Part shown: in pieces, positions 1 to 64,000 of the stretch | Numbering within the stretch: the first letter of the stretch is position 1 | Layout of the letters: each line of letters opens with the position of its first letter | Assembly (NCBI GenBank): GCA_020152595.1 | Contig: JAIGNY010002230.1 | Location: forward strand, 1,354,217-1,418,216 | Source of the DNA: Chiridota heheva | Lineage: Eukaryota > Echinodermata > Holothuroidea > Apodida > Chiridotidae | Length of the DNA stretch: 64,000 bases | Direction of reading: 5' to 3' | Translations under genes and position numbers: made by a program | The notes under the pieces: model-generated | What the model was told of the DNA's origin: nothing | The model's input: only the letters and a program-made list of their open reading frames with translations | Databases searched by the model: none

Positions 1-253
1 AAGAATACATCCTATTTTGATTTTTTCCTCCTTTTATTTCAAATATTGAACATGTTTATTAGCAGTGTTCATGGACTTACAGCTTTGCGTACCTTTGTCA
101 GGGAATGAATGGACAATTGCACTCCCCACAGACTCTGCTGTCACCTTGTCCACTAAAGGAGCCACTGTGCATTTACCCGTAGCAATAGAATGGTAGGGAA
201 AGCTGCACTTTTAATTCAGAATACAGCTGTAAGTGTCACTTTTTTCTTTTCAG

Positions 254-334
254 CAAAACTCTTTCTTGCTGTTGTGGGATGACTACAAGCAGAGGACGAG
301 CATCGAAAGAACGATTCCTAGACCGCTAGACCTG
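254..334 (+). CDS. Gene 1, exon 1 in window
   Basis: A polypyrimidine tract ending in CAG at 251-253 precedes 27 open codons, and GTAGGT follows at 335. The peptide begins QNSFLLLWDDYKQRTS and ends RPLDL. Phase is 0 at both ends. Confidence 0.7.
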
Positions 335-3300
335 GTAGGTATTTTGACATAACCTAAATCTGTGTTGATGAAGTTTTCAAAGATGTCTTAACTTTACCTG
401 AATAGAACTGCTAAAGGTCTAATTTGTGATATCATATCCTCACTTCCTTTAATTGTATTATATTGAAAAATTAATTCCTTCAAACTTTTTAGCATGGCTA
501 ATCATAGTTACGTTATGGCTCTTTATAATATCAGAAAATGTATCATTAAGACACACAAACTCATGTGGAAGATTGTAAGAATGTAAATTTGATTTCAATC
601 ATTTGTGCAATAATTGGATTAAACTTAAATTTACGGGAATATTCCTGTGAATTTTCATTTCCATATATATGATAGAGGACTAACAAACAAAGTCTATCTC
701 TTATGAAAAAGGACTTCAAAAGAAACAAAATTGTGAAGAAAGCATTCAAAATCTAACTCCGTTAAGGAGATATCTAAGTTTAAAGTTTGGTATCATTTGT
801 GTAGAAACGACTGAAATCAGACTAGTTGTGATGTCATAGTCTCAGATTCCTCAAAGTCTTTATGTATTCTATCATAATTTGTCCTGCGATTTTGTGGCTT
901 GAAATCATGGGATATGTCAAACAAGTAGTAAAATTGAATCTAGAAAGGGTATTTATAATATACCAACTGAAGAAAGTTTGAGGAAAAACTATTTAAATAG
1001 TGAAAAAATTCAATAAACTTTCTTTAAAATGCATTAAAAATTGTGAAGAATGTGAGGATGAATGCACAACTTTCCATAGTAAACTTACTACACCAGTCAT
1101 TCTACACAAATACTACAGAGCTTTCAAACTTGAATATCTCTTTAACGGAATAAGATTTTTGAATGCTTTCTATACCATTTTGTTTCTTTTGATGTCTTCT
1201 TTTATATAAGACAAACTTGCTTGACCACTGAAGTAATCCTATAATGTATTTCTTCATATTTCTTTCCCAAATTTAAAATATCAAAGGTTGTCAAATTGCA
1301 CACTATAACAAAATCTTTGTCAAGGTTAAAATAATATCCAATATCCTATTCACTATAACTAACTTATTCCATTCAAAAAATTTAGGGGATAAGACCGAAA
1401 AACAATAAATAAGTTAACACATTTTTTATTCTATGGTCACAAAATGTTGCACAATTTTAATACAATATTAATCAGGTATCATAGCTTTAAAATGTTGTAA
1501 AAAGGTCAATTTCTAACCAATTTTGATTCTCTCAGTGGGAATCAACTTAATCGTGTACTAGCTCAGTAGGGTTTTGCTAAGTTGAGGGAAACTTTATCAT
1601 TACAGTCAATGGGATGTTTTTTTATAAATACATGTGTCACCTTAGCCAGTCAGTGAAAATTAGTGGTATATACGTTGGAAACTTATCTAATACACAACAT
1701 ATCTGAAGAAAAATAAATTTTGTCCAGTATTTGTTTAAAAATGACAAAAAATATGTTTTTCTCCCATTGACTGCAATGATAAGTGACTGTTTGTTTTCCC
1801 CTTTGACTAAAGTTTGAGATCATCATAAAAGCATTGTTACGTCGCCGTGCACCACAACATTACGGATGTCCAACCTCGAGAATGGGACTTTTTGTTATAT
1901 TCATGGTTTTTAGTACATTTTAAGCTCCTGTCATTGCTACTTGTCCATGCATTACGCCCAATCCTCGCTACAAATTTGGGGGCTAGCATCAAAAACGTTA
2001 ACTTTGAAAATACAAAAACGTTTTAATGCATACCAACAGTTTTTCCAAGACTTTGCTTGCTTGCTTATAGTGACTGTGGAGGTAAGACCTTTGTGATGGC
2101 TTTCATACCCCTCTGTCCAGCATGTAGTTCTTGATTTCTTGCCCAAGGTGTTTGATATAGTCTTTTCTAGGCTGATCTCTTTTGATGCTTAGGCTGCCAC
2201 ATAAAAACTGAGGCAATTTCAAGACTGTAGTATTTGAGTTGACAAGGTTTTGTTGTTTCATAAAAAACATTAATAATTTTTGTCCCTTGGACCCCTCCAA
2301 CCTGACACCCTGATTTCCTAAAAATCAGGGTAATCGACACCTAACAACCCAAGAGTATCTTCACACTTCACTAGCTAGCAATCACCTATTGTTACACACT
2401 CTACACAATACAGGTGTAATCCACACTTTCTAGCCTGAGAGCTTCTCCACAGTTCACTTGCCAGCAACAAACTACTGTTACACCAAACACAATAGGTCAT
2501 TCATCTGAAGCTGAAGCCACATGCCTGCTTTGCAGTGAAGTGGAATAAGATTAGTCCTTGGCTGACTCTAAAAATAAATATGCGTTTATGCCTGGAGGAA
2601 TTTGTGCAATGCCCATGAATGATTGATGGACCATTCCTTCAAAAGATGGTATTTCATCATTAAAGTAGATTTTAATGCTGTTTCTGTTTTTTGTTTTGTT
2701 TAATTCTCAGAAAAGAGCAGAGTCGTTGATGGCTCAATACTATTCATATGTGATGTGGAAAGACGAACATTACTCCGAGACTGACTCAGTTTATTCCATT
2801 CTGGTGAGTGAAATTGTATTTATGATATTAAACAGTTTAACAGTTTAAAATTTTATTTACTTCTTTGATTATGACTCTGGCCTTTGTCAAAATAATACAT
2901 GCACAGTGTACAGAAAAACAAAGGTACAAATAAAAATATGAACAGAAATAATAACATTCTTCAACATATTAGTCTTCAACATTAACAATTTCTGCACGAT
3001 ATTTCAAATCATAAATTTAAAATAAAAACTTACTTAATTTATACAATAAAGACTTGTTTGTAGTATTAAACAAACTATTAGATTCATGGTGTGTTGGTGA
3101 ACAAAAGAAATACTGAGGTGAATAAAGTAGTACGTTGGTGAACAAAAGAAATACTGAGGTGAATGAAGCAGTACGTTGGTGAACAAAAGAAATACCGAGG
3201 TAAGTAAAGTAGTACGTTGGTGAACAAAAGAAATACCAAGGTGAATAAAGTAGCACATTGGTGAAGAAAAGAAATACCAAGGTAAATAAAGTAGTACGTT

Positions 3301-6300
3301 GGTGAACAAAAGAAATACCGAGGTGAATAAAGTAGTACGTTGGTGAACAAAAGAAATACCGAGGTAAATAAAGTAGTACGTTGGTGAACAAAAGAAATAC
3401 TGAGGTGAATAAAGTAGTACGTTGGTGAACAAAAGAAATACCGAGGTGAATAAAGTAGTGCGTTGATGAACAAAAGAAATACCGAGGTGAATAAAGTAGT
3501 ATGTTGGTGAACAAAAGAAATACTGAGGTAAATAAAGTAGTACATTGGTGAACAAAAGAAATACCGAGGTAAATAAAGTAGTATGTTGGTGAACAAAAGA
3601 AATACCGAGGTAAATAAAGTAGTATGTTGGTGAACAAAAGAAATACCGAGGTGGTGATTAAAGTAGTACGTTGGTGAACAAAAGGAATACCGAGGTGAAA
3701 AAAGTAGTACGTTGGTGAACAAAAGAAATACCGAGGTGAATAAAGTAGTACGTTGGTGAACAAAAGAAATACCGAGGTGAATAAAGTAGTACGTTGATGA
3801 ACAAAAGAAATACCGAGGTGAATAAAGTAGTACGTTGGTAAACAAAAGAATTACCGAGGTAAATAAAGTAGTACGTTGATGAACAAAAGAAATACAGAGG
3901 TAAATAAAGTAGTACGTTGATGAACGAAAGAAATACCGAGGTAAATAAAGTAGTACGTTGATGAACAAAAGAAATACTGAGGTGAATAAAGTAGTACGTT
4001 GGTGAACAAAAGAAATACAGAGGTGAATAAAGTAGTACGTTGGTGAACAAAAGAAATACCGAGGTAAATAAAGTAGTACGTTGGTGAACAAAAGAATACC
4101 GAGGTGAATGAAGTAGCACGTTGGTGAAGAAAAGAAATACTGAGGTAAATAAAGTAGTACGTTGGTGAACAAAAGAAATACGGAGGTGAATGAAGTAGTA
4201 CGTTGGTGAACAAAAGAAATACCGAGGTGAATAAAGTAGTTTGTTGGTGAACAAAAGAAATACCGAGGTAAATAAAGTAGTACGTTGGTGAACAAAAGAA
4301 ATACCAAGGTAAATAAAGTAGTACGTTGGTGAACAAAAGAAATACCGAGGTAAATAAAGTAGTACGTTGGTGAACAAAAGAAATACCAAGGTAAATAAAG
4401 TAGTACGCTGGTAAACAAAAGAAATACCGAGGTAAGTAAAGTAGTACGTTGGTGAACAAAAGAAATACCGAGGTAAATAAAGTAGTACGTTGGCGAACAA
4501 AAGAAATACCGAGGTAAATAAAGTAGTATGTTGGTGAAGAAAAGAAATACCGAGGTAAATAAAGTAGTACGTTGGTGAACAAAAGAAATACTGAGGTGAA
4601 TAAAGTAGTACGTTGGTGAACAAAAGAAATACCGAGGTGAATAAAGTAGTACGTTGGTGAACAAAAGATAAAGGTGAAAAAGAAATGAACAAAAGAAATA
4701 CTGAGGTGAATAAAGTAGTGAACAAAAGAAATACCAAGGTTGGTAAACAAAAGAAATACTGAGGTGAATAAAGTAGACGGAACTTCGTAATAAAAAGGAC
4801 ACTCTAACAAAAAGTGGAAATCATCCTCAATCATATGTAAATTACAAAGAGAGCACAATCGTTGGTCACGTGGTATATTAAATCTACGCTCTTTGTGAAT
4901 CTTCAGATTAAGACCACAACATTTAATTTTACTTAAGATCATACGGTGATACTAAGAATCAATGTGCGCTAAATAGAATTAATAATTGTTACTGGTTTTG
5001 TAGTTTCCATAAATATACAACTTTTCCATTGAATTTATATTAGTGGTCCACATTTGTTTATCAATATCATTTAATTTTGTAAAAATTACATAAAAACAGT
5101 TCATCATTGCTTGTATCCTTTTGCCGCCATATATCCTCGTAGCCTGAGCTATCTAAAATTGATTTAACATCCATTGAACAACAAACTTTATTGTTCTCAG
5201 CCATTTTTCTGATGGCCTCATAAAGATCATATCGTGTACATCTCCTTAAACATCATGCAGATATGCCCACTTTCCTCCTTGCTATGAAAACACATTTTAA
5301 ATACCAGCTGCACTTATGGTTCAGAGATTAATTGGTTCTGTAAACAATTTATCCACGCAATATTTGTATTTACTGTGCATAAGTGACATCAAAGGTCAAT
5401 GGTGGTCAATTGTTTTTTTACTGAACCGCCGAAAATGGCCAAAAACGGCGGTTGGGAAATAAAGGAGATGTACACAACATGATAGCTGTATACCGGTCGT
5501 TATTATGTTTTATGATACGCAACCAATATTTCACCTTTTTTGATGCATAGATAGAAATACGAGACCTATCCAACTCTCCCAAAGCAGTGGTACCATTAAG
5601 ACAGTGACATGGAAGGCTGAGCACATATTTACAAAATTTGTAGATAACTTGATCTATTTCATTATCAATACAATCACTACTTCCCCAAATATCAGAAGCA
5701 TAATGTAGGATCGGTTCAATTTTGACATCAAAAACATACATTTTAAGGTGCGGAGGAAGTCCTTTATAGATCAAGAAGCGCGTCAAACTAAAAATAGCTT
5801 TATTAGCTTCAAGTTGTTCTACTAAAGAGCACCTGGCATTGTACCATCATCCTTTTGTTTAAAGGAAACTTCCTGTGAATTTTCACTTTCATTTATATGA
5901 CAGAGGACAATTAAAGAAACAAATTAGTGGAAAAACCATGGTGATATCTTATTACATTTTAGGTTATTGATTGTTACGATGGAGTTTTAACCCCCAGTCC
6001 ACCCTAGCCCTCACCCCTCAAAGCTTTCCTCTGTTAGTCATTTTGAAGAAATGTTTGTTTGTAAGAAAAACTGGTGAGACATATGGATTGGTTGTAGCAG
6101 ACATGTAGACTTATTGTTTCGTTTAATTTTGTTTGCATAATTATTTACTGCAGACCATATAATTAGCACTAATAAGGGTGTTTCAGCTGACATCATGAGG
6201 TCACATGACTTTGTTTACATCGCCATATTGTCGGTCAAAAACACTGTCATCTGCTGTACACTTAATTAGACTTACATACGTTTGCATGTTGTTGAATAAG

Positions 6301-9300
6301 ATTATTTTTGTAAGATAATTATGCCGGAACCTTGCTGTGCTATTGGTTGCACTAATAAATGTGTGCGGGGGAATAAAAAGACATTTTCTCGGTTTTCAAC
6401 TGATCCTGATTGACGTTTGAAATGGGTTTCTGCTCTACGACGCGACGGCTTTCAACCTACAGCTCATATGATTTGCAGCAAGCACTTGTGGGCTTTGTCT
6501 GAGTATAACGAACAATTAGATGGTGTTAACGTTAAAGTTACTCTTCGTATACCCGGTGAGTATATAAAACTGAAGAAAAATATGAAGTAAAACTGAAAAC
6601 GAACAAAAAATTAGTAAGTAGTAAAAATTGCTGAACTGGTACTGGTATGTTAGCATGTAGTATGTTTGTTGTAGTGTGATGTGACTGGGCCGTGTGAAAA
6701 AACGCACCGCTGCTGCCCTGCAAAATGGAATCCAGTTGAGTTAGAACTCCTGATGAAATCCCTCTATACTGTATGTCAATGAAACAGATACCAAAGTCAT
6801 TTTAAGTTAAAATTTCAGCAACTTTAAAAACAACTTTTGCGAAGTCTTAGAAATAACTTGGAAGATTGTCTTAATTATATTTTGAAGTTTATATTGTTAC
6901 TTATTATTTGAATATTTCATTGAGTTTGTTTTGCATATTTGTTTTTCGTATCACTAGGATGGCTTGTACCGTTTTCTGGAGGAGCGTTTCATTTTGAAAG
7001 ATGTCACATTCCTGTGCATTCATGACTTTTTCTCTGCAATTATTGAATATTCAGTAGTGAATAAGGTATGTAAATTGATTCATTTCATTAACTTATGATT
7101 GCGACGACGACGACGAGTGAAAACACAATTACAATGACAGGGCCGTCACCTGCGTAATCGGTTATGATAGTAACAATGCTATCACGAAACGATTATTGAA
7201 TAATTCAGTCAAGTACAATACCCAACCCAGGTACCTCGTGGTCTGTAACATTGATTCACCACAGTAGGTAGATTATGAATGGTCACATATACCTAATAAA
7301 TACTAGCGGGAAATTTGGACCTTTCACTACTATATTTGCTTATATTTTACCATTTTTTTTTCTCCAGCATATTCAAATTTTCAGCCATATTTTGGTGGGA
7401 AATCTTGACGCGGTGACCTTTCGTTATCTGCTGCTCATCTGTGATTTGATTGACAGAGTAGATTGGAAGTTTGTGGAAGATTTCAAAGCGTTCATAACCA
7501 CAGTCTATTCATTTTTGAATGTAAGTAGTTTTGAAAAGTTTAAAATATTCTTGTACAATTTAACCAATGCTGCATTGATTTATTCTTCCCATTTTACATA
7601 TAGAACCTATAAGATTCCAACCTAACACTGTCCCCCTCGGAGATGAACTGCTTAGCCAAACCCATACCACAACACATGGAACAGTTCTAGATTTATCCTT
7701 TATTCATACTCCCCAGATCTTTCCTCACTCCTTGTAAATTAATTAAAACTCTTTATAATAACTCTCTCCCAAAGCTTTATATGTCATATCAACTACAACA
7801 ATATTAGTCTGAACCCCACCTCCCTCAACAACAGACTTCTCGATGTTCCTTTCATACAAATTCACCCTTAGTTTATTTAGTCCGTCATTAAATGCATTTG
7901 GTTTGCAAATGATGATCTTAAGCATCATCAATCATCTATGAATGAGAGTTGTGCATGATGGACAATGTGATCTTGACAAGCATCATCAATGATATTGCAC
8001 AGGGATATGAATGAGAGTTGTGGGGTGGTAGACTGATGGATGAGTTAGGGTGACAAGGAAGGTGTAGGTCAATGGAGAGGATGGGTGAAGGCTAGAAGTA
8101 GTGAGGTACACTCGGTCCGGAAGATGATATGTGCACAGGGATAGTGAATGTATTTGGGTTGGTATATTGGGGAGAGTATGTGTATTGGGGTGGAAGACTG
8201 AGTGTCATGACTGAGTTAGATGGATAGGTGACAAGGAAGGTGTAGGTGGATGGAGAGGATGCGTGAAGGCTAGGAGTAGTGGGGTACACTAGTTACGGAG
8301 GGTGATATGTGTACAGGGATAGTGAGTGTATTTGGGTTGGTATAATGGGGATAATGTGTATTGGGGTGGTAGACTGAGTGTCATGACTGACTTAGATGGA
8401 TAGGTGACAAGGAAAGTGTAGGTGGATGGAGAGGATAGGTTAAGGCTAGGAGTAGTGGGGTACACTAGGTCTGGAGGATGATATGTGCACAGGGATAGTG
8501 AATGTATTTGGGTTGGTATAGGAATAGTATGTGTATTGGGGTGGTAGACTGAGGTGGATGGATAGGTGACAAGGGGATGGGATGGAGAGGGTGAAGGGAG
8601 TAGTGGGGTACACTAGGTCCAGAGGATGATATGTGCACAGGGATAGTGAATGTATTTGGGTTGGTATAATGGGGAGAGTATGTGTATTGGGGTGGTAGAC
8701 TGAGTGTCATGACTGAGTTAGATGGATAGGTGACAAGGATAGTGTAGGTGGATGGAGAAGATGGGTTAAGGCTAGGAGTAGTGGAGTACACTGGGTCTGG
8801 AGGATGATATGTGCACAGGGATAGTGAATGTATTTGGGTTGGTATGATGGGGAGAGTATGTGTATTGGGGTGGTAGACTGAGTGTCATGACTGAGTTAGA
8901 TGGATAGGTGACAAGGATAGTGTAGGTGGATGGAGAAGATGGGTTAAGGCTAGGAGTAGTGGAGTACACTGGGTCTGGAGGATGATATGTGTACAGGGAT
9001 AGTGAATGTATTTGGGTTGGTATAATGGGGAGAGTATGTGTATTGGGGTGGTAGACTGAGTGTCATGACTGAGTTAGATGGATAGGTGACAAGGAAAGTG
9101 TAGGTGGGTGGAGAGGATAGGTGAAGGCTAGGAGTAGTGGGTAGTCCGGAGGATGATATGTGCACAGGTATAGTGAGTGTATGTTGGTATAATGGGCATA
9201 GTATGTGTATTGGGGTGGTAGGTAGATTGGAGTGGTAGGTAGATTGGAGTGGTAGGTAGATTGGAGTGGTAGGTGGATTGGAGTGGTTGGTGGATTGGAG

Positions 9301-12300
9301 TGGTAGGTGGATTGGAGTGGTAGATGGATTGGAGTGGTAGATGGATTGGAGTTGTAGATGGATTGGGGTGGTAGGTGGATTGGAGTGGTAGGTGGATTGG
9401 GGTGGTAGGTGGATTGGGGTGGTACTTGAATAAAGGATAGTAGATTAAAGGGGTATGCTAGGTTGATAGAGGTGAGTGGGTTGGACATGGTATTTGTTTT
9501 GGGAGAAAACATGGATGATGGTGGGCCGGTGGATGGATAAGGAGTAGGAAGATTGGGATAGGATTGACAGAGTATTTTGTTGGCATAAGATGAGGGGATG
9601 GGTGTTGAAGGAAGAATCTTGGGTAGAAGATAACATGATGATTGTTAGATGGAATTGAGATTAGGGTATGATGGCATGTGGGACAGAGGGTGGGGTGATA
9701 TGTGGGACAGGGTGGTATGGCATGTGAGAGAGGGTGGTATGGCATCTGGATTTCAGTTGTTATTTATTGTAGTATATAGAGTGGGAGGGCATGTGGGAGA
9801 GAGGGCGGAAGGTGGTTTATCGGCAGCGAACAGATTTGTATCGTTGGTGATGTCTATTTTGTTTCTGGGAAGTATTCACATGTGATTACAAAAACAACTT
9901 TTCACACTTTTATTATAAGAGTTGTCCATAGAGATTTGAGTTAATTTCAGAGCTCTTAAACTGAACAAGTAAGAGGGGGGTTAAAAAAATGGGTGTTCTC
10001 AACAACCACCTACTTTATAAAATGTTCTTCCCACTCATCTTTACTCTTTTATTTGCACCAACCATTTTGTATTTTCTTTTGCATTATGTTACTCTTTAAT
10101 TAAGATAACTTCTTTTGCACAATTGACCTCTCTGCTGTTAATCACCACCAATCCAGTGGTGTGTCTAAGAGCTTAGCCCCCTTAATAAAAGCCATCAATA
10201 TGATTAAGTGAAATGCAAATGAATAGTAGAAAACAGAGATGTTGGCCTTTTTTGTATGGACTGAATTATTGGCACATTTGACTCTTGACTGTCACGGTGC
10301 AGTTACACCATCATCAAACCTGAATTATCATTAATTCTAAACCAAAACTCTCCCAGTTTGCACCCAAATCCTCAATATTGAAGCACATTAAGTCTAAACT
10401 TCGCAATACATTTTGTGTCTTAAGCCCTGACAAAATCTAAAATCTGTTGGGGTCTATATTGCTCACAACAGAAACCACAATCCAGCACAAGCAATCAGCA
10501 ATTACACCAGGAATTTCCACATACTTCACCTCACTTTCCATGGTCATAATCTGACATTGACAAATTTCACTGCAGCTGCACTGACTTTAACACCCACACA
10601 AGGACAAAAGTATTCCCCTGTAGTCAAAGTGTCTGGCTTGAAGTAATAATTCACAAATAGGGTGGTATTTAACAGTGAAGGTATTATTTGTTTATTGATG
10701 AGTGATTTCAAGTGATGCTTTTGTTCAGTCTTGTAGGCTTTCAGGATTTTGGACTCAAAATCCATTGCGACAGATTTTCATCATGCAAAATCTTCAATAT
10801 TGGACCAAAAATTATGAACCAAAGTTCTTAATATGTACAATTTGGGGCCAAAAATCTTTAAGTTTTGGACCAAAATCTAGAACTTAGAACCAAATATGGA
10901 CCACAATCTGAAGGTGAACATTTTAATCCCCCAAAAAAGCGAAAAGCTAGACTTGCCACTGAACCAAACCCAGCTCATATTCTACTTATGAAATGTTATA
11001 AAATGTAATTGATATAGGCCACCCGTGACATTCCATTATTTTTTGGTACCAAAATCAAGCAAATTCCAACTATTTACATTTGATCATGAACAAATCTGAA
11101 ATTTGGGATGAAAATACCGGTCCAAAATTATATTGACTCTTATTTAGTCATTTATTAATTAATTATGTCAATGAATTTGATAGAGGCTTCAAACAAATGG
11201 CTGTTTGAAGTCTAACATGGCTTTCAGAAAAGCTTCAGATTTCCCCCAATTTTGCACTCAAGGAAGAAAGTTTCTGATTTTTGTTGTTGTTGCATGGAAT
11301 GGATTGCTAACGAAAAAATTTTTATCTTGTGTATTTTTAGGGGATTTTTTTAAAAGAGGGGATTTTGAAAAAGGTGACAAAAAGATGAATATGTATGTTT
11401 CATGAAAAATGGAATCCACCCATTTATCCTGCCATTTTTAAGTGTTTCATAACTTGAGAGTTTTGAATAAGAGACAAAATTTGAGGTTTTCCTATGCAGC
11501 TTAACACTAATGACCCCCATATGGTTGCCATTTCAAGTGTAACCTATCAAACTCACCTTCTTCTTCTTCATCTTCTTCTTCTTCTTCTGTTAGAGTACAG
11601 TCCTCCAATTGGATTATGAACAACGCACTGTGAACTAAATGCGTTCTCAGTGCGAGTTAAAATTGTGTAGTCTATGTACATGGTGCAAGTAAAAGAGAAA
11701 GGCCACCTAAGGCCGAAAGTGGATGTCTGGTACAACCTTTTTGAAACATTCAAATGATGAGCTTTGTACCAGATAAAGAGGTAAGCCATTCCATAGCCTG
11801 ATGGTGTCTGGGAAAAAAGAGTGCTTGTAAGTCTGGGTCCTGGAGAAGATGAGTGCGACCCCTTGCGGTTGATGTTATTGGTTGGAGATAGGTGGTACAG
11901 TAGGTATGGCAACAATGTCATGGACTATCCTGTACATCAGTATTGCTTTACAGCGGGCTCTTCTTTCTGCTAGAGATTGAAGCATTGGTGTGACACTGCT
12001 GTATTATTTTCTTTGATTTTTTTTTCTCAGGAGGATGATATTGATCAGATCCACCTGGCGTACACCTCGTTCAGCGAGAACAAGATCTCCAAGGCCCTCG
12101 TCAATGAATACTTCATGTACATCATACTCAAATCCAGGGAACCAAGATTCCAAGACGTAAGTATAAATGCACTGGGCCAAAATAGTTTCCGATTTTCTTT
12201 CACCAAAATCTTGGCTCTGTATGTAGGAACTAATTCTTATAAATATTATAGAGCAAGTTGTCTCTCATAAAAAGTCACATTTTTGGTATTTTTTTGTGAA

Positions 12301-15300
12301 TCTATTGTTGTCACCACAGGTGTTCCTAGTATCATAGCAACCTATATACTTAAAAACATATATATAAAAAATAGGTCACTTTCTTACGCGACTTTCAAAT
12401 CGTATATGAAAATTCCTTTTTTTGACCACTCGCGAATCTTAATTACATTTTTTGACTCACATTTGCTGAAGACTCCTTCTTCGTTTTAAGCCACAGTATT
12501 TGTTGATCTTTTTTTCTGAAGAGATGTAAAACGATGGATTTTCTACCAGACATTACAGTCATGACAGTGTAAAAAGCCCCACAATTTGCTGCAAACTAAA
12601 GAAATGTTTGATGTCTGAAGAAGCACTTCACTTGAATTCATGACGTCATTGCAACGTTTCTTTGGGTTGCAGCAAATTGTTGGGCTTTTACACTGTCATG
12701 ACTGTAATGTCGGTAGAAAATCCATCATTTATACATCTCATCAGAAAAAAATAACAAATACTGTGGCTTATTAATGAAGAAAGGAGTCTCCAGCAAATGT
12801 AAGTTGAGTCAAAAAATGTAATTAAGATTCACGAGTGGTCAAAAAAAAAGGAATTTCATTATACGGTTCGAAAGTCTCGTTAGAAAGTGACCTACCTTTA
12901 TATATATATGTATTAAGTATATAGGTTGCCATAACGCTAGGAACACCTGTAGTTGTCACCACAAACCTATTGCCACCTACAGGAAAGCCAGATTATTTTT
13001 TGGTTCCGATGCAATAGCATTAGAAACCTACGCAGTCATGATGGCGTGTGTTTGTATGCCATACATCTTTCCAAGGATCTGAACCTGTTTGACCTCAAAC
13101 AACCAAGACTAAATTTCTGTCCTGGGACTCCAATACAAGTCCCTGTAAGAATTTGCATGCAAATGTATTACAAACATCAGGGGGTGTCTAACGTAATTTT
13201 AAAAGGTCCTCGTTCAACATGATGTATGAATCTGTGTGATGATGGTAACACACATGTCTGGTCAAGTCCTCACAAGCATCTTGAATTTCCAGATGTGTGT
13301 GTGTGTGTTGGTATTACTAAGCTACCGAGGACCTGAACCTGTTAAACCATAGATCGATTGAGGACTTATAAACAGACCGAGTACTTGAAAACCGATCGAG
13401 GACTTTCAATATGGGTCCATGCAAATGTATCAGGGGGGGATCTGACATAATTTAAACTAGAGTTTTCAGAAGTTTTTGTCAAAGTCCTTGGTCATATATG
13501 GCAGGTATGTGTGTATATATGTATGGGTGTATGTATGTGTGTTGGTGACGTAAACGTGATATCTCAAGAACGGTACACTGGTTTAATGCCATATCTGGCA
13601 CACAGATAGTTCATGGTTCGTAGATGTGCCCTATTGTTTTTAATGGTGATGTCATGCATATTAATGAGTACAAATCTGGAAATGCTCATATATTAACAAT
13701 CGCATGTCTGTTTTGTTTTATATATAGTACAATTATGCTCGCTGGTGTGTACATGTTAATTGTGTAAAAATGTTGAATTTCATTAATATGCATAGTGGAT
13801 GGGGCTTAATATTATTTTGCTGTAAAGAGCTTGTAAACTAGGTATCTCAAGAATGATAAACTGAATTTATGTCATGTGTTGTACACAGATAGTCCATGGT
13901 CCATTGAGATGTGCTCTATTATTTTTGGTGGTGATGTCATGCATATTAATGAGTGGGCGGGGCTTAACAACATGTCTTGTTTTGTTTTATATTTGTACAA
14001 TTATGATGATAGCTGGTGCGCACAACATGTTCATGGTTTAAAAACATTGACTTTTATTGATATGCATAGTGGGCGGGGTTTAATATGATTTTGTAAAAAA
14101 AAGCTTGTAAACATGATATCTCAAGAACTATGAAGTGGATTCACATCTTGTGTGGTACACAGATAGCCCATTGTTTATAGATGTACCCTATTGTTTTTGG
14201 TGGTGACCATGCATATTAATGGGTGGGTGGGCTTAAAGTGAAATTTTGAATAAGTGAGCAACTATATGTCTGTTTTGCATCATACTGAGCATGACAAATA
14301 TTGTTGTTTATTTTGTACATGCATATGTTATCAAGTGATGTCATTAATATGCATGATGGGCGTAGCTTAATCATATGTGAAAGTGCTTAATGATATAAAC
14401 CCCATATCTAATGAACGGTGTTTCAGATATATGCCATATGTGGTACACAGATGGATTATGGTCTGTACATATGGGGCATGGTCTGTACATATGTTCTAAT
14501 GTTGTGGTAGTGATGTCATGAATATTAATGAGTAGGCGGCGCTTACTGAAAAATTCTTGAAATAGGATAAATTAGCAACTGTTTTTGCATCATACTTGCT
14601 ATGATGATGTTGTTATTGTGCAAATGCTAATGTTGTCAACCTTTTTATTGATCTTCATGGTGGGTGTGGCTTGTGAATGAATACCATGGAACAAATATTT
14701 TATGATATGCAATGACATGACAGTTAACACAAAACAATCAATCAGCATATGAAAAGAGCATCGGAATCACAAAACCTTTTTGTTCTGGTTAGATTTATTG
14801 AAAATGATTAAACCAGCAAATATTTCATCAAACTTAATTGTATTTACAGCTTCCGCTAAATTCTTTAGAGAACATGCAAATTTGTGATGTCATCAGTGTT
14901 GTAACTCTCATTCTCCGTCCATTTTTTGTTCTCCAAATTCAATTTTTATCAATTTCAACAAACGATTTTGCTTTTATCTCTCCTCTCCATCCAGATTGAA
15001 ATCAAATTGCTACAAGCGACCCGCCAAAGTGTATGGCCTGATGAGCCAAGGTGAATTCAACGAGTCTGTTGACGCGTTGTCCCTCTGACCAATGAGAAAC
15101 TGCGAGACAAGCTCTTTATGGAATCCGAACTTCATTTCAGCGAAGATGGAAGGGTTTCGGTTGTCCGTTTGGCGCGTATCCTTTTGATAAAGATTCATTC
15201 TTGAAATCATTTAAGTCTAAACTGACATTCAAAACCAATACATTTTGTGTCTTAAGCCCTGACAAAATCTCAAATCTGTCAGGGTCTATATTGCTCACAA

Positions 15301-18300
15301 CAGAAGCCACAATCCAGCACAAGCAATTACATCAGGTATTCACACACACTTCACCTCATTTCACCTCCATGGTCATAATCTGACATTGATAGTAAACAAA
15401 TTTCACTGCAGCTGCACTGACTTTCACACTCAACACAAGGACAAACGTATTCCCCTGTGGTCAATGTGTCTGGCTTGAAATAATAATTTATAAATAAAAT
15501 GGTATTTAACAGTAAAGGTTTTGTTTGTTTATTGATGAGTGATTTTAAGTGATGTTTTTGTTCAACCTTGTAGGCTTTGAGAATTTTGGACTGAAAATCC
15601 ATTGCAACAGATTTTCATCATCTTGTTAAATACTGGTATCTATATGCGACTTAATGAAGGACCAACTGTGAAATCTGTTGTACTGTCCATAGACTATTAA
15701 TTGTGAAAGAAATTGTCTTGGATCTACCAACTCCACGTCATCCAACCCACAATTTCGATTAAATCCACCATCAACAACCTCTCTCGTATCGACAACGTTC
15801 ATATTACCCGTCTTAGAATTGGTCACACCCACCTCACTCACTCCTACCTCCTTACTGGTTCCCCCAACCCCTCTGTAACAATTGCCATTGCACCCTCACA
15901 ATCCATCACGTTCTCCTTGCTTTCCCCCTATACAACCTTCCCAGAGCTTCCCTTGCTCCCCACAAGTTAATTGCTGAGCTCTTCCAGAAAAATCCTTTCG
16001 GATAAAATTATCTCCTTCCTCTATCATGCCTCCCACTACAATTATATTTAGTTCTCCTCCTCCACCCCCTCTCTACTTTGTTTTGATTTCAACCATGCAC
16101 CTCCCCTCTCAATCACAGCTTTCTGACCTTTTGTTCTTGAATTTCTCTCATTTTCCCCGTTTCCTTTCCTTTCTAGAATGATCTGACCTCTCAGGCACAA
16201 TTTGACCCTCGTTGTCATGGTGTTGTAAGCTCTCATCAAACATTCATTACATCAAACTGGACACTGTGAGGTCACATTGGTAAAAAAATTTTAAATGCAA
16301 AAAGTCCTGAACGGGACAAGATACCAACATGGTTTTTATACCAAGCTGTTTTTTTAATAGTCCCCTATCATATTTATGTTATTTTAACAGGAATATTTCT
16401 TTAAATTACATTAAAGTTTTGTTAAATTGTTGATTTTAAAATAGCAAGTATTTAATGTCTCAGATCAACAGGTTCAGTGCTACGTTAGGAATCCCTTTAC
16501 AAAGCACAGGTATTTTGATCTTGATTGACATAACGCACACAATGCGTTATCCTTTTTTAGCGCAGTAAGTCACGAATTGAGCACAGGTGAATAGAGTCTG
16601 CTATGCACACAATGCGTTATCGTTTTTTATAGCAGTAAGTCACGAATTGAGCATGGTGAATAGAGTCTGCTGGGCTAGAAGCTCAGTGATTTTAGCGCGA
16701 TAATCCACATTTAGCATTGAGCAGCTCCATTCATCACGGCGCTAAGTACACTAATTGCCTCGCTCTTAGTACATACGCTTATTACCGACTGTACTGTATT
16801 TCCTTGATTGATTTCATCAGAAATTGCTGGGTATCTCCTGCTCTCTCAGATGGCGCCGTTGCTCCGACAAAAAATTGCGGATGATGTAGAGGACAGCAGA
16901 CTTAGGCCTGGAAGTCATAAAACAAGTAAGTGTTTTGAGTTGATAATAAGTTTTGGGTTCTTTTCATATCTATATCTCATCACCCACATATACATGTGGG
17001 GATGAGATATTGTAGTCACTTTGCTGTATAGGCAAATAAATGCCTATATTCTCCTATACTACATTGCCACCCCCCTTGATATTAGGGGGTTGGTGGGCCC
17101 ACCAGCCCATCATATGATGACCTCATATTAAGGGTTAGGGTCATGATTTTTTTGGAACGGGACAAAATTTGGTGATTTTTGCATCAGTCTGTGTGTGTGT
17201 GTGTGTATGCAACAATTAATATTATGTCGCTTATAACTCAAAAACTGTAATACACATACAAACCAAAATTGGTGGACGGGTGCCTCTGGCCTGGAACTCC
17301 AACTTGAGGTTTTGGGGTACAAAGGTCACAGGTCAAATAAAAAAAGTTTTGTGATGGCTGTATCTTTTGAAGGAATTACTTGGTATCTTTACAAATTGCA
17401 TAGTTTAACATTTAACAAAAATCAAAAATAATTGGGGTCCAAATGTCAAAAAAGTACAGTACTTTTTATGCAAAATTTTGTGCCATTTTAAACTCAAAAA
17501 GTACAATACGATGATATGTTGGTACATGAATTTGTGTTCCGTAGACTCTTGGGTCAAAAAGTCAAAGATCACAGAGCTATGGACCACTTTTACCATTTTC
17601 CCTTATAGTTATGGAATGGTAAGTGTGACAAGAGCATGAATGGTGTCATGCAGTAGGCAGCAGTATGGTATGATAAATGTGAAAAATTTCAGAATTTGTT
17701 TGAGTGATTAGGGTCAATCTTTAAAAATATTCTGAATGTAAACTGGCTGCAAATAAAGTGAAGAAACTAAACAAGCCTTTCTAAAAACAAACATCTTATG
17801 TCAGTTCCATATGCAAATTTGTACTACAATTGTGTGCATTAAGGATAATAAGGATATCATTGACCAAAATTGACCGCCACATAGTCAAATTGTAAATATA
17901 CTCTGATATTTTTGGCAAGTTTTTGAGAGAAAAAATGAAAATTACTCATGTTTTTTGGTCATAAATTACTCTGAAAATTTCAATATGATTCCAATGAAAT
18001 ATTTTTAGAATATGAGACAAGCCAAGGAATTCTTTCAAACGATACAAAAATCACCCTGGTGAAATGGGGAAGTCCCTTAAGACTTTTTTTCTAAATATAG
18101 CACACTCCAAACGACTCTTGCACCAAGAAGGATCTTAAAGGGTATAAGGAAGGCCTTCTTACCCTTTCCGCAAAAGCTCAGAAATGAGTGCATTTGGCTG
18201 TTCTAGTAAATTCTAGTAAAAGTAAACAAATTGTACGCTACAACGTTTAAAGGTTAAGCAGCGATTACTCAAATAATGGACTAAGCTTCTCAGATGCGGT

Positions 18301-19939
18301 TTTTGCTGTTTCTTTATTGTAAATCAAGTTCGGGGTTCATATTGACTAACTGCATTTTCTAAATATCTTGTGTTTTCTAGCGAGCACTAAAAGTGGAAGC
18401 CTTGCAGCACAGAAAAGTGACGATGGAGGACATCTTGACCATGGCCAAGCTCAGGAATCTAGCTAAAAATATTGCAAGGTAACATTTATGCTTTAAAGGG
18501 TTAGTTCAGTGGTCAAGCAAGTTTATTTGATATGAAACAGAAACAAAATGGCACCCGAACTACTTCAATATCTTATTTTATTAAGGAGTTTTGTTCTGTC
18601 ATATCTGTGTATGCTTGTCCCCTGTTCACCCTTCCCAGAGCTTCCCTCGCTCCCCACAACTCAATTGCTGAGCTCTTCCAGAAAATATGCTTGTCCCCTG
18701 TACAACCTTCCCAGAACTTCTCTTGCTCCCCACAACTCAATTGCCGAGCTCTCCTTCCTTCATCATGCTTCCCTCTACAACCATATTTAGTCCTCCTCTC
18801 CCACCCTTTTTTTTTTTCACCCATGCACTTCATCTCTCGATCCCAGCTTTCTGGCTTTTAGTTCCTGTGTTTCTTTCAATCTCCCCGTTTTCTTTCCTAC
18901 CACTGGAATGATCTAACCTCTTAGGCACAATTTGACCCTCGCTGTTGTGGTGCCATTAAACCCTCATCAAATAAATAAACAAACAAATTAATATCAAAGC
19001 AATTTTGCTAATCTTGCCTCCACACCAGTAGCGTATTCAGGGGGCAACTGACCCTGGCAAAATTCTGTATGTAAAATATAAGTAGCTGGATATACCATAT
19101 ATACAATATGCTATACATTTAAGGGAAATAAAGTGTGAAAAATAAATGTATATGTTAAATTATCGCCCAAAGTTGGTTATGACTTTGTTTTGTTGTGCCA
19201 TTGAGCAACACACAATTTATAAAACCAAAATTTACATAAGAGAATCCTTCATCTTGTTAGGCGAAATAAAGTCTTTACTTTTCAGAAAATTTCTTTAATT
19301 TTTTGAAAATTTCTTTATATTTTTTGAAAATGTTTGGGAATTTTTTTTTTTGATTAGAAATTTTTCTTCTTTTTTCAGGCAATTTCCTTTTATTTTCAGG
19401 AAATTTTCTTCAATGTTTGGGAAATTGTCTTTAATTTTCATGCAATTTCTTTTTTTTTTTTTAATTTTCTTCCATTTTCAGGAATCTTTAATATTTCGGA
19501 AATGTTTCAAAGATTTTTAGAAAGTTACACAAATTTCCAAAAATTTTCCAACATTTCCAATAAAAATTTTACTAAAGTTTCCAATAATTTTACAACAAAT
19601 TCCTTTTTTTTTGCAATTTTGTATTAATGATTTCCCCAATTTTACCTCTTAACCGGGAAGATGAATCCCCCCCCCCCTTCCTCCCTTTTATACACCTCAG
19701 GGTATAATCCTTTTCCGACAAGAACGTTAGTTGTATGTTTAATTTTATTATATTATGTCCTTTGTTTCAGGCGCAACCAAATGCGAAGAATGCGAAGGAT
19801 TGAGGGCAACCTGAGGTATGACATAAACGATATGTCGGAAGAAACAAGTTTGGAAATCATGGGGGTTGAAGGTCGAAGGTCATCAGAAGGGAGAGAAAAT
19901 ATTCCCAGGATCATCGAAGGCACAGAGAATGAAGACTGA
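254..19939 (+). CDS. 3' part of an unrecognised multi-exon gene (at least 9 exons)
   Basis: Nine stretches of protein-like reading frame lie between good splice sites on the + strand: 254-334, 2711-2803, 6958-7065, 7368-7520, 12031-12156, 14995-15175, 16821-16925, 18381-18478 and 19771-19939. Exons 1-5 all begin and end in phase 0, so they join without adjustment. Together they give about 370 residues and a stop at 19937-19939. The protein is largely helical and hydrophobic (segments such as FRYLLLICDLIDRVDWKFV) and ends in a basic then acidic tail (NQMRRMRRIEGN...EGTENED). There is no start codon in context, so the 5' end lies left of the window. I do not recognise the family; a ciliary or scaffold protein would be a guess. 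Introns 2, 4, 5 and 8 are filled with transposon and tandem-repeat sequence. Exon 6 carries apparent frameshifts and the exon 7/8 phase does not match, so either assembly errors, a missed exon or decay is present. Confidence 0.72.
634..1215. mobile_element. Foldback element, family B, copy 1
   Basis: The segment at 711-772 (AAAAGAAACAAAATTGTG, then CTCCGTTAAGGAGATATC) recurs as a diverged reverse complement at 1132-1200, and the similarity continues inward on both arms. The left outer end (GGGAATATTCCTGTGAATTTTC) is shared with copies near 5.87, 21.0 and 50.2 kb. It has no coding potential and lies in an intron of gene 1. Confidence 0.65.
1591..1784. repeat. Short inverted repeat
   Basis: ACTTTATCATTACAGTCAAT (from 1591) and its near reverse complement ATTGACTGCAATGATAAGT (ending 1784) face each other across about 150 bases. 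It could be a small MITE; no target duplication was found. Confidence 0.45.
2711..2803 (+). CDS. Gene 1, exon 2 in window
   Basis: The acceptor TTCTCAG ends at 2710 and the donor GTGAGT starts at 2804. It has 31 codons in phase 0, reading KRAESLMAQYYSYVMWKDEH and ending DSVYSIL. It joins exons 1 and 3 without a phase change. Confidence 0.75.
3086..4777. repeat. 41-bp minisatellite derived from the LINE ORF (about 41 units)
   Basis: The period is 41 bp (for example GGTGAACA at 3301 and 3342), with about 41 units from 3086 to 4777 and some shortened units near 4660-4750. The minus-strand unit encodes LLYSPRYFFCSPT. The flanks are the two halves of the LINE C-terminus, and the first and last units merge into that coding sequence. 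Because 41 is not a multiple of three and the unit lacks stops on the minus strand, all three minus frames stay open for hundreds of codons; these ORFs are not genes. Confidence 0.95.
5239..5470. mobile_element. 232-bp MITE nested in the LINE, TA target duplication
   Basis: Termini CATCTCCTT... and ...AAAGGAGATG are inverted copies, each flanked by TA (5237-5238 and 5471-5472). Removing the element and one TA restores the LINE frame across the site (...YTAIMLCT then RYDLYEAIRKM...), which shows the insertion boundaries. TA duplication and short inverted ends suggest a Tc1/mariner-type non-autonomous element; a 4-bp GTAC duplication fits equally well. Confidence 0.75.
5853..5990. mobile_element. 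Partial copy of foldback family B
   Basis: It shares the end sequence (TCCTGTGAATTTTCACTTTC, then TATGACAGAGGACAATTAAAG AAACAAA) with the elements at 634 and 21010, followed by the TGATATCTTATTACATTTTAGG-type interior. Only one arm was recognised. Confidence 0.5.
6321..6555 (+). pseudogene. THAP zinc-finger exon with one in-frame stop
   Basis: From ATG at 6321 the frame reads MPEPCCAIGCTNKCVRGNKK, then TFSRFSTDPD, then TGA at 6411-6413, then RLKWVSALRRDGFQPTAHMI and CSKHLW. This matches the THAP C2CH pattern: early Cys-x4-Cys, a central Trp, then Cys-x2-His. The stop sits where Arg would be expected, and CGA to TGA is a typical CpG deamination. A strong donor GTGAGT follows at 6554-6559, as in THAP first exons. 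THAP domains occur in P-element-type transposases and in host DNA-binding proteins; no partner exon was found, so a transposon-derived relic is likeliest. It lies inside an intron of gene 1 on the same strand. Confidence 0.7.
6958..7065 (+). CDS. Gene 1, exon 3 in window
   Basis: The acceptor CACTAG ends at 6957 and the donor GTATGT starts at 7066. It has 36 codons in phase 0: DGLYRFLEERFILKDVTFLC, then IHDFFSAIIEYSVVNK. The preceding intron is about 4.1 kb and holds the LINE, its minisatellite and the THAP fragment. Confidence 0.8.
7368..7520 (+). CDS. Gene 1, exon 4 in window
   Basis: The acceptor TCTCCAG ends at 7367 and the donor GTAAGT starts at 7521. It has 51 codons in phase 0, including HIQIFSHILVGNLDAVTFR and VDWKFVEDFKAFITTVYSFL. 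This is the longest clean exon and the clearest evidence of protein coding in gene 1. Confidence 0.85.
7930..9190. repeat. 178-bp tandem repeat, about 6-7 copies
   Basis: The marker GGATAGTGAA occurs at 8139, 8317, 8493, 8641, 8819 and 8997, giving mostly a 176-178 bp period, with one copy shortened by about 30 bp. A truncated unit follows near 9157. The units are G/T-rich on the + strand. Open frames on the minus strand (YSTTPSLNPSSPSTYT) are repeat artefacts. Confidence 0.9.
9205..9426. repeat. 17-bp tandem repeat, about 12 copies
   Basis: GGTAGGTAGATTGGAGT and variants repeat with a 17-bp period directly after the 178-bp array. Its unit resembles the GTATTGGGGTGGTAGACTG part of the larger repeat and may have arisen from it. 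Confidence 0.85.
9430..10380. other. Intronic sequence without recognised gene
   Basis: Up to about 9800 the sequence is G-rich and contains short repeats of GGGTGGTATGGCATGTG type that continue the preceding arrays. From 9800 to 10380 I see no coding or repeat structure that I can name. Confidence 0.5.
10388..10785. repeat. Dispersed repeat R1, copy 1 (ORF on minus strand)
   Basis: This is about 400 bp, starting TAAGTCTAAAC and ending GCGACAGATTTTCATCATG, with diverged copies at 15209, 43155 (reversed) and 51511. The minus strand encodes MDFESKILKAYKTEQKHHLK, then SLINKQ, NYYFKPDTLTTGEYFCPCV. The peptide is similar between copies, so the family probably derives from a coding element, but I do not recognise the protein. 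Confidence 0.7.
10786..11556. other. Intronic sequence with degenerate GGACCAAAA repeats
   Basis: Between 10790 and 10930 motifs of TTGGACCAAAA type recur at irregular spacing, resembling the array at 30255-30375. The rest to 11556 is AT-rich with no recognised feature. Confidence 0.4.
11557..11588. repeat. (TTC)n microsatellite
   Basis: About ten TTC units with one TCA interruption. Sequence from 11589 to 12030 is otherwise unremarkable intron. Confidence 0.85.
12031..12156 (+). CDS. Gene 1, exon 5 in window
   Basis: The acceptor is TTTTTTTTCTCAG and the donor GTAAGT starts at 12157. It has 42 codons in phase 0: EDDIDQIHLAYTSFSENKIS, then KALVNEYFMYIILKSREPRFQD. Base composition is visibly less AT-rich than the flanking introns. 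Confidence 0.85.
12318..12951. mobile_element. 634-bp foldback element, family A, full copy
   Basis: The left arm 12318-12620 and right arm 12640-12951 are long diverged inverted copies (AGGTGTTCCTAG...ATAGCAACCTATATAC against GTATATAGGTTGCCATAACG...GGAACACCT) with almost no spacer. GTTGTCACCAC occurs at 12307-12317 and 12952-12962, consistent with an 11-bp target duplication; the exact end is ambiguous by a few bases. No ORF is present. A half copy lies at 47643-47965. Confidence 0.85.
13250..14690 (+). repeat. Dispersed repeat R2, + orientation, about 4 tandem units of 275-310 bp
   Basis: Each unit carries ATATCTCAAGAACGGT-like, GTACACAGATAG, CCTATTGTTTTT and GTGATGTCATGCATATTAATGAG motifs, seen near 13650, 13930, 14205 and 14515. 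The leader has TG-rich tracts and GACCGAGTACTTGA-type phrases. The same family occurs reversed at 43567-45200 and 47966-48290. Confidence 0.8.
14995..15175 (+). CDS. Gene 1, exon 6 in window, with two apparent frameshifts
   Basis: The acceptor CCATCCAG ends at 14994 and a donor GTATCC starts at 15176. Read in phase 0 the exon gives IEIKLLQ and then two in-frame TGA codons (15052 and 15070). The middle part reads well in the next frame (RPAKVYGLMSQGEFNESVDA), and the original frame resumes at 15085 (LTNEKLRDKLFMESELHFSE, then DGRVSVVRL). The -1 change falls in the C-run at 15081-15083; one extra base near 15010-15016 explains the other. The flanking exons fit the restored phase, so the indels compensate. 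A missed small exon plus one indel is an alternative. Confidence 0.6.
15209..15623. repeat. Dispersed repeat R1, copy 2
   Basis: It begins 33 bp after the exon 6 donor of gene 1. The minus-strand peptide MDFQSKILKAYKVEQKHHLK, then SLINKQTKPLLLNTILFINYY, is open for 83 codons. This is the copy with the longest intact frame. Confidence 0.75.
15870..16256 (-). repeat. SINE-like dispersed repeat R3, copy 1
   Basis: The end CAGGCACAATTTGACCCTCG...CTCATCAAA is shared in the same orientation with 18600-18990 and in reverse with 52845-53075. The reverse complement starts TTTGATGAGAGC, then CGAGGGTCAAATTGTGCC. No tRNA-like A/B boxes could be confirmed, so the SINE label is tentative. Confidence 0.6.
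16262..16415. mobile_element. Partial foldback family B arm
   Basis: ACACTGTGAGGTCACATTGG, ...TGCAAAAAGTCCTGAACGG and TAGTCCCCTATCATATTTATG match the right arm of the element at 21010-21540. The partner arm is missing. Confidence 0.55.
16536..16676. repeat. Tandem duplication of about 67 bp
   Basis: CACACAATGCGTTATC followed by AGCAGTAAGTCACGAATTGAGCA-type sequence and TGAATAGAGTCTGCT occurs twice in a row, with small differences. It lies 150 bp before exon 7. Confidence 0.8.
16821..16925 (+). CDS. Gene 1, exon 7 in window (probable)
   Basis: The acceptor TTTCATCAG ends at 16820 and a consensus donor GTAAGT starts at 16926. Joined in phase 1 to exon 6 it reads RLAQIAGYLLLSQMAPLLRQ, then KIADDVEDSRLRPGSHKT. 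Its phase-1 end does not match exon 8, which reads in phase 0. An unseen exon between them, use of the weaker GTAGAG donor after IADD, or a sequence error would each fix this. Confidence 0.55.
16930..18380. other. Intron 7 of gene 1
   Basis: It contains a short (TG)n run near 17192-17206 and otherwise AT-rich sequence. A missed exon could lie here, since the phases of exons 7 and 8 disagree, but I found no convincing candidate. Confidence 0.4.
18381..18478 (+). CDS. Gene 1, exon 8 in window
   Basis: The acceptor TTTTCTAG ends at 18380 and the donor GTAACA starts at 18479. The frame RALKVEALQHRKVTMEDIL, then TMAKLRNLAKNIAR, ends with two bases that complete an Arg codon with exon 9. The alternative frame, which would fit exon 7, stops within this exon (AQESS then TAA). 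Confidence 0.65.
18600..18990 (-). repeat. SINE-like repeat R3, copy 2, with internal duplication
   Basis: It shares the TTAGGCACAATTTGACCCTCG end with copy 1. Internally a block of about 85 bp (CTTGTCCCCTGT...CAGAGCTTCCCT...CCACAACTCAATTGC) is present twice. It ends in a CAAATAAATAAACAAACAAA tail, as retroposons often do. Confidence 0.6.
19026..19680 (-). mobile_element. hAT-like MITE relic, related to the element at 62788
   Basis: It begins CAGTAGCGTATTCAGGGGGC and continues with TTCTGTATGTAAAATATA and GGTTATGACTTTGTT blocks that match, in reverse, the right part of 62788-63580. The interior (19250-19640) is a degenerate GGAAATTTTCTTTAA-type repeat, as in that element. The other end, near the C-run at 19668, was not resolved. 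It lies in the last intron of gene 1. Confidence 0.6.
19771..19939 (+). CDS. Gene 1, terminal coding exon
   Basis: The acceptor CCTTTGTTTCAG ends at 19770. The first base completes the split Arg codon of exon 8. It then reads RNQMRRMRRIEGNLRYDIND through a Glu-rich tail to TGA at 19937-19939. The arginine-rich start followed by an acidic C-terminus suggests a charged, solvent-exposed tail. Confidence 0.75.
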
Positions 19940-20223
19940 AGTAAAAGAGCACAGAATGGAATTGCAAGAAAGAAGAAAGACTTTTACATTTTGTTTGGGT
20001 TTATATTTGAAGTGCAGAGATGAATTTTGAGGTTTTTTTTACACAGGTACTAGATAGCATGAAATGTTGTAGAGCGGAGATTCTTAATAGGCAGCCAGAC
20101 AATCCAATCTGGCCCGCCCAAACAATAGTCATTATATAATGCAATATCTGAGTGAGATCGGTAAAAATGGAAAATACTTGTTTATTTTGATTTTTTCGTA
20201 GGCAGATCAGCTCACTAAAAACA

Positions 20224-20229
20224 AATAAA
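20224..20229 (+). promoter_or_regulatory. Candidate polyadenylation signal of gene 1
   Basis: This is the first AATAAA after the gene 1 stop, about 285 bases downstream. No cDNA evidence is available, and A/T-rich sequence makes chance matches common. Confidence 0.4.
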
Positions 20230-20259
20230 ATGCTATCTTGAGTTCCTCCAACATCTAGC

Positions 20260-21005
20260 ATACATCCTTCTAATCGCGCACGCTCTCAACTTGTTTGTAT
20301 TCAGGGATTGTTTTGACAGGTTTTGTTTGTCACGTGACGCTTGTTTTGCCATGCGATTGGCCCACGGCCTGATGCTGTTGTGAAATGATGGCCCTTCGAA
20401 AAATTTAATTAAGAAGCCTTGTTGTAGAGGCTCATGGACATGTTTAGGTAACTTAAGCTAATTGAATAATGAGGTAAGTTGGTAAGCACAAAAGGTCTTT
20501 AAAATAAGATGGACAGAAAAGATTTATTGGCAGCAATAACTTAAGCTTTATTGGAAGAAAATATTCTATAATCCATGATGCTAGCAAAATATTTTATCAG
20601 AATGTGGTTAAGAATTGACACTTTTACAGAATTTTGTATTTTAGTGCCTTATTATAATAAATTATGCAAATCTTATTATAATTTTTGATTTTTGAAAAAA
20701 TTTTACAAGAAAAGCTATGAATTTCTTTTGTTAAACTGATTGTTTTTGTTTCTTCATCCACTGTTCTGTGAATGGGAGCAGTTGAATATAATTAAGAGAT
20801 TTTGAGTTTCCATCAAACCCTCTGTCAAAATGTAGCAGCAGAAAAAAGTCTTGTTTTCAGTGACTGAAATTTAGGACAAAATTTTAAGAAATTGTGTTAA
20901 TGATTTTGTGCTGTTCACTCTTCCATAGATCACAACTTTTGCATTCATTCAGCAAAAATTCTTCAAACTTTGATTGGTCGGAATCTACAGGAGCTATACT
21001 GTCAT
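20260..21005. other. Intergenic, no feature recognised
   Basis: AT-rich sequence downstream of gene 1 with scattered short ORFs only. Confidence 0.5.
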
Positions 21006-21007
21006 AA

Positions 21008-21540
21008 TCTAAAGGAATATTCCTGTAATGATTAAAGAAACAATTTGGTGTAAAAATCATGTTGTCTTTTTTCCATTTAGGATTTCAAAGATTGCGAGTG
21101 TGTTAAAAAGTGACCTCGCAGTGTAAAATGTGATGTCATAAAGGCAGATCCAAGACAATTCTTATGTATTTCTATAAAACAAGATAATTTTTTCATTTTA
21201 CTTTGAGTGTAAGGTTCAAGAGCAGATGGGCAAAGCATGTTCTTATAAAGTGTATGTTATACCTCATCTCAACAAACAAACAAAAAATGTTTCTGTAATT
21301 TAGGAAGAGCAATTAAATTTCAAAGAAATACACAACAATTGTCTTAGGTTTTCCTTTATGACATCACACTGTACATTGTGAGGTCACTTTTCAACACACT
21401 CACACAATTTTTGAAATGCAATAAGTCCTAAATGGAAAAAGATATCAACACGATTTTTACACTAAATTGTTTCTTTAAAGTCCCCTATCATATACAGTAA
21501 ATGAAAATTCACGGGAATATTCCTTTCAGACTGCTTTGTT
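21008..21540. mobile_element. Foldback element, family B, complete inverted repeat
   Basis: Left arm 21010-21185 and right arm 21320-21540 are inverted copies: GGAATATTCCTGTAATG...TAAAGAAACAATTTGGTG against ACTAAATTGTTTCTTTAAAG...CACGGGAATATTCC. Inner parts also pair (AAGTGACCTCGCAGTGTA against ACATTGTGAGGTCACTTTT). No coding capacity. Confidence 0.8.
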
Positions 21541-21734
21541 CAGAATTTAAAGCTCTTTTCTGATGGTGAATATAACATCTCCACCATATACACCTTTAAG
21601 GGTGCAATGTACATGTCAAAAGAGTTGAAAGAAATTTGTTCAGTGTTAGAGGTGACAAGAAGAATGTGATTAATGGTAGTAAGGTTTCTTGAAACATATT
21701 ATGCAGTCTTTTATTAACTCGATTAAAGGATAGG

Positions 21735-22000
21735 CTTAGTGGTCAAGGAAGTGCAGTGGTTAAGGAGTTATGCTCATATTCAATAGGTACCGGATTCGAT
21801 TCCTGCTGCAAGCACTGCATTTTGTCCTTGAGCAAGGCACTAATTCTCTATTGCTCCAGTCCACTCAGCTGTAAAATGAGCACCAGCATTGCTGGGGAGT
21901 AACTTGCGATGGACTGGCATCCCATCCAGGGGAGTCATGTGCTTTCATCCGCTTGCGCCATGGAAACGGAGGATATGAGCCTAATAGCTTGGATGGATTT
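21735..22000 (+). repeat. tRNA-derived SINE
   Basis: An A-box-like GTGCAGTGGTTAAGG (21751) and a B box GGATTCGATTCC (21792) give a tRNA-like head. The body reads TTGTCCTTGAGCAAGGCACT, then CAGTCCACTCAGCTGTAAAATG, then GCGATGGACTGGCATCCCAT. This body type is widespread in SINEs of marine invertebrates and fishes. No clean target duplication was seen. Confidence 0.75.
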
Positions 22001-22195
22001 AGCTTTATTTTCATTGACTCACTTGATCTAGTACTCTTCCATGGGTTTGTTCAGTTATACCAGAAAAATTGAGATAATACTTTTCAATTGATAATGGGTA
22101 CTTTTTATTAAAGAAAATAAATGATTTCCTAAGAACAAGCGGATGCATGACACCTCGCGGGTATTTTTATTAAAGGATACATTAGTTAGTTATCA

Positions 22196-22300
22196 AGCTT
22201 GTTCTTATGACAGAGGACAAGAAAGGAAAGGAAATTGTGAAGGAATTTTCAAAATATCTCATCTCCTTAAGGAGTTATTGAACTTTAAAACTCGTAAGAG
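22196..22300. mobile_element. Partial foldback family B arm
   Basis: TATGACAGAGGACAAGAAAGG, AAATTGTGAAGG and CTCCTTAAGGAGTTATTGAAC match the arm of the element at 634-1215. Only one arm was found. Confidence 0.45.
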
Positions 22301-24920
22301 ATTTTTTTTTTTATAGAAATTACTTATATTAGACTAAGAGTAACATCGCAATCCTCAGAAATTAATTCTTATTTTTCATCTTTAAATAAATCTCTTTGTG
22401 AGAATGAGGTGTTTTCAGTTTGATGTAGGAAGGAAAAAAATCAATGGAAAAATTGCACTGGTAAATAAATTTTCCCCATCAATAGAAAATGGGTATTTAT
22501 ATTCAACTGAAGAGGTATCTAACATGTCTTATTACAATATTACAAATGCTCCGTGTCTTTATACATTTTTCACATTTTCTTATTTATGATATTTGTATAT
22601 AATGATGAATTTACCTAGAAGAACGAAGCAAAATTTATAAAATTTTATATTTCTACGAAATTGGTTCACCTTGATAAATTATCACCTTTGACTATTGAAA
22701 TAATCTTTGACCCTACCTAAAGTGATTGATTGAATTTGCTGTTTTTTTGGCATTCTTACACCATCTTGTAAAAAAAAATATTTTGTGATTTACAGAATTT
22801 TGATAAAAATTGATAGTGATAATAAAAGAATTTTGTTTTATGTCTTCTTTTCATGATATAAATATGCATTTTGGAACTAAAAATTTACCAACCCAGCCCT
22901 AACGAACTAAAAATAATACTCTAACTGACCTCCATAATGTTACACACGTTGTTATACACATTGCTGAAACTGGTCAGAAATTTTCTTTCAAATTTTACCC
23001 TTTTTCCAACTCTTCTTTCTTACAGCTCTAACCGTGAAGGTTTCAAGGTGGTTTGCACTTTTCTTGAAATTTGTCTGTCACCCGAGGTAAGACGAGGTGG
23101 CCATGGGATTGGGAAATTTTGGTCCGACTCACAGGACTTTCCCCCATTAAGCTTATTACACTTAAGTAAGTGTTTTTGCATCTGCCCATACAAAACGTGT
23201 GGCTAGAACAAGTTTCCCTTTCTTGTGGCAGGTGTTTTTAGTCCCTTGAGCACCTGGTTTGCTACCTTTTGGGACCTCATTCCCTCGGCTTGACGTGGTT
23301 TTCACCCTAGGACCCCGCCCTTCCACAAGAATAGCCTAGCGATATACTGCGCATATGTATAACATGTTAGGATATCTTCAGTGCAGGTTCTCATATGCAT
23401 TAGGCCAACTTCTCATGCGCAAGAGGTCGACATCATCACAGGTTGAATGAGGTGGGGTGTTGGCTTTAACTAGCTCCAGTTGGTACAAGAGAACCTATAT
23501 ATTATTTTACATTACCTTACATAGCGTGAGTCCATCTTGAGTTTTTCATTTAAAGCTAGAGAGACCCTGGGGGGGGGGGGTTCTCCCTTGCGCCCCCTTT
23601 TCAAGTTCACAGTGGTTTTGTTTTTTATGCTACTTCTGCGCATTTAGAGATTTTATATTTCATGCATTTTCTCAGGTTTCAAGAATTTTCAGATATGTCT
23701 TTAGACTCATTTTTCTGATGTACTAGATATGCTGTGGCTTGCCTCCTACCATGTTTGACGTGGTACGCAGTTCTGTCTCGCCCACGTAAGACTCATAAGT
23801 ACATCCCCCATGGGGAGCCTTGTAGTATATATTTATAAATGCTGTAAGGCATTTCAAATTAAATATCTGCACTCCAAATATAGTTTCTCAGTTTTCTACT
23901 CACATTATGGCTCGACGATACTGATTCGCGGAGGTCCAAGGCAGTAGTTACTTTGTTAACTTATTTTGACTTACCCCATGAGGCACATGACTCGATGCAG
24001 AGGTCTGTCTGATGTAAGTTATTTCTGAAATATATTGAGTAAGTAAGTTGCGTCTTAATGATGTAACTTAAAATAAACCACACAATACTAGCGCCCACGT
24101 CTCGATCACGAGTGGGTAAGGCAATAGTAGTGGTGGGCGACTTATAACACCGCGGTAATTTTTACGGCTCGATGTAGAGCCATTAGATTACTTCCACAGC
24201 TCCGCACGGCTCTGACATACAAGTCCATATGGCACGATTTTACAGGTCTGTGAGTGATACGGCTCCGTTATCCTTACGGCTCCTTATCCATGCTTTATGG
24301 GGGTCCATGGCACGGTCTCCATGGCACGGGTCTCCATGGCACGGGTTCACGGTCCTGTACCGGTTGTGACACTGCTTTACAGATCCATTGCACTGCCCTG
24401 TACAGCTCCATTTAACAGGTTCACGGGACTATGGCTGTACTGCTCCATATTGAAAGTTTACCGGTCCATACAGCTCTGTTGTATGACCCCATGGGATCTA
24501 CAAAGGGTAACATACAATGTACGGTGGTAAACCCGGAAGTGTACCGCACAGCTACGTGGTAGAGCAGTAATAGATCAAACTCTATAGAAAGTATAGCTTC
24601 ACAAAAGCTATTTTCTTCTCGACCTGTAGCCATTAGCTACAGAGTTCCACATCTGTTACCATTATCTGTATCCATGGGCTCCACTGTTGTAAGAGCTTTC
24701 TAGGGTTAACGACCCGTAGAGCATATGATGTACGTTAACCCTAAGTCAATTATAGCTTGTTGGAGTTAGAACCTAATAATTTTTTACTCTATTATCATGG
24801 TACTTTACTGCTGACACGGACAACCTAAGTAAGATGTCCAGCATAGCCAGGCGCACCTAGGTGCAGCATTGGCAAGAGGTTGGTTATCTCCGCCCAGGGT
24901 ATACCTGCGAGTCATGCTAC
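22300..24920. other. Intergenic, no gene recognised
   Basis: AT-rich to about 23000, then more balanced. A G-run lies at 23571-23581. From 23900 to 24480 phrases such as TACGGCTCC, GGCTCGATGTAGAGCC and CCATGGCACGG recur irregularly, giving a loose repeat. The stretch 23825-23870 has TATATATTTATAAATG, as an LTR might, but no matching second LTR was found. Confidence 0.35.
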
Positions 24921-25084
24921 GACAGCTGACAAAACCACACACTTAGAAAAAGTCACTCGAGAGTGGAGAAGGGAAGCACCGATTGTCTGTCCTCTTTCCC
25001 CGTCTCCCCCCACCACCACGCTCAAACGCACTCCTCTGTGGGGTGTGCCTACCTCTGGCATTTTACTCACTTCTTTCCCCAGTC

Positions 25085-25292
25085 CTTGACCTTGCCCCCG
25101 GTCCTCTCCCCCTCTTCTCCCCCCAGTCCTATCCCCTGGTCTTCTTCCCGGTCCTTTTCCCGGTCCTTTCCCCGGTCCTTTCCCCGGTCCTTTCCCGGTC
25201 CTTTCCCCCGGTCCTTTCCCCGGTCCTTTCCCCGGTCCTTTCCCCGGTCCTTTCCCGGTCCTTTCCCCGGTCCTTTCCCCCGGTCCTCTCCA
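25085..25292. repeat. 12-bp GGTCCTTTCCCC tandem repeat
   Basis: About 13 units of 11-14 bp occur between 25136 and 25290, with a degenerate leader from 25085. Both strands stay open through it (PVLSPVLSPV on +, GKGPGKGPGK on -); these are low-complexity artefacts. Confidence 0.9.
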
Positions 25293-25440
25293 GAAAAGCA
25301 ATTTCAATCCTTCTCTTACTTCCCACTTTCTTCCTTCACACCCGAGCCCAGGCATGGACATAGGAAGAAGAATTATACTTTATCCATGGGAGGATGTTTC
25401 CTACCTTCATGGACTCCTATTATTCACCACCGACCAACAG

Positions 25441-26085
25441 CTATCGATGCATATATTCAAAGCCCCAGACTACATGAGTCGCGGGGAGGACCGAGACGAG
25501 AGAAAGGATTCCAGAAACTCCTGGACTCTGTTCCTCCCCTACCTGAAAGAAAGAGACTGACCACAATAGTGGTGCAATGTTGGTGCGTACTGAACTGTTT
25601 TGCTCAGTACTGCAGTAAAAAATGTAAAGTGCCTGGCGTACTGCCTGGATTTCAGTATAAAGTGCTGAATAAGCCAAGTACATGCGATTGGGGACCATGT
25701 TATAAATGTGCTCCCACCTAGTCAAAGATGCATCCGTCACCAATGACAGTTAAGGTCTGACAGTGGAAACTTCACTCCTCATGACAGGTAGGAGTGGTCG
25801 CACCATCACAATACTAGGGGCCACCGTCTGAAGGTATGGAGCCGTTGTCCTGGAGGGGACCACAGAGGTTTAAGCAGAATGAGACGTAGGTTCCTCATCT
25901 GAAACTTGCACATGGGGACTACATCCACCAGACTGACTAAACGGCCTAGGGGCCTCAGCTAGTCTCTTGCCAGGAGGGAGAGATCTGCTATCACCTTCAC
26001 GGCTAGCACTCTCTCCTTTGTCGTCCATAAGTGGCCTTTTGTAAAGTCTAGGTCTGGAATGGCGTGGAGAAAGCTTTCCAGAAGA
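25441..26085 (-). pseudogene. DIRS-like retrotransposon fragment (RNase H region)
   Basis: The minus-strand frame 25743-25441 reads VTDASLTRWEHIYN, EIQAVRQALYIF, SVRTNIAPLLWSVSFFQVGE. This resembles the RNase H core of DIRS/Ngaro-type elements (TDAS...GWG, E-AV--AL--F, VRTDN). Further upstream on the same strand (about 26000-25850) LGRLVSLVDVVP and MRNLRLILLKPL resemble the linker after their reverse transcriptase. Stops and lost catalytic Asp (VRTN for VRTDN) show decay. Catalytic RT motifs were not found. Confidence 0.55.
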
Positions 26086-26089
26086 AAGC

Positions 26090-27335
26090 TATACGCTCTT
26101 TTGTGAAAACTGCTTAGGATACTATACAATGATATTAAATGAGAACATCAGAAGTAGTTTAGAAGTCATTTTATTTTGTCATAAGTGCACTCAATTAACA
26201 TTGCATAAATGATTATCAGCACAAGATTGCAAGACCTGATATACCTCTTGCCACTTACAAAACAAATATATAGTTTTTGCTTAAATTTACATGATAATAA
26301 AGCTCTTTGTATGCAAATAATACTTAGTACCAAACAGCAATCTCCTTCATTGAAATTTCCAAATATATAATTTTAGGTGCAAATTAACAGAGCTTTGGTT
26401 TTAACCTTGGGTGACTTGTATCATATAAGTTTCTTAATTCTGATTAGTCAACTGAGTGCATCTCAAATTATCTGAGCCTATCAAGAAAGCATTGTAATTA
26501 CTACATAAAGAAAGACCTGACGAAACCTCGTTAGCCTGCTAAAAGTTATCCGCCTCGGCTATTTCCGAGTAAAAGACATCAAATCAAATTACATGATGAA
26601 CATTTGGTTTTTAAATATTAAATTACCAAATAACAAAAAGATTTTGCTTTCAAAGTGGGGTAAAAGGGGAGGAGGGGTAAGGAATTCAATTTGTCAACAG
26701 AAAGTGTGGGGTGGGGCAAAGATACACAAAGGTATGAAAAATTTCCATATGAAAGATATAAATATGTAGAAGGGAAATGCATCCCAATCACCCACAATGT
26801 ATCTACAAAATAAAATCGACAAAGAACTTTTATCAGATCTTTGATTTCAAATCACAATTTATCCATTACTGATAGCCATTGTTTGATATATAAGCATACA
26901 AAACCTTAATAAATATTGCAAAAAAACTCCGGTAGCAAAACAAAACTTAATACTAATATTTAAATACAAAGTACACACAATGCAACTTCCAAACAACACC
27001 AATTATATTAAACCAATTATACAATAGCTAAATCCTACCCAAAAAGGTATTAATGAAAATAACATTGCTCTTGATTAATTCTTAAAACAGATAAAAAAGT
27101 ATCTGTGAAAATAATCTTCAAGTCCTAAACAAAAGAAATTATTTGAGAAAGAAACTCTTAATCTTTGATCCTGTCCTCATCATGGACGAAAGATATTAAT
27201 CAGCCTCTTGGTCAATTTTTGTGAAGTAAACTTTTAATGTATATACACCGACAGTTTAAGGCACCTTGCTCCTCTGCTTCGCCTTAAATGGCTTATAATT
27301 GAGAAACAAGATGGTAATGCGCATCTACTTAAAAT
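26090..27335. other. Intergenic, no feature recognised
   Basis: AT-rich sequence with a short GGGG-rich stretch near 26655-26715. No coding or repeat structure was seen before the GC-rich array. Confidence 0.5.
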
Positions 27336-27337
27336 AA

Positions 27338-29462
27338 ACATGGTGGTGCACGATGCCCGCCCGCCCCGATGGTGGGTGCACGATGGCCGCCCGCCCCGAT
27401 GGTGGTGCACGATGGCAGCGCCCGCCCCGATGGTGATGCCACGCATGGCCGCCCGCCCCCGATGGTGGTGCACCCATGGCCGCCCTCCCGATAGTGGTGC
27501 ATGCATGGCCGGCCGCCCGCCCCGATGGTAGTACACGCATGGCCGCCGCCCCTGATGGTGATACATGATGGCATGCCCGCCTGAACCCGATGGGGGGCAC
27601 GCATGCCCACCCACCTCCGATGTGGGCCGGGGCATGCATGCCCGCCAATTTCCGATGAAATTTCCGAGCGCCCATCCCCAATGGGGGGAGGCATGCATGC
27701 TCGCACGCCTCCTGATGGAAAAGAGGCATGCGCCCACGCCCCTGATGGGGCAGTGACTACGCCCGCCGCCCCCGGGTGGGGGGGTGGGTATGGCCCGCCC
27801 ACCGCCCTCGGGTGGGGGTGCTGGCCCACCGCGCCCGGGTGGGGGGTACTGGCCCGCCCGCCTCCCCCGGGTGATGGGTACTGGCCCGCCCGCCTCCCCC
27901 GGGTGAGGGGTACTGGCCCGCCCGCCACCTCCGGGTGGGGGTACTGGCCCGCCCGCCGGCCCCGGTGGGGTGTACTGCCCGCCCGCCAGCCCCGGGTGGG
28001 GTACGGGCCCGCCCGCCCTCGCCCCCGCCCCGGTGGGGGTGTACTGGCCCGCCCCCCGGCCCCGGTGGGGTGTACTGGCGCCGGCCCGGGGTGGGTGGTA
28101 CTGGCCCGCCCGCCGCCCCGGGTGGGTGGTACTGGCCCGCCCGCCCGCCCCGGTCGGGGTACTGGCCCGCCCGCCGCCCCGGGTCGGGGGGTACTGGCCC
28201 GGGACGGCGGGGGTTCTGGGCCCTCCCTCCGCCGTCCCCGGGTTCTCCGCCGCCGCAGGTGGGCCTCCCCTCCGCCGTCCCCCGGGTTCTGGGCCCTCCC
28301 TCCGTCCCCGGGTTCTGGGCCCTCCCTCCGCCGCCCCCGGGTTCTGGGACCTCCCTCCGCCGTCCCCGGGTTCTGGGCCCTCCCTCCGCCGTCCCCGGGT
28401 TCTGGGCCCTCCCTCCGCCGTCCCCGGGTGGTCGGCCCTCCCTCCGCCGTCCCCGGGTGGTCGGCCCTCCCTCCGCCGTCCCCGGGTGGTCGGCCCTCCC
28501 TCCGCCGCCCCCGGGTGGTCGGCCCTCCCTCCGCCGTCCCCGGGTGGTCGGCCCTCCCTCCGCCGCCCCCGGGTGGTCGGCGCCCCTCCCTCCGCCGTCG
28601 GCGGGTGGTCGGCCCCTCCCCTCCGCCGTCCCGGGTGGTCGGGCCCCCTCCTCCCCCGTCCCGGGTGGTCGGCCCTCCCTCCCGCCGTCCCCGGGTGGTC
28701 GGGCCTCCCTCCGCCGCCGTCCCGGGTGGTCGGGGCCCCTCCCTCCGCCGTCCCGGGTGGTCGGGGCCCTCCTCGCCCGTCCCGGGTGGTGGGCCCCGGT
28801 GGTCGGCCCTCCCTCCGCCGCCCTCCGGTGGTCGGCCCCCCTGCGCCCCCCGGGTGGTCGGCCCTCCCTCCGCGCCGCCCCGGTGGTCGGCCCGGGTGGT
28901 CGGCGCCTCCTCCGCGCCGGGCGGTGGTCGGCGGTGGTCGGCGCCTCCCGCCGCCCCGGTGGTCGGGCGCCCTCCTCCCCGGTGGTCCGCCCCGTCGGCG
29001 GGGTGGTCGGCGCCCCCTCCCTCCGCCGCCCCCGGGTGGTCGGGGCCCTCCCTCCGCCGCCCCGGTGGTCCGGCCCTCCCTCCGCCGCCCCGGGTGGTCG
29101 GCCCTCCTCCGCGTGGTCGGGTGGTCGGTGGCCCTCCTCCGCCGCCCGGTGGTCGGCCCTCCCTCCGCCTCCCCGGGTGGTCGGGCCCCCTCCCTCCGCC
29201 TGCCCGGGTGGTCGCGCCCCTCGGTGGTCGGGCCCTCCGCCGCCGGTGGTCGGCCCCCTCCGCCTCCCGGTGGTCGGGCCCCTCCCTCCGCCGCCCCGGG
29301 TGGTCGCGCCCTCCTCCGCCCCGGGTGGTCCGCCTCCCTCCCTCCGCCCCCGGGGTGGTCCGGCGCCTCCCCGCCGCCTCCGGGTGGCCGCCCGCCCTCC
29401 GCCGCCCTCCCTCCGCCGCCTCCTCCTCCCGCCCCAGGTGGTCGGCCCCCCTCCGCCAACCC
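27338..29462. repeat. Extremely GC-rich stepped minisatellite (29-33 bp units)
   Basis: The block is about 2.1 kb. Sub-array 1 (27338-27760) has GATGGTGGTGCACGATGGCC-type units. Sub-array 2 (27760-28205) has GGGTGGGGGGTACTGGCCCG-type units of about 32 bp. Sub-array 3 (28205-28430) has GGGTTCTGGGCCCTCCCTCC units of 29 bp. Sub-array 4 (28430-29462) has GGGTGGTCGGCCCTCCCTCC units of 29 bp (28455 and 28484). Units degrade by small indels toward the right end. Frames of over 500 codons are open on both strands, but composition is Pro/Gly/Arg/Ser only and frames overlap completely, so none is called as a gene. Confidence 0.9.
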
Positions 29463-29730
29463 CAGGTTTGATAGTGCTTCGATAGGTACTTGTGTTTGTG
29501 TAAGTGCTGTTGTTCTTTATATATGATAGTATTCTTGATAGTTAATGGTGGTTTTGATAAGTGATTGTGCTTGTGATAAGTACTAGTGCTCTACTGGTGC
29601 TTTTGATAGTGCTTTGATAGGTACTTGTAATAAGTACTAGTGCTCTTCATATGTGATAGTTACTAATGCTTTCAATAAGTGATAATGCTTTGCTAGGTAC
29701 TTGTGCTGTCCTTTGTAAGTGCTAGACCGA
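29463..29730. repeat. Degenerate TTTGATAGTGCTTTGATAGG-type repeat
   Basis: Phrases GATAGTGCTTTGATAGGTAC, GTGATAAGTACTAGTGCT and their variants recur irregularly directly right of the GC-rich block. The composition changes abruptly at 29463. Confidence 0.6.
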
Positions 29731-30254
29731 CTACCATACAATTTTAAATGAATACTTCTATACCAACACGTTTATTTTAAAATCGCTAATTAACCACGTA
29801 TAAAAAATATTGCATCATGCCAATTTAGTCGATTTCAGTGTTACCTTTGCTCCACTAAACACTTGTAAACCTAACAAATTTTAAACTTAATCAAACATCT
29901 AATATTCACACTATTCATCTTTTTTTTTCATGCACCAGTTTACAATTTATTATAAGGTGCGGTTGTTTACACAAGCTGTTAATGTGTTTTGCAATCGTAT
30001 GCTTTATGGTACTAAAGAATTGTACCTTAGAGGCACTACATGAAATATACAAATACTCATTTATATGTATATTTACTTCAATTACATGAGGTGCATTTAC
30101 ATTACATAAAGTAAATATTTTTTTAAATCATTCCTTCATAGTAGTGTATTCAATGGGGAGGGGGAGGGGGTAACTTTCCCCCTCTGGAAGAGTCTCCAAA
30201 AAGACTTGGACTGTTGGAAAAGGTTATAACTGCAGACCGAGTTATTGTTTATTT
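29731..30254. other. Intergenic, no gene
   Basis: AT-rich, with a GGGGAGGGGGAGGGGG tract at 30153. The flank TAGTGTATTCAATGGGG (30142) resembles the hAT-type ends elsewhere in the window but has no partner here. Confidence 0.35.
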
Positions 30255-30375
30255 CAGACCTTAAATTTTGGACCAAAATATTCAATTTTGGACCAAAATA
30301 TTCAATTTTGGACCAAAATATTCCGTTTTGGACCAAAATATTCCATTTTAGACCACACTATCCAATTTCAGACCA
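30255..30375. repeat. 20-bp tandem repeat with palindromic core
   Basis: TTTTGGACCAAAATATTCAA recurs about five times; TATTTTGGTCCAAAATA is self-complementary within each unit. Confidence 0.8.
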
Positions 30376-31400
30376 AGATTTTCACTCAAATTGTACGGCA
30401 AAATTAAATCTTTGATTTCAGCTTGGTTTAAAACATTTATTACCAAAACTCTCGAAAGGGGCTACTAGCACTATTTCACTCTTCGCCCTAATCTGGACCA
30501 ACGTTTGGGGACTGGAGAGACCTTTTGGGAAATAATGAGTCATTTAATAAAGCTATCTTTCTACACACATTGCTCCATCTGTCTTGCCCAACTTGATACA
30601 CTTTTGCCTCAAGCCTCCATTGAGCTTGCAAGCTTCACTATTCTACATCATGAACTTTCTTCCTGTGGCTTGCCACAAAAGATAATTAATACTTGTATTG
30701 AACCAAATAAGTTCCAAGATCAACATCCTTATCACACTAAACCCACAAAATCCATGTCTTACTTATAGAAACCAGTGGTTAGGAAGGAAAATAAAGGGAA
30801 AAAATGTCTCTAAAGTAACAGAACATATACTTTTATAACCAATTGCATTTTCGCCTAACATTGCATGAAAATACTTGAATATGGAGCATTGCATCATGGT
30901 TACACTGTGATTATTACAGAAAATCAAAATTTGATTTTCCATATCACATAGAGAGAAAGACACGTGTTTAAATGACCTCTTCTGATTGAACTTTGACTTA
31001 TCAAACCCTTTTTTCCTTTTAATTGTCCATATGTTCAATCCTGCGATGGTATGAGTGCATTTTGCTATTAAATCAAATACATAAAAGTGAAGAATGAAAT
31101 ACTACATAAATAATTTATATGCTATTAGCTCAAATAAAAAAATTATACTTTTTTACAATCTGTCCTTCCAAAGGTTTTACTGATTTTACTTTAAACGCCC
31201 TAATAAATAATATTGATTCTTTATTACACACAAATCGTTCATGATCCTGCTTAAATTTATTGGTCACAGATATGAAAATGTAGAGGACTACAATTGATGG
31301 TGATGAGACTTAAAATCCTTCCAACAAAGGCAGTTGTTGATTGCAAATGAATTATTTTCTCCAAAACATTTTAAATTGTCATGGCTTTTAGTACCCCCAC
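30376..31400. other. Intergenic, no feature recognised
   Basis: Short ORFs only, none with family resemblance. Confidence 0.5.
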
Positions 31401-31406
31401 CCCACC

Positions 31407-31618
31407 TATGCCTGGTCTTAATATGCCTGGTCTTAATATGCCTGGTCTTAATATGCCTGGTCTTAATATGCCTGGTCTTAATATGCCTGGTCTTAATATG
31501 CCTGGTTTAATATGCCTGGTCTTAATATGCCTGGTCTTAATATGCCTGGTCTTAATATGCCTGGTCTTAATATGCCTGGTCTTAATATGCCTGGTCTTAA
31601 TATGCCTGGTCCTAATAT
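31407..31618. repeat. 15-bp TGCCTGGTCTTAATA tandem repeat, about 14 copies
   Basis: Units are nearly identical, with one single-base deletion near 31506 that shifts the frame from PGLNM to CLVLI. High identity suggests recent expansion. Confidence 0.95.
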
Positions 31619-31904
31619 ACCCTTGGAGCTGTTATAGTAGCTCCCTGTAACATTAATTATGCAGTGTAAGCAAGGATTTGCCATAGCCATAAACTAGTAG
31701 CTCTACCCATATCACTCCCTGTGTAATGGTGTATCTTTTGCTGGATGTAAACATTTGTATTTCATTTCATTTAATGAGGACAGTTAAAGAAACAATCTGT
31801 CCATTTACAATCTCTTGAGCCACAAGCATCACATGACATTTGTTCAGTATTTTGATGGGCACTTAGTGAAATTAAAACTGCCTTTGACCTTGCATTGTAC
31901 ACAC

Positions 31905-32050
31905 TGAACATCCCATGATTATATAATAGACCATCCAATCATGCAGAAGATCAAACAATGAAATAACTATATAACTTGTACAAACTGACCATCCCATAAT
32001 GATATAATAGACCGTCAATCATGCAGAAGATCAACCAATAAAATAAGTAT
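31905..32050. repeat. Tandem duplication of about 80 bp
   Basis: CATCCCATGATTATATAATAG ... CATGCAGAAGATCAA occurs twice about 79 bp apart. Confidence 0.75.
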
Positions 32051-32679
32051 GGAACTTAAGCGCTACAACTTGAAGGCCAGGTATCGTGTTAAAGTTGAAA
32101 TAAAAAATACACAATCTAACAGTTCTGATTGGTTGAAATGTTTACCCAATCACTGTCCAGCCAATCGATTACACCTCCACGGAAGTGACGTTACTAGTAT
32201 GCAACAGATTTATTGGCGACGGATCAAGCAATTTTGAGACGAGATTCCCTTTCAATTCCTTGTAGGAACTTGTGCATTGCTAAAATTAGATATAGTCTTC
32301 CCCTTTCAGTCAAATCTGCACAATCTCTTCAACAATTCCATTATCTACCCCAGATTACCTCAGGTGACGGAACCCTTAAATACTTATTAATAATTATTTA
32401 ACGAGATGCGTATACAAAATTATAGACCTTTGCTATTCAAAATTTCCATGAGATAGCATAAAATGAAACAATCACTTTTTGGCCATGCTGAAAAGTTTCT
32501 CTTTAAGGCTACCTGCACCCAACACCCGAGTTAATCCTGAAAAGTCTGGTATGACAATTACCAAGCAGACCTCCTGTTCAGTGTATTGTGTTTCCACTCC
32601 AAGCAATGATTGTTTATCTGCCATTCCTATCTATGCACACCACAGTCAAGTAGCCCAAGGTTATTTGTTTGTATATTAC

Positions 32680-32842
32680 AGAAAGCCAGTGCTAAGTAAT
32701 CAAGGTACTTTATTATTGAAATCACTCATCCATGTTAAGTATCTTGGTGGGAAAAATCTCAGAAAGCCAGTGCTGAGTAATCAAGGTACTTGATTATTGA
32801 AATCACTCATCCATGTTAAGTGTCTTGGTGGGAGAAATCTGC
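32680..32842. repeat. 81-bp tandem duplication
   Basis: AGAAAGCCAGTGCTAAGTAA through GTATCTTGGTGGGAAAAATC is repeated with a period of 81 bp (32680 and 32761) and about 90% identity. Confidence 0.85.
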
Positions 32843-34480
32843 AAACTTGTGATAAAATAGTTGTGTATTATATGCCTGAGGTGATGTGTGCATTAATTGT
32901 GAATGATTGACAGAGCATTTCTTTTAAGGAAACATACTGCTCCATGACTGGGAGCTTCTTTAAACTTACCTCATCCAAAAATGAAAACTTGCTTAAATGA
33001 AAAATTCATGGAAATCTCATGACTTGGAGACTTAACAAGCTTTCTACATACTGAAAATTATCCCACTCCAAAAATTGATTTCTTTGCAATAAGTAATCAT
33101 ACAAATAACGTTATCAAGGAGTCCCAACGTTGTGTTTTAAGGCACAAATGGATTAGGCTATGAACTAAATGTTTCAAGTTATCATGTAACCCAGTTGTTG
33201 GAAAAGTTTTAGGATTTTTGTCGTATAGCATGTTCATTATAGACAAGAAATTGAACAAAAGGATAGGCCTTGAATAGACTTTTGTGGAAATGACTGATTT
33301 GAGACTGCCAGTGACATCACAGCCATGCTCAGAGGTCTTTGTGTACTGTATCTATTTTTTATGAGATTTTAAAACCAATAAATATGCTAGTAAAGTTACT
33401 GTCCAGTGACACTGCACTTTTTGGAAAGTTCTTTCAATAAGTACAAAGTTGAATTAATGTTCAATAAAAAATTGTTCAGAAAGGGAATACGACATGATGT
33501 CACTGTTCTGAAGTAGACTCTCGACACCAGTCATTTTCAATTAAATTTGTATTATAACGAAAGATATGATTGACAAACTAACCCATTAAACTTATACATT
33601 GCGTACGATCTATCTACCAGGCACTATCAACATTTCCCAGGCACTATCAACATTTCCCAGGCACTCTGGAAACCAAAAGGCTCAATTTTCAATGTTGTCT
33701 TACTGTAGCTGTCAACAACCTGCAGTCTTTATTTCACTGCAGAACTTGGCTAACAGGATCCATGCTTTAACAAAGAAAACAAAACTGAAAGTTATTTCTG
33801 ATTTACCACCTTAATCCAACTCCCATTCATCCAAGTTTCAAAATCATATTTACAAGAAAGTACAAGGTTGTTTTCTGTAGATTGAAAGGCACTATTATGC
33901 ACTTAGATATGCATTTTACTGTTAAGAAGCTTCAAAAGTTTTTTTCTTTTAAGGTTGAGCTGATTACAAGATTACTTGATGGATTCACACTGCAAGTTCT
34001 TTTCTAATCAGGCAACTTATATAGTAATGGCTATATCATTTCTTATTAAGAAGAATGACCAATCCTAATAACAGCAAAATATTTCAAAATATCATTTTTT
34101 TTTTTTTTTTTTTTGAGTTATTTCTGATGAAATTTTTGATGCAAAATTTGTTAGGTATGAACTAGATAGCATGCTTAACCCTTAAAAGGACACAACCGAT
34201 TGGACATGCACTTTTCAAACAAATATTTTACTTTGTCAAATAGGCCCACAGCAGTGATCCTGGTATCATTTGAAAGAGCCAGATAGTGCTTTCAGAAAAT
34301 GTAAGTTTTTTATGAGGATTATCCTCAAGATTTTTTAAAAACAAAATATTAAAATAGCGAAAATGTTTCTTTAAAAGCTTACTTGCCATTCTTCCTTTTA
34401 ATTGAAAAGCCATGAAAAACTGTCAAAGTATCAAATATCCACTTCCAGTTGAATTTTGTCTGCACCAATATCTTTTTTTT
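32843..34480. other. Intergenic, one 20-bp repeat
   Basis: CAGGCACTATCAACATTTCC is present two and a half times at 33619-33668, and a T-run lies at 34098-34114. No gene was seen. Confidence 0.5.
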
Positions 34481-34725
34481 AACAGCTTTTATTTTCAAAA
34501 TGGATTTCTATTGTCAAATGGACTAATGAAGCCTTCACATAACCATTATACTCATTTGCGGTACTTAATAAACTCTGTACCAGAATAGCAAACAAAAATT
34601 TTGTTTGCTATTCTGGTACAGAGTTTATTAGGTACCAAAAAAAAAAAAAAAGGAGTATAATGGTTATGTGAGACATCATTCCAGTCCATTTTAACAAGAA
34701 ATCCATTTTGAAAATAGAAGCTGTT
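34481..34725. repeat. 245-bp near-perfect palindrome with no spacer
   Basis: AACAGCTTTTATTTTCAAAATG (34481) pairs with CATTTTGAAAATAGAAGCTGTT (ending 34725), and CTGTACCAGAATAGCAAAC pairs across the centre at AAAAATTTT (34594-34602). Arms are about 120 bp with few mismatches and a 15-base A-run on the right arm. It could be a foldback MITE; no target duplication was identified. Confidence 0.9.
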
Positions 34726-34950
34726 TTTGGCAAAAGTTGTGTAACCTTAGATGATGTTTAGCCTTTTTGAGACAAATTTTTGAACAAAATCATATCTCTG
34801 GATCGCCGTACACCTACGTACTGCGACTCCAAAATATTGTGACAAAGCTTACATCACATACTTTCAATTGAGAGCAAAAAGAGCACCTACCCCCTCTTTC
34901 TTATATGCCGATATTTAAGTTTTAAAATAAATGCACATAATTGAAACATA

Positions 34951-35035
34951 GGCAGTCTGGTGTAGTGGATAGTATATATGAGCTGGCAACGTGCACGCCC
35001 TGGTTCAAAATCCGGCCATGTGTGCGGCTTTGTTT
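34951..35035 (+). repeat. tRNA-like SINE head
   Basis: An A box TGGTGTAGTGG (34958-34968) and B box GGTTCAAAATC (35002-35012) are about 34 bp apart, as in tRNA-derived SINEs. The head GGCAGTCTGGTGTAGTGGAT has tRNA-like form, but the cloverleaf is poor, so this is not a functional tRNA. Confidence 0.6.
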
Positions 35036-35039
35036 TTCG

Positions 35040-35980
35040 CGAATAATTACAGAGGTGTGTCATTATTTTTTTGTTTATTTTCATTGTTTTTGCAGGTTTG
35101 AGAAAAAAATGTAGACTGGTCTTATTGGAAAGAAAATTGAAGAGAGAGGGCTGTGAGATAGGGAACATAAGGAAGTTTTCTTCTTGTTTTGTCACAGAAG
35201 TTCTCTAAAATTCAAAATGCTGTACAATGGTCACCTTTTAACCGATTATTTATGGCATATTTTCTTCCAATTAAGCTCAAGATGTTGCTATCAAATCTGT
35301 CTATAGATCTTCAAGACTTGCAATAATATTAAATTGGTCAATTTGCTTGTAATGGTATTAACCTTATACTACAACACTTGTCCTCCATCTTCACATACAT
35401 ATTGACCCATAGAGGGTATTCACAGTGGCGTCAGTAAGCCATTTTGACTGCGGGGGTGTAAAGTATCAGATTTACCAACGGCCTCAAAGTAGCAGCATCC
35501 CATTTGAAAGAGGAAAAAAAAGTGCCTTCTTGTTAAAAAAAGTTAATAATTAAAATCGGTATTTTTACCGACCGACTAATCTCAAATTTTACCAACAAGT
35601 CTCAAGATTTTTAGGGGAATGTGCCCCCCCCCCCCCTCCTCCTCCACACATCCCCGGTATTTATGCCCCTGTTTATTCATGACCCCTGTACACTCTTTGT
35701 GACCTCTTTGCTTCCAATTAACAAGCTACTACAATACTTTCCTTATTCAGCAAACTACAGGCCTTAGGCCTTTCAAATAAATATTAAGCTCTCTTTAAAT
35801 TTCCAGGTGCTCTGCGTAAACAATATTTCATATTTGAAAACACACATTTCAGTTACCATAACTTTAAACCAAAACATTTCATTTTAACACTGTTATGAGA
35901 AAACATGTAAAATTCATAGTTTTGTTTTAAATCCATGTTTCTTGAAATTGACACACTGGTTTTATTTGGGGCCGAGTTCT
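35040..35980. other. Intergenic, possible transposon ends
   Basis: CAGTGGCGTCAGTAAGCC at 35426 has the CAGTGGCG start seen in hAT-type elements, and a C-run of 13 lies at 35625. No second end was matched. Confidence 0.35.
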
Positions 35981-35984
35981 GTGA

Positions 35985-36965
35985 TTTGCTGCATATGTTT
36001 AAAAGAAAACCATCTGCTGCATATCTTCAAAAGAAAACCATCTGCTGCATATGTTCAAAAGAAAACCATCTGCTGCATATGTTCAAAAGAAAACCATCTG
36101 CTGCATATGTTCAAAAGAAAACCATCTGCTGCATATGTTCAAAAGAAAACCATCTGCTGCATATGTTCAAAAGATAACCATCTGCTGCATATGTTCAAAA
36201 GAAAACCATCTGCTGCATATGTTCAAAAGAAAACCATCTGCTGCATATGTTCAAAAGAAAACCATCTGCTGCATATGTTCAAAAGATAAACATCTGCTGC
36301 ATATGTTCAAAAGATAAGCATCTGCTGCATATGTTCAAAAGAAAACCATCTGCTGCATATGTTCAAAATAAAACCATCTGCTGCATATGTTCAAAAGAAA
36401 ACCATCTGCTGCATATGTTCAAAAGAAAACCATCTGCTGCATATGTTCAAAAGAAAACCATCTGCTGCATATGTTCAAAAGAAAACCATCTGCTGCATAT
36501 GTTCAAAAGAAAACCATCTGCTGCATATGTTCAAAAGAAAACCATCTGCTGCATATGTTCAAAAGATAAACATCTGCTGCATATGTTCAAAAGATAAACA
36601 TCTGCTGCATATGTTCAAAAGAAAACCATCTGCTGCATATGTTCAGAAGAAAACCATTTGCTGCATATGTTCAAAAGAAAACCATTTGCTGCATATGTTC
36701 AAAAGAAAACCATTTGCTGCATATGTTCAAAAGAAAACCATTTGCTGCATATGTTCAAAAGAAAACCATCTGCTGCATATGTTCAAAAAATGACCATCTG
36801 CTGCATATGTTCAAAAAATGACCATCTGCTGCATATGTTCAAAAAATGACCATCTGCTGCATATGTTCAAAAAATGACCATCTGCTGCATATGTTCAAAA
36901 AATGACCATCTGCTGCATATGTTCAAAAAATGACCATCTGCTGCATATGTTCAAAAGAAAACCAT
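35985..36965. repeat. 28-bp tandem repeat, about 35 copies
   Basis: The unit TCTGCTGCATATGTTCAAAA plus GAAAACCA repeats with period 28. Variants are clustered: GATAAACA/GATAAGCA near 36290-36330 and 36560-36600, TTTGCTGC at 36655-36745, and an AAATGACC block at 36785-36945. Open frames (MFKRKPSAAYVQKKTICC) arise from the repeat. There are no spacers, so it is not a CRISPR array. Confidence 0.95.
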
Positions 36966-39522
36966 TTTTCATACATGTATCAAATATTATCACTCAACAG
37001 TTTATGACAGCATGTAAATTAATCAAAATACATAACAGGATGCCACACCACAATACAAAGCTGGAGTTACGCCAATTTCCTTCCTGACAGTATTGTTTAC
37101 AGCAAATTGGAAAGTTTTGACCTACAATCTGGGACAAAACTGTTGGGACAATTCAGCGTTTCGAGATCTAAATATGCTATAGTGTTGTTTCTTTAAAATT
37201 TTTTTTTGAGAAATGTAACTCCCTACCCTCTTTTAATGTTGAATTCACTTCTTTCTTAACATCATTTCCAGAAAAAAACAGTCATAATGGCCAACATTGA
37301 ATGGGGAGGGGGAAGGGAGAAACCTAAATATAGTTGGATAGGGAGAAGGGGCACTGGCGGCGTCAATGAAATTATAAAAATGCCCTTAAAATTCTAAAAT
37401 ATTAATTACAAATGAAAGAATAGGGAATGAAGAGGCAATAGAAGAAAATGTCCAGCATTTATGATTTCTAAATGTAAAATAATTTACAATAGAAAAGTAG
37501 GTTCATGAAAAGCATAACATATTTTCACTAAGTGTCTCAACGGGTTTTGTCCAAGATAGTAGTACTAGAGAATGGTTAAGTACTAATGTTCAACACAAGG
37601 AACTTTTTCAAATGCTAGGAAGTTTACATTTTGGAAGAAAAATCAGAGAACTACAAACAAATGAGGAGAAATTTGATGAATTGATTAGAAAAGACAGATT
37701 ATTCAACAAGAATTAACAAAACGTAAAATAAGAAGTTTGCAGCAATATCCATATGGGTCAAAGGTCAGCCTAATGTTTCTGCTATGAGACAAGGTCAATC
37801 TCTCGATACTGTAACCCAAGATGATTTGTCCAACATGTTTCGCTATAAAACAACTAACTCCCTCGGGTCTGAAGATAATTTTTCTTCTCAAAATTCTTAA
37901 CATTAAGATTTTTGTTTGGTCATAGTTTGTTAAATATAGGAGCAAAGAATACGGTCTGCTCCTTTCAGCAGGATTGTAATTTCTGGGGGTGGGGAGGGGG
38001 ACTTGTACACTCTCCATTGTTTGGTGGAATAAAAAAAAAAATACATAAGAATGTGACAACACTGTCCTCCCTACTTTGTGGAGGCAAGGTATGGCCTCAT
38101 GTCCAGTAGCGGCGATTGCTTTTCAACATTGGGGACGAACCCAGACAGTAGTGTAGCCAGCCATATAGGCTTCACTTTTTTTTGTAGGGGGGGTGGGACA
38201 AAATGATATTCTTCTCCCCAACAAAATTATTAGGGAAACATGCCCTGCCTTTCAGTCAAATCTGCTTAATCTCTTCAATAATTCCAACATTTACTTACAT
38301 TTTCATTTCTCTCCATAATTTCTGACACTTTCTTGGATTCCTAATATTCTTATCTATCATGTTTAAAAAGTGTATGTACCGTATCTTAGGCACATTAGAA
38401 CAAGTATTTTAAATGAAGTGTAATGAACTTCGGGTCTTGTTAGACTTGTTTACAAGATTCTATTCGAGACAATTTTTGTCTTCCACCATCGTTCACCATC
38501 GTTCTGATCAATTGCCAAGAGGAGAGTAAACATATCAAAACAAAAGTTAGGGGGAAAATGCTCAAGATTTCTCACAAGGAAGTAAGTTGAAAGAGCTGCG
38601 AGCAATAGAAACGTGTCTTATGTTTCTTAAATGTATTCTTTGTTGGACATAAGTCAATCATACCAAAGGTTGATACAACATCTTCATGCAACCAAAGACT
38701 TACAAGGATGAAATCAAACTATAATGCAAAACAAACCAAAGGTAACGCTGTCTTTTGGATGAACTTGAAAAATAATATATCAGAAGTCAGTGAGGGAAGT
38801 ACCCGGTTTAGAGTATTTGATTCATGCAAAATTTTGTCATGTAATTCTTTGTAAATCCTTGTCACTAAAAATGATTAGAAGCCCCTTCCTGCTAGAATTT
38901 TATTGGGAGAATGGAAAATACTCCAAACTTGTTTGGTTAGAATTTGCTGCACTATTTCAGAGAATTATGATAGACATTTTAACATGTTTGACCAAAATTA
39001 ATGATAGGTTTTGCTATTATGATGGTTTGAAATAGATTTAGCTTATGTTGTCTCTTCACATACTGTACCTCTACCACAAACGGGTTACGACACATTTGTT
39101 TTGAACAAATACGGAAGTGGGAAATCCCCCTGCCCCTTCTGACTTCTTTGGTGCATCTATAATGTTGGGCATTTAAAATAAGAACAATACAAAAAAAATC
39201 CAGGAATTTAAAGAAAATTGGATTTTTGCATAAATTAACTTCAATCAACAACAGCATTTTGGCACTGTATCTATTAATCTATAACATATCTGTATAATCT
39301 CTCTCTAAATATTATAAAGCTAGTATTGGTAATCCCCTTTTTAAATCCAAAGGGTTTGGGGGTTTGATGACAAACCCACGTTTCTTGGAAGAATACAATC
39401 TTGACGGTTTCACCCTTAAACAATTATTTTCCTTTGTCCTATTTACTTAATCACTAATCTAACCCATCTTAATGCGCATTCCTGTTGGAGTAATTCTTTT
39501 CGATGATGACATCATACTGAGA
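36966..39522. other. Intergenic / 3' flank of the TRIM gene
   Basis: AT-rich with G-rich tracts at 37300-37350, 37983-38000 and 38185. CAGTAGTGTAGCCAGCC at 38148 again resembles a transposon end. No gene was recognised. Confidence 0.4.
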
Positions 39523-41565
39523 TTAAATAAGAGTGAAGCACGACACGCACCCGCTCTCTCTCCCGGTGACGTACATCTTAGTGTTGTCGTTCGTGATGCA
39601 CAACCCATCCACGTCATCATTCAGCCCGTCGCTCACAGTCGTTAGCAACTCTCCATCCTTTGTGAAAACCATGACAACCACCTTGTCTGCGTGATCAGAT
39701 GAACATGCCGTGATATAAATATTGCCAATGGTATCGGTGGTGAGGCCGCAACAATTCAACGTTTCATCCCCAAGATTTAATGGGATGGTCCTCACGATGC
39801 ACTTGGTATTCAAATTAAAGATGACGATTCTCATGTTGTCATGGTCACTGATGACGAGTTCATCCGTGCAATTGATCGTCAAATAATCAGGATCCTTCAG
39901 CTCAACCTGAAGACAGTCATCTTCTCCCAACAAACCCACTTGCCGAGCCTTATCGTCAAAAACGTGAATTTTGTCACTCCCAGATTTTGTGACATACGTG
40001 TTGCCCATGGAGTCTACTGCAATCCCTTTCGGCTGCCCTGAAATGTTTCGGTAGATGATACTTAGACGTTTGTCCTTGATGTCATACTTGAGGACTGCAT
40101 TTGCATCTGTATCGCACACAAAGAGGGATCGTTTTCGTATTGTCAGATTTCTGGAATTGATGTCAGGGAGGTATGTTTCGACCTCCTCGGATTTATGATC
40201 CAAGAGTTTATCGACTGGCATGCTGAAGATGCAGTTTCTGGCGATGTCACTGATGAACAAGTGGGTATTCCATTGCTTGATGTCGCTGGGACTCTGCCAT
40301 GGAAATTCACCGCTCATCAGATCCCTTTGGAGTTTCAAATTTGGTTTCACTAGCATTTCTCTGGAAGAATTTTTCAATGGTATGTTAAAGCATCGGATTT
40401 CCAGTCGGTACCTGCCGACGTTGGTTGGTGTAAAGTAGGCAGAGGAGTAACACCCCTTAGTGGGGCTGGAGGTGCCAATTTCTCGTTGGATGCCAGATGG
40501 GGAGCTGATGAAGACAGTGACTTGCGGCATGCACACCGGTTCAAGAACACCGTCTTCATTCTGACATTGAAGTTTAAAATGAACCATCTGATTCGTTTTG
40601 ATATTAACAGTTTCCGTAGGAAAATTGGAATACTCGGCTATCACGTCATCCACTTTTAGGGGTCTGAAAGAAACTTCTCCAGTGCCCAGTTTCTTGTAAT
40701 CTACTTCATCGTTAGGTTTGAAGTTGATAGTAGGGACCGTCTGAGGTCGATTTAACTTTATGTCCGACATGTGTAAATGCTTGATTGTTTCAAACATCTG
40801 CGTTGTCAGGTTGGTCAATGTCGACGGCTGACCGGTACTTGTGGCGCGCTCCATCTCATGAATACCCTGCAATGCCTCATGTAAACTTCCGTCCAGCATG
40901 TTCGCTCGTTCCAGATTGGTTTCCACTTCCTCCATTTTCTTATTGTAAACAGAACTAAGAGAAGTTATCAGTTTTGACTCATTTTCTTTAATTTTCTTAA
41001 TCAAACCTTGTGCATAATCTGAAATCTCCTTTTCGGCATTCTGCTTACTTTTTTCCATCAATTGTTTCATCTGGGTGTACGCCCCAACTGCTATACGAGT
41101 CTCCTCATGTTTCTGATTGAGTTCCGCGATAACATTCAACAGCCTCCCTTTAATAAATTTCCACGCTGTACCCGCGTCGTAACACGCATGCCCCGCATGA
41201 TTCCTTGTGGCACACATTTGACAAACGGGGATCAAACACGGTTCGCAAATTCTTGTCAGAAGCTCGTTGTGTTCTGCGCAACTGCTCTCTCCATCATCAT
41301 TTGCAGCAAGATTACTCAAATCTTCGCATATTTTACTGATAAGATAATTACGAGGGAGCCCGTCCACTCCCGCGGCGGGAAGAGGCTTCTCTGTATTGCA
41401 CTGCGGACAAACCAGTTTTGTTCTTACCGCCACCCATCTTTGAAGGCATAACTTACATGCTACGTGGCTGCAGGATAGGGTTCTGGGATCCTTAAAACTG
41501 TCATGGCAAATCGGACATATAAGGTTGTCAAGGATTTTTTCTAAAGTTGCTGTGGGCGATGCCAT
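39523..41565 (-). CDS. TRIM/RBCC-NHL protein, probable E3 ubiquitin ligase (TRIM2/3/56/71-like architecture)
   Basis: This is one uninterrupted 680-residue frame. Residues 17-56 form a C3HC4 RING (C17, C20, C32, H34, C37, C40, C53, C56), expected to recruit an E2 and transfer ubiquitin. Residues 96-126 form a type-2 B-box (C96, H99, C107, C110, C115, C118, H123, H126). A charged helical segment at about 150-260 fits the dimerising coiled coil. Residues 310-410 or so, with PQVTVF and YFTPTNVGRYRLEIRC, resemble a filamin/Ig repeat. From about 425 onward, repeated motifs (GIAVDSMGNTYVTKSGSDKIHVFD, CGLTTDTIGNIYIT) fit an NHL beta-propeller for protein or RNA binding. Zinc ligands look intact. All coding sequence is in one exon; just upstream of the ATG is a pyrimidine-rich acceptor ending CAG (complement of 41570-41572), so a 5' UTR intron is likely. 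Such genes are strongly expanded in several invertebrates, so I assign no orthologue. Lineage-specific copies are often linked to innate immunity, which is inference here. Confidence 0.95.
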   Translation of the reverse strand: MASPTATLEKILDNLICPICHDSFKDPRTLSCSHVACKLCLQRWVAVRTKLVCPQCNTEKPLPAAGVDGLPRNYLISKICEDLSNLAANDDGESSCAEHNELLTRICEPCLIPVCQMCATRNHAGHACYDAGTAWKFIKGRLLNVIAELNQKHEETRIAVGAYTQMKQLMEKSKQNAEKEISDYAQGLIKKIKENESKLITSLSSVYNKKMEEVETNLERANMLDGSLHEALQGIHEMERATSTGQPSTLTNLTTQMFETIKHLHMSDIKLNRPQTVPTINFKPNDEVDYKKLGTGEVSFRPLKVDDVIAEYSNFPTETVNIKTNQMVHFKLQCQNEDGVLEPVCMPQVTVFISSPSGIQREIGTSSPTKGCYSSAYFTPTNVGRYRLEIRCFNIPLKNSSREMLVKPNLKLQRDLMSGEFPWQSPSDIKQWNTHLFISDIARNCIFSMPVDKLLDHKSEEVETYLPDINSRNLTIRKRSLFVCDTDANAVLKYDIKDKRLSIIYRNISGQPKGIAVDSMGNTYVTKSGSDKIHVFDDKARQVGLLGEDDCLQVELKDPDYLTINCTDELVISDHDNMRIVIFNLNTKCIVRTIPLNLGDETLNCCGLTTDTIGNIYITACSSDHADKVVVMVFTKDGELLTTVSDGLNDDVDGLCITNDNTKMYVTGRESGCVSCFTLI

Positions 41566-41590
41566 TTTTCTGCAGGAAAAGAAACGAAAC
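41566..41590 (-). promoter_or_regulatory. Splice acceptor in 5' UTR of the TRIM-NHL gene
   Basis: Reading the minus strand, TTTCTTTTCCTGCAG is followed after four bases by the ATG. This places the start at the beginning of an exon and implies a non-coding upstream exon at higher coordinates. No promoter could be identified. Confidence 0.55.
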
Positions 41591-41869
41591 CATACAATTA
41601 ATTTTGTGTCAATTATTCTAATAAGATGCTAACATATGCAATGGTTGGATACAACATAATCTTGGAAAATATTTGAATATAAATACCTAGAGACTTGTAA
41701 GCACTTCTAGTTTGATATCGGTCAAAATCTGTTAAGAGTTTAAACCAAAATATTTCCATAACTTAAAAAATAAATTGAGTTCTTTCTTCACCACTGTTCC
41801 TTTGGTTCTCCTCTTACCAAACTAGAATGGTAAACACCATCATGGTTCCCATGCCCATGCAAATATGAA

Positions 41870-42842
41870 CCAGCCAATTATAAAAATGGCATCCCACATG
41901 GTATCCCATGTCCAACATGGCATCACATGTCCCACATGGCATCCCATGTCCCACATGACATCCCATCTCCCACATGGCATTCCACTATATCTCCCACATG
42001 GCATCCCACCCCTTGTCCCACATGACATCTCATCCCTTGTCCCACATGGCATCCCACCATATGTCCCACATTGCATCCCATCTTATGACCCACATGGCAT
42101 ACCACCCTATTTCCCACATGGATCTCATCCTATGTGCCAAATGACATCCCATCCCATGCCTTGTCCCACATGGCATTCTATCATGAATGCCATGTGAGAC
42201 ATACTGTAGTATGTCTCACATGGCATTTCACCATATGTCCCACATGGCATTCCACCATATGTCCCACATGGCATTCCACCATACATGTATGTCCTACATT
42301 GCATCCCATCCTATAACCCACATGGCATACCACCCTATGTCCCACATGGATCCCATCCCATGTGCCAAATGACATCCCATCCCATGCCTTGTCCCACATG
42401 GCATTCCACCATGAATGCCATGTGAGACATACTGTAGTATGTCTCACATGACATTTCACCATATGTCCCACATGGCATTCCACCATATGTCCCACATGGC
42501 ATTTCACCATATCTCCCACATGGCATTCCACCATATGTGCCACATGGCATTCCATCATGTCCCACATGGCATTCCACCATATGTCCCACATGGCATTCCA
42601 CCCTATGTCCCACATGGCATCAAACCCTATGTCCCACATGGCATCGAACCCTATGACCCACATGACATCCCACCTTATGTCCCACATGGATCCCATCCAT
42701 GTGCCAAATGACATCCCACCCCATGCCTTGTCCCACATGGCATTCCACCATATCTCCCACATGGCATTCCTTCATACGGTATGTCTTACATAGCATTCCA
42801 CCATATCTCCCACATGGCATTCCACCATATGTCCCACATTGA
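41870..42842. repeat. 24-bp CCCACATGGCATTCCACCATATGT array 1, with higher-order repeat of about 230 bp
   Basis: Degenerate 24-bp units fill the interval. Larger blocks (TGTGCCAAATGACATCCCAT ... CCTTGTCCCACATGGCATTC) recur at about 42135, 42363 and 42695. A hairpin TGCCATGTGAGACATAC/GTATGTCTCACATGGCA is present at 42188-42226 and 42417-42456. Frames such as MSHMAFHH are artefacts. Confidence 0.9.
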
Positions 42843-43154
42843 GTGTCTCTGAGAAACTTTCTTGTAAGGATATCTACAGAAACTAACTTTTCCTGAGGAA
42901 CTCTGAAGTAACTATTAACATTTTCTGAGGAATTCTCAAAAAAAAGTAACATTTCTGAGAAATCAGGAAAAACTGTGGACGGCCAGATGGACAAAATCTG
43001 TCATGCGAACCAATAAAATGAACCTGCAAGCGCCATTTAACATTCAAAGCGCAAACAGTATTGTTGTTTAGTGGTTCCAATGCATCTTTTCATTGTGCGT
43101 TGATTTTCAAGTTTTATACTAACTGGCATTGCATATTATGAAATATGCTAAATA
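42843..43154. other. Non-repeat spacer
   Basis: Contains TTTCTGAGGAATTCTC-type phrases repeated three times (42890-42965). No gene was seen. Confidence 0.4.
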
Positions 43155-43566
43155 ACATGATAAAAATCTGTTGCAACATTTAATTTTCAGTCCAAAACCC
43201 TCAAAGCCTACAAGGTTGAACAAAAACATCACCTAAAATCACTCATCAATAAACAAACAAAACCTTTACTGTTAAATACTATCCTATTTGTGAATTATTA
43301 CTTCAAGCCAGACACATTGACCACAGGGGGAATACTTTTGTCCTTGTGTTGAGTGTGAAAGTCAGTGCAGCTGCAGTTAAATCTGTTTACTATCAATGTC
43401 AGATTATGACCATGGAAAGTGAGGAAAAGTGTGTGGAAATCCCTGGTTTAGTTGCTAGTTGCTTGTGCTAGATTGTGGTTTCTGTTGTGAGCAATATAGA
43501 CCCAACAGATTTTAGATTTTGTCAGGGCTTAATTTGACACAAAATGTATTGTGAGGTTTAGACGTA
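43155..43566. repeat. Dispersed repeat R1, copy 3 (reverse orientation)
   Basis: The plus strand here encodes FQSKTLKAYKVEQKHHLKSL, then INKQTKPLLLNTILFVNYYF, before a frameshift at GGGGGAATAC. It abuts repeat R2 at 43567. Confidence 0.7.
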
Positions 43567-45200
43567 ATGCATATATTCATAAGCCATGCCCGCCATGCAT
43601 ATCAATAACGTGAACTTGACAACATTACAAGTATGATGCAAAGCATGCATATGGATGGTTGCACATTAATAACTGTTTGAAGAATTTTACATAATGCCCC
43701 CACCGACATCACTACCAACACAATAGGTCACATACCAGCATACGGACCATACAGTAACTCATCTGTGTAGGCCTACAACATATGATATGTTTGTGATGTG
43801 TTTACAAGTTTTTTGAAACATTTTCACATTAAGGCATGCATATTAGTGATAGAACCTGTTGTCAACATAAGCATGTACACAATAACTGTGTACTACATAC
43901 AAGATGACATGAATGCAGCTTATCATTCTTGAGATACCGTGTTTACAAGATCTTTTGCATCAAAATCATATTAGGCCCCACCCACTATGCATATTAATCA
44001 GATTTAAAATTTTAAACCATGAATACATACACAGTTAGTTAACATCGTAATTATGCTAAATATGAAACAAAATGGACATGCGGTTGTTAAAAAAATGAGC
44101 ATTTGAAGATTTTTACATTAAGCCTGCCCACTCATTAATATGCGTGACATCATCACCAAAAACAATAGGGCACATCTGTAGACTATGTACCATATGTACC
44201 ATATATGACATAAAGACAATGTGTTGTCTGGAGATTTTGTGTAGACGAGCTATATTTAGCAAAATCACATTCAGTCCCGCCCACTACACATATTAATGTG
44301 ATTCAATTTTTTTACACAATAAGCATGTGGACACTAACTAACAACATTACTATGCCAAATATGAAAGAAAATGGACAAGCGGTTGTTGAAATATGAACAT
44401 TTCTGCATTTTTACATTAAGCCTCGCCCACTGATTAATATGCATGACATCATCACCCAAATTTCTAGGGCACATCTGTGGACTACCTGTGTACCAAATAT
44501 GACATAAATCAATTGTCATTCTAAAGATTTCGTGTTTACAAGGACAAGCTTTATTTGGCAAAGCCACATTAGGCCCCACTCACTACGCATATTAATGAGA
44601 TTCAATTATTCTACACCATGAGCATGTGGACAATAGCTAACAACGTTGTTATACCAATATGAAACAAAATGGACAAGCCGTTAAAATATGAACATTTCTG
44701 CATTTTTACACTCAGTAATATGCATGACATCATTACCAAAATTGATAGGGCACATCTGCGGACCATGGGCTACCTGTGTACCACATATGACATAAATCCA
44801 ATGTGTTGTACTAGAGCCCCCCGCCCACTACATATATTAATGAGATTCAACGTTTTTATACCATGAGCATGTGGACACTAGCTAACAACATTATTATACC
44901 AAATATGAAACAAAATGGACAAACGGTTGTTGAAATATGAGCATTAAAAAAATTACATTAAGCCCCGCTCACTCATTAATATGCATAACAACATACAAAA
45001 CGATAGGGCACATCTTTGGATCATGGGCCATCTGTGTACCACATATGACATGAATCCAATGCACGCTCTTGAGATATCATGTTTACAAGGTAGACGTAAC
45101 ATACACACATACACACACACACACACCCACATACGTGGTTCACAGACTGATCGAGGACCTTGGCATCAAACTATCCATTTGAGAACTCAATGATACACAG
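43567..45200 (-). repeat. Dispersed repeat R2, reverse orientation, about 5 units
   Basis: CATTAATATGCATGACATCATCACC-type motifs lie near 44135, 44437, 44713 and 44975, spaced about 270-300 bp. Each is followed by ATAGGGCACATCTGTGGAC and a CATGTTTACAAG motif. (CA)n and GACTGATCGAGGACCTTGG at 45100-45170 match the leader of the + copy at 13250. Confidence 0.8.
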
Positions 45201-45587
45201 ACCAATAATAAAGTAGTGGAGCTGAAATAATTGTTGTTTTATCACTGTTAATTGCTTGTAGGGTATGGGAACTTGAAAAGTAAACAAAAATACAGTTCCT
45301 GATTTATATTATCTTTTTAAGGTCATAAAACAAAATTTTAGGTTTAGTTAAACTAAGGACCCTGGACAAGATCTAATACATCTATTCATCTAAGGACTTC
45401 TGTGTGTTACATAATTTTCAGTTTTACTAAACAAGTAAGGACTTACGGCGAATCAGCAGGTAACTGTGTTAAGAATTTGTGGCGTAATCCATTTAAAAAA
45501 CTAGAACGATAATACCGTCATGGTTTGCATGCCCATGCAAATTGACACCCATATCAAATGACCTGGCCAATTATAAAAATGGCATCT
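45201..45587. other. Spacer and shared left flank of the 24-bp arrays
   Basis: 45497-45587 resembles 41818-41890: CTAGAA, then GTCATGG, GCATGCCCATGCAAAT and GGCCAATTATAAAAATGGCATC precede both arrays. Confidence 0.55.
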
Positions 45588-46194
45588 CACACTTAAGTCC
45601 CACATGGCTTCCCACCCCATGTCCCACATGGCATCCCACCCCATGTCCCACATGGCATTCCACCATATGTCTCATATGGCATTCCACCATATGTCCCACA
45701 TGGTATCCCACCATATGACCCACATGGCATCCCACTCTACTGTATGTCCCACATGGATCTCATCCTATATGTATATCCCATCCCATGTGCCAAATGACAT
45801 CCCACTCCATGTTCCATGTTATGTGGGATGTCCCATCCCATGCCTTGTCCCACATGGCATTCCACAATATCTCCCACACAGGGCATTCCACCATACAGTA
45901 TGTCTCACATGGCATTCAACCATATGTTTCACATGGCATTCCACCATATGTCCCACATGGCATCCCACCCTATGACCCACATGGCATCCCTCCATGTGTC
46001 CCAGATGGCATCCCTCCGTGTCCCACATGGCATCTCTTCCTATGTCCCCCATGGCATCCCACCATATGTCCCGCATCATTGGCTTCCCACCATATATCCC
46101 ACATCAGTGGCTTCCCACCACATGTCCCACATCATTGGCTTCCCACCATATATCCCACATCAGTGGCTTTCCACCATATGTCCCCCATCAGTGG
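45588..46194. repeat. 24-bp array 2
   Basis: Same unit family as 41870-42842, ending in a sub-array where CAGTGGCTTCCCACCATATGT replaces the usual unit (46075-46194). Confidence 0.9.
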
Positions 46195-46537
46195 AAGACC
46201 CCTAGTTTTGCTGTTTTACAGGGGCGGCATGTCCTGCCCCTCCATGGGCCCGCCCTGCACCCTGGGGGTCCGCCCTGCCCACCCGAGACCAGCCCTGCCC
46301 CTCATGAGAAAACAAAATAGATTTTTGTTTTTAGATTATAAAAAAAAAACCTTAATAATCTTAATTAACCTCATAAATAAATACAGAACACAGAATGATA
46401 GCATAGTAAGCAATTGTCATGTTTGTAAAGGGGACCCTGGACTCCATGCCGAAAAGACGCAGTGCTTCGCGCATCCATTAATGTGTCCCTCAACAAGTCT
46501 AGCACCCTGCCCCTATTTAAATCAAGCCAGGGGCATG
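46195..46537. mobile_element. 343-bp insertion R4 interrupting the 24-bp array
   Basis: It starts AAGACCCCTAGTTTTGCT and ends CAAGCCAGGGGCATG. AGTGG flanks both sides (46190-46194 and 46538-46542), and joining them restores the array phrase CAGTGG|CTTCCCACC seen intact nearby. A relative at 54554-54976 has cleaner inverted ends (AGACCCCTAG / CTAAGGGGTCT). No ORF. Confidence 0.75.
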
Positions 46538-47640
46538 AGTGGCTTCCCACCTGATGTCCAACATGGCATCCCACCATATGTCCCACATTGGATCCTACCA
46601 TAGGTTCCACATGGTATCCTTCCCAATGTCCCAATGACATCTGACTTTATGTCCCACATGGCATCACATATCATGTCCCCATGGCCTTCTACCCTATGCC
46701 CCACATAACCTTCTACCCTATGTCCCACATGGATCCCATCCCATGTGCCAAATGACATCCCACCCCATGTCCCACATGGCATTCCACCATATCTCCCACA
46801 TGGCATTCCACCATACACTGTCTCACATGATATTCTACCATATGTCCCACATGCCATTCCACCAATATCCCACATGGCATCCAACCCTATGACCCACATG
46901 GCATCCCACCCTATGTCCCACATAGATCCCATCCCATGTGCCAAATGACATCCCACCCCATGCCCCATGTCATGTGGGACGTCCCATCCCATGCCTTGTC
47001 CCACATGACATTCCACCATATCTCCCACATGGCATTCCAAAATATCTCCCACATGGCATTCCACCATATCTCCCACATGGCATCCTACCATATCTCCCAC
47101 ATGGCATTTCACCATAAAGTATGTCTCACATGGCATTCCAACATATGTCCCACATGGCATTCCACCATATGTCCCACATGGCATCCCACCCTATGACCAA
47201 CATGGCATCTTACCATATGTCCCACATGGATCCCATCCTACATGTCCCACAATAATTCAACCGAATGTACCAGATGACATCCCTTCCTATGTCCCACATG
47301 CCATCCCTTCCTGTGACCCACATGGCATCTCCCCCTATATCCCCCATGGCATCCCACAATATGTCCCGCATCAGTGGCTTCCCACCATATGTCCCGCATC
47401 AGTGGCTTCTCACCATATGTCCCGGATCAGTGGCTTCCCACCATATGTCCCGCATCAGTGGCTTCCCACCTGATGTCCCACATGGCATCCCACCATATGT
47501 TCCACATTAGATCCTACCATATGTTCCACATGGTATCCTTTCCAATGTCCTAATAACATCCTACTTCATGTCCCACATGGCATCACATCTCATGTCCCCA
47601 TGGCCTCCTACCCTATGTCCCACATAGCCTCCTACCCCAT
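46538..47640. repeat. 24-bp array 3 (continuation of array 2)
   Basis: It resumes the same units on the right of the insertion, with TGTGCCAAATGACATCCCAC higher-order blocks at 46745 and 46938 and a second CAGTGGCTTCCCACC sub-array at 47385-47475. Confidence 0.9.
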
Positions 47641-47642
47641 GT

Positions 47643-47965
47643 ACCTTCATGATGTCATAGCAACATTTCTTTGGTTTGCAGCATATTGATGGGCTTTTAC
47701 ACTGCCATGACTGTAATGTCGGTAGAAAATTCATCGTTTGTACATCTCATCAAAAAAAAAAAAAGAACAAATACTGTGGCTTATTAACAAAGAAGGGAGT
47801 CTCTGGCAAATGTGAGTCGAGTCAAAAAATGTAATAAGATTCGCGAGTGGTCAGAAAAAGGAATTTTTATATACGGTTCGAAAGTCGCATTAGAAAGTGA
47901 CCTACCTTTTTTTAATATATGTATAAGGTATATAGGTTGCCATAACGTTAGGAACGCCTGTGATC
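47643..47965. mobile_element. Half copy of foldback family A
   Basis: CATGATGTCATAGCAACATTTC through GTATATAGGTTGCCATAACG, ending TAGGAACGCCTG, matches 12630-12951. The other arm is absent. As at 12318, a repeat R2 copy follows. Confidence 0.8.
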
Positions 47966-48290
47966 ATGACCATGTACACACCAGCTAACATCATTATTAG
48001 ATCAATTATAAAACAAAACAGATATGTGCTTGTTAGAATATGAACATTTCAAGATTTTCACATTAAGCCCCACCTACTCAATAATATGCATGACATCACC
48101 ATCAGAAACATTAGGGCACATCTACAGACCATGGGCTATCTGTGTACCAAATATAACATGAATTTAGTTTACCTTTCTTGAGATATCATGTTTACGAGCT
48201 GGCCGTCACAAACATACATACATACACGTACACACAGACATACATACACACGAACACCATCATGACCGCAAAGGTTCATGATGCTATCGC
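47966..48290 (-). repeat. Dispersed repeat R2, single reverse unit
   Basis: CTCAATAATATGCATGACATC, TTAGGGCACATCTACAGACC and CTTGAGATATCATGTTTACGAG are followed by an (AC)-rich tract, as in the larger copies. Confidence 0.75.
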
Positions 48291-48539
48291 ATCGGAACCA
48301 ATTAAAATCAGAAACTAACAGACATTTTATTCAGGTCAATTGTAATTGATTTTCAATTAACAATGCACTAGCAAAAGTGAGTTGTGCATCAATATGTACA
48401 CCCACTCATGCATCAATACGTAAATTAGCTCTAAATCAAATTTGTGTAAAACATGATATCTCCTGAACAGAAGTCAGTGGATGCAAACCAGAAAATTGTT
48501 GCTCGCGAGGGCCAGAAAAAAGTGAGGGTTGAAATTAGA

Positions 48540-49575
48540 AAGGGGTTGGAATAAGTTGTAATAAAAGAGTGGGAATAAGAGAGGGCAGGGAGTAAGAGAG
48601 GGCAGGGAGTAAGAGAGGGCAGGGAGTAAGAGAGGGCAGGGAGTAAGAGAGGGCAGGGAATAAGAGAGGGGCAGGATGTAAGAGAGGGCAGGGAGTAAGA
48701 AAGGGGCAGGGAGTAAGAGAGGGGCAGGGAGTAAGAGAGGGGCAGGGAGTAAAGGGGCAGGGAGTGAGAGAGGGGCAGGGAGTAAGAGAAGGGCAGGAAG
48801 TAAGAGAAGGGCAAGAGTAAGAGAGGGGCAGGAGTAAGAGAGGGGCAGGAGTAAAGAGGGGCAGGGAGTAAGAGAGGGGTAGGGAGTACGAGAAGGGTAA
48901 GGAGTGAGAGAGGGGCAGGGAGTAAGAGAGGGCAGGGAGTAAGAGAGGGGCAGGAAGTAAGAGAGGGCAGGGAGTAAGAGAGGGCAGGGAGTAAAAGAGG
49001 GCAGGGAGTAAGAGAGGGCAGGGAGTAAGAGGGGCAGGGAGTAAGAGAGGAGCAGGGAGTAAGAGAGGGGCAGGGAGTAAAGAGGGGCAGGGAGTAAGAG
49101 AGGGGCAGGGAGTAAGAGAGGGGCAGGAGTAAGATAGGGGCAGGGAGTAAAAGAGGGGGGCAGGGAGGGAGTGAGAGAGGGGCAGGGAGTAAGAGAAGGG
49201 CAGGAAGTAAGAGAAGGGCAGGAGTAAAAGAGGGGCAGGAGTAAGAGAGCGGCAGGGAGTAAGAGAGGGGTAGGGAGTGGGAGAGGGGCAGGGAGTAAGA
49301 AAGGGCAGGGAGTAAGAGTGGGGCAGAGAGTAAGAAAGGGTAGGGAGTAAGAGAGGGCAGGGAGTAAGAGAGGGGCAGAGAGTAAGAAAGGGCAGGGAGT
49401 AAGAGAGGGCAGGGAGTAAGAGAGGGGCAGGGAGTAAGAGAGGGGCAGGGAGTAAGAGAGGGGCAGAGAGTAATAGAGGGGCAGGGAGTAAGAGAGGGAC
49501 AGGGAGTAAGAAAGGGACAGGGAGTAATAGAGGGGCAGGGAGTAATGGAGGGGCCGGGAGTAAGAGAGGGGCAGC
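48540..49575. repeat. 17-18 bp GA-rich minisatellite, about 57 copies
   Basis: Units AGAGGGGCAGGGAGTA and AGAGGGCAGGGAGTA alternate with a 17-18 bp period and occasional 12-16 bp units. The plus strand is almost all G and A. Open frames (YSLPLSYSLP) on the minus strand are artefacts. Confidence 0.95.
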
Positions 49576-49667
49576 CATGTCACATTGGGAGAATTTAAGA
49601 AATGTATGACAGAATGTCTACTATAATCTTTATGTGAGAAGTCAGGGCTAAAGGGAGCCTTAAACTA

Positions 49668-50238
49668 TTTATTTAAATATTCCTATATATTTTAATTTTT
49701 TCATATATGATAGAGAATTTTTTTTAGAAACAAAGAAAAAGGGGCAGGTTTAAAATTCTGAAATTTTAAAATATTTTTGAATTTGGACAAAAGTGACTGA
49801 TTGGCCACATCTGTGATATCATAGAGACATTTTCAACAAAACGTCTTTTGAACTTCCTGGAAAATGATATGGATTTTTTTTTTATTGAAAACGTGATGCA
49901 CACCAAAAAAAAGAAGAAAAAAAGGTTTTCTTGTAAATGATAAATTCCACCCTATCTCTATAATGAACCAAATATGCTTTTCGATAATGTAAACAAGGTG
50001 TGATTAAATTTATAAGAAATACATAAGAACTGTGCTGGAATTGCCTTGCTGACATCACCAAGCTGAAGGTCATATACTGTACGAGGTGTTTTTAAGAACA
50101 TTTTTCTACTCTTTAAATTGTTATAACTTCTAAATGGAATAAGATATTATCATAGTTTTTGCACCACTTTGTTTCTACAAATTTTCTCTATCATATATGA
50201 AAAATGAAAATCCATGGGAATATTCCTTTAAAAGATAA
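49668..50238. mobile_element. Foldback element, family B, copy at 50 kb
   Basis: TCATATATGATAGAGAATTT and TTTAGAAACAAAG on the left pair with CTTTGTTTCTACAAATTTTC, then TCTATCATATATGA on the right. The right end CATGGGAATATTCCTTTAA is the family terminus. Confidence 0.7.
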
Positions 50239-51510
50239 TGTACATGTATGTACTGTACTGCCATAGTTGGAAAACACTGTCAGTTTTCCCAGCAATACAT
50301 TCCCTTTCTAGTGGATAGAAGAGCCATTATTCATCTTACAAATGAGAAATATACGCCCACTGGAAGAAAAAGCCAAATAACAACATATTATTTCCCGCAA
50401 TTTTAGGTACTTTTATGATGCAGCACACATCAAGATGCATGATTATTCAGAAACCATTATGACTGTGCTTGATTCCTGCTGAGTCATCATTACTGCATGT
50501 ACACAACATGTGCTGGTGCAGAAGCGTTAACACAATTCAATTACATGTAGAACAAACAATTGTGAATGCACAATATGGGCGAGCTGGGATGTTAATCAAA
50601 CATCAACTCAACATAAGTCGAATATGCCACTGTTCCGTTGTACTGAAAAGAGTGTTTTTTTATGCAGGAACAGTTTAATTCTCAAACATCACTGTTCCAG
50701 TGAAACTGTTCTTTTCACAGGCATGTGGCATCAATGATCAATACATGAATTTCTGCTAATAAAAACAGGCATGCATGTCAAACAAGATTATCATGAAAAT
50801 AATTTCTTCCTATTTACATTTTTTTTCTTCTTCCCACCTTGCCTGCAATTAATCATGAATACACATATGCAAGGTTGCTTGTACTTGTACAACTATATGC
50901 AACTAGATGTCACATCATGTAAATACTAATAACTGACATACATATTTGCACATATTAACCAATAAAGTTGTAAATGAAGCCCATTTTTGAACATTTTTCC
51001 TGTATTCGGCAAAAAGTTGGAACAGTGAAATTTGATCCAGAACAGTATTATTTGAGAAAGCACTGTTCTGTGAAACAGTTGCAATTTTTTTCTTCAATTT
51101 CGACCCCTGCTCAATATAATCAGGGGATTAGGTCTTACATATTTCTGTACAGCAGTCTGGATCAAGTACATCAATATCATGAACGATTTAAATTTCCTCA
51201 TAAACAACATGACTAGGCCAAAATAGAGTTTCCGGGTGACAACCGACCATCACTGTGCAGACCATAAAAATATTATTGCAATTTTGGACAAAATTATAGT
51301 TTTACGAATCTGGAATAATAAATCACATATTCCAAGTTCATTTCATCCCAAAAGTATAATAAGCCCCAATGCGAAATAACATGTTTTTTTGTTTCCGAAG
51401 GTCAAACTGTGCCTGAGAGATTATATTATGTCAGTGGTAAAAAGAAGTTGAGGAGACAGTGTGGAGTGTAGGAAGTAGGTGCAGAAGAAGTTAAGATATG
51501 GTTATAGCAT
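50239..51510. other. Intergenic, no gene recognised
   Basis: Phrases GAACAGT / CACTGTTC recur (50265-51070) without a clear repeat unit. Short ORFs only. Confidence 0.4.
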
Positions 51511-51916
51511 TAAGTCTAAACCTCGCAATACATTTTGTGTCTTAAGCCCTGACAAAATCTCAAATCTGTGTTGCTCACAACAGAAACCACAATCCAGCAC
51601 AAGAAATTAGCAATTACACCAGGATTTCTTATTTCTACATTCCACACACTTCACCTCACTTTTTATGGTCATAATCTGACATTGATTGTAAACAGATTTC
51701 ACTGCAGTTGCACTGAGTTTCACACTCAATACAAGGACAAAAAGTATTCCCCTGTGGTCAAAGTGTCTGGCTTGAAGTAATAATTTACAAATAGGATGGT
51801 ATTTAACAGTGAAGGTTTTGTTTGTTGCGAGTGACTTATAAGTGATGTTCTTATTCAACCTTGTAGGCTTTGAAAATTTTGGACTGAAAATCTATTGCAA
51901 CAGATTTTCATCATGT
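51511..51916. repeat. Dispersed repeat R1, copy 4
   Basis: Same boundaries as the copies at 10388 and 15209. The minus-strand frame is broken (stop after KAYKVE and a deletion in the LINKQ region), so this copy is the most decayed. Confidence 0.7.
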
Positions 51917-52844
51917 TGATGGAATTAAATACTTAAAGAGGGGTGCTTGTCTCAGTTCCTACATCGTTGGTCTCTGTAAAATTGGAGGATGCAGAGCTTT
52001 GACGTCACTTCCGTTTCTGGAACGCACAAGATTCCTGTCTGTACAATCATAGTGCATAAAGTTATAACAATCTAAAACAAAACGACTGAAAATCTTTTGC
52101 TACTGATTTTCACGGTAGTTGGAGTGATGAAGGAAGAAAAGGAAGAGATTAGTAATGGAGTTGAGGGAAGCTCTGGTCAGGGTGAGGAGCCAGCAATTGA
52201 TGAAGGTATATTTGACAGTGAGTGGCCCTTAGCAGTTATTGCAGAGCGGTGAGAGGGAGCCGTTAAGGGGGTAGGAGAATGAGAATTGGGTGTGGTCTAT
52301 TCTGAGGCGGGGGATGTAGACCTGTTTTGTACTCAATTATCTTTCTTTATTAATAAAGCCTGTAGGCAGGTTAGTTTCTAATCAGAAAAACAGAACAAAA
52401 ACATTTGTCCAAAAAGATTTTTTCCTCTACCTACTGATCCAGGATTTGGAGAAATACAACATCGGAAACTACTATGTCCTACTATGCAAAAGTCCTCACC
52501 CAATATACATTCAATATGAAACAGATTTAAACATGAGTAAACAGTTGTACAATAGCTCCAGGTAGCACAAAACTATTTAAGTAGGTATGTACTTTTCTTC
52601 ATTTTTCCCGGAGTTTAGGGCTAACAGCTAACAAAAATTCATAGGTATTCTTCTCGTTGTGATGTCACAAATTTTAACTAAATTTTGCATTTGAGTTGTT
52701 TCTATTAAGCCTTGAAATTTAAACAAAATGTTGTAGAATGGTAAATTTTGGATTGATTTTGATGAAACTGGTTTCAATAAATTTTCTTATAATTAATTTT
52801 AAGTAGTTGTAAGTTGCTTTAAAATCTATTAAAACCATGACAAC
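51917..52844. other. Intergenic, no gene recognised
   Basis: A TGGAGTTGAGGGAAGCTCTGG stretch near 52155 resembles part of repeat R3 in reverse. Nothing else was seen. Confidence 0.4.
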
Positions 52845-53075
52845 AGTTTGTTTGTTTGTTTGATGAGGGCTTAACCTTACCACGACAATAAGGGTCAAAT
52901 TGTGCCTAAGAAGTTAGATCATTCTAGAGGTGAGAAGGACATAAAACGGGGAGATGGAGAGAAATATGAGAAGTAAAAGTTAAAAAGTGGGGATCGAGAG
53001 AGGTGTATGGGTGAAGAAAAAAGAAGTAGAGAGAGGGGGGTGGGAGAGGAGGACTAAATATGCTTGTAGAGGGAC
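52845..53075 (+). repeat. SINE-like repeat R3, copy 3
   Basis: Begins TTTGTTTGTTTGATGAGGGC, then ACAATAAGGGTCAAATTGTG and CCTAAGAAGTTAGATCATTC. It is the reverse complement of the ends at 16256 and 18990. Confidence 0.6.
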
Positions 53076-53602
53076 AACAGTAAAATTAACATCAAAATGA
53101 TGTCCGTATTCTATGTTGTACAGTAAATCCTTCTTTTTTTTAACGCCGTTCATAATTCTCTAAAGTCGTGCAGCAAAAGTTTTAGAGTCTTTACCATATG
53201 TACTCCTATTCAAATTATAGTAGGAATAGACTTTCCTACATTTTCAGTAACTGAAATTTATGAAAGAAATACATTACCTCTTGAGATGATGTCAAACATA
53301 ACAAACCAACAAACAAGCATTGGCAAAAACATAACCTCCTCCCAGCAGCATGGCCAGCATAAAATAAGTGGGGGTGGAAAAGTGGAAGGGGGGAGGGGGG
53401 GGAAACGGTTTCAGCTAGAGGGTTTACTTAGGGGTTTTTTGCAAATTATTTTTTATAATGGGGTAAAACCATCTGGCACTCAAGTACTGTATTGTTCGAC
53501 ATGATGATAGAACACAAGATTTTTATGAAAACTGCTGTGCAATAAGCTACGGTTGTGACGTACAGTACATGTACGGTTTATTGGCTGCTTTTTGTGTATC
53601 GA
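53076..53602. other. Intergenic
   Basis: A G-rich purine tract lies at 53368-53402. No gene was recognised. Confidence 0.4.
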
Positions 53603-54331
53603 ATGATAGGGAGCAACTGCAGAATACCCCGCGTTCCTGGTGTTTGACAACGGGGCTACATTGCGTTTTGGCTGAACTCATAGTTTTAAGTATAAGAGCC
53701 AAGCTTGTGTGGCGGTAATGCTGCTTATTGGAGTAGTTGTGTCTTGAACGCTTGGGACTTAGCGCTGTTGATTTGCGATTAATTCACTTAATGCTTAATC
53801 GCCAAAAATTGCAAGCGTTTATCCACTAATAGCAACCGAGCTTCACCCAAAAATCAGTCAAAAAATTATTTAAAAAAAATTAAGGAACTGGTCCAGTTCC
53901 CACTAACATAACATGCATTTTTGGACCACAAATAGGCCAAGAATCTCACCAAATCCAAATTAGGGAGGTTTGTTTTCAGCATATAGCTCAAATCTTTGGT
54001 GATTTTTTTAATTTTTTTACGATGTTTGTCAGTGTACATGTAGGTAATTGTCACTGTACACTAGGCCACTCATATAGTATTTTCACAATTAATCGCTTCA
54101 AAGTTTTACTAAACGTTTTTGAAGTGTTATGAGCAATTAGCGATTAATCGCTAATCATCAACAGCACTACTAAGTTATGTTTTCTGGTACATTGTTTCAC
54201 TCAACAATGGTGTGAGGAAAGAAGGCTTCTGACTTACAGTAGCAGAATTACATTGGAACCGTGTGTAGCCCCATTGCCCCAGATTCTCGAACACCAGGAA
54301 CGCTGGGTATTCTGCAGTTGCTCCCTATCAT
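53603..54331. mobile_element. 729-bp foldback element, family C
   Basis: ATGATAGGGAGCAACTGCAG (53603) and CTGCAGTTGCTCCCTATCAT (ending 54331) are perfect inverted ends, extended inward by CGTTCCTGGTGTT / AACACCAGGAACG and by GCGCTGTTGATTTGCGATTA / TAATCGCTAATCATCAACAGC-type arms. No clear target duplication. Confidence 0.85.
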
Positions 54332-54553
54332 CCTGTGCACAAAAATCAATTTATGTTTTTAGGAAAAATTCCAAAATGTAAGTTAAAATTTAATTTCTTA
54401 GATGTAGGCCCCTATGTATGTTTACATTGGGAAAAGGTTATTGGAAGTCAACTTAATTTTCACATTCTTTTCTCATCCCATGTACAGTAAAAGAGAGGTT
54501 ATGTATTAGCGATAGTGTCCACTACTATTTACCATATACAGTATATACTGTTC

Positions 54554-54976
54554 AGACCCCTAGCTTTGCTCTTTCACAGGGGCGGCCCACCCTGCCCCTC
54601 CGTGGGCCCGTCCTGTCCCCCTAGGGTCCGCCCTGCTCCTCACGAGAAAAAAATTGAAATAAAAATATCTTTTTTTCTAAATTTTATTTTAAATTCTTTT
54701 AGCTTAATAATCTTAATTAACCTCATCAATGAAATACCTTACATGGATACAGAACACAGAATGATAGCATAGAAAGCAATTGTCCTGTTTGGCTCATGAA
54801 TGGTGTTATCAATCAGAATAGTTTCATTCTGAAGTATGATTATAGCTAAAATCCCAGAGCTTCTTCACCATGGAATTGAGCCCCTGGACTCCATGCCGAA
54901 AAGACACAGCACTTCGCGTGCACATTAATGTGGCCCTCAACAAGTCTAGCACCCTGCCCCTTTTTAATCTAAGGGG
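54554..54976. mobile_element. R4 element, second copy
   Basis: AGACCCCTAGCTTTGCTCTT, GGCGG...CTGCCCCTCCGTGGGCCC, TAATCTTAATTAACCTCAT and CTGGACTCCATGCCGAAAAG match the insertion at 46195. The inverted ends are AGACCCCTAG and CTAAGGGGTCT. It is about 80 bp longer than the first copy in the middle. Confidence 0.7.
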
Positions 54977-55794
54977 TCTGCTGTTGCTTACTCAAGAAAT
55001 CTTTAAAAAAAAAAAAAAATTACCTCCATGCCCAAGATCTTCGGAATTTAGTGCATGGAATGCACCTAGTCCGAGATTCCTCGACAGTGGGTTGGGCATC
55101 CATTTTCATTCAATTTTGGCTTTTTTTGACATTTTGCATTTTTTGACATTTTGCATTGTTTTGTTATTAGGCCTTACCACACAGTAGAGCATCTCTGCAT
55201 ATACACGTGTTGTAATGGTTAAGTGTACAGAATTTGAGGTCAACATTGACCTGAGATTAGAGGCATTTTTTGTAACAAAATATATCATTTGGAAATTCTC
55301 TATTCACATGGAAATCATATGAATGTCTGCCTAGAGATGTTTGCTTCCAAACTCCACACAAAAACAATTATGATAAAGGTGATTTCCCCAAAACAATGTA
55401 TTTTGACACCAATTCACATCAAGTTCTGGGAGAAGTTTTCGTAAGTGATCGTACGCAGTTCGTCAAAACAAGTCACCAACGTAATGTGACAATAGCCAAT
55501 CAGGAACCAGGAAAGTCAATAATAGTGTGTCTAATGGTAAAATTCAATGCCATATATAACATGTATAAAATGTTTGAATATAAATCTCAAGAGTAAGAAG
55601 AAATTAATTCATTAACAATGTGAGTCTAAATTTTGAGTTACCGTAGTTTCTAAAAAAAAATCAGTTTTGTTCAAATTATGTCTTTCTTCGAAGTGGCCCT
55701 TTTCATTAAACAAATTTCTAACAGATTGTCCTCAGTTTTTGGCAAAAATTCCCCGTTTTAGGCAAAATAGAGTCCAGTGTACCTATGAATTGTT
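54977..55794. other. Intergenic
   Basis: TTTTTTGACATTTTGCA is duplicated at 55121-55158. No gene was recognised. Confidence 0.4.
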
Positions 55795-55960
55795 TAAGGT
55801 TTGGTTTGGTTTATTGATGTTTAACGGCACCGCGACAGTCAGAGTCAAATGTGCCAAGAGGGTATTAATAAATTAAGGTGTAAGAGTTAGGATAGTGAGG
55901 AAATGGAAGGTTTGTAAGGGAGAAAAGGGGGAAAAACGGAAGAAGAAGACAAAATTGTTT
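55795..55960 (+). repeat. Short diverged R3-like repeat
   Basis: GGTTTATTGATGTTTAACGGC, then ACCGCGACAGTCAGAGTCAAA and TGTGCCAAGAGG resemble the R3 start. Confidence 0.45.
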
Positions 55961-57940
55961 AAGAAAAATATATAATGCATGTTTTTTAAAGATTGGAAAG
56001 TAATTTATGATATTCGCTCATAATAAATTTTAAGCTGTGGATGGTGTCAATTAAAAACGAAAGTAAATCTCAAGGACGTATCTGAGGGATATTATTCTTA
56101 TCAACACCATCATAGCTAGAGGAATCTCGAGCTAACGTTAGGAATGCACCCTGGCCAACATACAAGCTACAACTTACAACAACCCAACCTACTTAGTGAG
56201 ATAAACACCTCCCTCAGTAGGCACTACTAGCAAGGCAATACTTGCATACTGAGTGAGACAACACATAATACACTCGTAACCTTGAAAACCACTCTGACAA
56301 CAACAAATAACATAATCATGAAATGAAAACCCTTCTCAAAACTCACAGAAGTATTTACGAGCTATGATTTTGATTTGATTAGCATCTTAAAACTTTAAAG
56401 TATCTTTTAATCTAAGTTACGATTGAAATGATGAAATTTTGTACGTAAAAAACTTCTAAATTACGGAAATGACATTAAGATTACTTCACAAATCCCTCAC
56501 TTTAGTAAACATGTACACAATTGGTGCGCGTATCACCCAATGCGCTGGCACTGCTATTTTGAAGATGTTCCTCAGTAAATGCGTGCAGTATTCGATTAAA
56601 TGCTATGTGCACGTTGACCAAGTTCACCGTCGCTCTAATGTTCAACAACTTTTCAACTAATTAGAGTAGTCAAAATTCATCTCCGCTTCTATGATAAGCC
56701 AATGCAGCAGTTTCAACGTTATAAGGTATATAGCATTTTTTGACTGTGTATAGCAGCCACTAGGTTCTAGCTATTATACACATCCCTCAGTACAGGTTGA
56801 CAGGGATTGACGTACGAGGGTTGTTAAAGATTAGGTACAATTCCGATGTTTTTTCAAATTTACACGTTGTAGGAAAATGATGATTGAAAAATAACTTAGT
56901 TTTTGGATAATCTTAGATCAATTAGTCTAAATTATACACTTTTCCAAAAAACTTTTCCTAAATCTTTACCTATTTAGCACCACAACAGGATAAAGTTCTC
57001 CGAGATTCATATTTTGGTCACCATTTTCTTAGTCAGCGAACGTTTGTGATTAATTATTCAACATCCACAAATAAGTTTTAGGATGTTCCACTAAACTGCA
57101 GGTGAATTTTTTGCTGACAACATTTTTTTTGTTCATATAATTTTATTAAATAGTTTTGGTAAAAAAGCTGTGTGTGAAAACAAATAAATAAAATATCAAG
57201 AAATGTTTAGATTATATAATTGTACTTTAAAAGCATTATCTTAATTATTTCCCCAAATAATCTAAAACATTATACCCCACTAAAATGCTATAGCCCCTAT
57301 GGCAGTGTTTTGAACTTTGACCGTACTCTGGAGAGCTCATCAGATGATTTTTATGGAAAGAAAATTAGTCCAAAATACTTGATAAAAGTAACTAAAATCA
57401 CCTTAAAAACAGTTTTTGAAGACATGGATAGGCTTCAAACATAGATTCTAATCATTGTGCCAAAAAAAAAGGTAAATTGGTGTCATTTTAATAAAGATCT
57501 TAAAACTGAGATTTTCCTATTTCAACACCTCGCTTAAAACAGTTCAGGAAGGTATAGGATTTTGTAGTACCCTCGGACAGCCAGCCATCACCAACGGCAC
57601 CCATACTAACACGGCTGGCATATAGTCTTTGTTTTTTACATGATCCTCCCTTATGGGAACTCGGCAAGACTCCTATACGGAGCATAGACGCCAAGCTATA
57701 GCCTGCATAGCATATGCCAGTCTCGTGCGACCGGGACGGAAGTGGATGAACACCGGGCTTTTACCCTACTCTTTTTTTAAAAGTGTTCAGAGAACCATTT
57801 AGAGTGTGACTGTCCTACCATCAGGACGAAAGAACGGTGAGCGTCATTTAACCAGTGCCACTTCTCTTAACAGCTGAATGACCAGAAGCTACTTTTGCTT
57901 TGATGATTGGCATATCTTGTCTGCATAGCTGTGGAAAAAC
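55961..57940. other. Intergenic, no gene recognised
   Basis: From 57490 to 57860 the base composition is more balanced and contains ACCGGGCTTTTACCC and AGGACGAAAGAACGG phrases. I could not assign it to a family. Confidence 0.35.
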
Positions 57941-57942
57941 TG

Positions 57943-58016
57943 GTTAGACCTGTCTGAGGCTTAAACCGAGTACCTCCAGCATCTGTTGTGTGCTCTGCCA
58001 ACTGAGCTACCTGACT
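57943..58016 (-). repeat. tRNA-like sequence (pseudo-tRNA or SINE head)
   Basis: On the minus strand, GTCAGGTAGCTCAGTTGGCAGAGC gives a near-perfect A box (TAGCTCAGTTGG) and GGTTTAAGCC a weak B box. The T stem has a mismatch and no convincing anticodon arm or acceptor stem forms, so a functional tRNA is unlikely. Confidence 0.5.
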
Positions 58017-58019
58017 CAA

Positions 58020-58910
58020 CAGTACTACCGGGAGGGGGGGGGGGGGGGTACTAACTAGGCCGAAGGCTACATCATGTAGGTCTACTTCACTAACCCTCAA
58101 TCTTTACTACAATTTTACAAAACAATGACATTGACACAATACATGTATTATACTTTCTGTTTATTCGAGTTAGTTACACTTAATGCATAAACGCACATAG
58201 TTGCTGCGGCCTATCATAACCGCTAATGTTTACGGCCATATTAGGTTAGGCCTAACGTTACTGCAGTGCTAGGGCCTACGTTAATGATATGAATCACTGA
58301 AAACTCACCACTTCACACTTGAGAAAACGGTGCATGAAAATGTCATAGGCGTTACATAGCGATTGCACTAAATTCAAAATGAACTTGTACTTTGTATTAA
58401 TGTTTGTTTATCCTGCCGATTAATGAATAACCCGCTGCACCTTGCAAACGCTCGGGTCCAGTAAAACTACAAGTTGTAGCTGAGCCGTTTATGCAGAGGA
58501 ACAAAATCTGAGATTTTCGAAATGATTTACGTAAAGTGGGGCGCAATTTGTACAACCTGGCAACTCTCGTGCATAGGCGCAGGTACGTTTTGTTATTGTT
58601 GAACGTATATAGCCTAGGCGTGCGTATACTAGCTACTGCTTGCACTAAATATGCAAACAAATACACAAACAACAGCATGTCTGGCAGCTAACATACTTGT
58701 ATTGCATTCACAATTGACGCACAGCATATGTTTCGAAATAACAAATTCCTAATTGCACTGTATACTGGCGCTAGGCTCATTTATCTATCAGCGGCAGAGA
58801 CTAATCTTGACTCAGGGAGGTTTCATTTAAATTGATAGCTGTTAAATTTCCTTGACTTATGAGTTAAATATCAGAGCAAAGGCCACAATGCTCTCCATTT
58901 GGTCCTATCT
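58020..58910. other. Intergenic, CpG-containing stretch
   Basis: A G-run at 58033-58050 is followed by sequence with more CpG than its surroundings (58190-58280 and 58560-58640). It could include a promoter, but no core elements or exon were identified. Confidence 0.3.
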
Positions 58911-60870
58911 TTACCGTAGCCAGGGGGGACCCGATCTACCCCCCCCCCCTCCCAGTGGCATGGTGGGTCATGTTTCACAGGGGGGAGGGCATTTACCCCC
59001 GCCCCCTTTCCTGGAAGAAAAAAAAATGCTCATAAGAGTAAAACGTAATAAACCTAAATTGGCTTTGATAAAATTTCCCGAAAATTGTAGAAGGTAAAAA
59101 TATTGAAAATTAAAGAAGAAAAAAATACTGAAAAATGAAAAATGAAACAAAATCCCCAAAAGTGAAGAAAATTTCCGCAAAATTGAAGGAAATTTCCCGA
59201 AAATTTAAGAAAACTTTGCAATTATTGATGAAAATATCCCCAAAATGAAGGAAATTCCACGAAATGGAAGGAAATTTCCCGAAAATTTAGGAAAACTTCT
59301 TAATCATTGATGAAAATATCCCCAAAATGAAGGAAATTTCACGAAATGGAAGGAAATTTCCCAAAATTTGAAGTTTTCCCAGAAATTGAAGAAAATTCCC
59401 AAAATAATTTTTGTTCGTAAGAAGCTCATTATCAAGAGTGGGGGAAAGAGAGGAGGCAGAGGGGGTGGGGGGGGGGGGAATGGTACTAAGTGGGCCTTGC
59501 TTCAAATTGTGTCAATTCTAGGCATGCTATAGGAGGGAAGGTCGTGAAGCCCTGGTGGTGACTCAGGGTTTTTCGGGGCCCTACATTTCTCGTGGTTTTG
59601 ATGACAGAAAAGGGCATTAAAATGTGTCACAACTATGGGGCGAAGCTGCGGTTAGGGCGTAGCTGAAGTTCGGAATATCTCGCAATTTTGATAACGAAAA
59701 TTGTTTTAATATTGTGTCAAATCCAGGGTCGACGTCCTGGTAGGAGCCATAGGGGGCGGGGGGGGGGGCGAAGCTTCGGGAAGCTAGTAGCATTCTTTCA
59801 CCGGCGTGATTTTGGTAGCAGAATATTGCTTACAGTCGTGTCAATTTCACAAGCAGACAAGTGGAACAAATGTTCAAGTGCAGGATCCCAGTTGGGGTCT
59901 ACGGTCTATTCATGGTTTTCATATTTCTGATGTAAGAATAAAGCTTTTTGAGAAAACATTTACAACGTTAAGAATGTTAATTATTGCGACCATAGGCGTA
60001 GGAACAGTGGGCACGTGCACACACCCTCCCCGTTCCTAATGTTGCAGTGACCTACATGGTGCTCCCAAGTATAAGTCATTTTTTTACCATTGAACTAGTG
60101 TTGTAGCATATGTTTGTGCCCCCACCCCACCCCCTTCAATGAAGAACATGTTCGTACGCTAATATTTGCGCCCATGTGAGCATTCGACGCCCTCTCGAAA
60201 AGCTTCTACCAGCTGTATTCAATCAAATTGTTTGCCCTTAATGGCAGGGGCAGATATTAAATATTGCCGACGAGCTATCGTCATGCATCGGCTACTGTCA
60301 GAGCGCAAAATCAGAGTTCAAATGTAGAGGTCCGGGGTGAAGTCCCCGGAAAATTTGGTCTTTTTTGTGGAAAATTCATGCGCTTTTCGACTACAAAATG
60401 GAATATAACGTGTTTAATATAATAAGAAGTTATTGATCAACACGTAAATTTTCCCAGGGCCTAAAAACAATATGTTTCTCAGAACGATTATAGCGCCTTC
60501 TTGAGAACTTGGTGCCCTCTCAAAAAACTTTGCTAAGGGAAGTTCCCCCTGGCCCCTGCCACCACGCTACTGCCCCATCCTCCCACTTCGTGCCGAAAAA
60601 ATAATAATGGGGGAAAGGTAAAAAAGAAACGTTCATGCAGGCAGTGGAAGTACTGAAGTAACGAAAGCTCCCAAGTTTACGTTTATTGCTATAATCTGAA
60701 AATCTCAATTTTGGGAAATATACCTTCATTTTGGGAAATTGTATTCAATTTATTTTTAGAAATTTCCATCAAATTTGGGAAATTTTGTTCAATTTTGTCG
60801 AAGTTTCCTTCAAATTACCTATTTTTTAATTTCATGTTAATAGTTTCTCAATTCATCATGATCCCAACCT
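58911..60870. repeat. Decayed transposon ends with GGAAATTTCCC-type degenerate repeats
   Basis: GTAGCCAGGGGGGACC at 58915, G-runs at 59464-59480 and 59757-59767, and CATAGGCGTAGGAAC at 59991 resemble ends of DNA transposons. Degenerate GAAGGAAATTTCCCGAAAATT repeats fill 59090-59420 and, inverted, 60700-60850. Individual elements could not be delimited. Confidence 0.4.
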
Positions 60871-61529
60871 GGAAGAAAGCATGCAACCGGAGAAATCTCT
60901 CTCGGGTTGGACCCGGGGGAACTGTTCGCCTTTGCATCCGGGGACCCAAAAGTCTCTCAGCCCGCCCCTGGTGGTGGGCAGATTTTTTCCCTTTAATAAA
61001 TCTGTTCATGTATGTATTAGTTTGAATAACTCGAGTACATCAGGTCATTGTGCAAAAACGGCCTTCATTCTGAGTCGGCGCATCAGACGTCAAATTTAGT
61101 TTGACCACTTCTGCTTCCCTTTCAATTTTCTGGCTACGTCCCTGTGCCTTAGGCAAGTCTCTCCAACTGCTGATACCAGGTCACGGTAGCCTGAAAAGAG
61201 GTATCTGCTAACCAAGTTCCTGCTGCAGAGCAATGGCCCTATTTGCGGCAATTAGCCCCTATGAATCAGTAATTCCTGGGGATGGCGACAAGCACCCATA
61301 TTTTCTGTTAGAATTTAAGAAAATACATAAGGTTTTATTTTGTCCATCTAGATTAGGGGCGTAGCAGAGGGGCAGGGAGCATGCGCCCTTTTCAGAGGCC
61401 CGTTCCTGTTTCCCCCAAATGAAATGACAGAATACAGTGTTCAAACTCAAAAACAGAATATGCACTCACATTCACACTCCCAACACCTCATGCACACTGC
61501 ACACCCCGACACATCAAACGCCAACCTAC

Positions 61530-61530
61530 C

Positions 61531-61578
<48 letters not shown>
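61530..61578. repeat. (CA)n microsatellite
   Basis: About 22 CA units without interruption, preceded by a looser CACTC/CACAC-rich leader from 61465. Confidence 0.95.
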
Positions 61579-61579
<1 letters not shown>

Positions 61580-62779
61580 TAATGCGAAGCGCTTATCATA
61601 TACCCTCCACCCCTTTGACACCTGCGGCTTATTATTAATTAAATGTGTAGGCTACCAGCTGATCTCAGCACAAGATTAATGCAGCTTAGTACCTATACAC
61701 CTCACCAATTTAAGCAACCATACTCTTCAGTATGCTTACAGTTTGCATCATTAATCTCGCCCCCGCATAATGTAACCCTGCCCCATTCTTGCCCCCCCTC
61801 TTCCCCCCCCATGCCAGTGCCCACTGCCCTGGACCTACTTTGTGAAGGAACGGTACCATGTCCCTCCACTCAGTTGTCAAGGAGAATTATGGCCCTGATA
61901 TGGACACGTTTTCACTTGGTTGGTACACGTCACATCCGGGAGATGACGTCATTTTCTGGAGTGAAAATAAATCTTTGCGCGATACACGTGGGCAAGTCCG
62001 TATGCGTTTACTGTGTGTAATACGTATGGCATGTAAACAAACACAGCTGATCGCTTTGTTTTCACTCCAATGCGGGATAAATGCGCGCGGTTGCTATGCG
62101 GTCTGATGGCCTTAGGTCACATTTCCGACCAAGTGAACAGAGGCAACGTACATTGGCGAAATTGTTTTAAAATCTACTAAAAACGGTAAAAATAGCAGAA
62201 GAAATTGTCAAACTCTGATAAGAATTGATATTCTGAAATTTCAGGCATCAATAATTATTATGTCAATTTGCATGCAAATCTATGATGTATTACAGGGCTA
62301 CTTTTGTATTTTTAGTTGCAAATTCTTTTATTTTTAAATGTCTATTAGGCTTACAATTTTGTATGAGGCAACAAATTCTGACCAAATGCTTGTAGAGTCC
62401 ATACACCAATCAAATTCTAGCAGGAATAGACTTTCCCATCATTTTCAGTGACTGAGATAGATTCATTCTAAAGAATTACCTGAACATGTTGAGCTGTCAT
62501 CCCTGCCATACATATATAGCATTAAAAAAATCGACCAAACTTTAATCAGCCATAACTCAAGAACTAAACTTGAGTATACACTATACAGTATATTTTCAAC
62601 AACAACAACAAAACCGATCTGCTCAGATTTTAAGCAATAGAAATGTCTACATGTACATTGTTCGTTTCACGAAAACTTACACCCCTGCACTCAAAACAGG
62701 ATTTCCAAAAATTGTATCATACAAGAAATCCCTATTAGGGAAATCCCCATCAGAGAAAGGAAAGGATCACCTCTCAGGG
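61580..62779. other. Intergenic, no gene recognised
   Basis: 61850-62105 has more CpG and two overlapping short open frames without family resemblance. TCTGGAGTGAAAA (61956) and TTTTCACTCCAATG (62059) form a weak inverted pair. Confidence 0.35.
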
Positions 62780-62787
62780 GCAAGAAC

Positions 62788-63580
62788 CAGTGGCGTATTC
62801 AGCTTTTGGTGCCATGGGGCAAACGGTATATCGGAAAAGGACTTTACCCAGAGGCTCATAGAAAGCTGGGGAAGGGGTGGGGGTCTGATTTTAGCTTCCC
62901 TGGTAGGAGATAAATTGAAATTGGGAAGTTTTTAACTTGAGATTTAAAAACTAAAGGAAACTTGTGGTAAAATTATTGAAAAATTTCTTATAGTTTTAGA
63001 TAAAAATATTGGGAAAATTTTGTTAAATTATTGGAAAATTTTGTAAAATGGTTGGAAAATTTGGTAAAATTATTGGAAAATTTGGTAAAATTATTGGAAA
63101 TTTGTGTACTAACTTTTGTTTTAAATCTATAGCAACATTTCCTAAAATTCAAAGATAATTTCGAAAATGGATAAAAATTTCACGAAAATCCGAAGAAAAT
63201 TGCCCTAAAATTGAAGCCTTGCTCAAATAATGAAGGAAATTGAAGACTAAACATTCACGAAATATAAAAAAAGTTTACCGAAAATGGAAACTATTTACCG
63301 CAATTAAAAGCAAAAATTTCATCAATTTACCAAAAATTTAAAAGCATTTACCCGAAATTAAAGAAATTACTCGAAAAGTGAAGATTTTGTTTTGCTATGA
63401 ACAAAGTCACAACCAAATTTTGGCCAAAGTTTACCTTATATGTTCGATTTTTTTCTTAATTTATTTCCTTAATATGTAAAGCAAATTGTATACTGGTATA
63501 TTTCGTTACAAACATTTTACATACAAAATTTCCGCCGGGGTGGGGGCATGTTGCTCTTGACCCCACTGAATACGCCACTG
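62788..63580. mobile_element. 793-bp hAT-type MITE with perfect 8-bp target duplication
   Basis: Inverted ends CAGTGGCGTATTCAG (62788) and CTGAATACGCCACTG (ending 63580) are flanked by GCAAGAAC on both sides (62780-62787 and 63581-63588). CAGTGGCG-type ends with an 8-bp duplication are typical of the hAT superfamily. The interior (62960-63370) is a degenerate GGAAAATTTTGTAAAATTATT-type repeat with no ORF. A related copy lies at 19026. Confidence 0.9.
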
Positions 63581-63689
63581 GCAAGAACCCCCAAAATTGC
63601 ATCTCAGTTATAAGCGGGAAAATTGTAATAATCACTTGATGCGCTTCGGGAAATACGTTATAGACCTTTTCATATCGAACGTAGCCGAA

Positions 63690-63915
63690 AATAGCCGAAC
63701 ATATATGTACATTGACCAATCATCAGCTGGTGGAATAAAACGGGCCAATCCGATCAAGCAGCCAAACCGCAACAAACGCGCGTGTGCGTATAATAATACT
63801 TTTCCGAATACACGAATCATCACGAATGAAATCTGCCAATCAGCATCTGGAGGAATATTCGGTCAGCCAATCAAAATCCGGGGAATTTACGCGCTGGTGG
63901 AGACGAGCAGACGAC
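63690..63915. promoter_or_regulatory. CCAAT-rich, CpG-containing stretch (possible promoter)
   Basis: CCAAT occurs at 63716, 63745, 63836 and 63867. The two pairs are parts of a diverged duplication of about 121 bp (CCAATCATCAGCTGGTGG against CCAATCAGCATCTGGAGG). CpG dinucleotides are frequent, unlike most of the window. If a promoter, its gene would lie to the right of the window or on the minus strand; none is visible. Confidence 0.35.
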
Positions 63916-64000
63916 ACGTGTAACATGACTCGACTAAGCTGGTCGAATTCAGCGCATATGGTCTTGCCGGTCCTAAGTAAAGTTTATGGCCGGCCGGCCG

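Follow-up and report, generated by a model that had tools for sequence, protein, structure and literature searches.

A 41-bp minisatellite lies on the minus strand of the 64-kb window (the whole stretch of DNA that was analysed), embedded in a decayed, 5′-truncated LINE-like copy whose coding sequence runs the same way on either side of it. The arrangement is best read as the amplification, in place, of one LINE-derived segment, an explanation that we consider probable. The sequence-only reading that drew attention to the locus had also proposed that the array was born in place; the single orientation of the flanks and the pattern of linkers at the junctions speak for that proposal, whereas its argument from frame continuity is weak. 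The features are collected in Table 1.

Table 1. Features of the array and of the surrounding LINE-like copy (window coordinates)
Feature	Position	Strand	Basis
Rest of LINE 3′ end: possible further codons, 3′ UTR, two TAAACTGT octamers	2820..3019, boundary approximate	-	Direct reading
Putative C-terminal coding part of the LINE beyond the array (HHESNSLFNTTNKSLLYKLSKFLF), up to a stop	3020..3092	-	Direct reading
Regular 41-bp tandem array	3093..4668	-	TRF, cyclic alignment, consensus
Irregular array edge, LINE 5′ side	4669..4776	-	TRF, direct reading of core
Left junction, 4 nt separating the first core from the FYYEV valine codon	4777..4780	-	Direct reading
Decayed LINE-like coding segment with zf-RVT-like motif (IPRDQRLCSLCN...EDDFHFLLECPFYYEV) and two in-frame stops	4781..5098	-	Below-cut-off Pfam match
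Insertion splitting the LINE copy, 22-nt inverted repeats (91%)	5226..5483	.	Inverted-repeat match
Upstream open segment (WYNARCSLVEQL...NDRYTAIM)	5484..5846	-	Presumed LINE C-terminal region

The array and its units

TRF resolves the regular part of the array into 38.4 copies of 41 bp (93% matches, score 2649), with the minus-strand consensus unit CTACTTTATTYACCTCGGTATTTCTTTTGTTCACCAACGTA. The whole array (3093–4776) comprises about 40–41 units counting some two irregular copies on its LINE-5′ side, in keeping with the roughly 41 units of 41 bp reported by the sequence-only reading. The first ~108 bp at that edge hold rearranged copies: one 38-nt core (4739–4776) is joined to the LINE flank and is followed by shortened copies, and TRF assigns 4672–4776 a 33-bp period with 70% matches. 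At 38.4 copies of 41 bp, the array falls within the published definition of a minisatellite (head-to-tail units of more than 10 and less than 100 bp; PMC3389668).

Cyclic alignment to the unit spans 4719–3093 in 41 rows, the first of which is a single base. For rows 4–40, leaving out a 3-nt insertion in one unit, mean pairwise identity is 93.0% (0.930) among 37 complete units, 27 of them distinct. The commonest variants among 40 units are C (21) versus T (19) at column 11 and, at another column, G (28) versus A (8). Neighbouring units are hardly closer to one another than distant ones (lag-1 identity, permutation P 0.12); recent local spreading is thus not strongly indicated, and we dropped homogenisation of neighbours as an argument.

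Within the window the unit has a single locus: outside the array there are only 10 distinct matches, of 10–14 nt, the best with an E value of 0.35; a satellite DNA family would have long arrays at several or many loci. Other arrays take up about 12.5 of the window's 64 kb.

The LINE-like copy and its host intron

Upstream of the array, LINE-like sequence reads ...KIHKERRFNIPRDQRLCSLCNLHMIEDDFHFLLECPFYYEV up to 4781. Pfam zf-RVT is matched by a 366-aa ORF (E 0.053, 14.6 bits) and by a 44-aa piece cut to the zinc-knuckle-like segment (E 0.0046, 18 bits), both below the curated cut-off of 27.5 bits. For the open segment further upstream, which we take to be LINE C-terminal region, Pfam gave Caveolin (E 0.0072, 16.7 bits, cut-off 25) and DUF3606 (E 0.13), again below cut-off. 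The LINE pieces scanned with Pfam yielded no match to an RT core; of what a CR1/L2-like LINE carries, a reverse transcriptase and a C-terminal zinc-knuckle domain, just the C-terminal part is present. CR1/L2-like LINEs carry short octamer-like repeats instead of poly(A) at their 3′ end, and the two octamers near the 3′ terminus would, we assume, suit such an element. Taken with the usual features of such elements, the below-cut-off Pfam matches suggest that the copy is a LINE; the array would then lie, we think, within a transposable element (TE) copy, i.e., it would be a TE-derived minisatellite. The copy is dead, given its two stops in 4781–5098, the stop after KFLF, the frame change upstream and the insertion at 5226–5483.

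Relatives of the LINE were not found in viral contigs, prokaryote genomes, phages or plasmids, as expected in these collections for a LINE that appears animal-like. Pattern searches with two LINE pieces against viral contigs returned 16 and 19 stretches, none of which was confirmed; degenerate EDE.HF..CP-like patterns gave none in viral contigs and 2 in genome contigs, and wider patterns gave 12 in one search and 2 in another. Sixteen pattern loci (L001–L016) were rejected as LINEs by eye, on match-frame translations around the match: L015, LINE-like at first, was dropped on finding an open frame across the match on the opposite strand, and L016 was rejected on its many stops only. With tblastn, a 40-aa piece had no match among plasmids and the 44-aa piece none among phages, and NCBIfam had none for two LINE pieces; the 44-aa piece against PDB gave five rows, with E values of 1.3 or worse and no LINE among them. 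Against the window itself, tblastn of the LINE pieces found their own positions and otherwise nothing better than E 0.054, and a literature search for six peptide words of the LINE tail found none.

By eye, plus-strand exons can be read on either side (2711–2803 and 6958–7065), which places the LINE copy antisense in an intron. Five host exons, joined by eye and translated, gave a weak match to Pfam RST (E 0.00044, 20.5 bits against a cut-off of 22.7), and this translation found nothing better than E 0.15 in PDB. On its plus strand, the sense strand of the host gene, the array contains 33 AATAAA and 32 GAGGTRAAT; its minus strand contains neither.

Reading frames and junctions of the array

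The minus-strand unit translates as LLYSPRYFFCSPT, as the sequence-only reading had it, and at the right edge the frame leaves the array as described there, YFFCSPT being followed in frame by HHESNSLFNTTNK. The companion claim, that the LINE frame enters the unit after CPFYYEV, is inexact: that frame reads on as PSTLFTSVFLLFTN rather than LLYSPRYFF, since the 4 nt that separate the FYYEV valine codon from the first core shift it by one base relative to the LLYSPRYFF frame. The unit had also been said to have no stop in any minus frame, which is true of the consensus but not of the actual array, where two of the three frames are stopped. One minus frame is open right through it (3084–4820, 578 aa); the other two are each interrupted once, near 3658 and near 3850, and their ORFs measure 366 and 277 aa in one case and 381 and 207 aa in the other.

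Openness in three frames is not striking and is weak evidence for a coding origin: shuffling the unit's own bases left it likewise open in 14,182 of 100,000 trials (14%), so we rejected it as proof of such an origin. Because the unit is open in every frame, any flanking ORF seems to run through it, which does not prove descent from that ORF. The in-frame exit from the array is, given this openness, nearly uninformative, and with the entry frame also off by one base, the argument that the LINE frame enters and leaves by way of the unit is weak.

It is the junctions that best support birth in place. Between the end of one core (CACCAAC) and the start of the next (CTACTT) there are exactly 3 nt at 37 interior junctions (GTA at 29, ATA at 4, GTG at 2, AAA and GCA at 1 each; the search returned 38 matches, the extra, zero-length one being a second match on the AAA junction, core start 4239). 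The full 3-nt linker is absent at both outer edges, where the 38-nt core meets LINE sequence: on the left, LINE sequence and GTTCCGT precede the first core, and on the right the last core (3093–3130) is followed by ACACCATG and the LINE. If one missing base is allowed, the left-flank CGT aligns with the CGTA of the interior, meaning that the lack of a linker there hangs on a single base, and the GT of the linker may derive from this CGT. Constant spacers inside the array, incomplete at its edges, are what one founding duplication followed by amplification predicts, whereas an array imported from elsewhere fits these junctions only if both of its breakpoints had, by chance, coincided with the edges of cores.

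We also considered whether the edge units keep older bases, namely A at column 17 (hypergeometric P 0.0014) and C at column 11 (P 0.035), but gave this little weight, since the columns were picked post hoc and the column-17 test omitted a partial edge copy with G.

Origin of the array and its place among known repeats

We propose that a CR1/L2-like LINE copy inserted antisense into an intron of the host gene and then decayed. A 38-nt stretch (perhaps with the preceding GT), just past the zinc-knuckle-like motif in the C-terminal coding sequence, would have been duplicated head to tail, leaving 3 nt between the copies and hence a 41-bp period; from two copies, unequal exchange or replication slippage may have raised the number to about 40, with the two outermost copies retaining the original LINE junctions. 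We infer that the parent LINE carried the core here in a single copy, although no relative turned up in the collections scanned to show this. A clean origin in place would not predict that, once the array is reduced to a single core, the flanks differ in frame by one base, although such a slip is plausible where stops and a frame change are already present. The one-copy collapse also matches how the tails of such LINEs are presumably laid out: a similar number of residues separates the CP.Y motif from a downstream hydrophobic segment, and an arginine, a pair of aromatic residues and a proline are spaced as in the collapsed reading, which we treat as a lead and not a test.

It is unlikely that a minisatellite from elsewhere, or filler unrelated to LINEs, was inserted into the LINE copy or replaced part of it, making the LLYSPRYFF reading accidental. 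Coding continuity comes cheaply, as the shuffled units attest, the left frame is displaced by a base and other arrays abound in the window, all of which would suit such an import; yet the window offers no second locus of the unit beyond the 10 short matches, the edge cores run straight into LINE sequence, and the 30-nt stretches just beyond the two edges have no direct repeat of at least 5 nt in common, which speaks against an ordinary target-site duplication. The residue count presumed for LINE tails also tells against it. A still more doubtful account has the array already present in an active LINE lineage and carried into the intron by retrotransposition, much like the VNTR of SVA elements. 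Nothing dates the array relative to the LINE insertion, and the 578-aa frame is consistent with a repeat of this sort, which need not stop translation, but the window contains no second copy of the LINE pieces or of the array, and the C-terminus of the enzyme would have been altered.

A different proposal concerns not how the array arose but why it stayed: that it was kept for a role in host RNA processing, with an AATAAA polyadenylation hexamer and a donor-like GAGGTRAAT in most units. The array is intronic in a plus-strand gene by our reading of the exons, all 32 plus-strand GAGGTRAAT of the window fall inside it, and 500 single-base shuffles of the array gave a mean of 6.7 and a maximum of 13 AATAAA against the 33 observed. 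Each count, however, is that of a single motif recurring with the unit, both motifs are given by the LINE's antisense sequence, and looser donor-like sites (at least 7 of 9 positions) number 260 outside the array versus 42 inside. We regard this role, a candidate from sequence motifs, as barely credible, and assign no function to the array or to either motif.

In-place amplification would make the array ordinary in kind. According to PMC3389668, at least 7,276 TE-derived arrays make up 23% of the human minisatellites and satellites surveyed, with local duplication driving their growth; the present array resembles these in having short units, within what is probably a TE copy, that appear to have multiplied locally. 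That human set was filtered for units above 20 bp, GC of at least 40% and unit identity of at least 95%, whereas the present array is AT-rich and 93% identical. Satellites derived from LINE ORF2, as listed in PMC9659126, include PROsat of Phodopus roborovskii and Pvc 20 of Phoca vitulina, and chicken HinfI contains partial CR1 ORF2; in these, as is likely here, the tandem monomer contains LINE coding sequence, but they are listed as satellite DNAs, and ours is a 41-bp minisatellite at one locus, still inside its LINE-like copy. PMC7004042, on plant satellites, likewise has tandem repeats from retrotransposons as a source of satellites, though there they were studied as long arrays in nanopore reads. 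The VNTR of SVA and LAVA, as outlined in PMC7353768, is also a tandem repeat within a non-LTR element; it belongs to a mobile family, whereas only one copy is known here. A CR1 fragment is stated to be non-tandem in PMC8392823. TE-derived minisatellites are thus abundant in print (PMC3389668, PMC9659126); PMC9659126 lists several tandem repeats from LINE ORFs, and we make no claim to a first case.

We think it very improbable that an active LINE lineage carries a variable-number repeat within its C-terminal coding region and spreads as a mobile minisatellite. All forward frames of the 41-bp unit are free of stops, which lets the number of units vary without a stop arising inside the array, and such a LINE, if real, would encode a tail of variable length. 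Being open in all frames, such a unit also produces long false ORFs, which gene finders may call. The array adds a legible new example of minisatellite birth to a large published class, its founding junction being readable from a 3-nt spacing that holds throughout the array yet is not seen at either end.

The host gene and motifs within the array

Read by eye, the five exons tabulated below appear to belong to one plus-strand gene, in an intron of which the decayed, putatively CR1/L2-like LINE copy would lie antisense. Against Pfam, their joined translation gave a weak match to RST, under the cut-off, and no good match was found in the PDB. The 41-bp minisatellite carried by the LINE copy contains, on its plus strand (3093-4776), 33 occurrences of AATAAA and 32 of GAGGTRAAT; as read from sequence, these motifs would be intronic and in the same sense as the host gene, the former resembling a poly(A) signal and the latter a splice donor.

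Features in the window
Feature	Position	Strand	Basis or remark
Host-gene exons	254-334, 2711-2803, 6958-7065, 7368-7520, 12031-12156	+	By-eye reading
Insertion splitting the LINE copy	5226-5483 (258 bp)		Terminal inverted repeats
Dispersed repeat	5858-5969		Adjoins 5′ end of truncated LINE
A number of arrays built on a related 24-bp unit, TCCCACATGGCAT...CACCATATG, and showing longer periods	41886-47642		TRF
Example tandem arrays	8597-9424, 28258-29457, 35987-36965, 41886-42839, 45579-47642, 48571-49574

Insertion and dispersed repeat

The insertion looks like a small TIR element; its ends form inverted repeats of 22 nt that are 91% complementary and separated by 214 nt. Blastn of the insertion against the 64-kb window returned nothing beyond the self-hit, hits to its arms and a single match of 14 nt. 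The dispersed repeat matches, among other places in the window, 21419-21526, 50132-50232, 630-691 and 16318-16405; its identity to these four is 73-81%.

Tandem arrays across the window

The arrays of the 24-bp unit form three blocks spanning just under 6 kb. Tandem arrays are abundant in the window: in the hand-merged TRF list they occupy about 12.5 of the 64 kb, and ten of them are at least 500 bp long.
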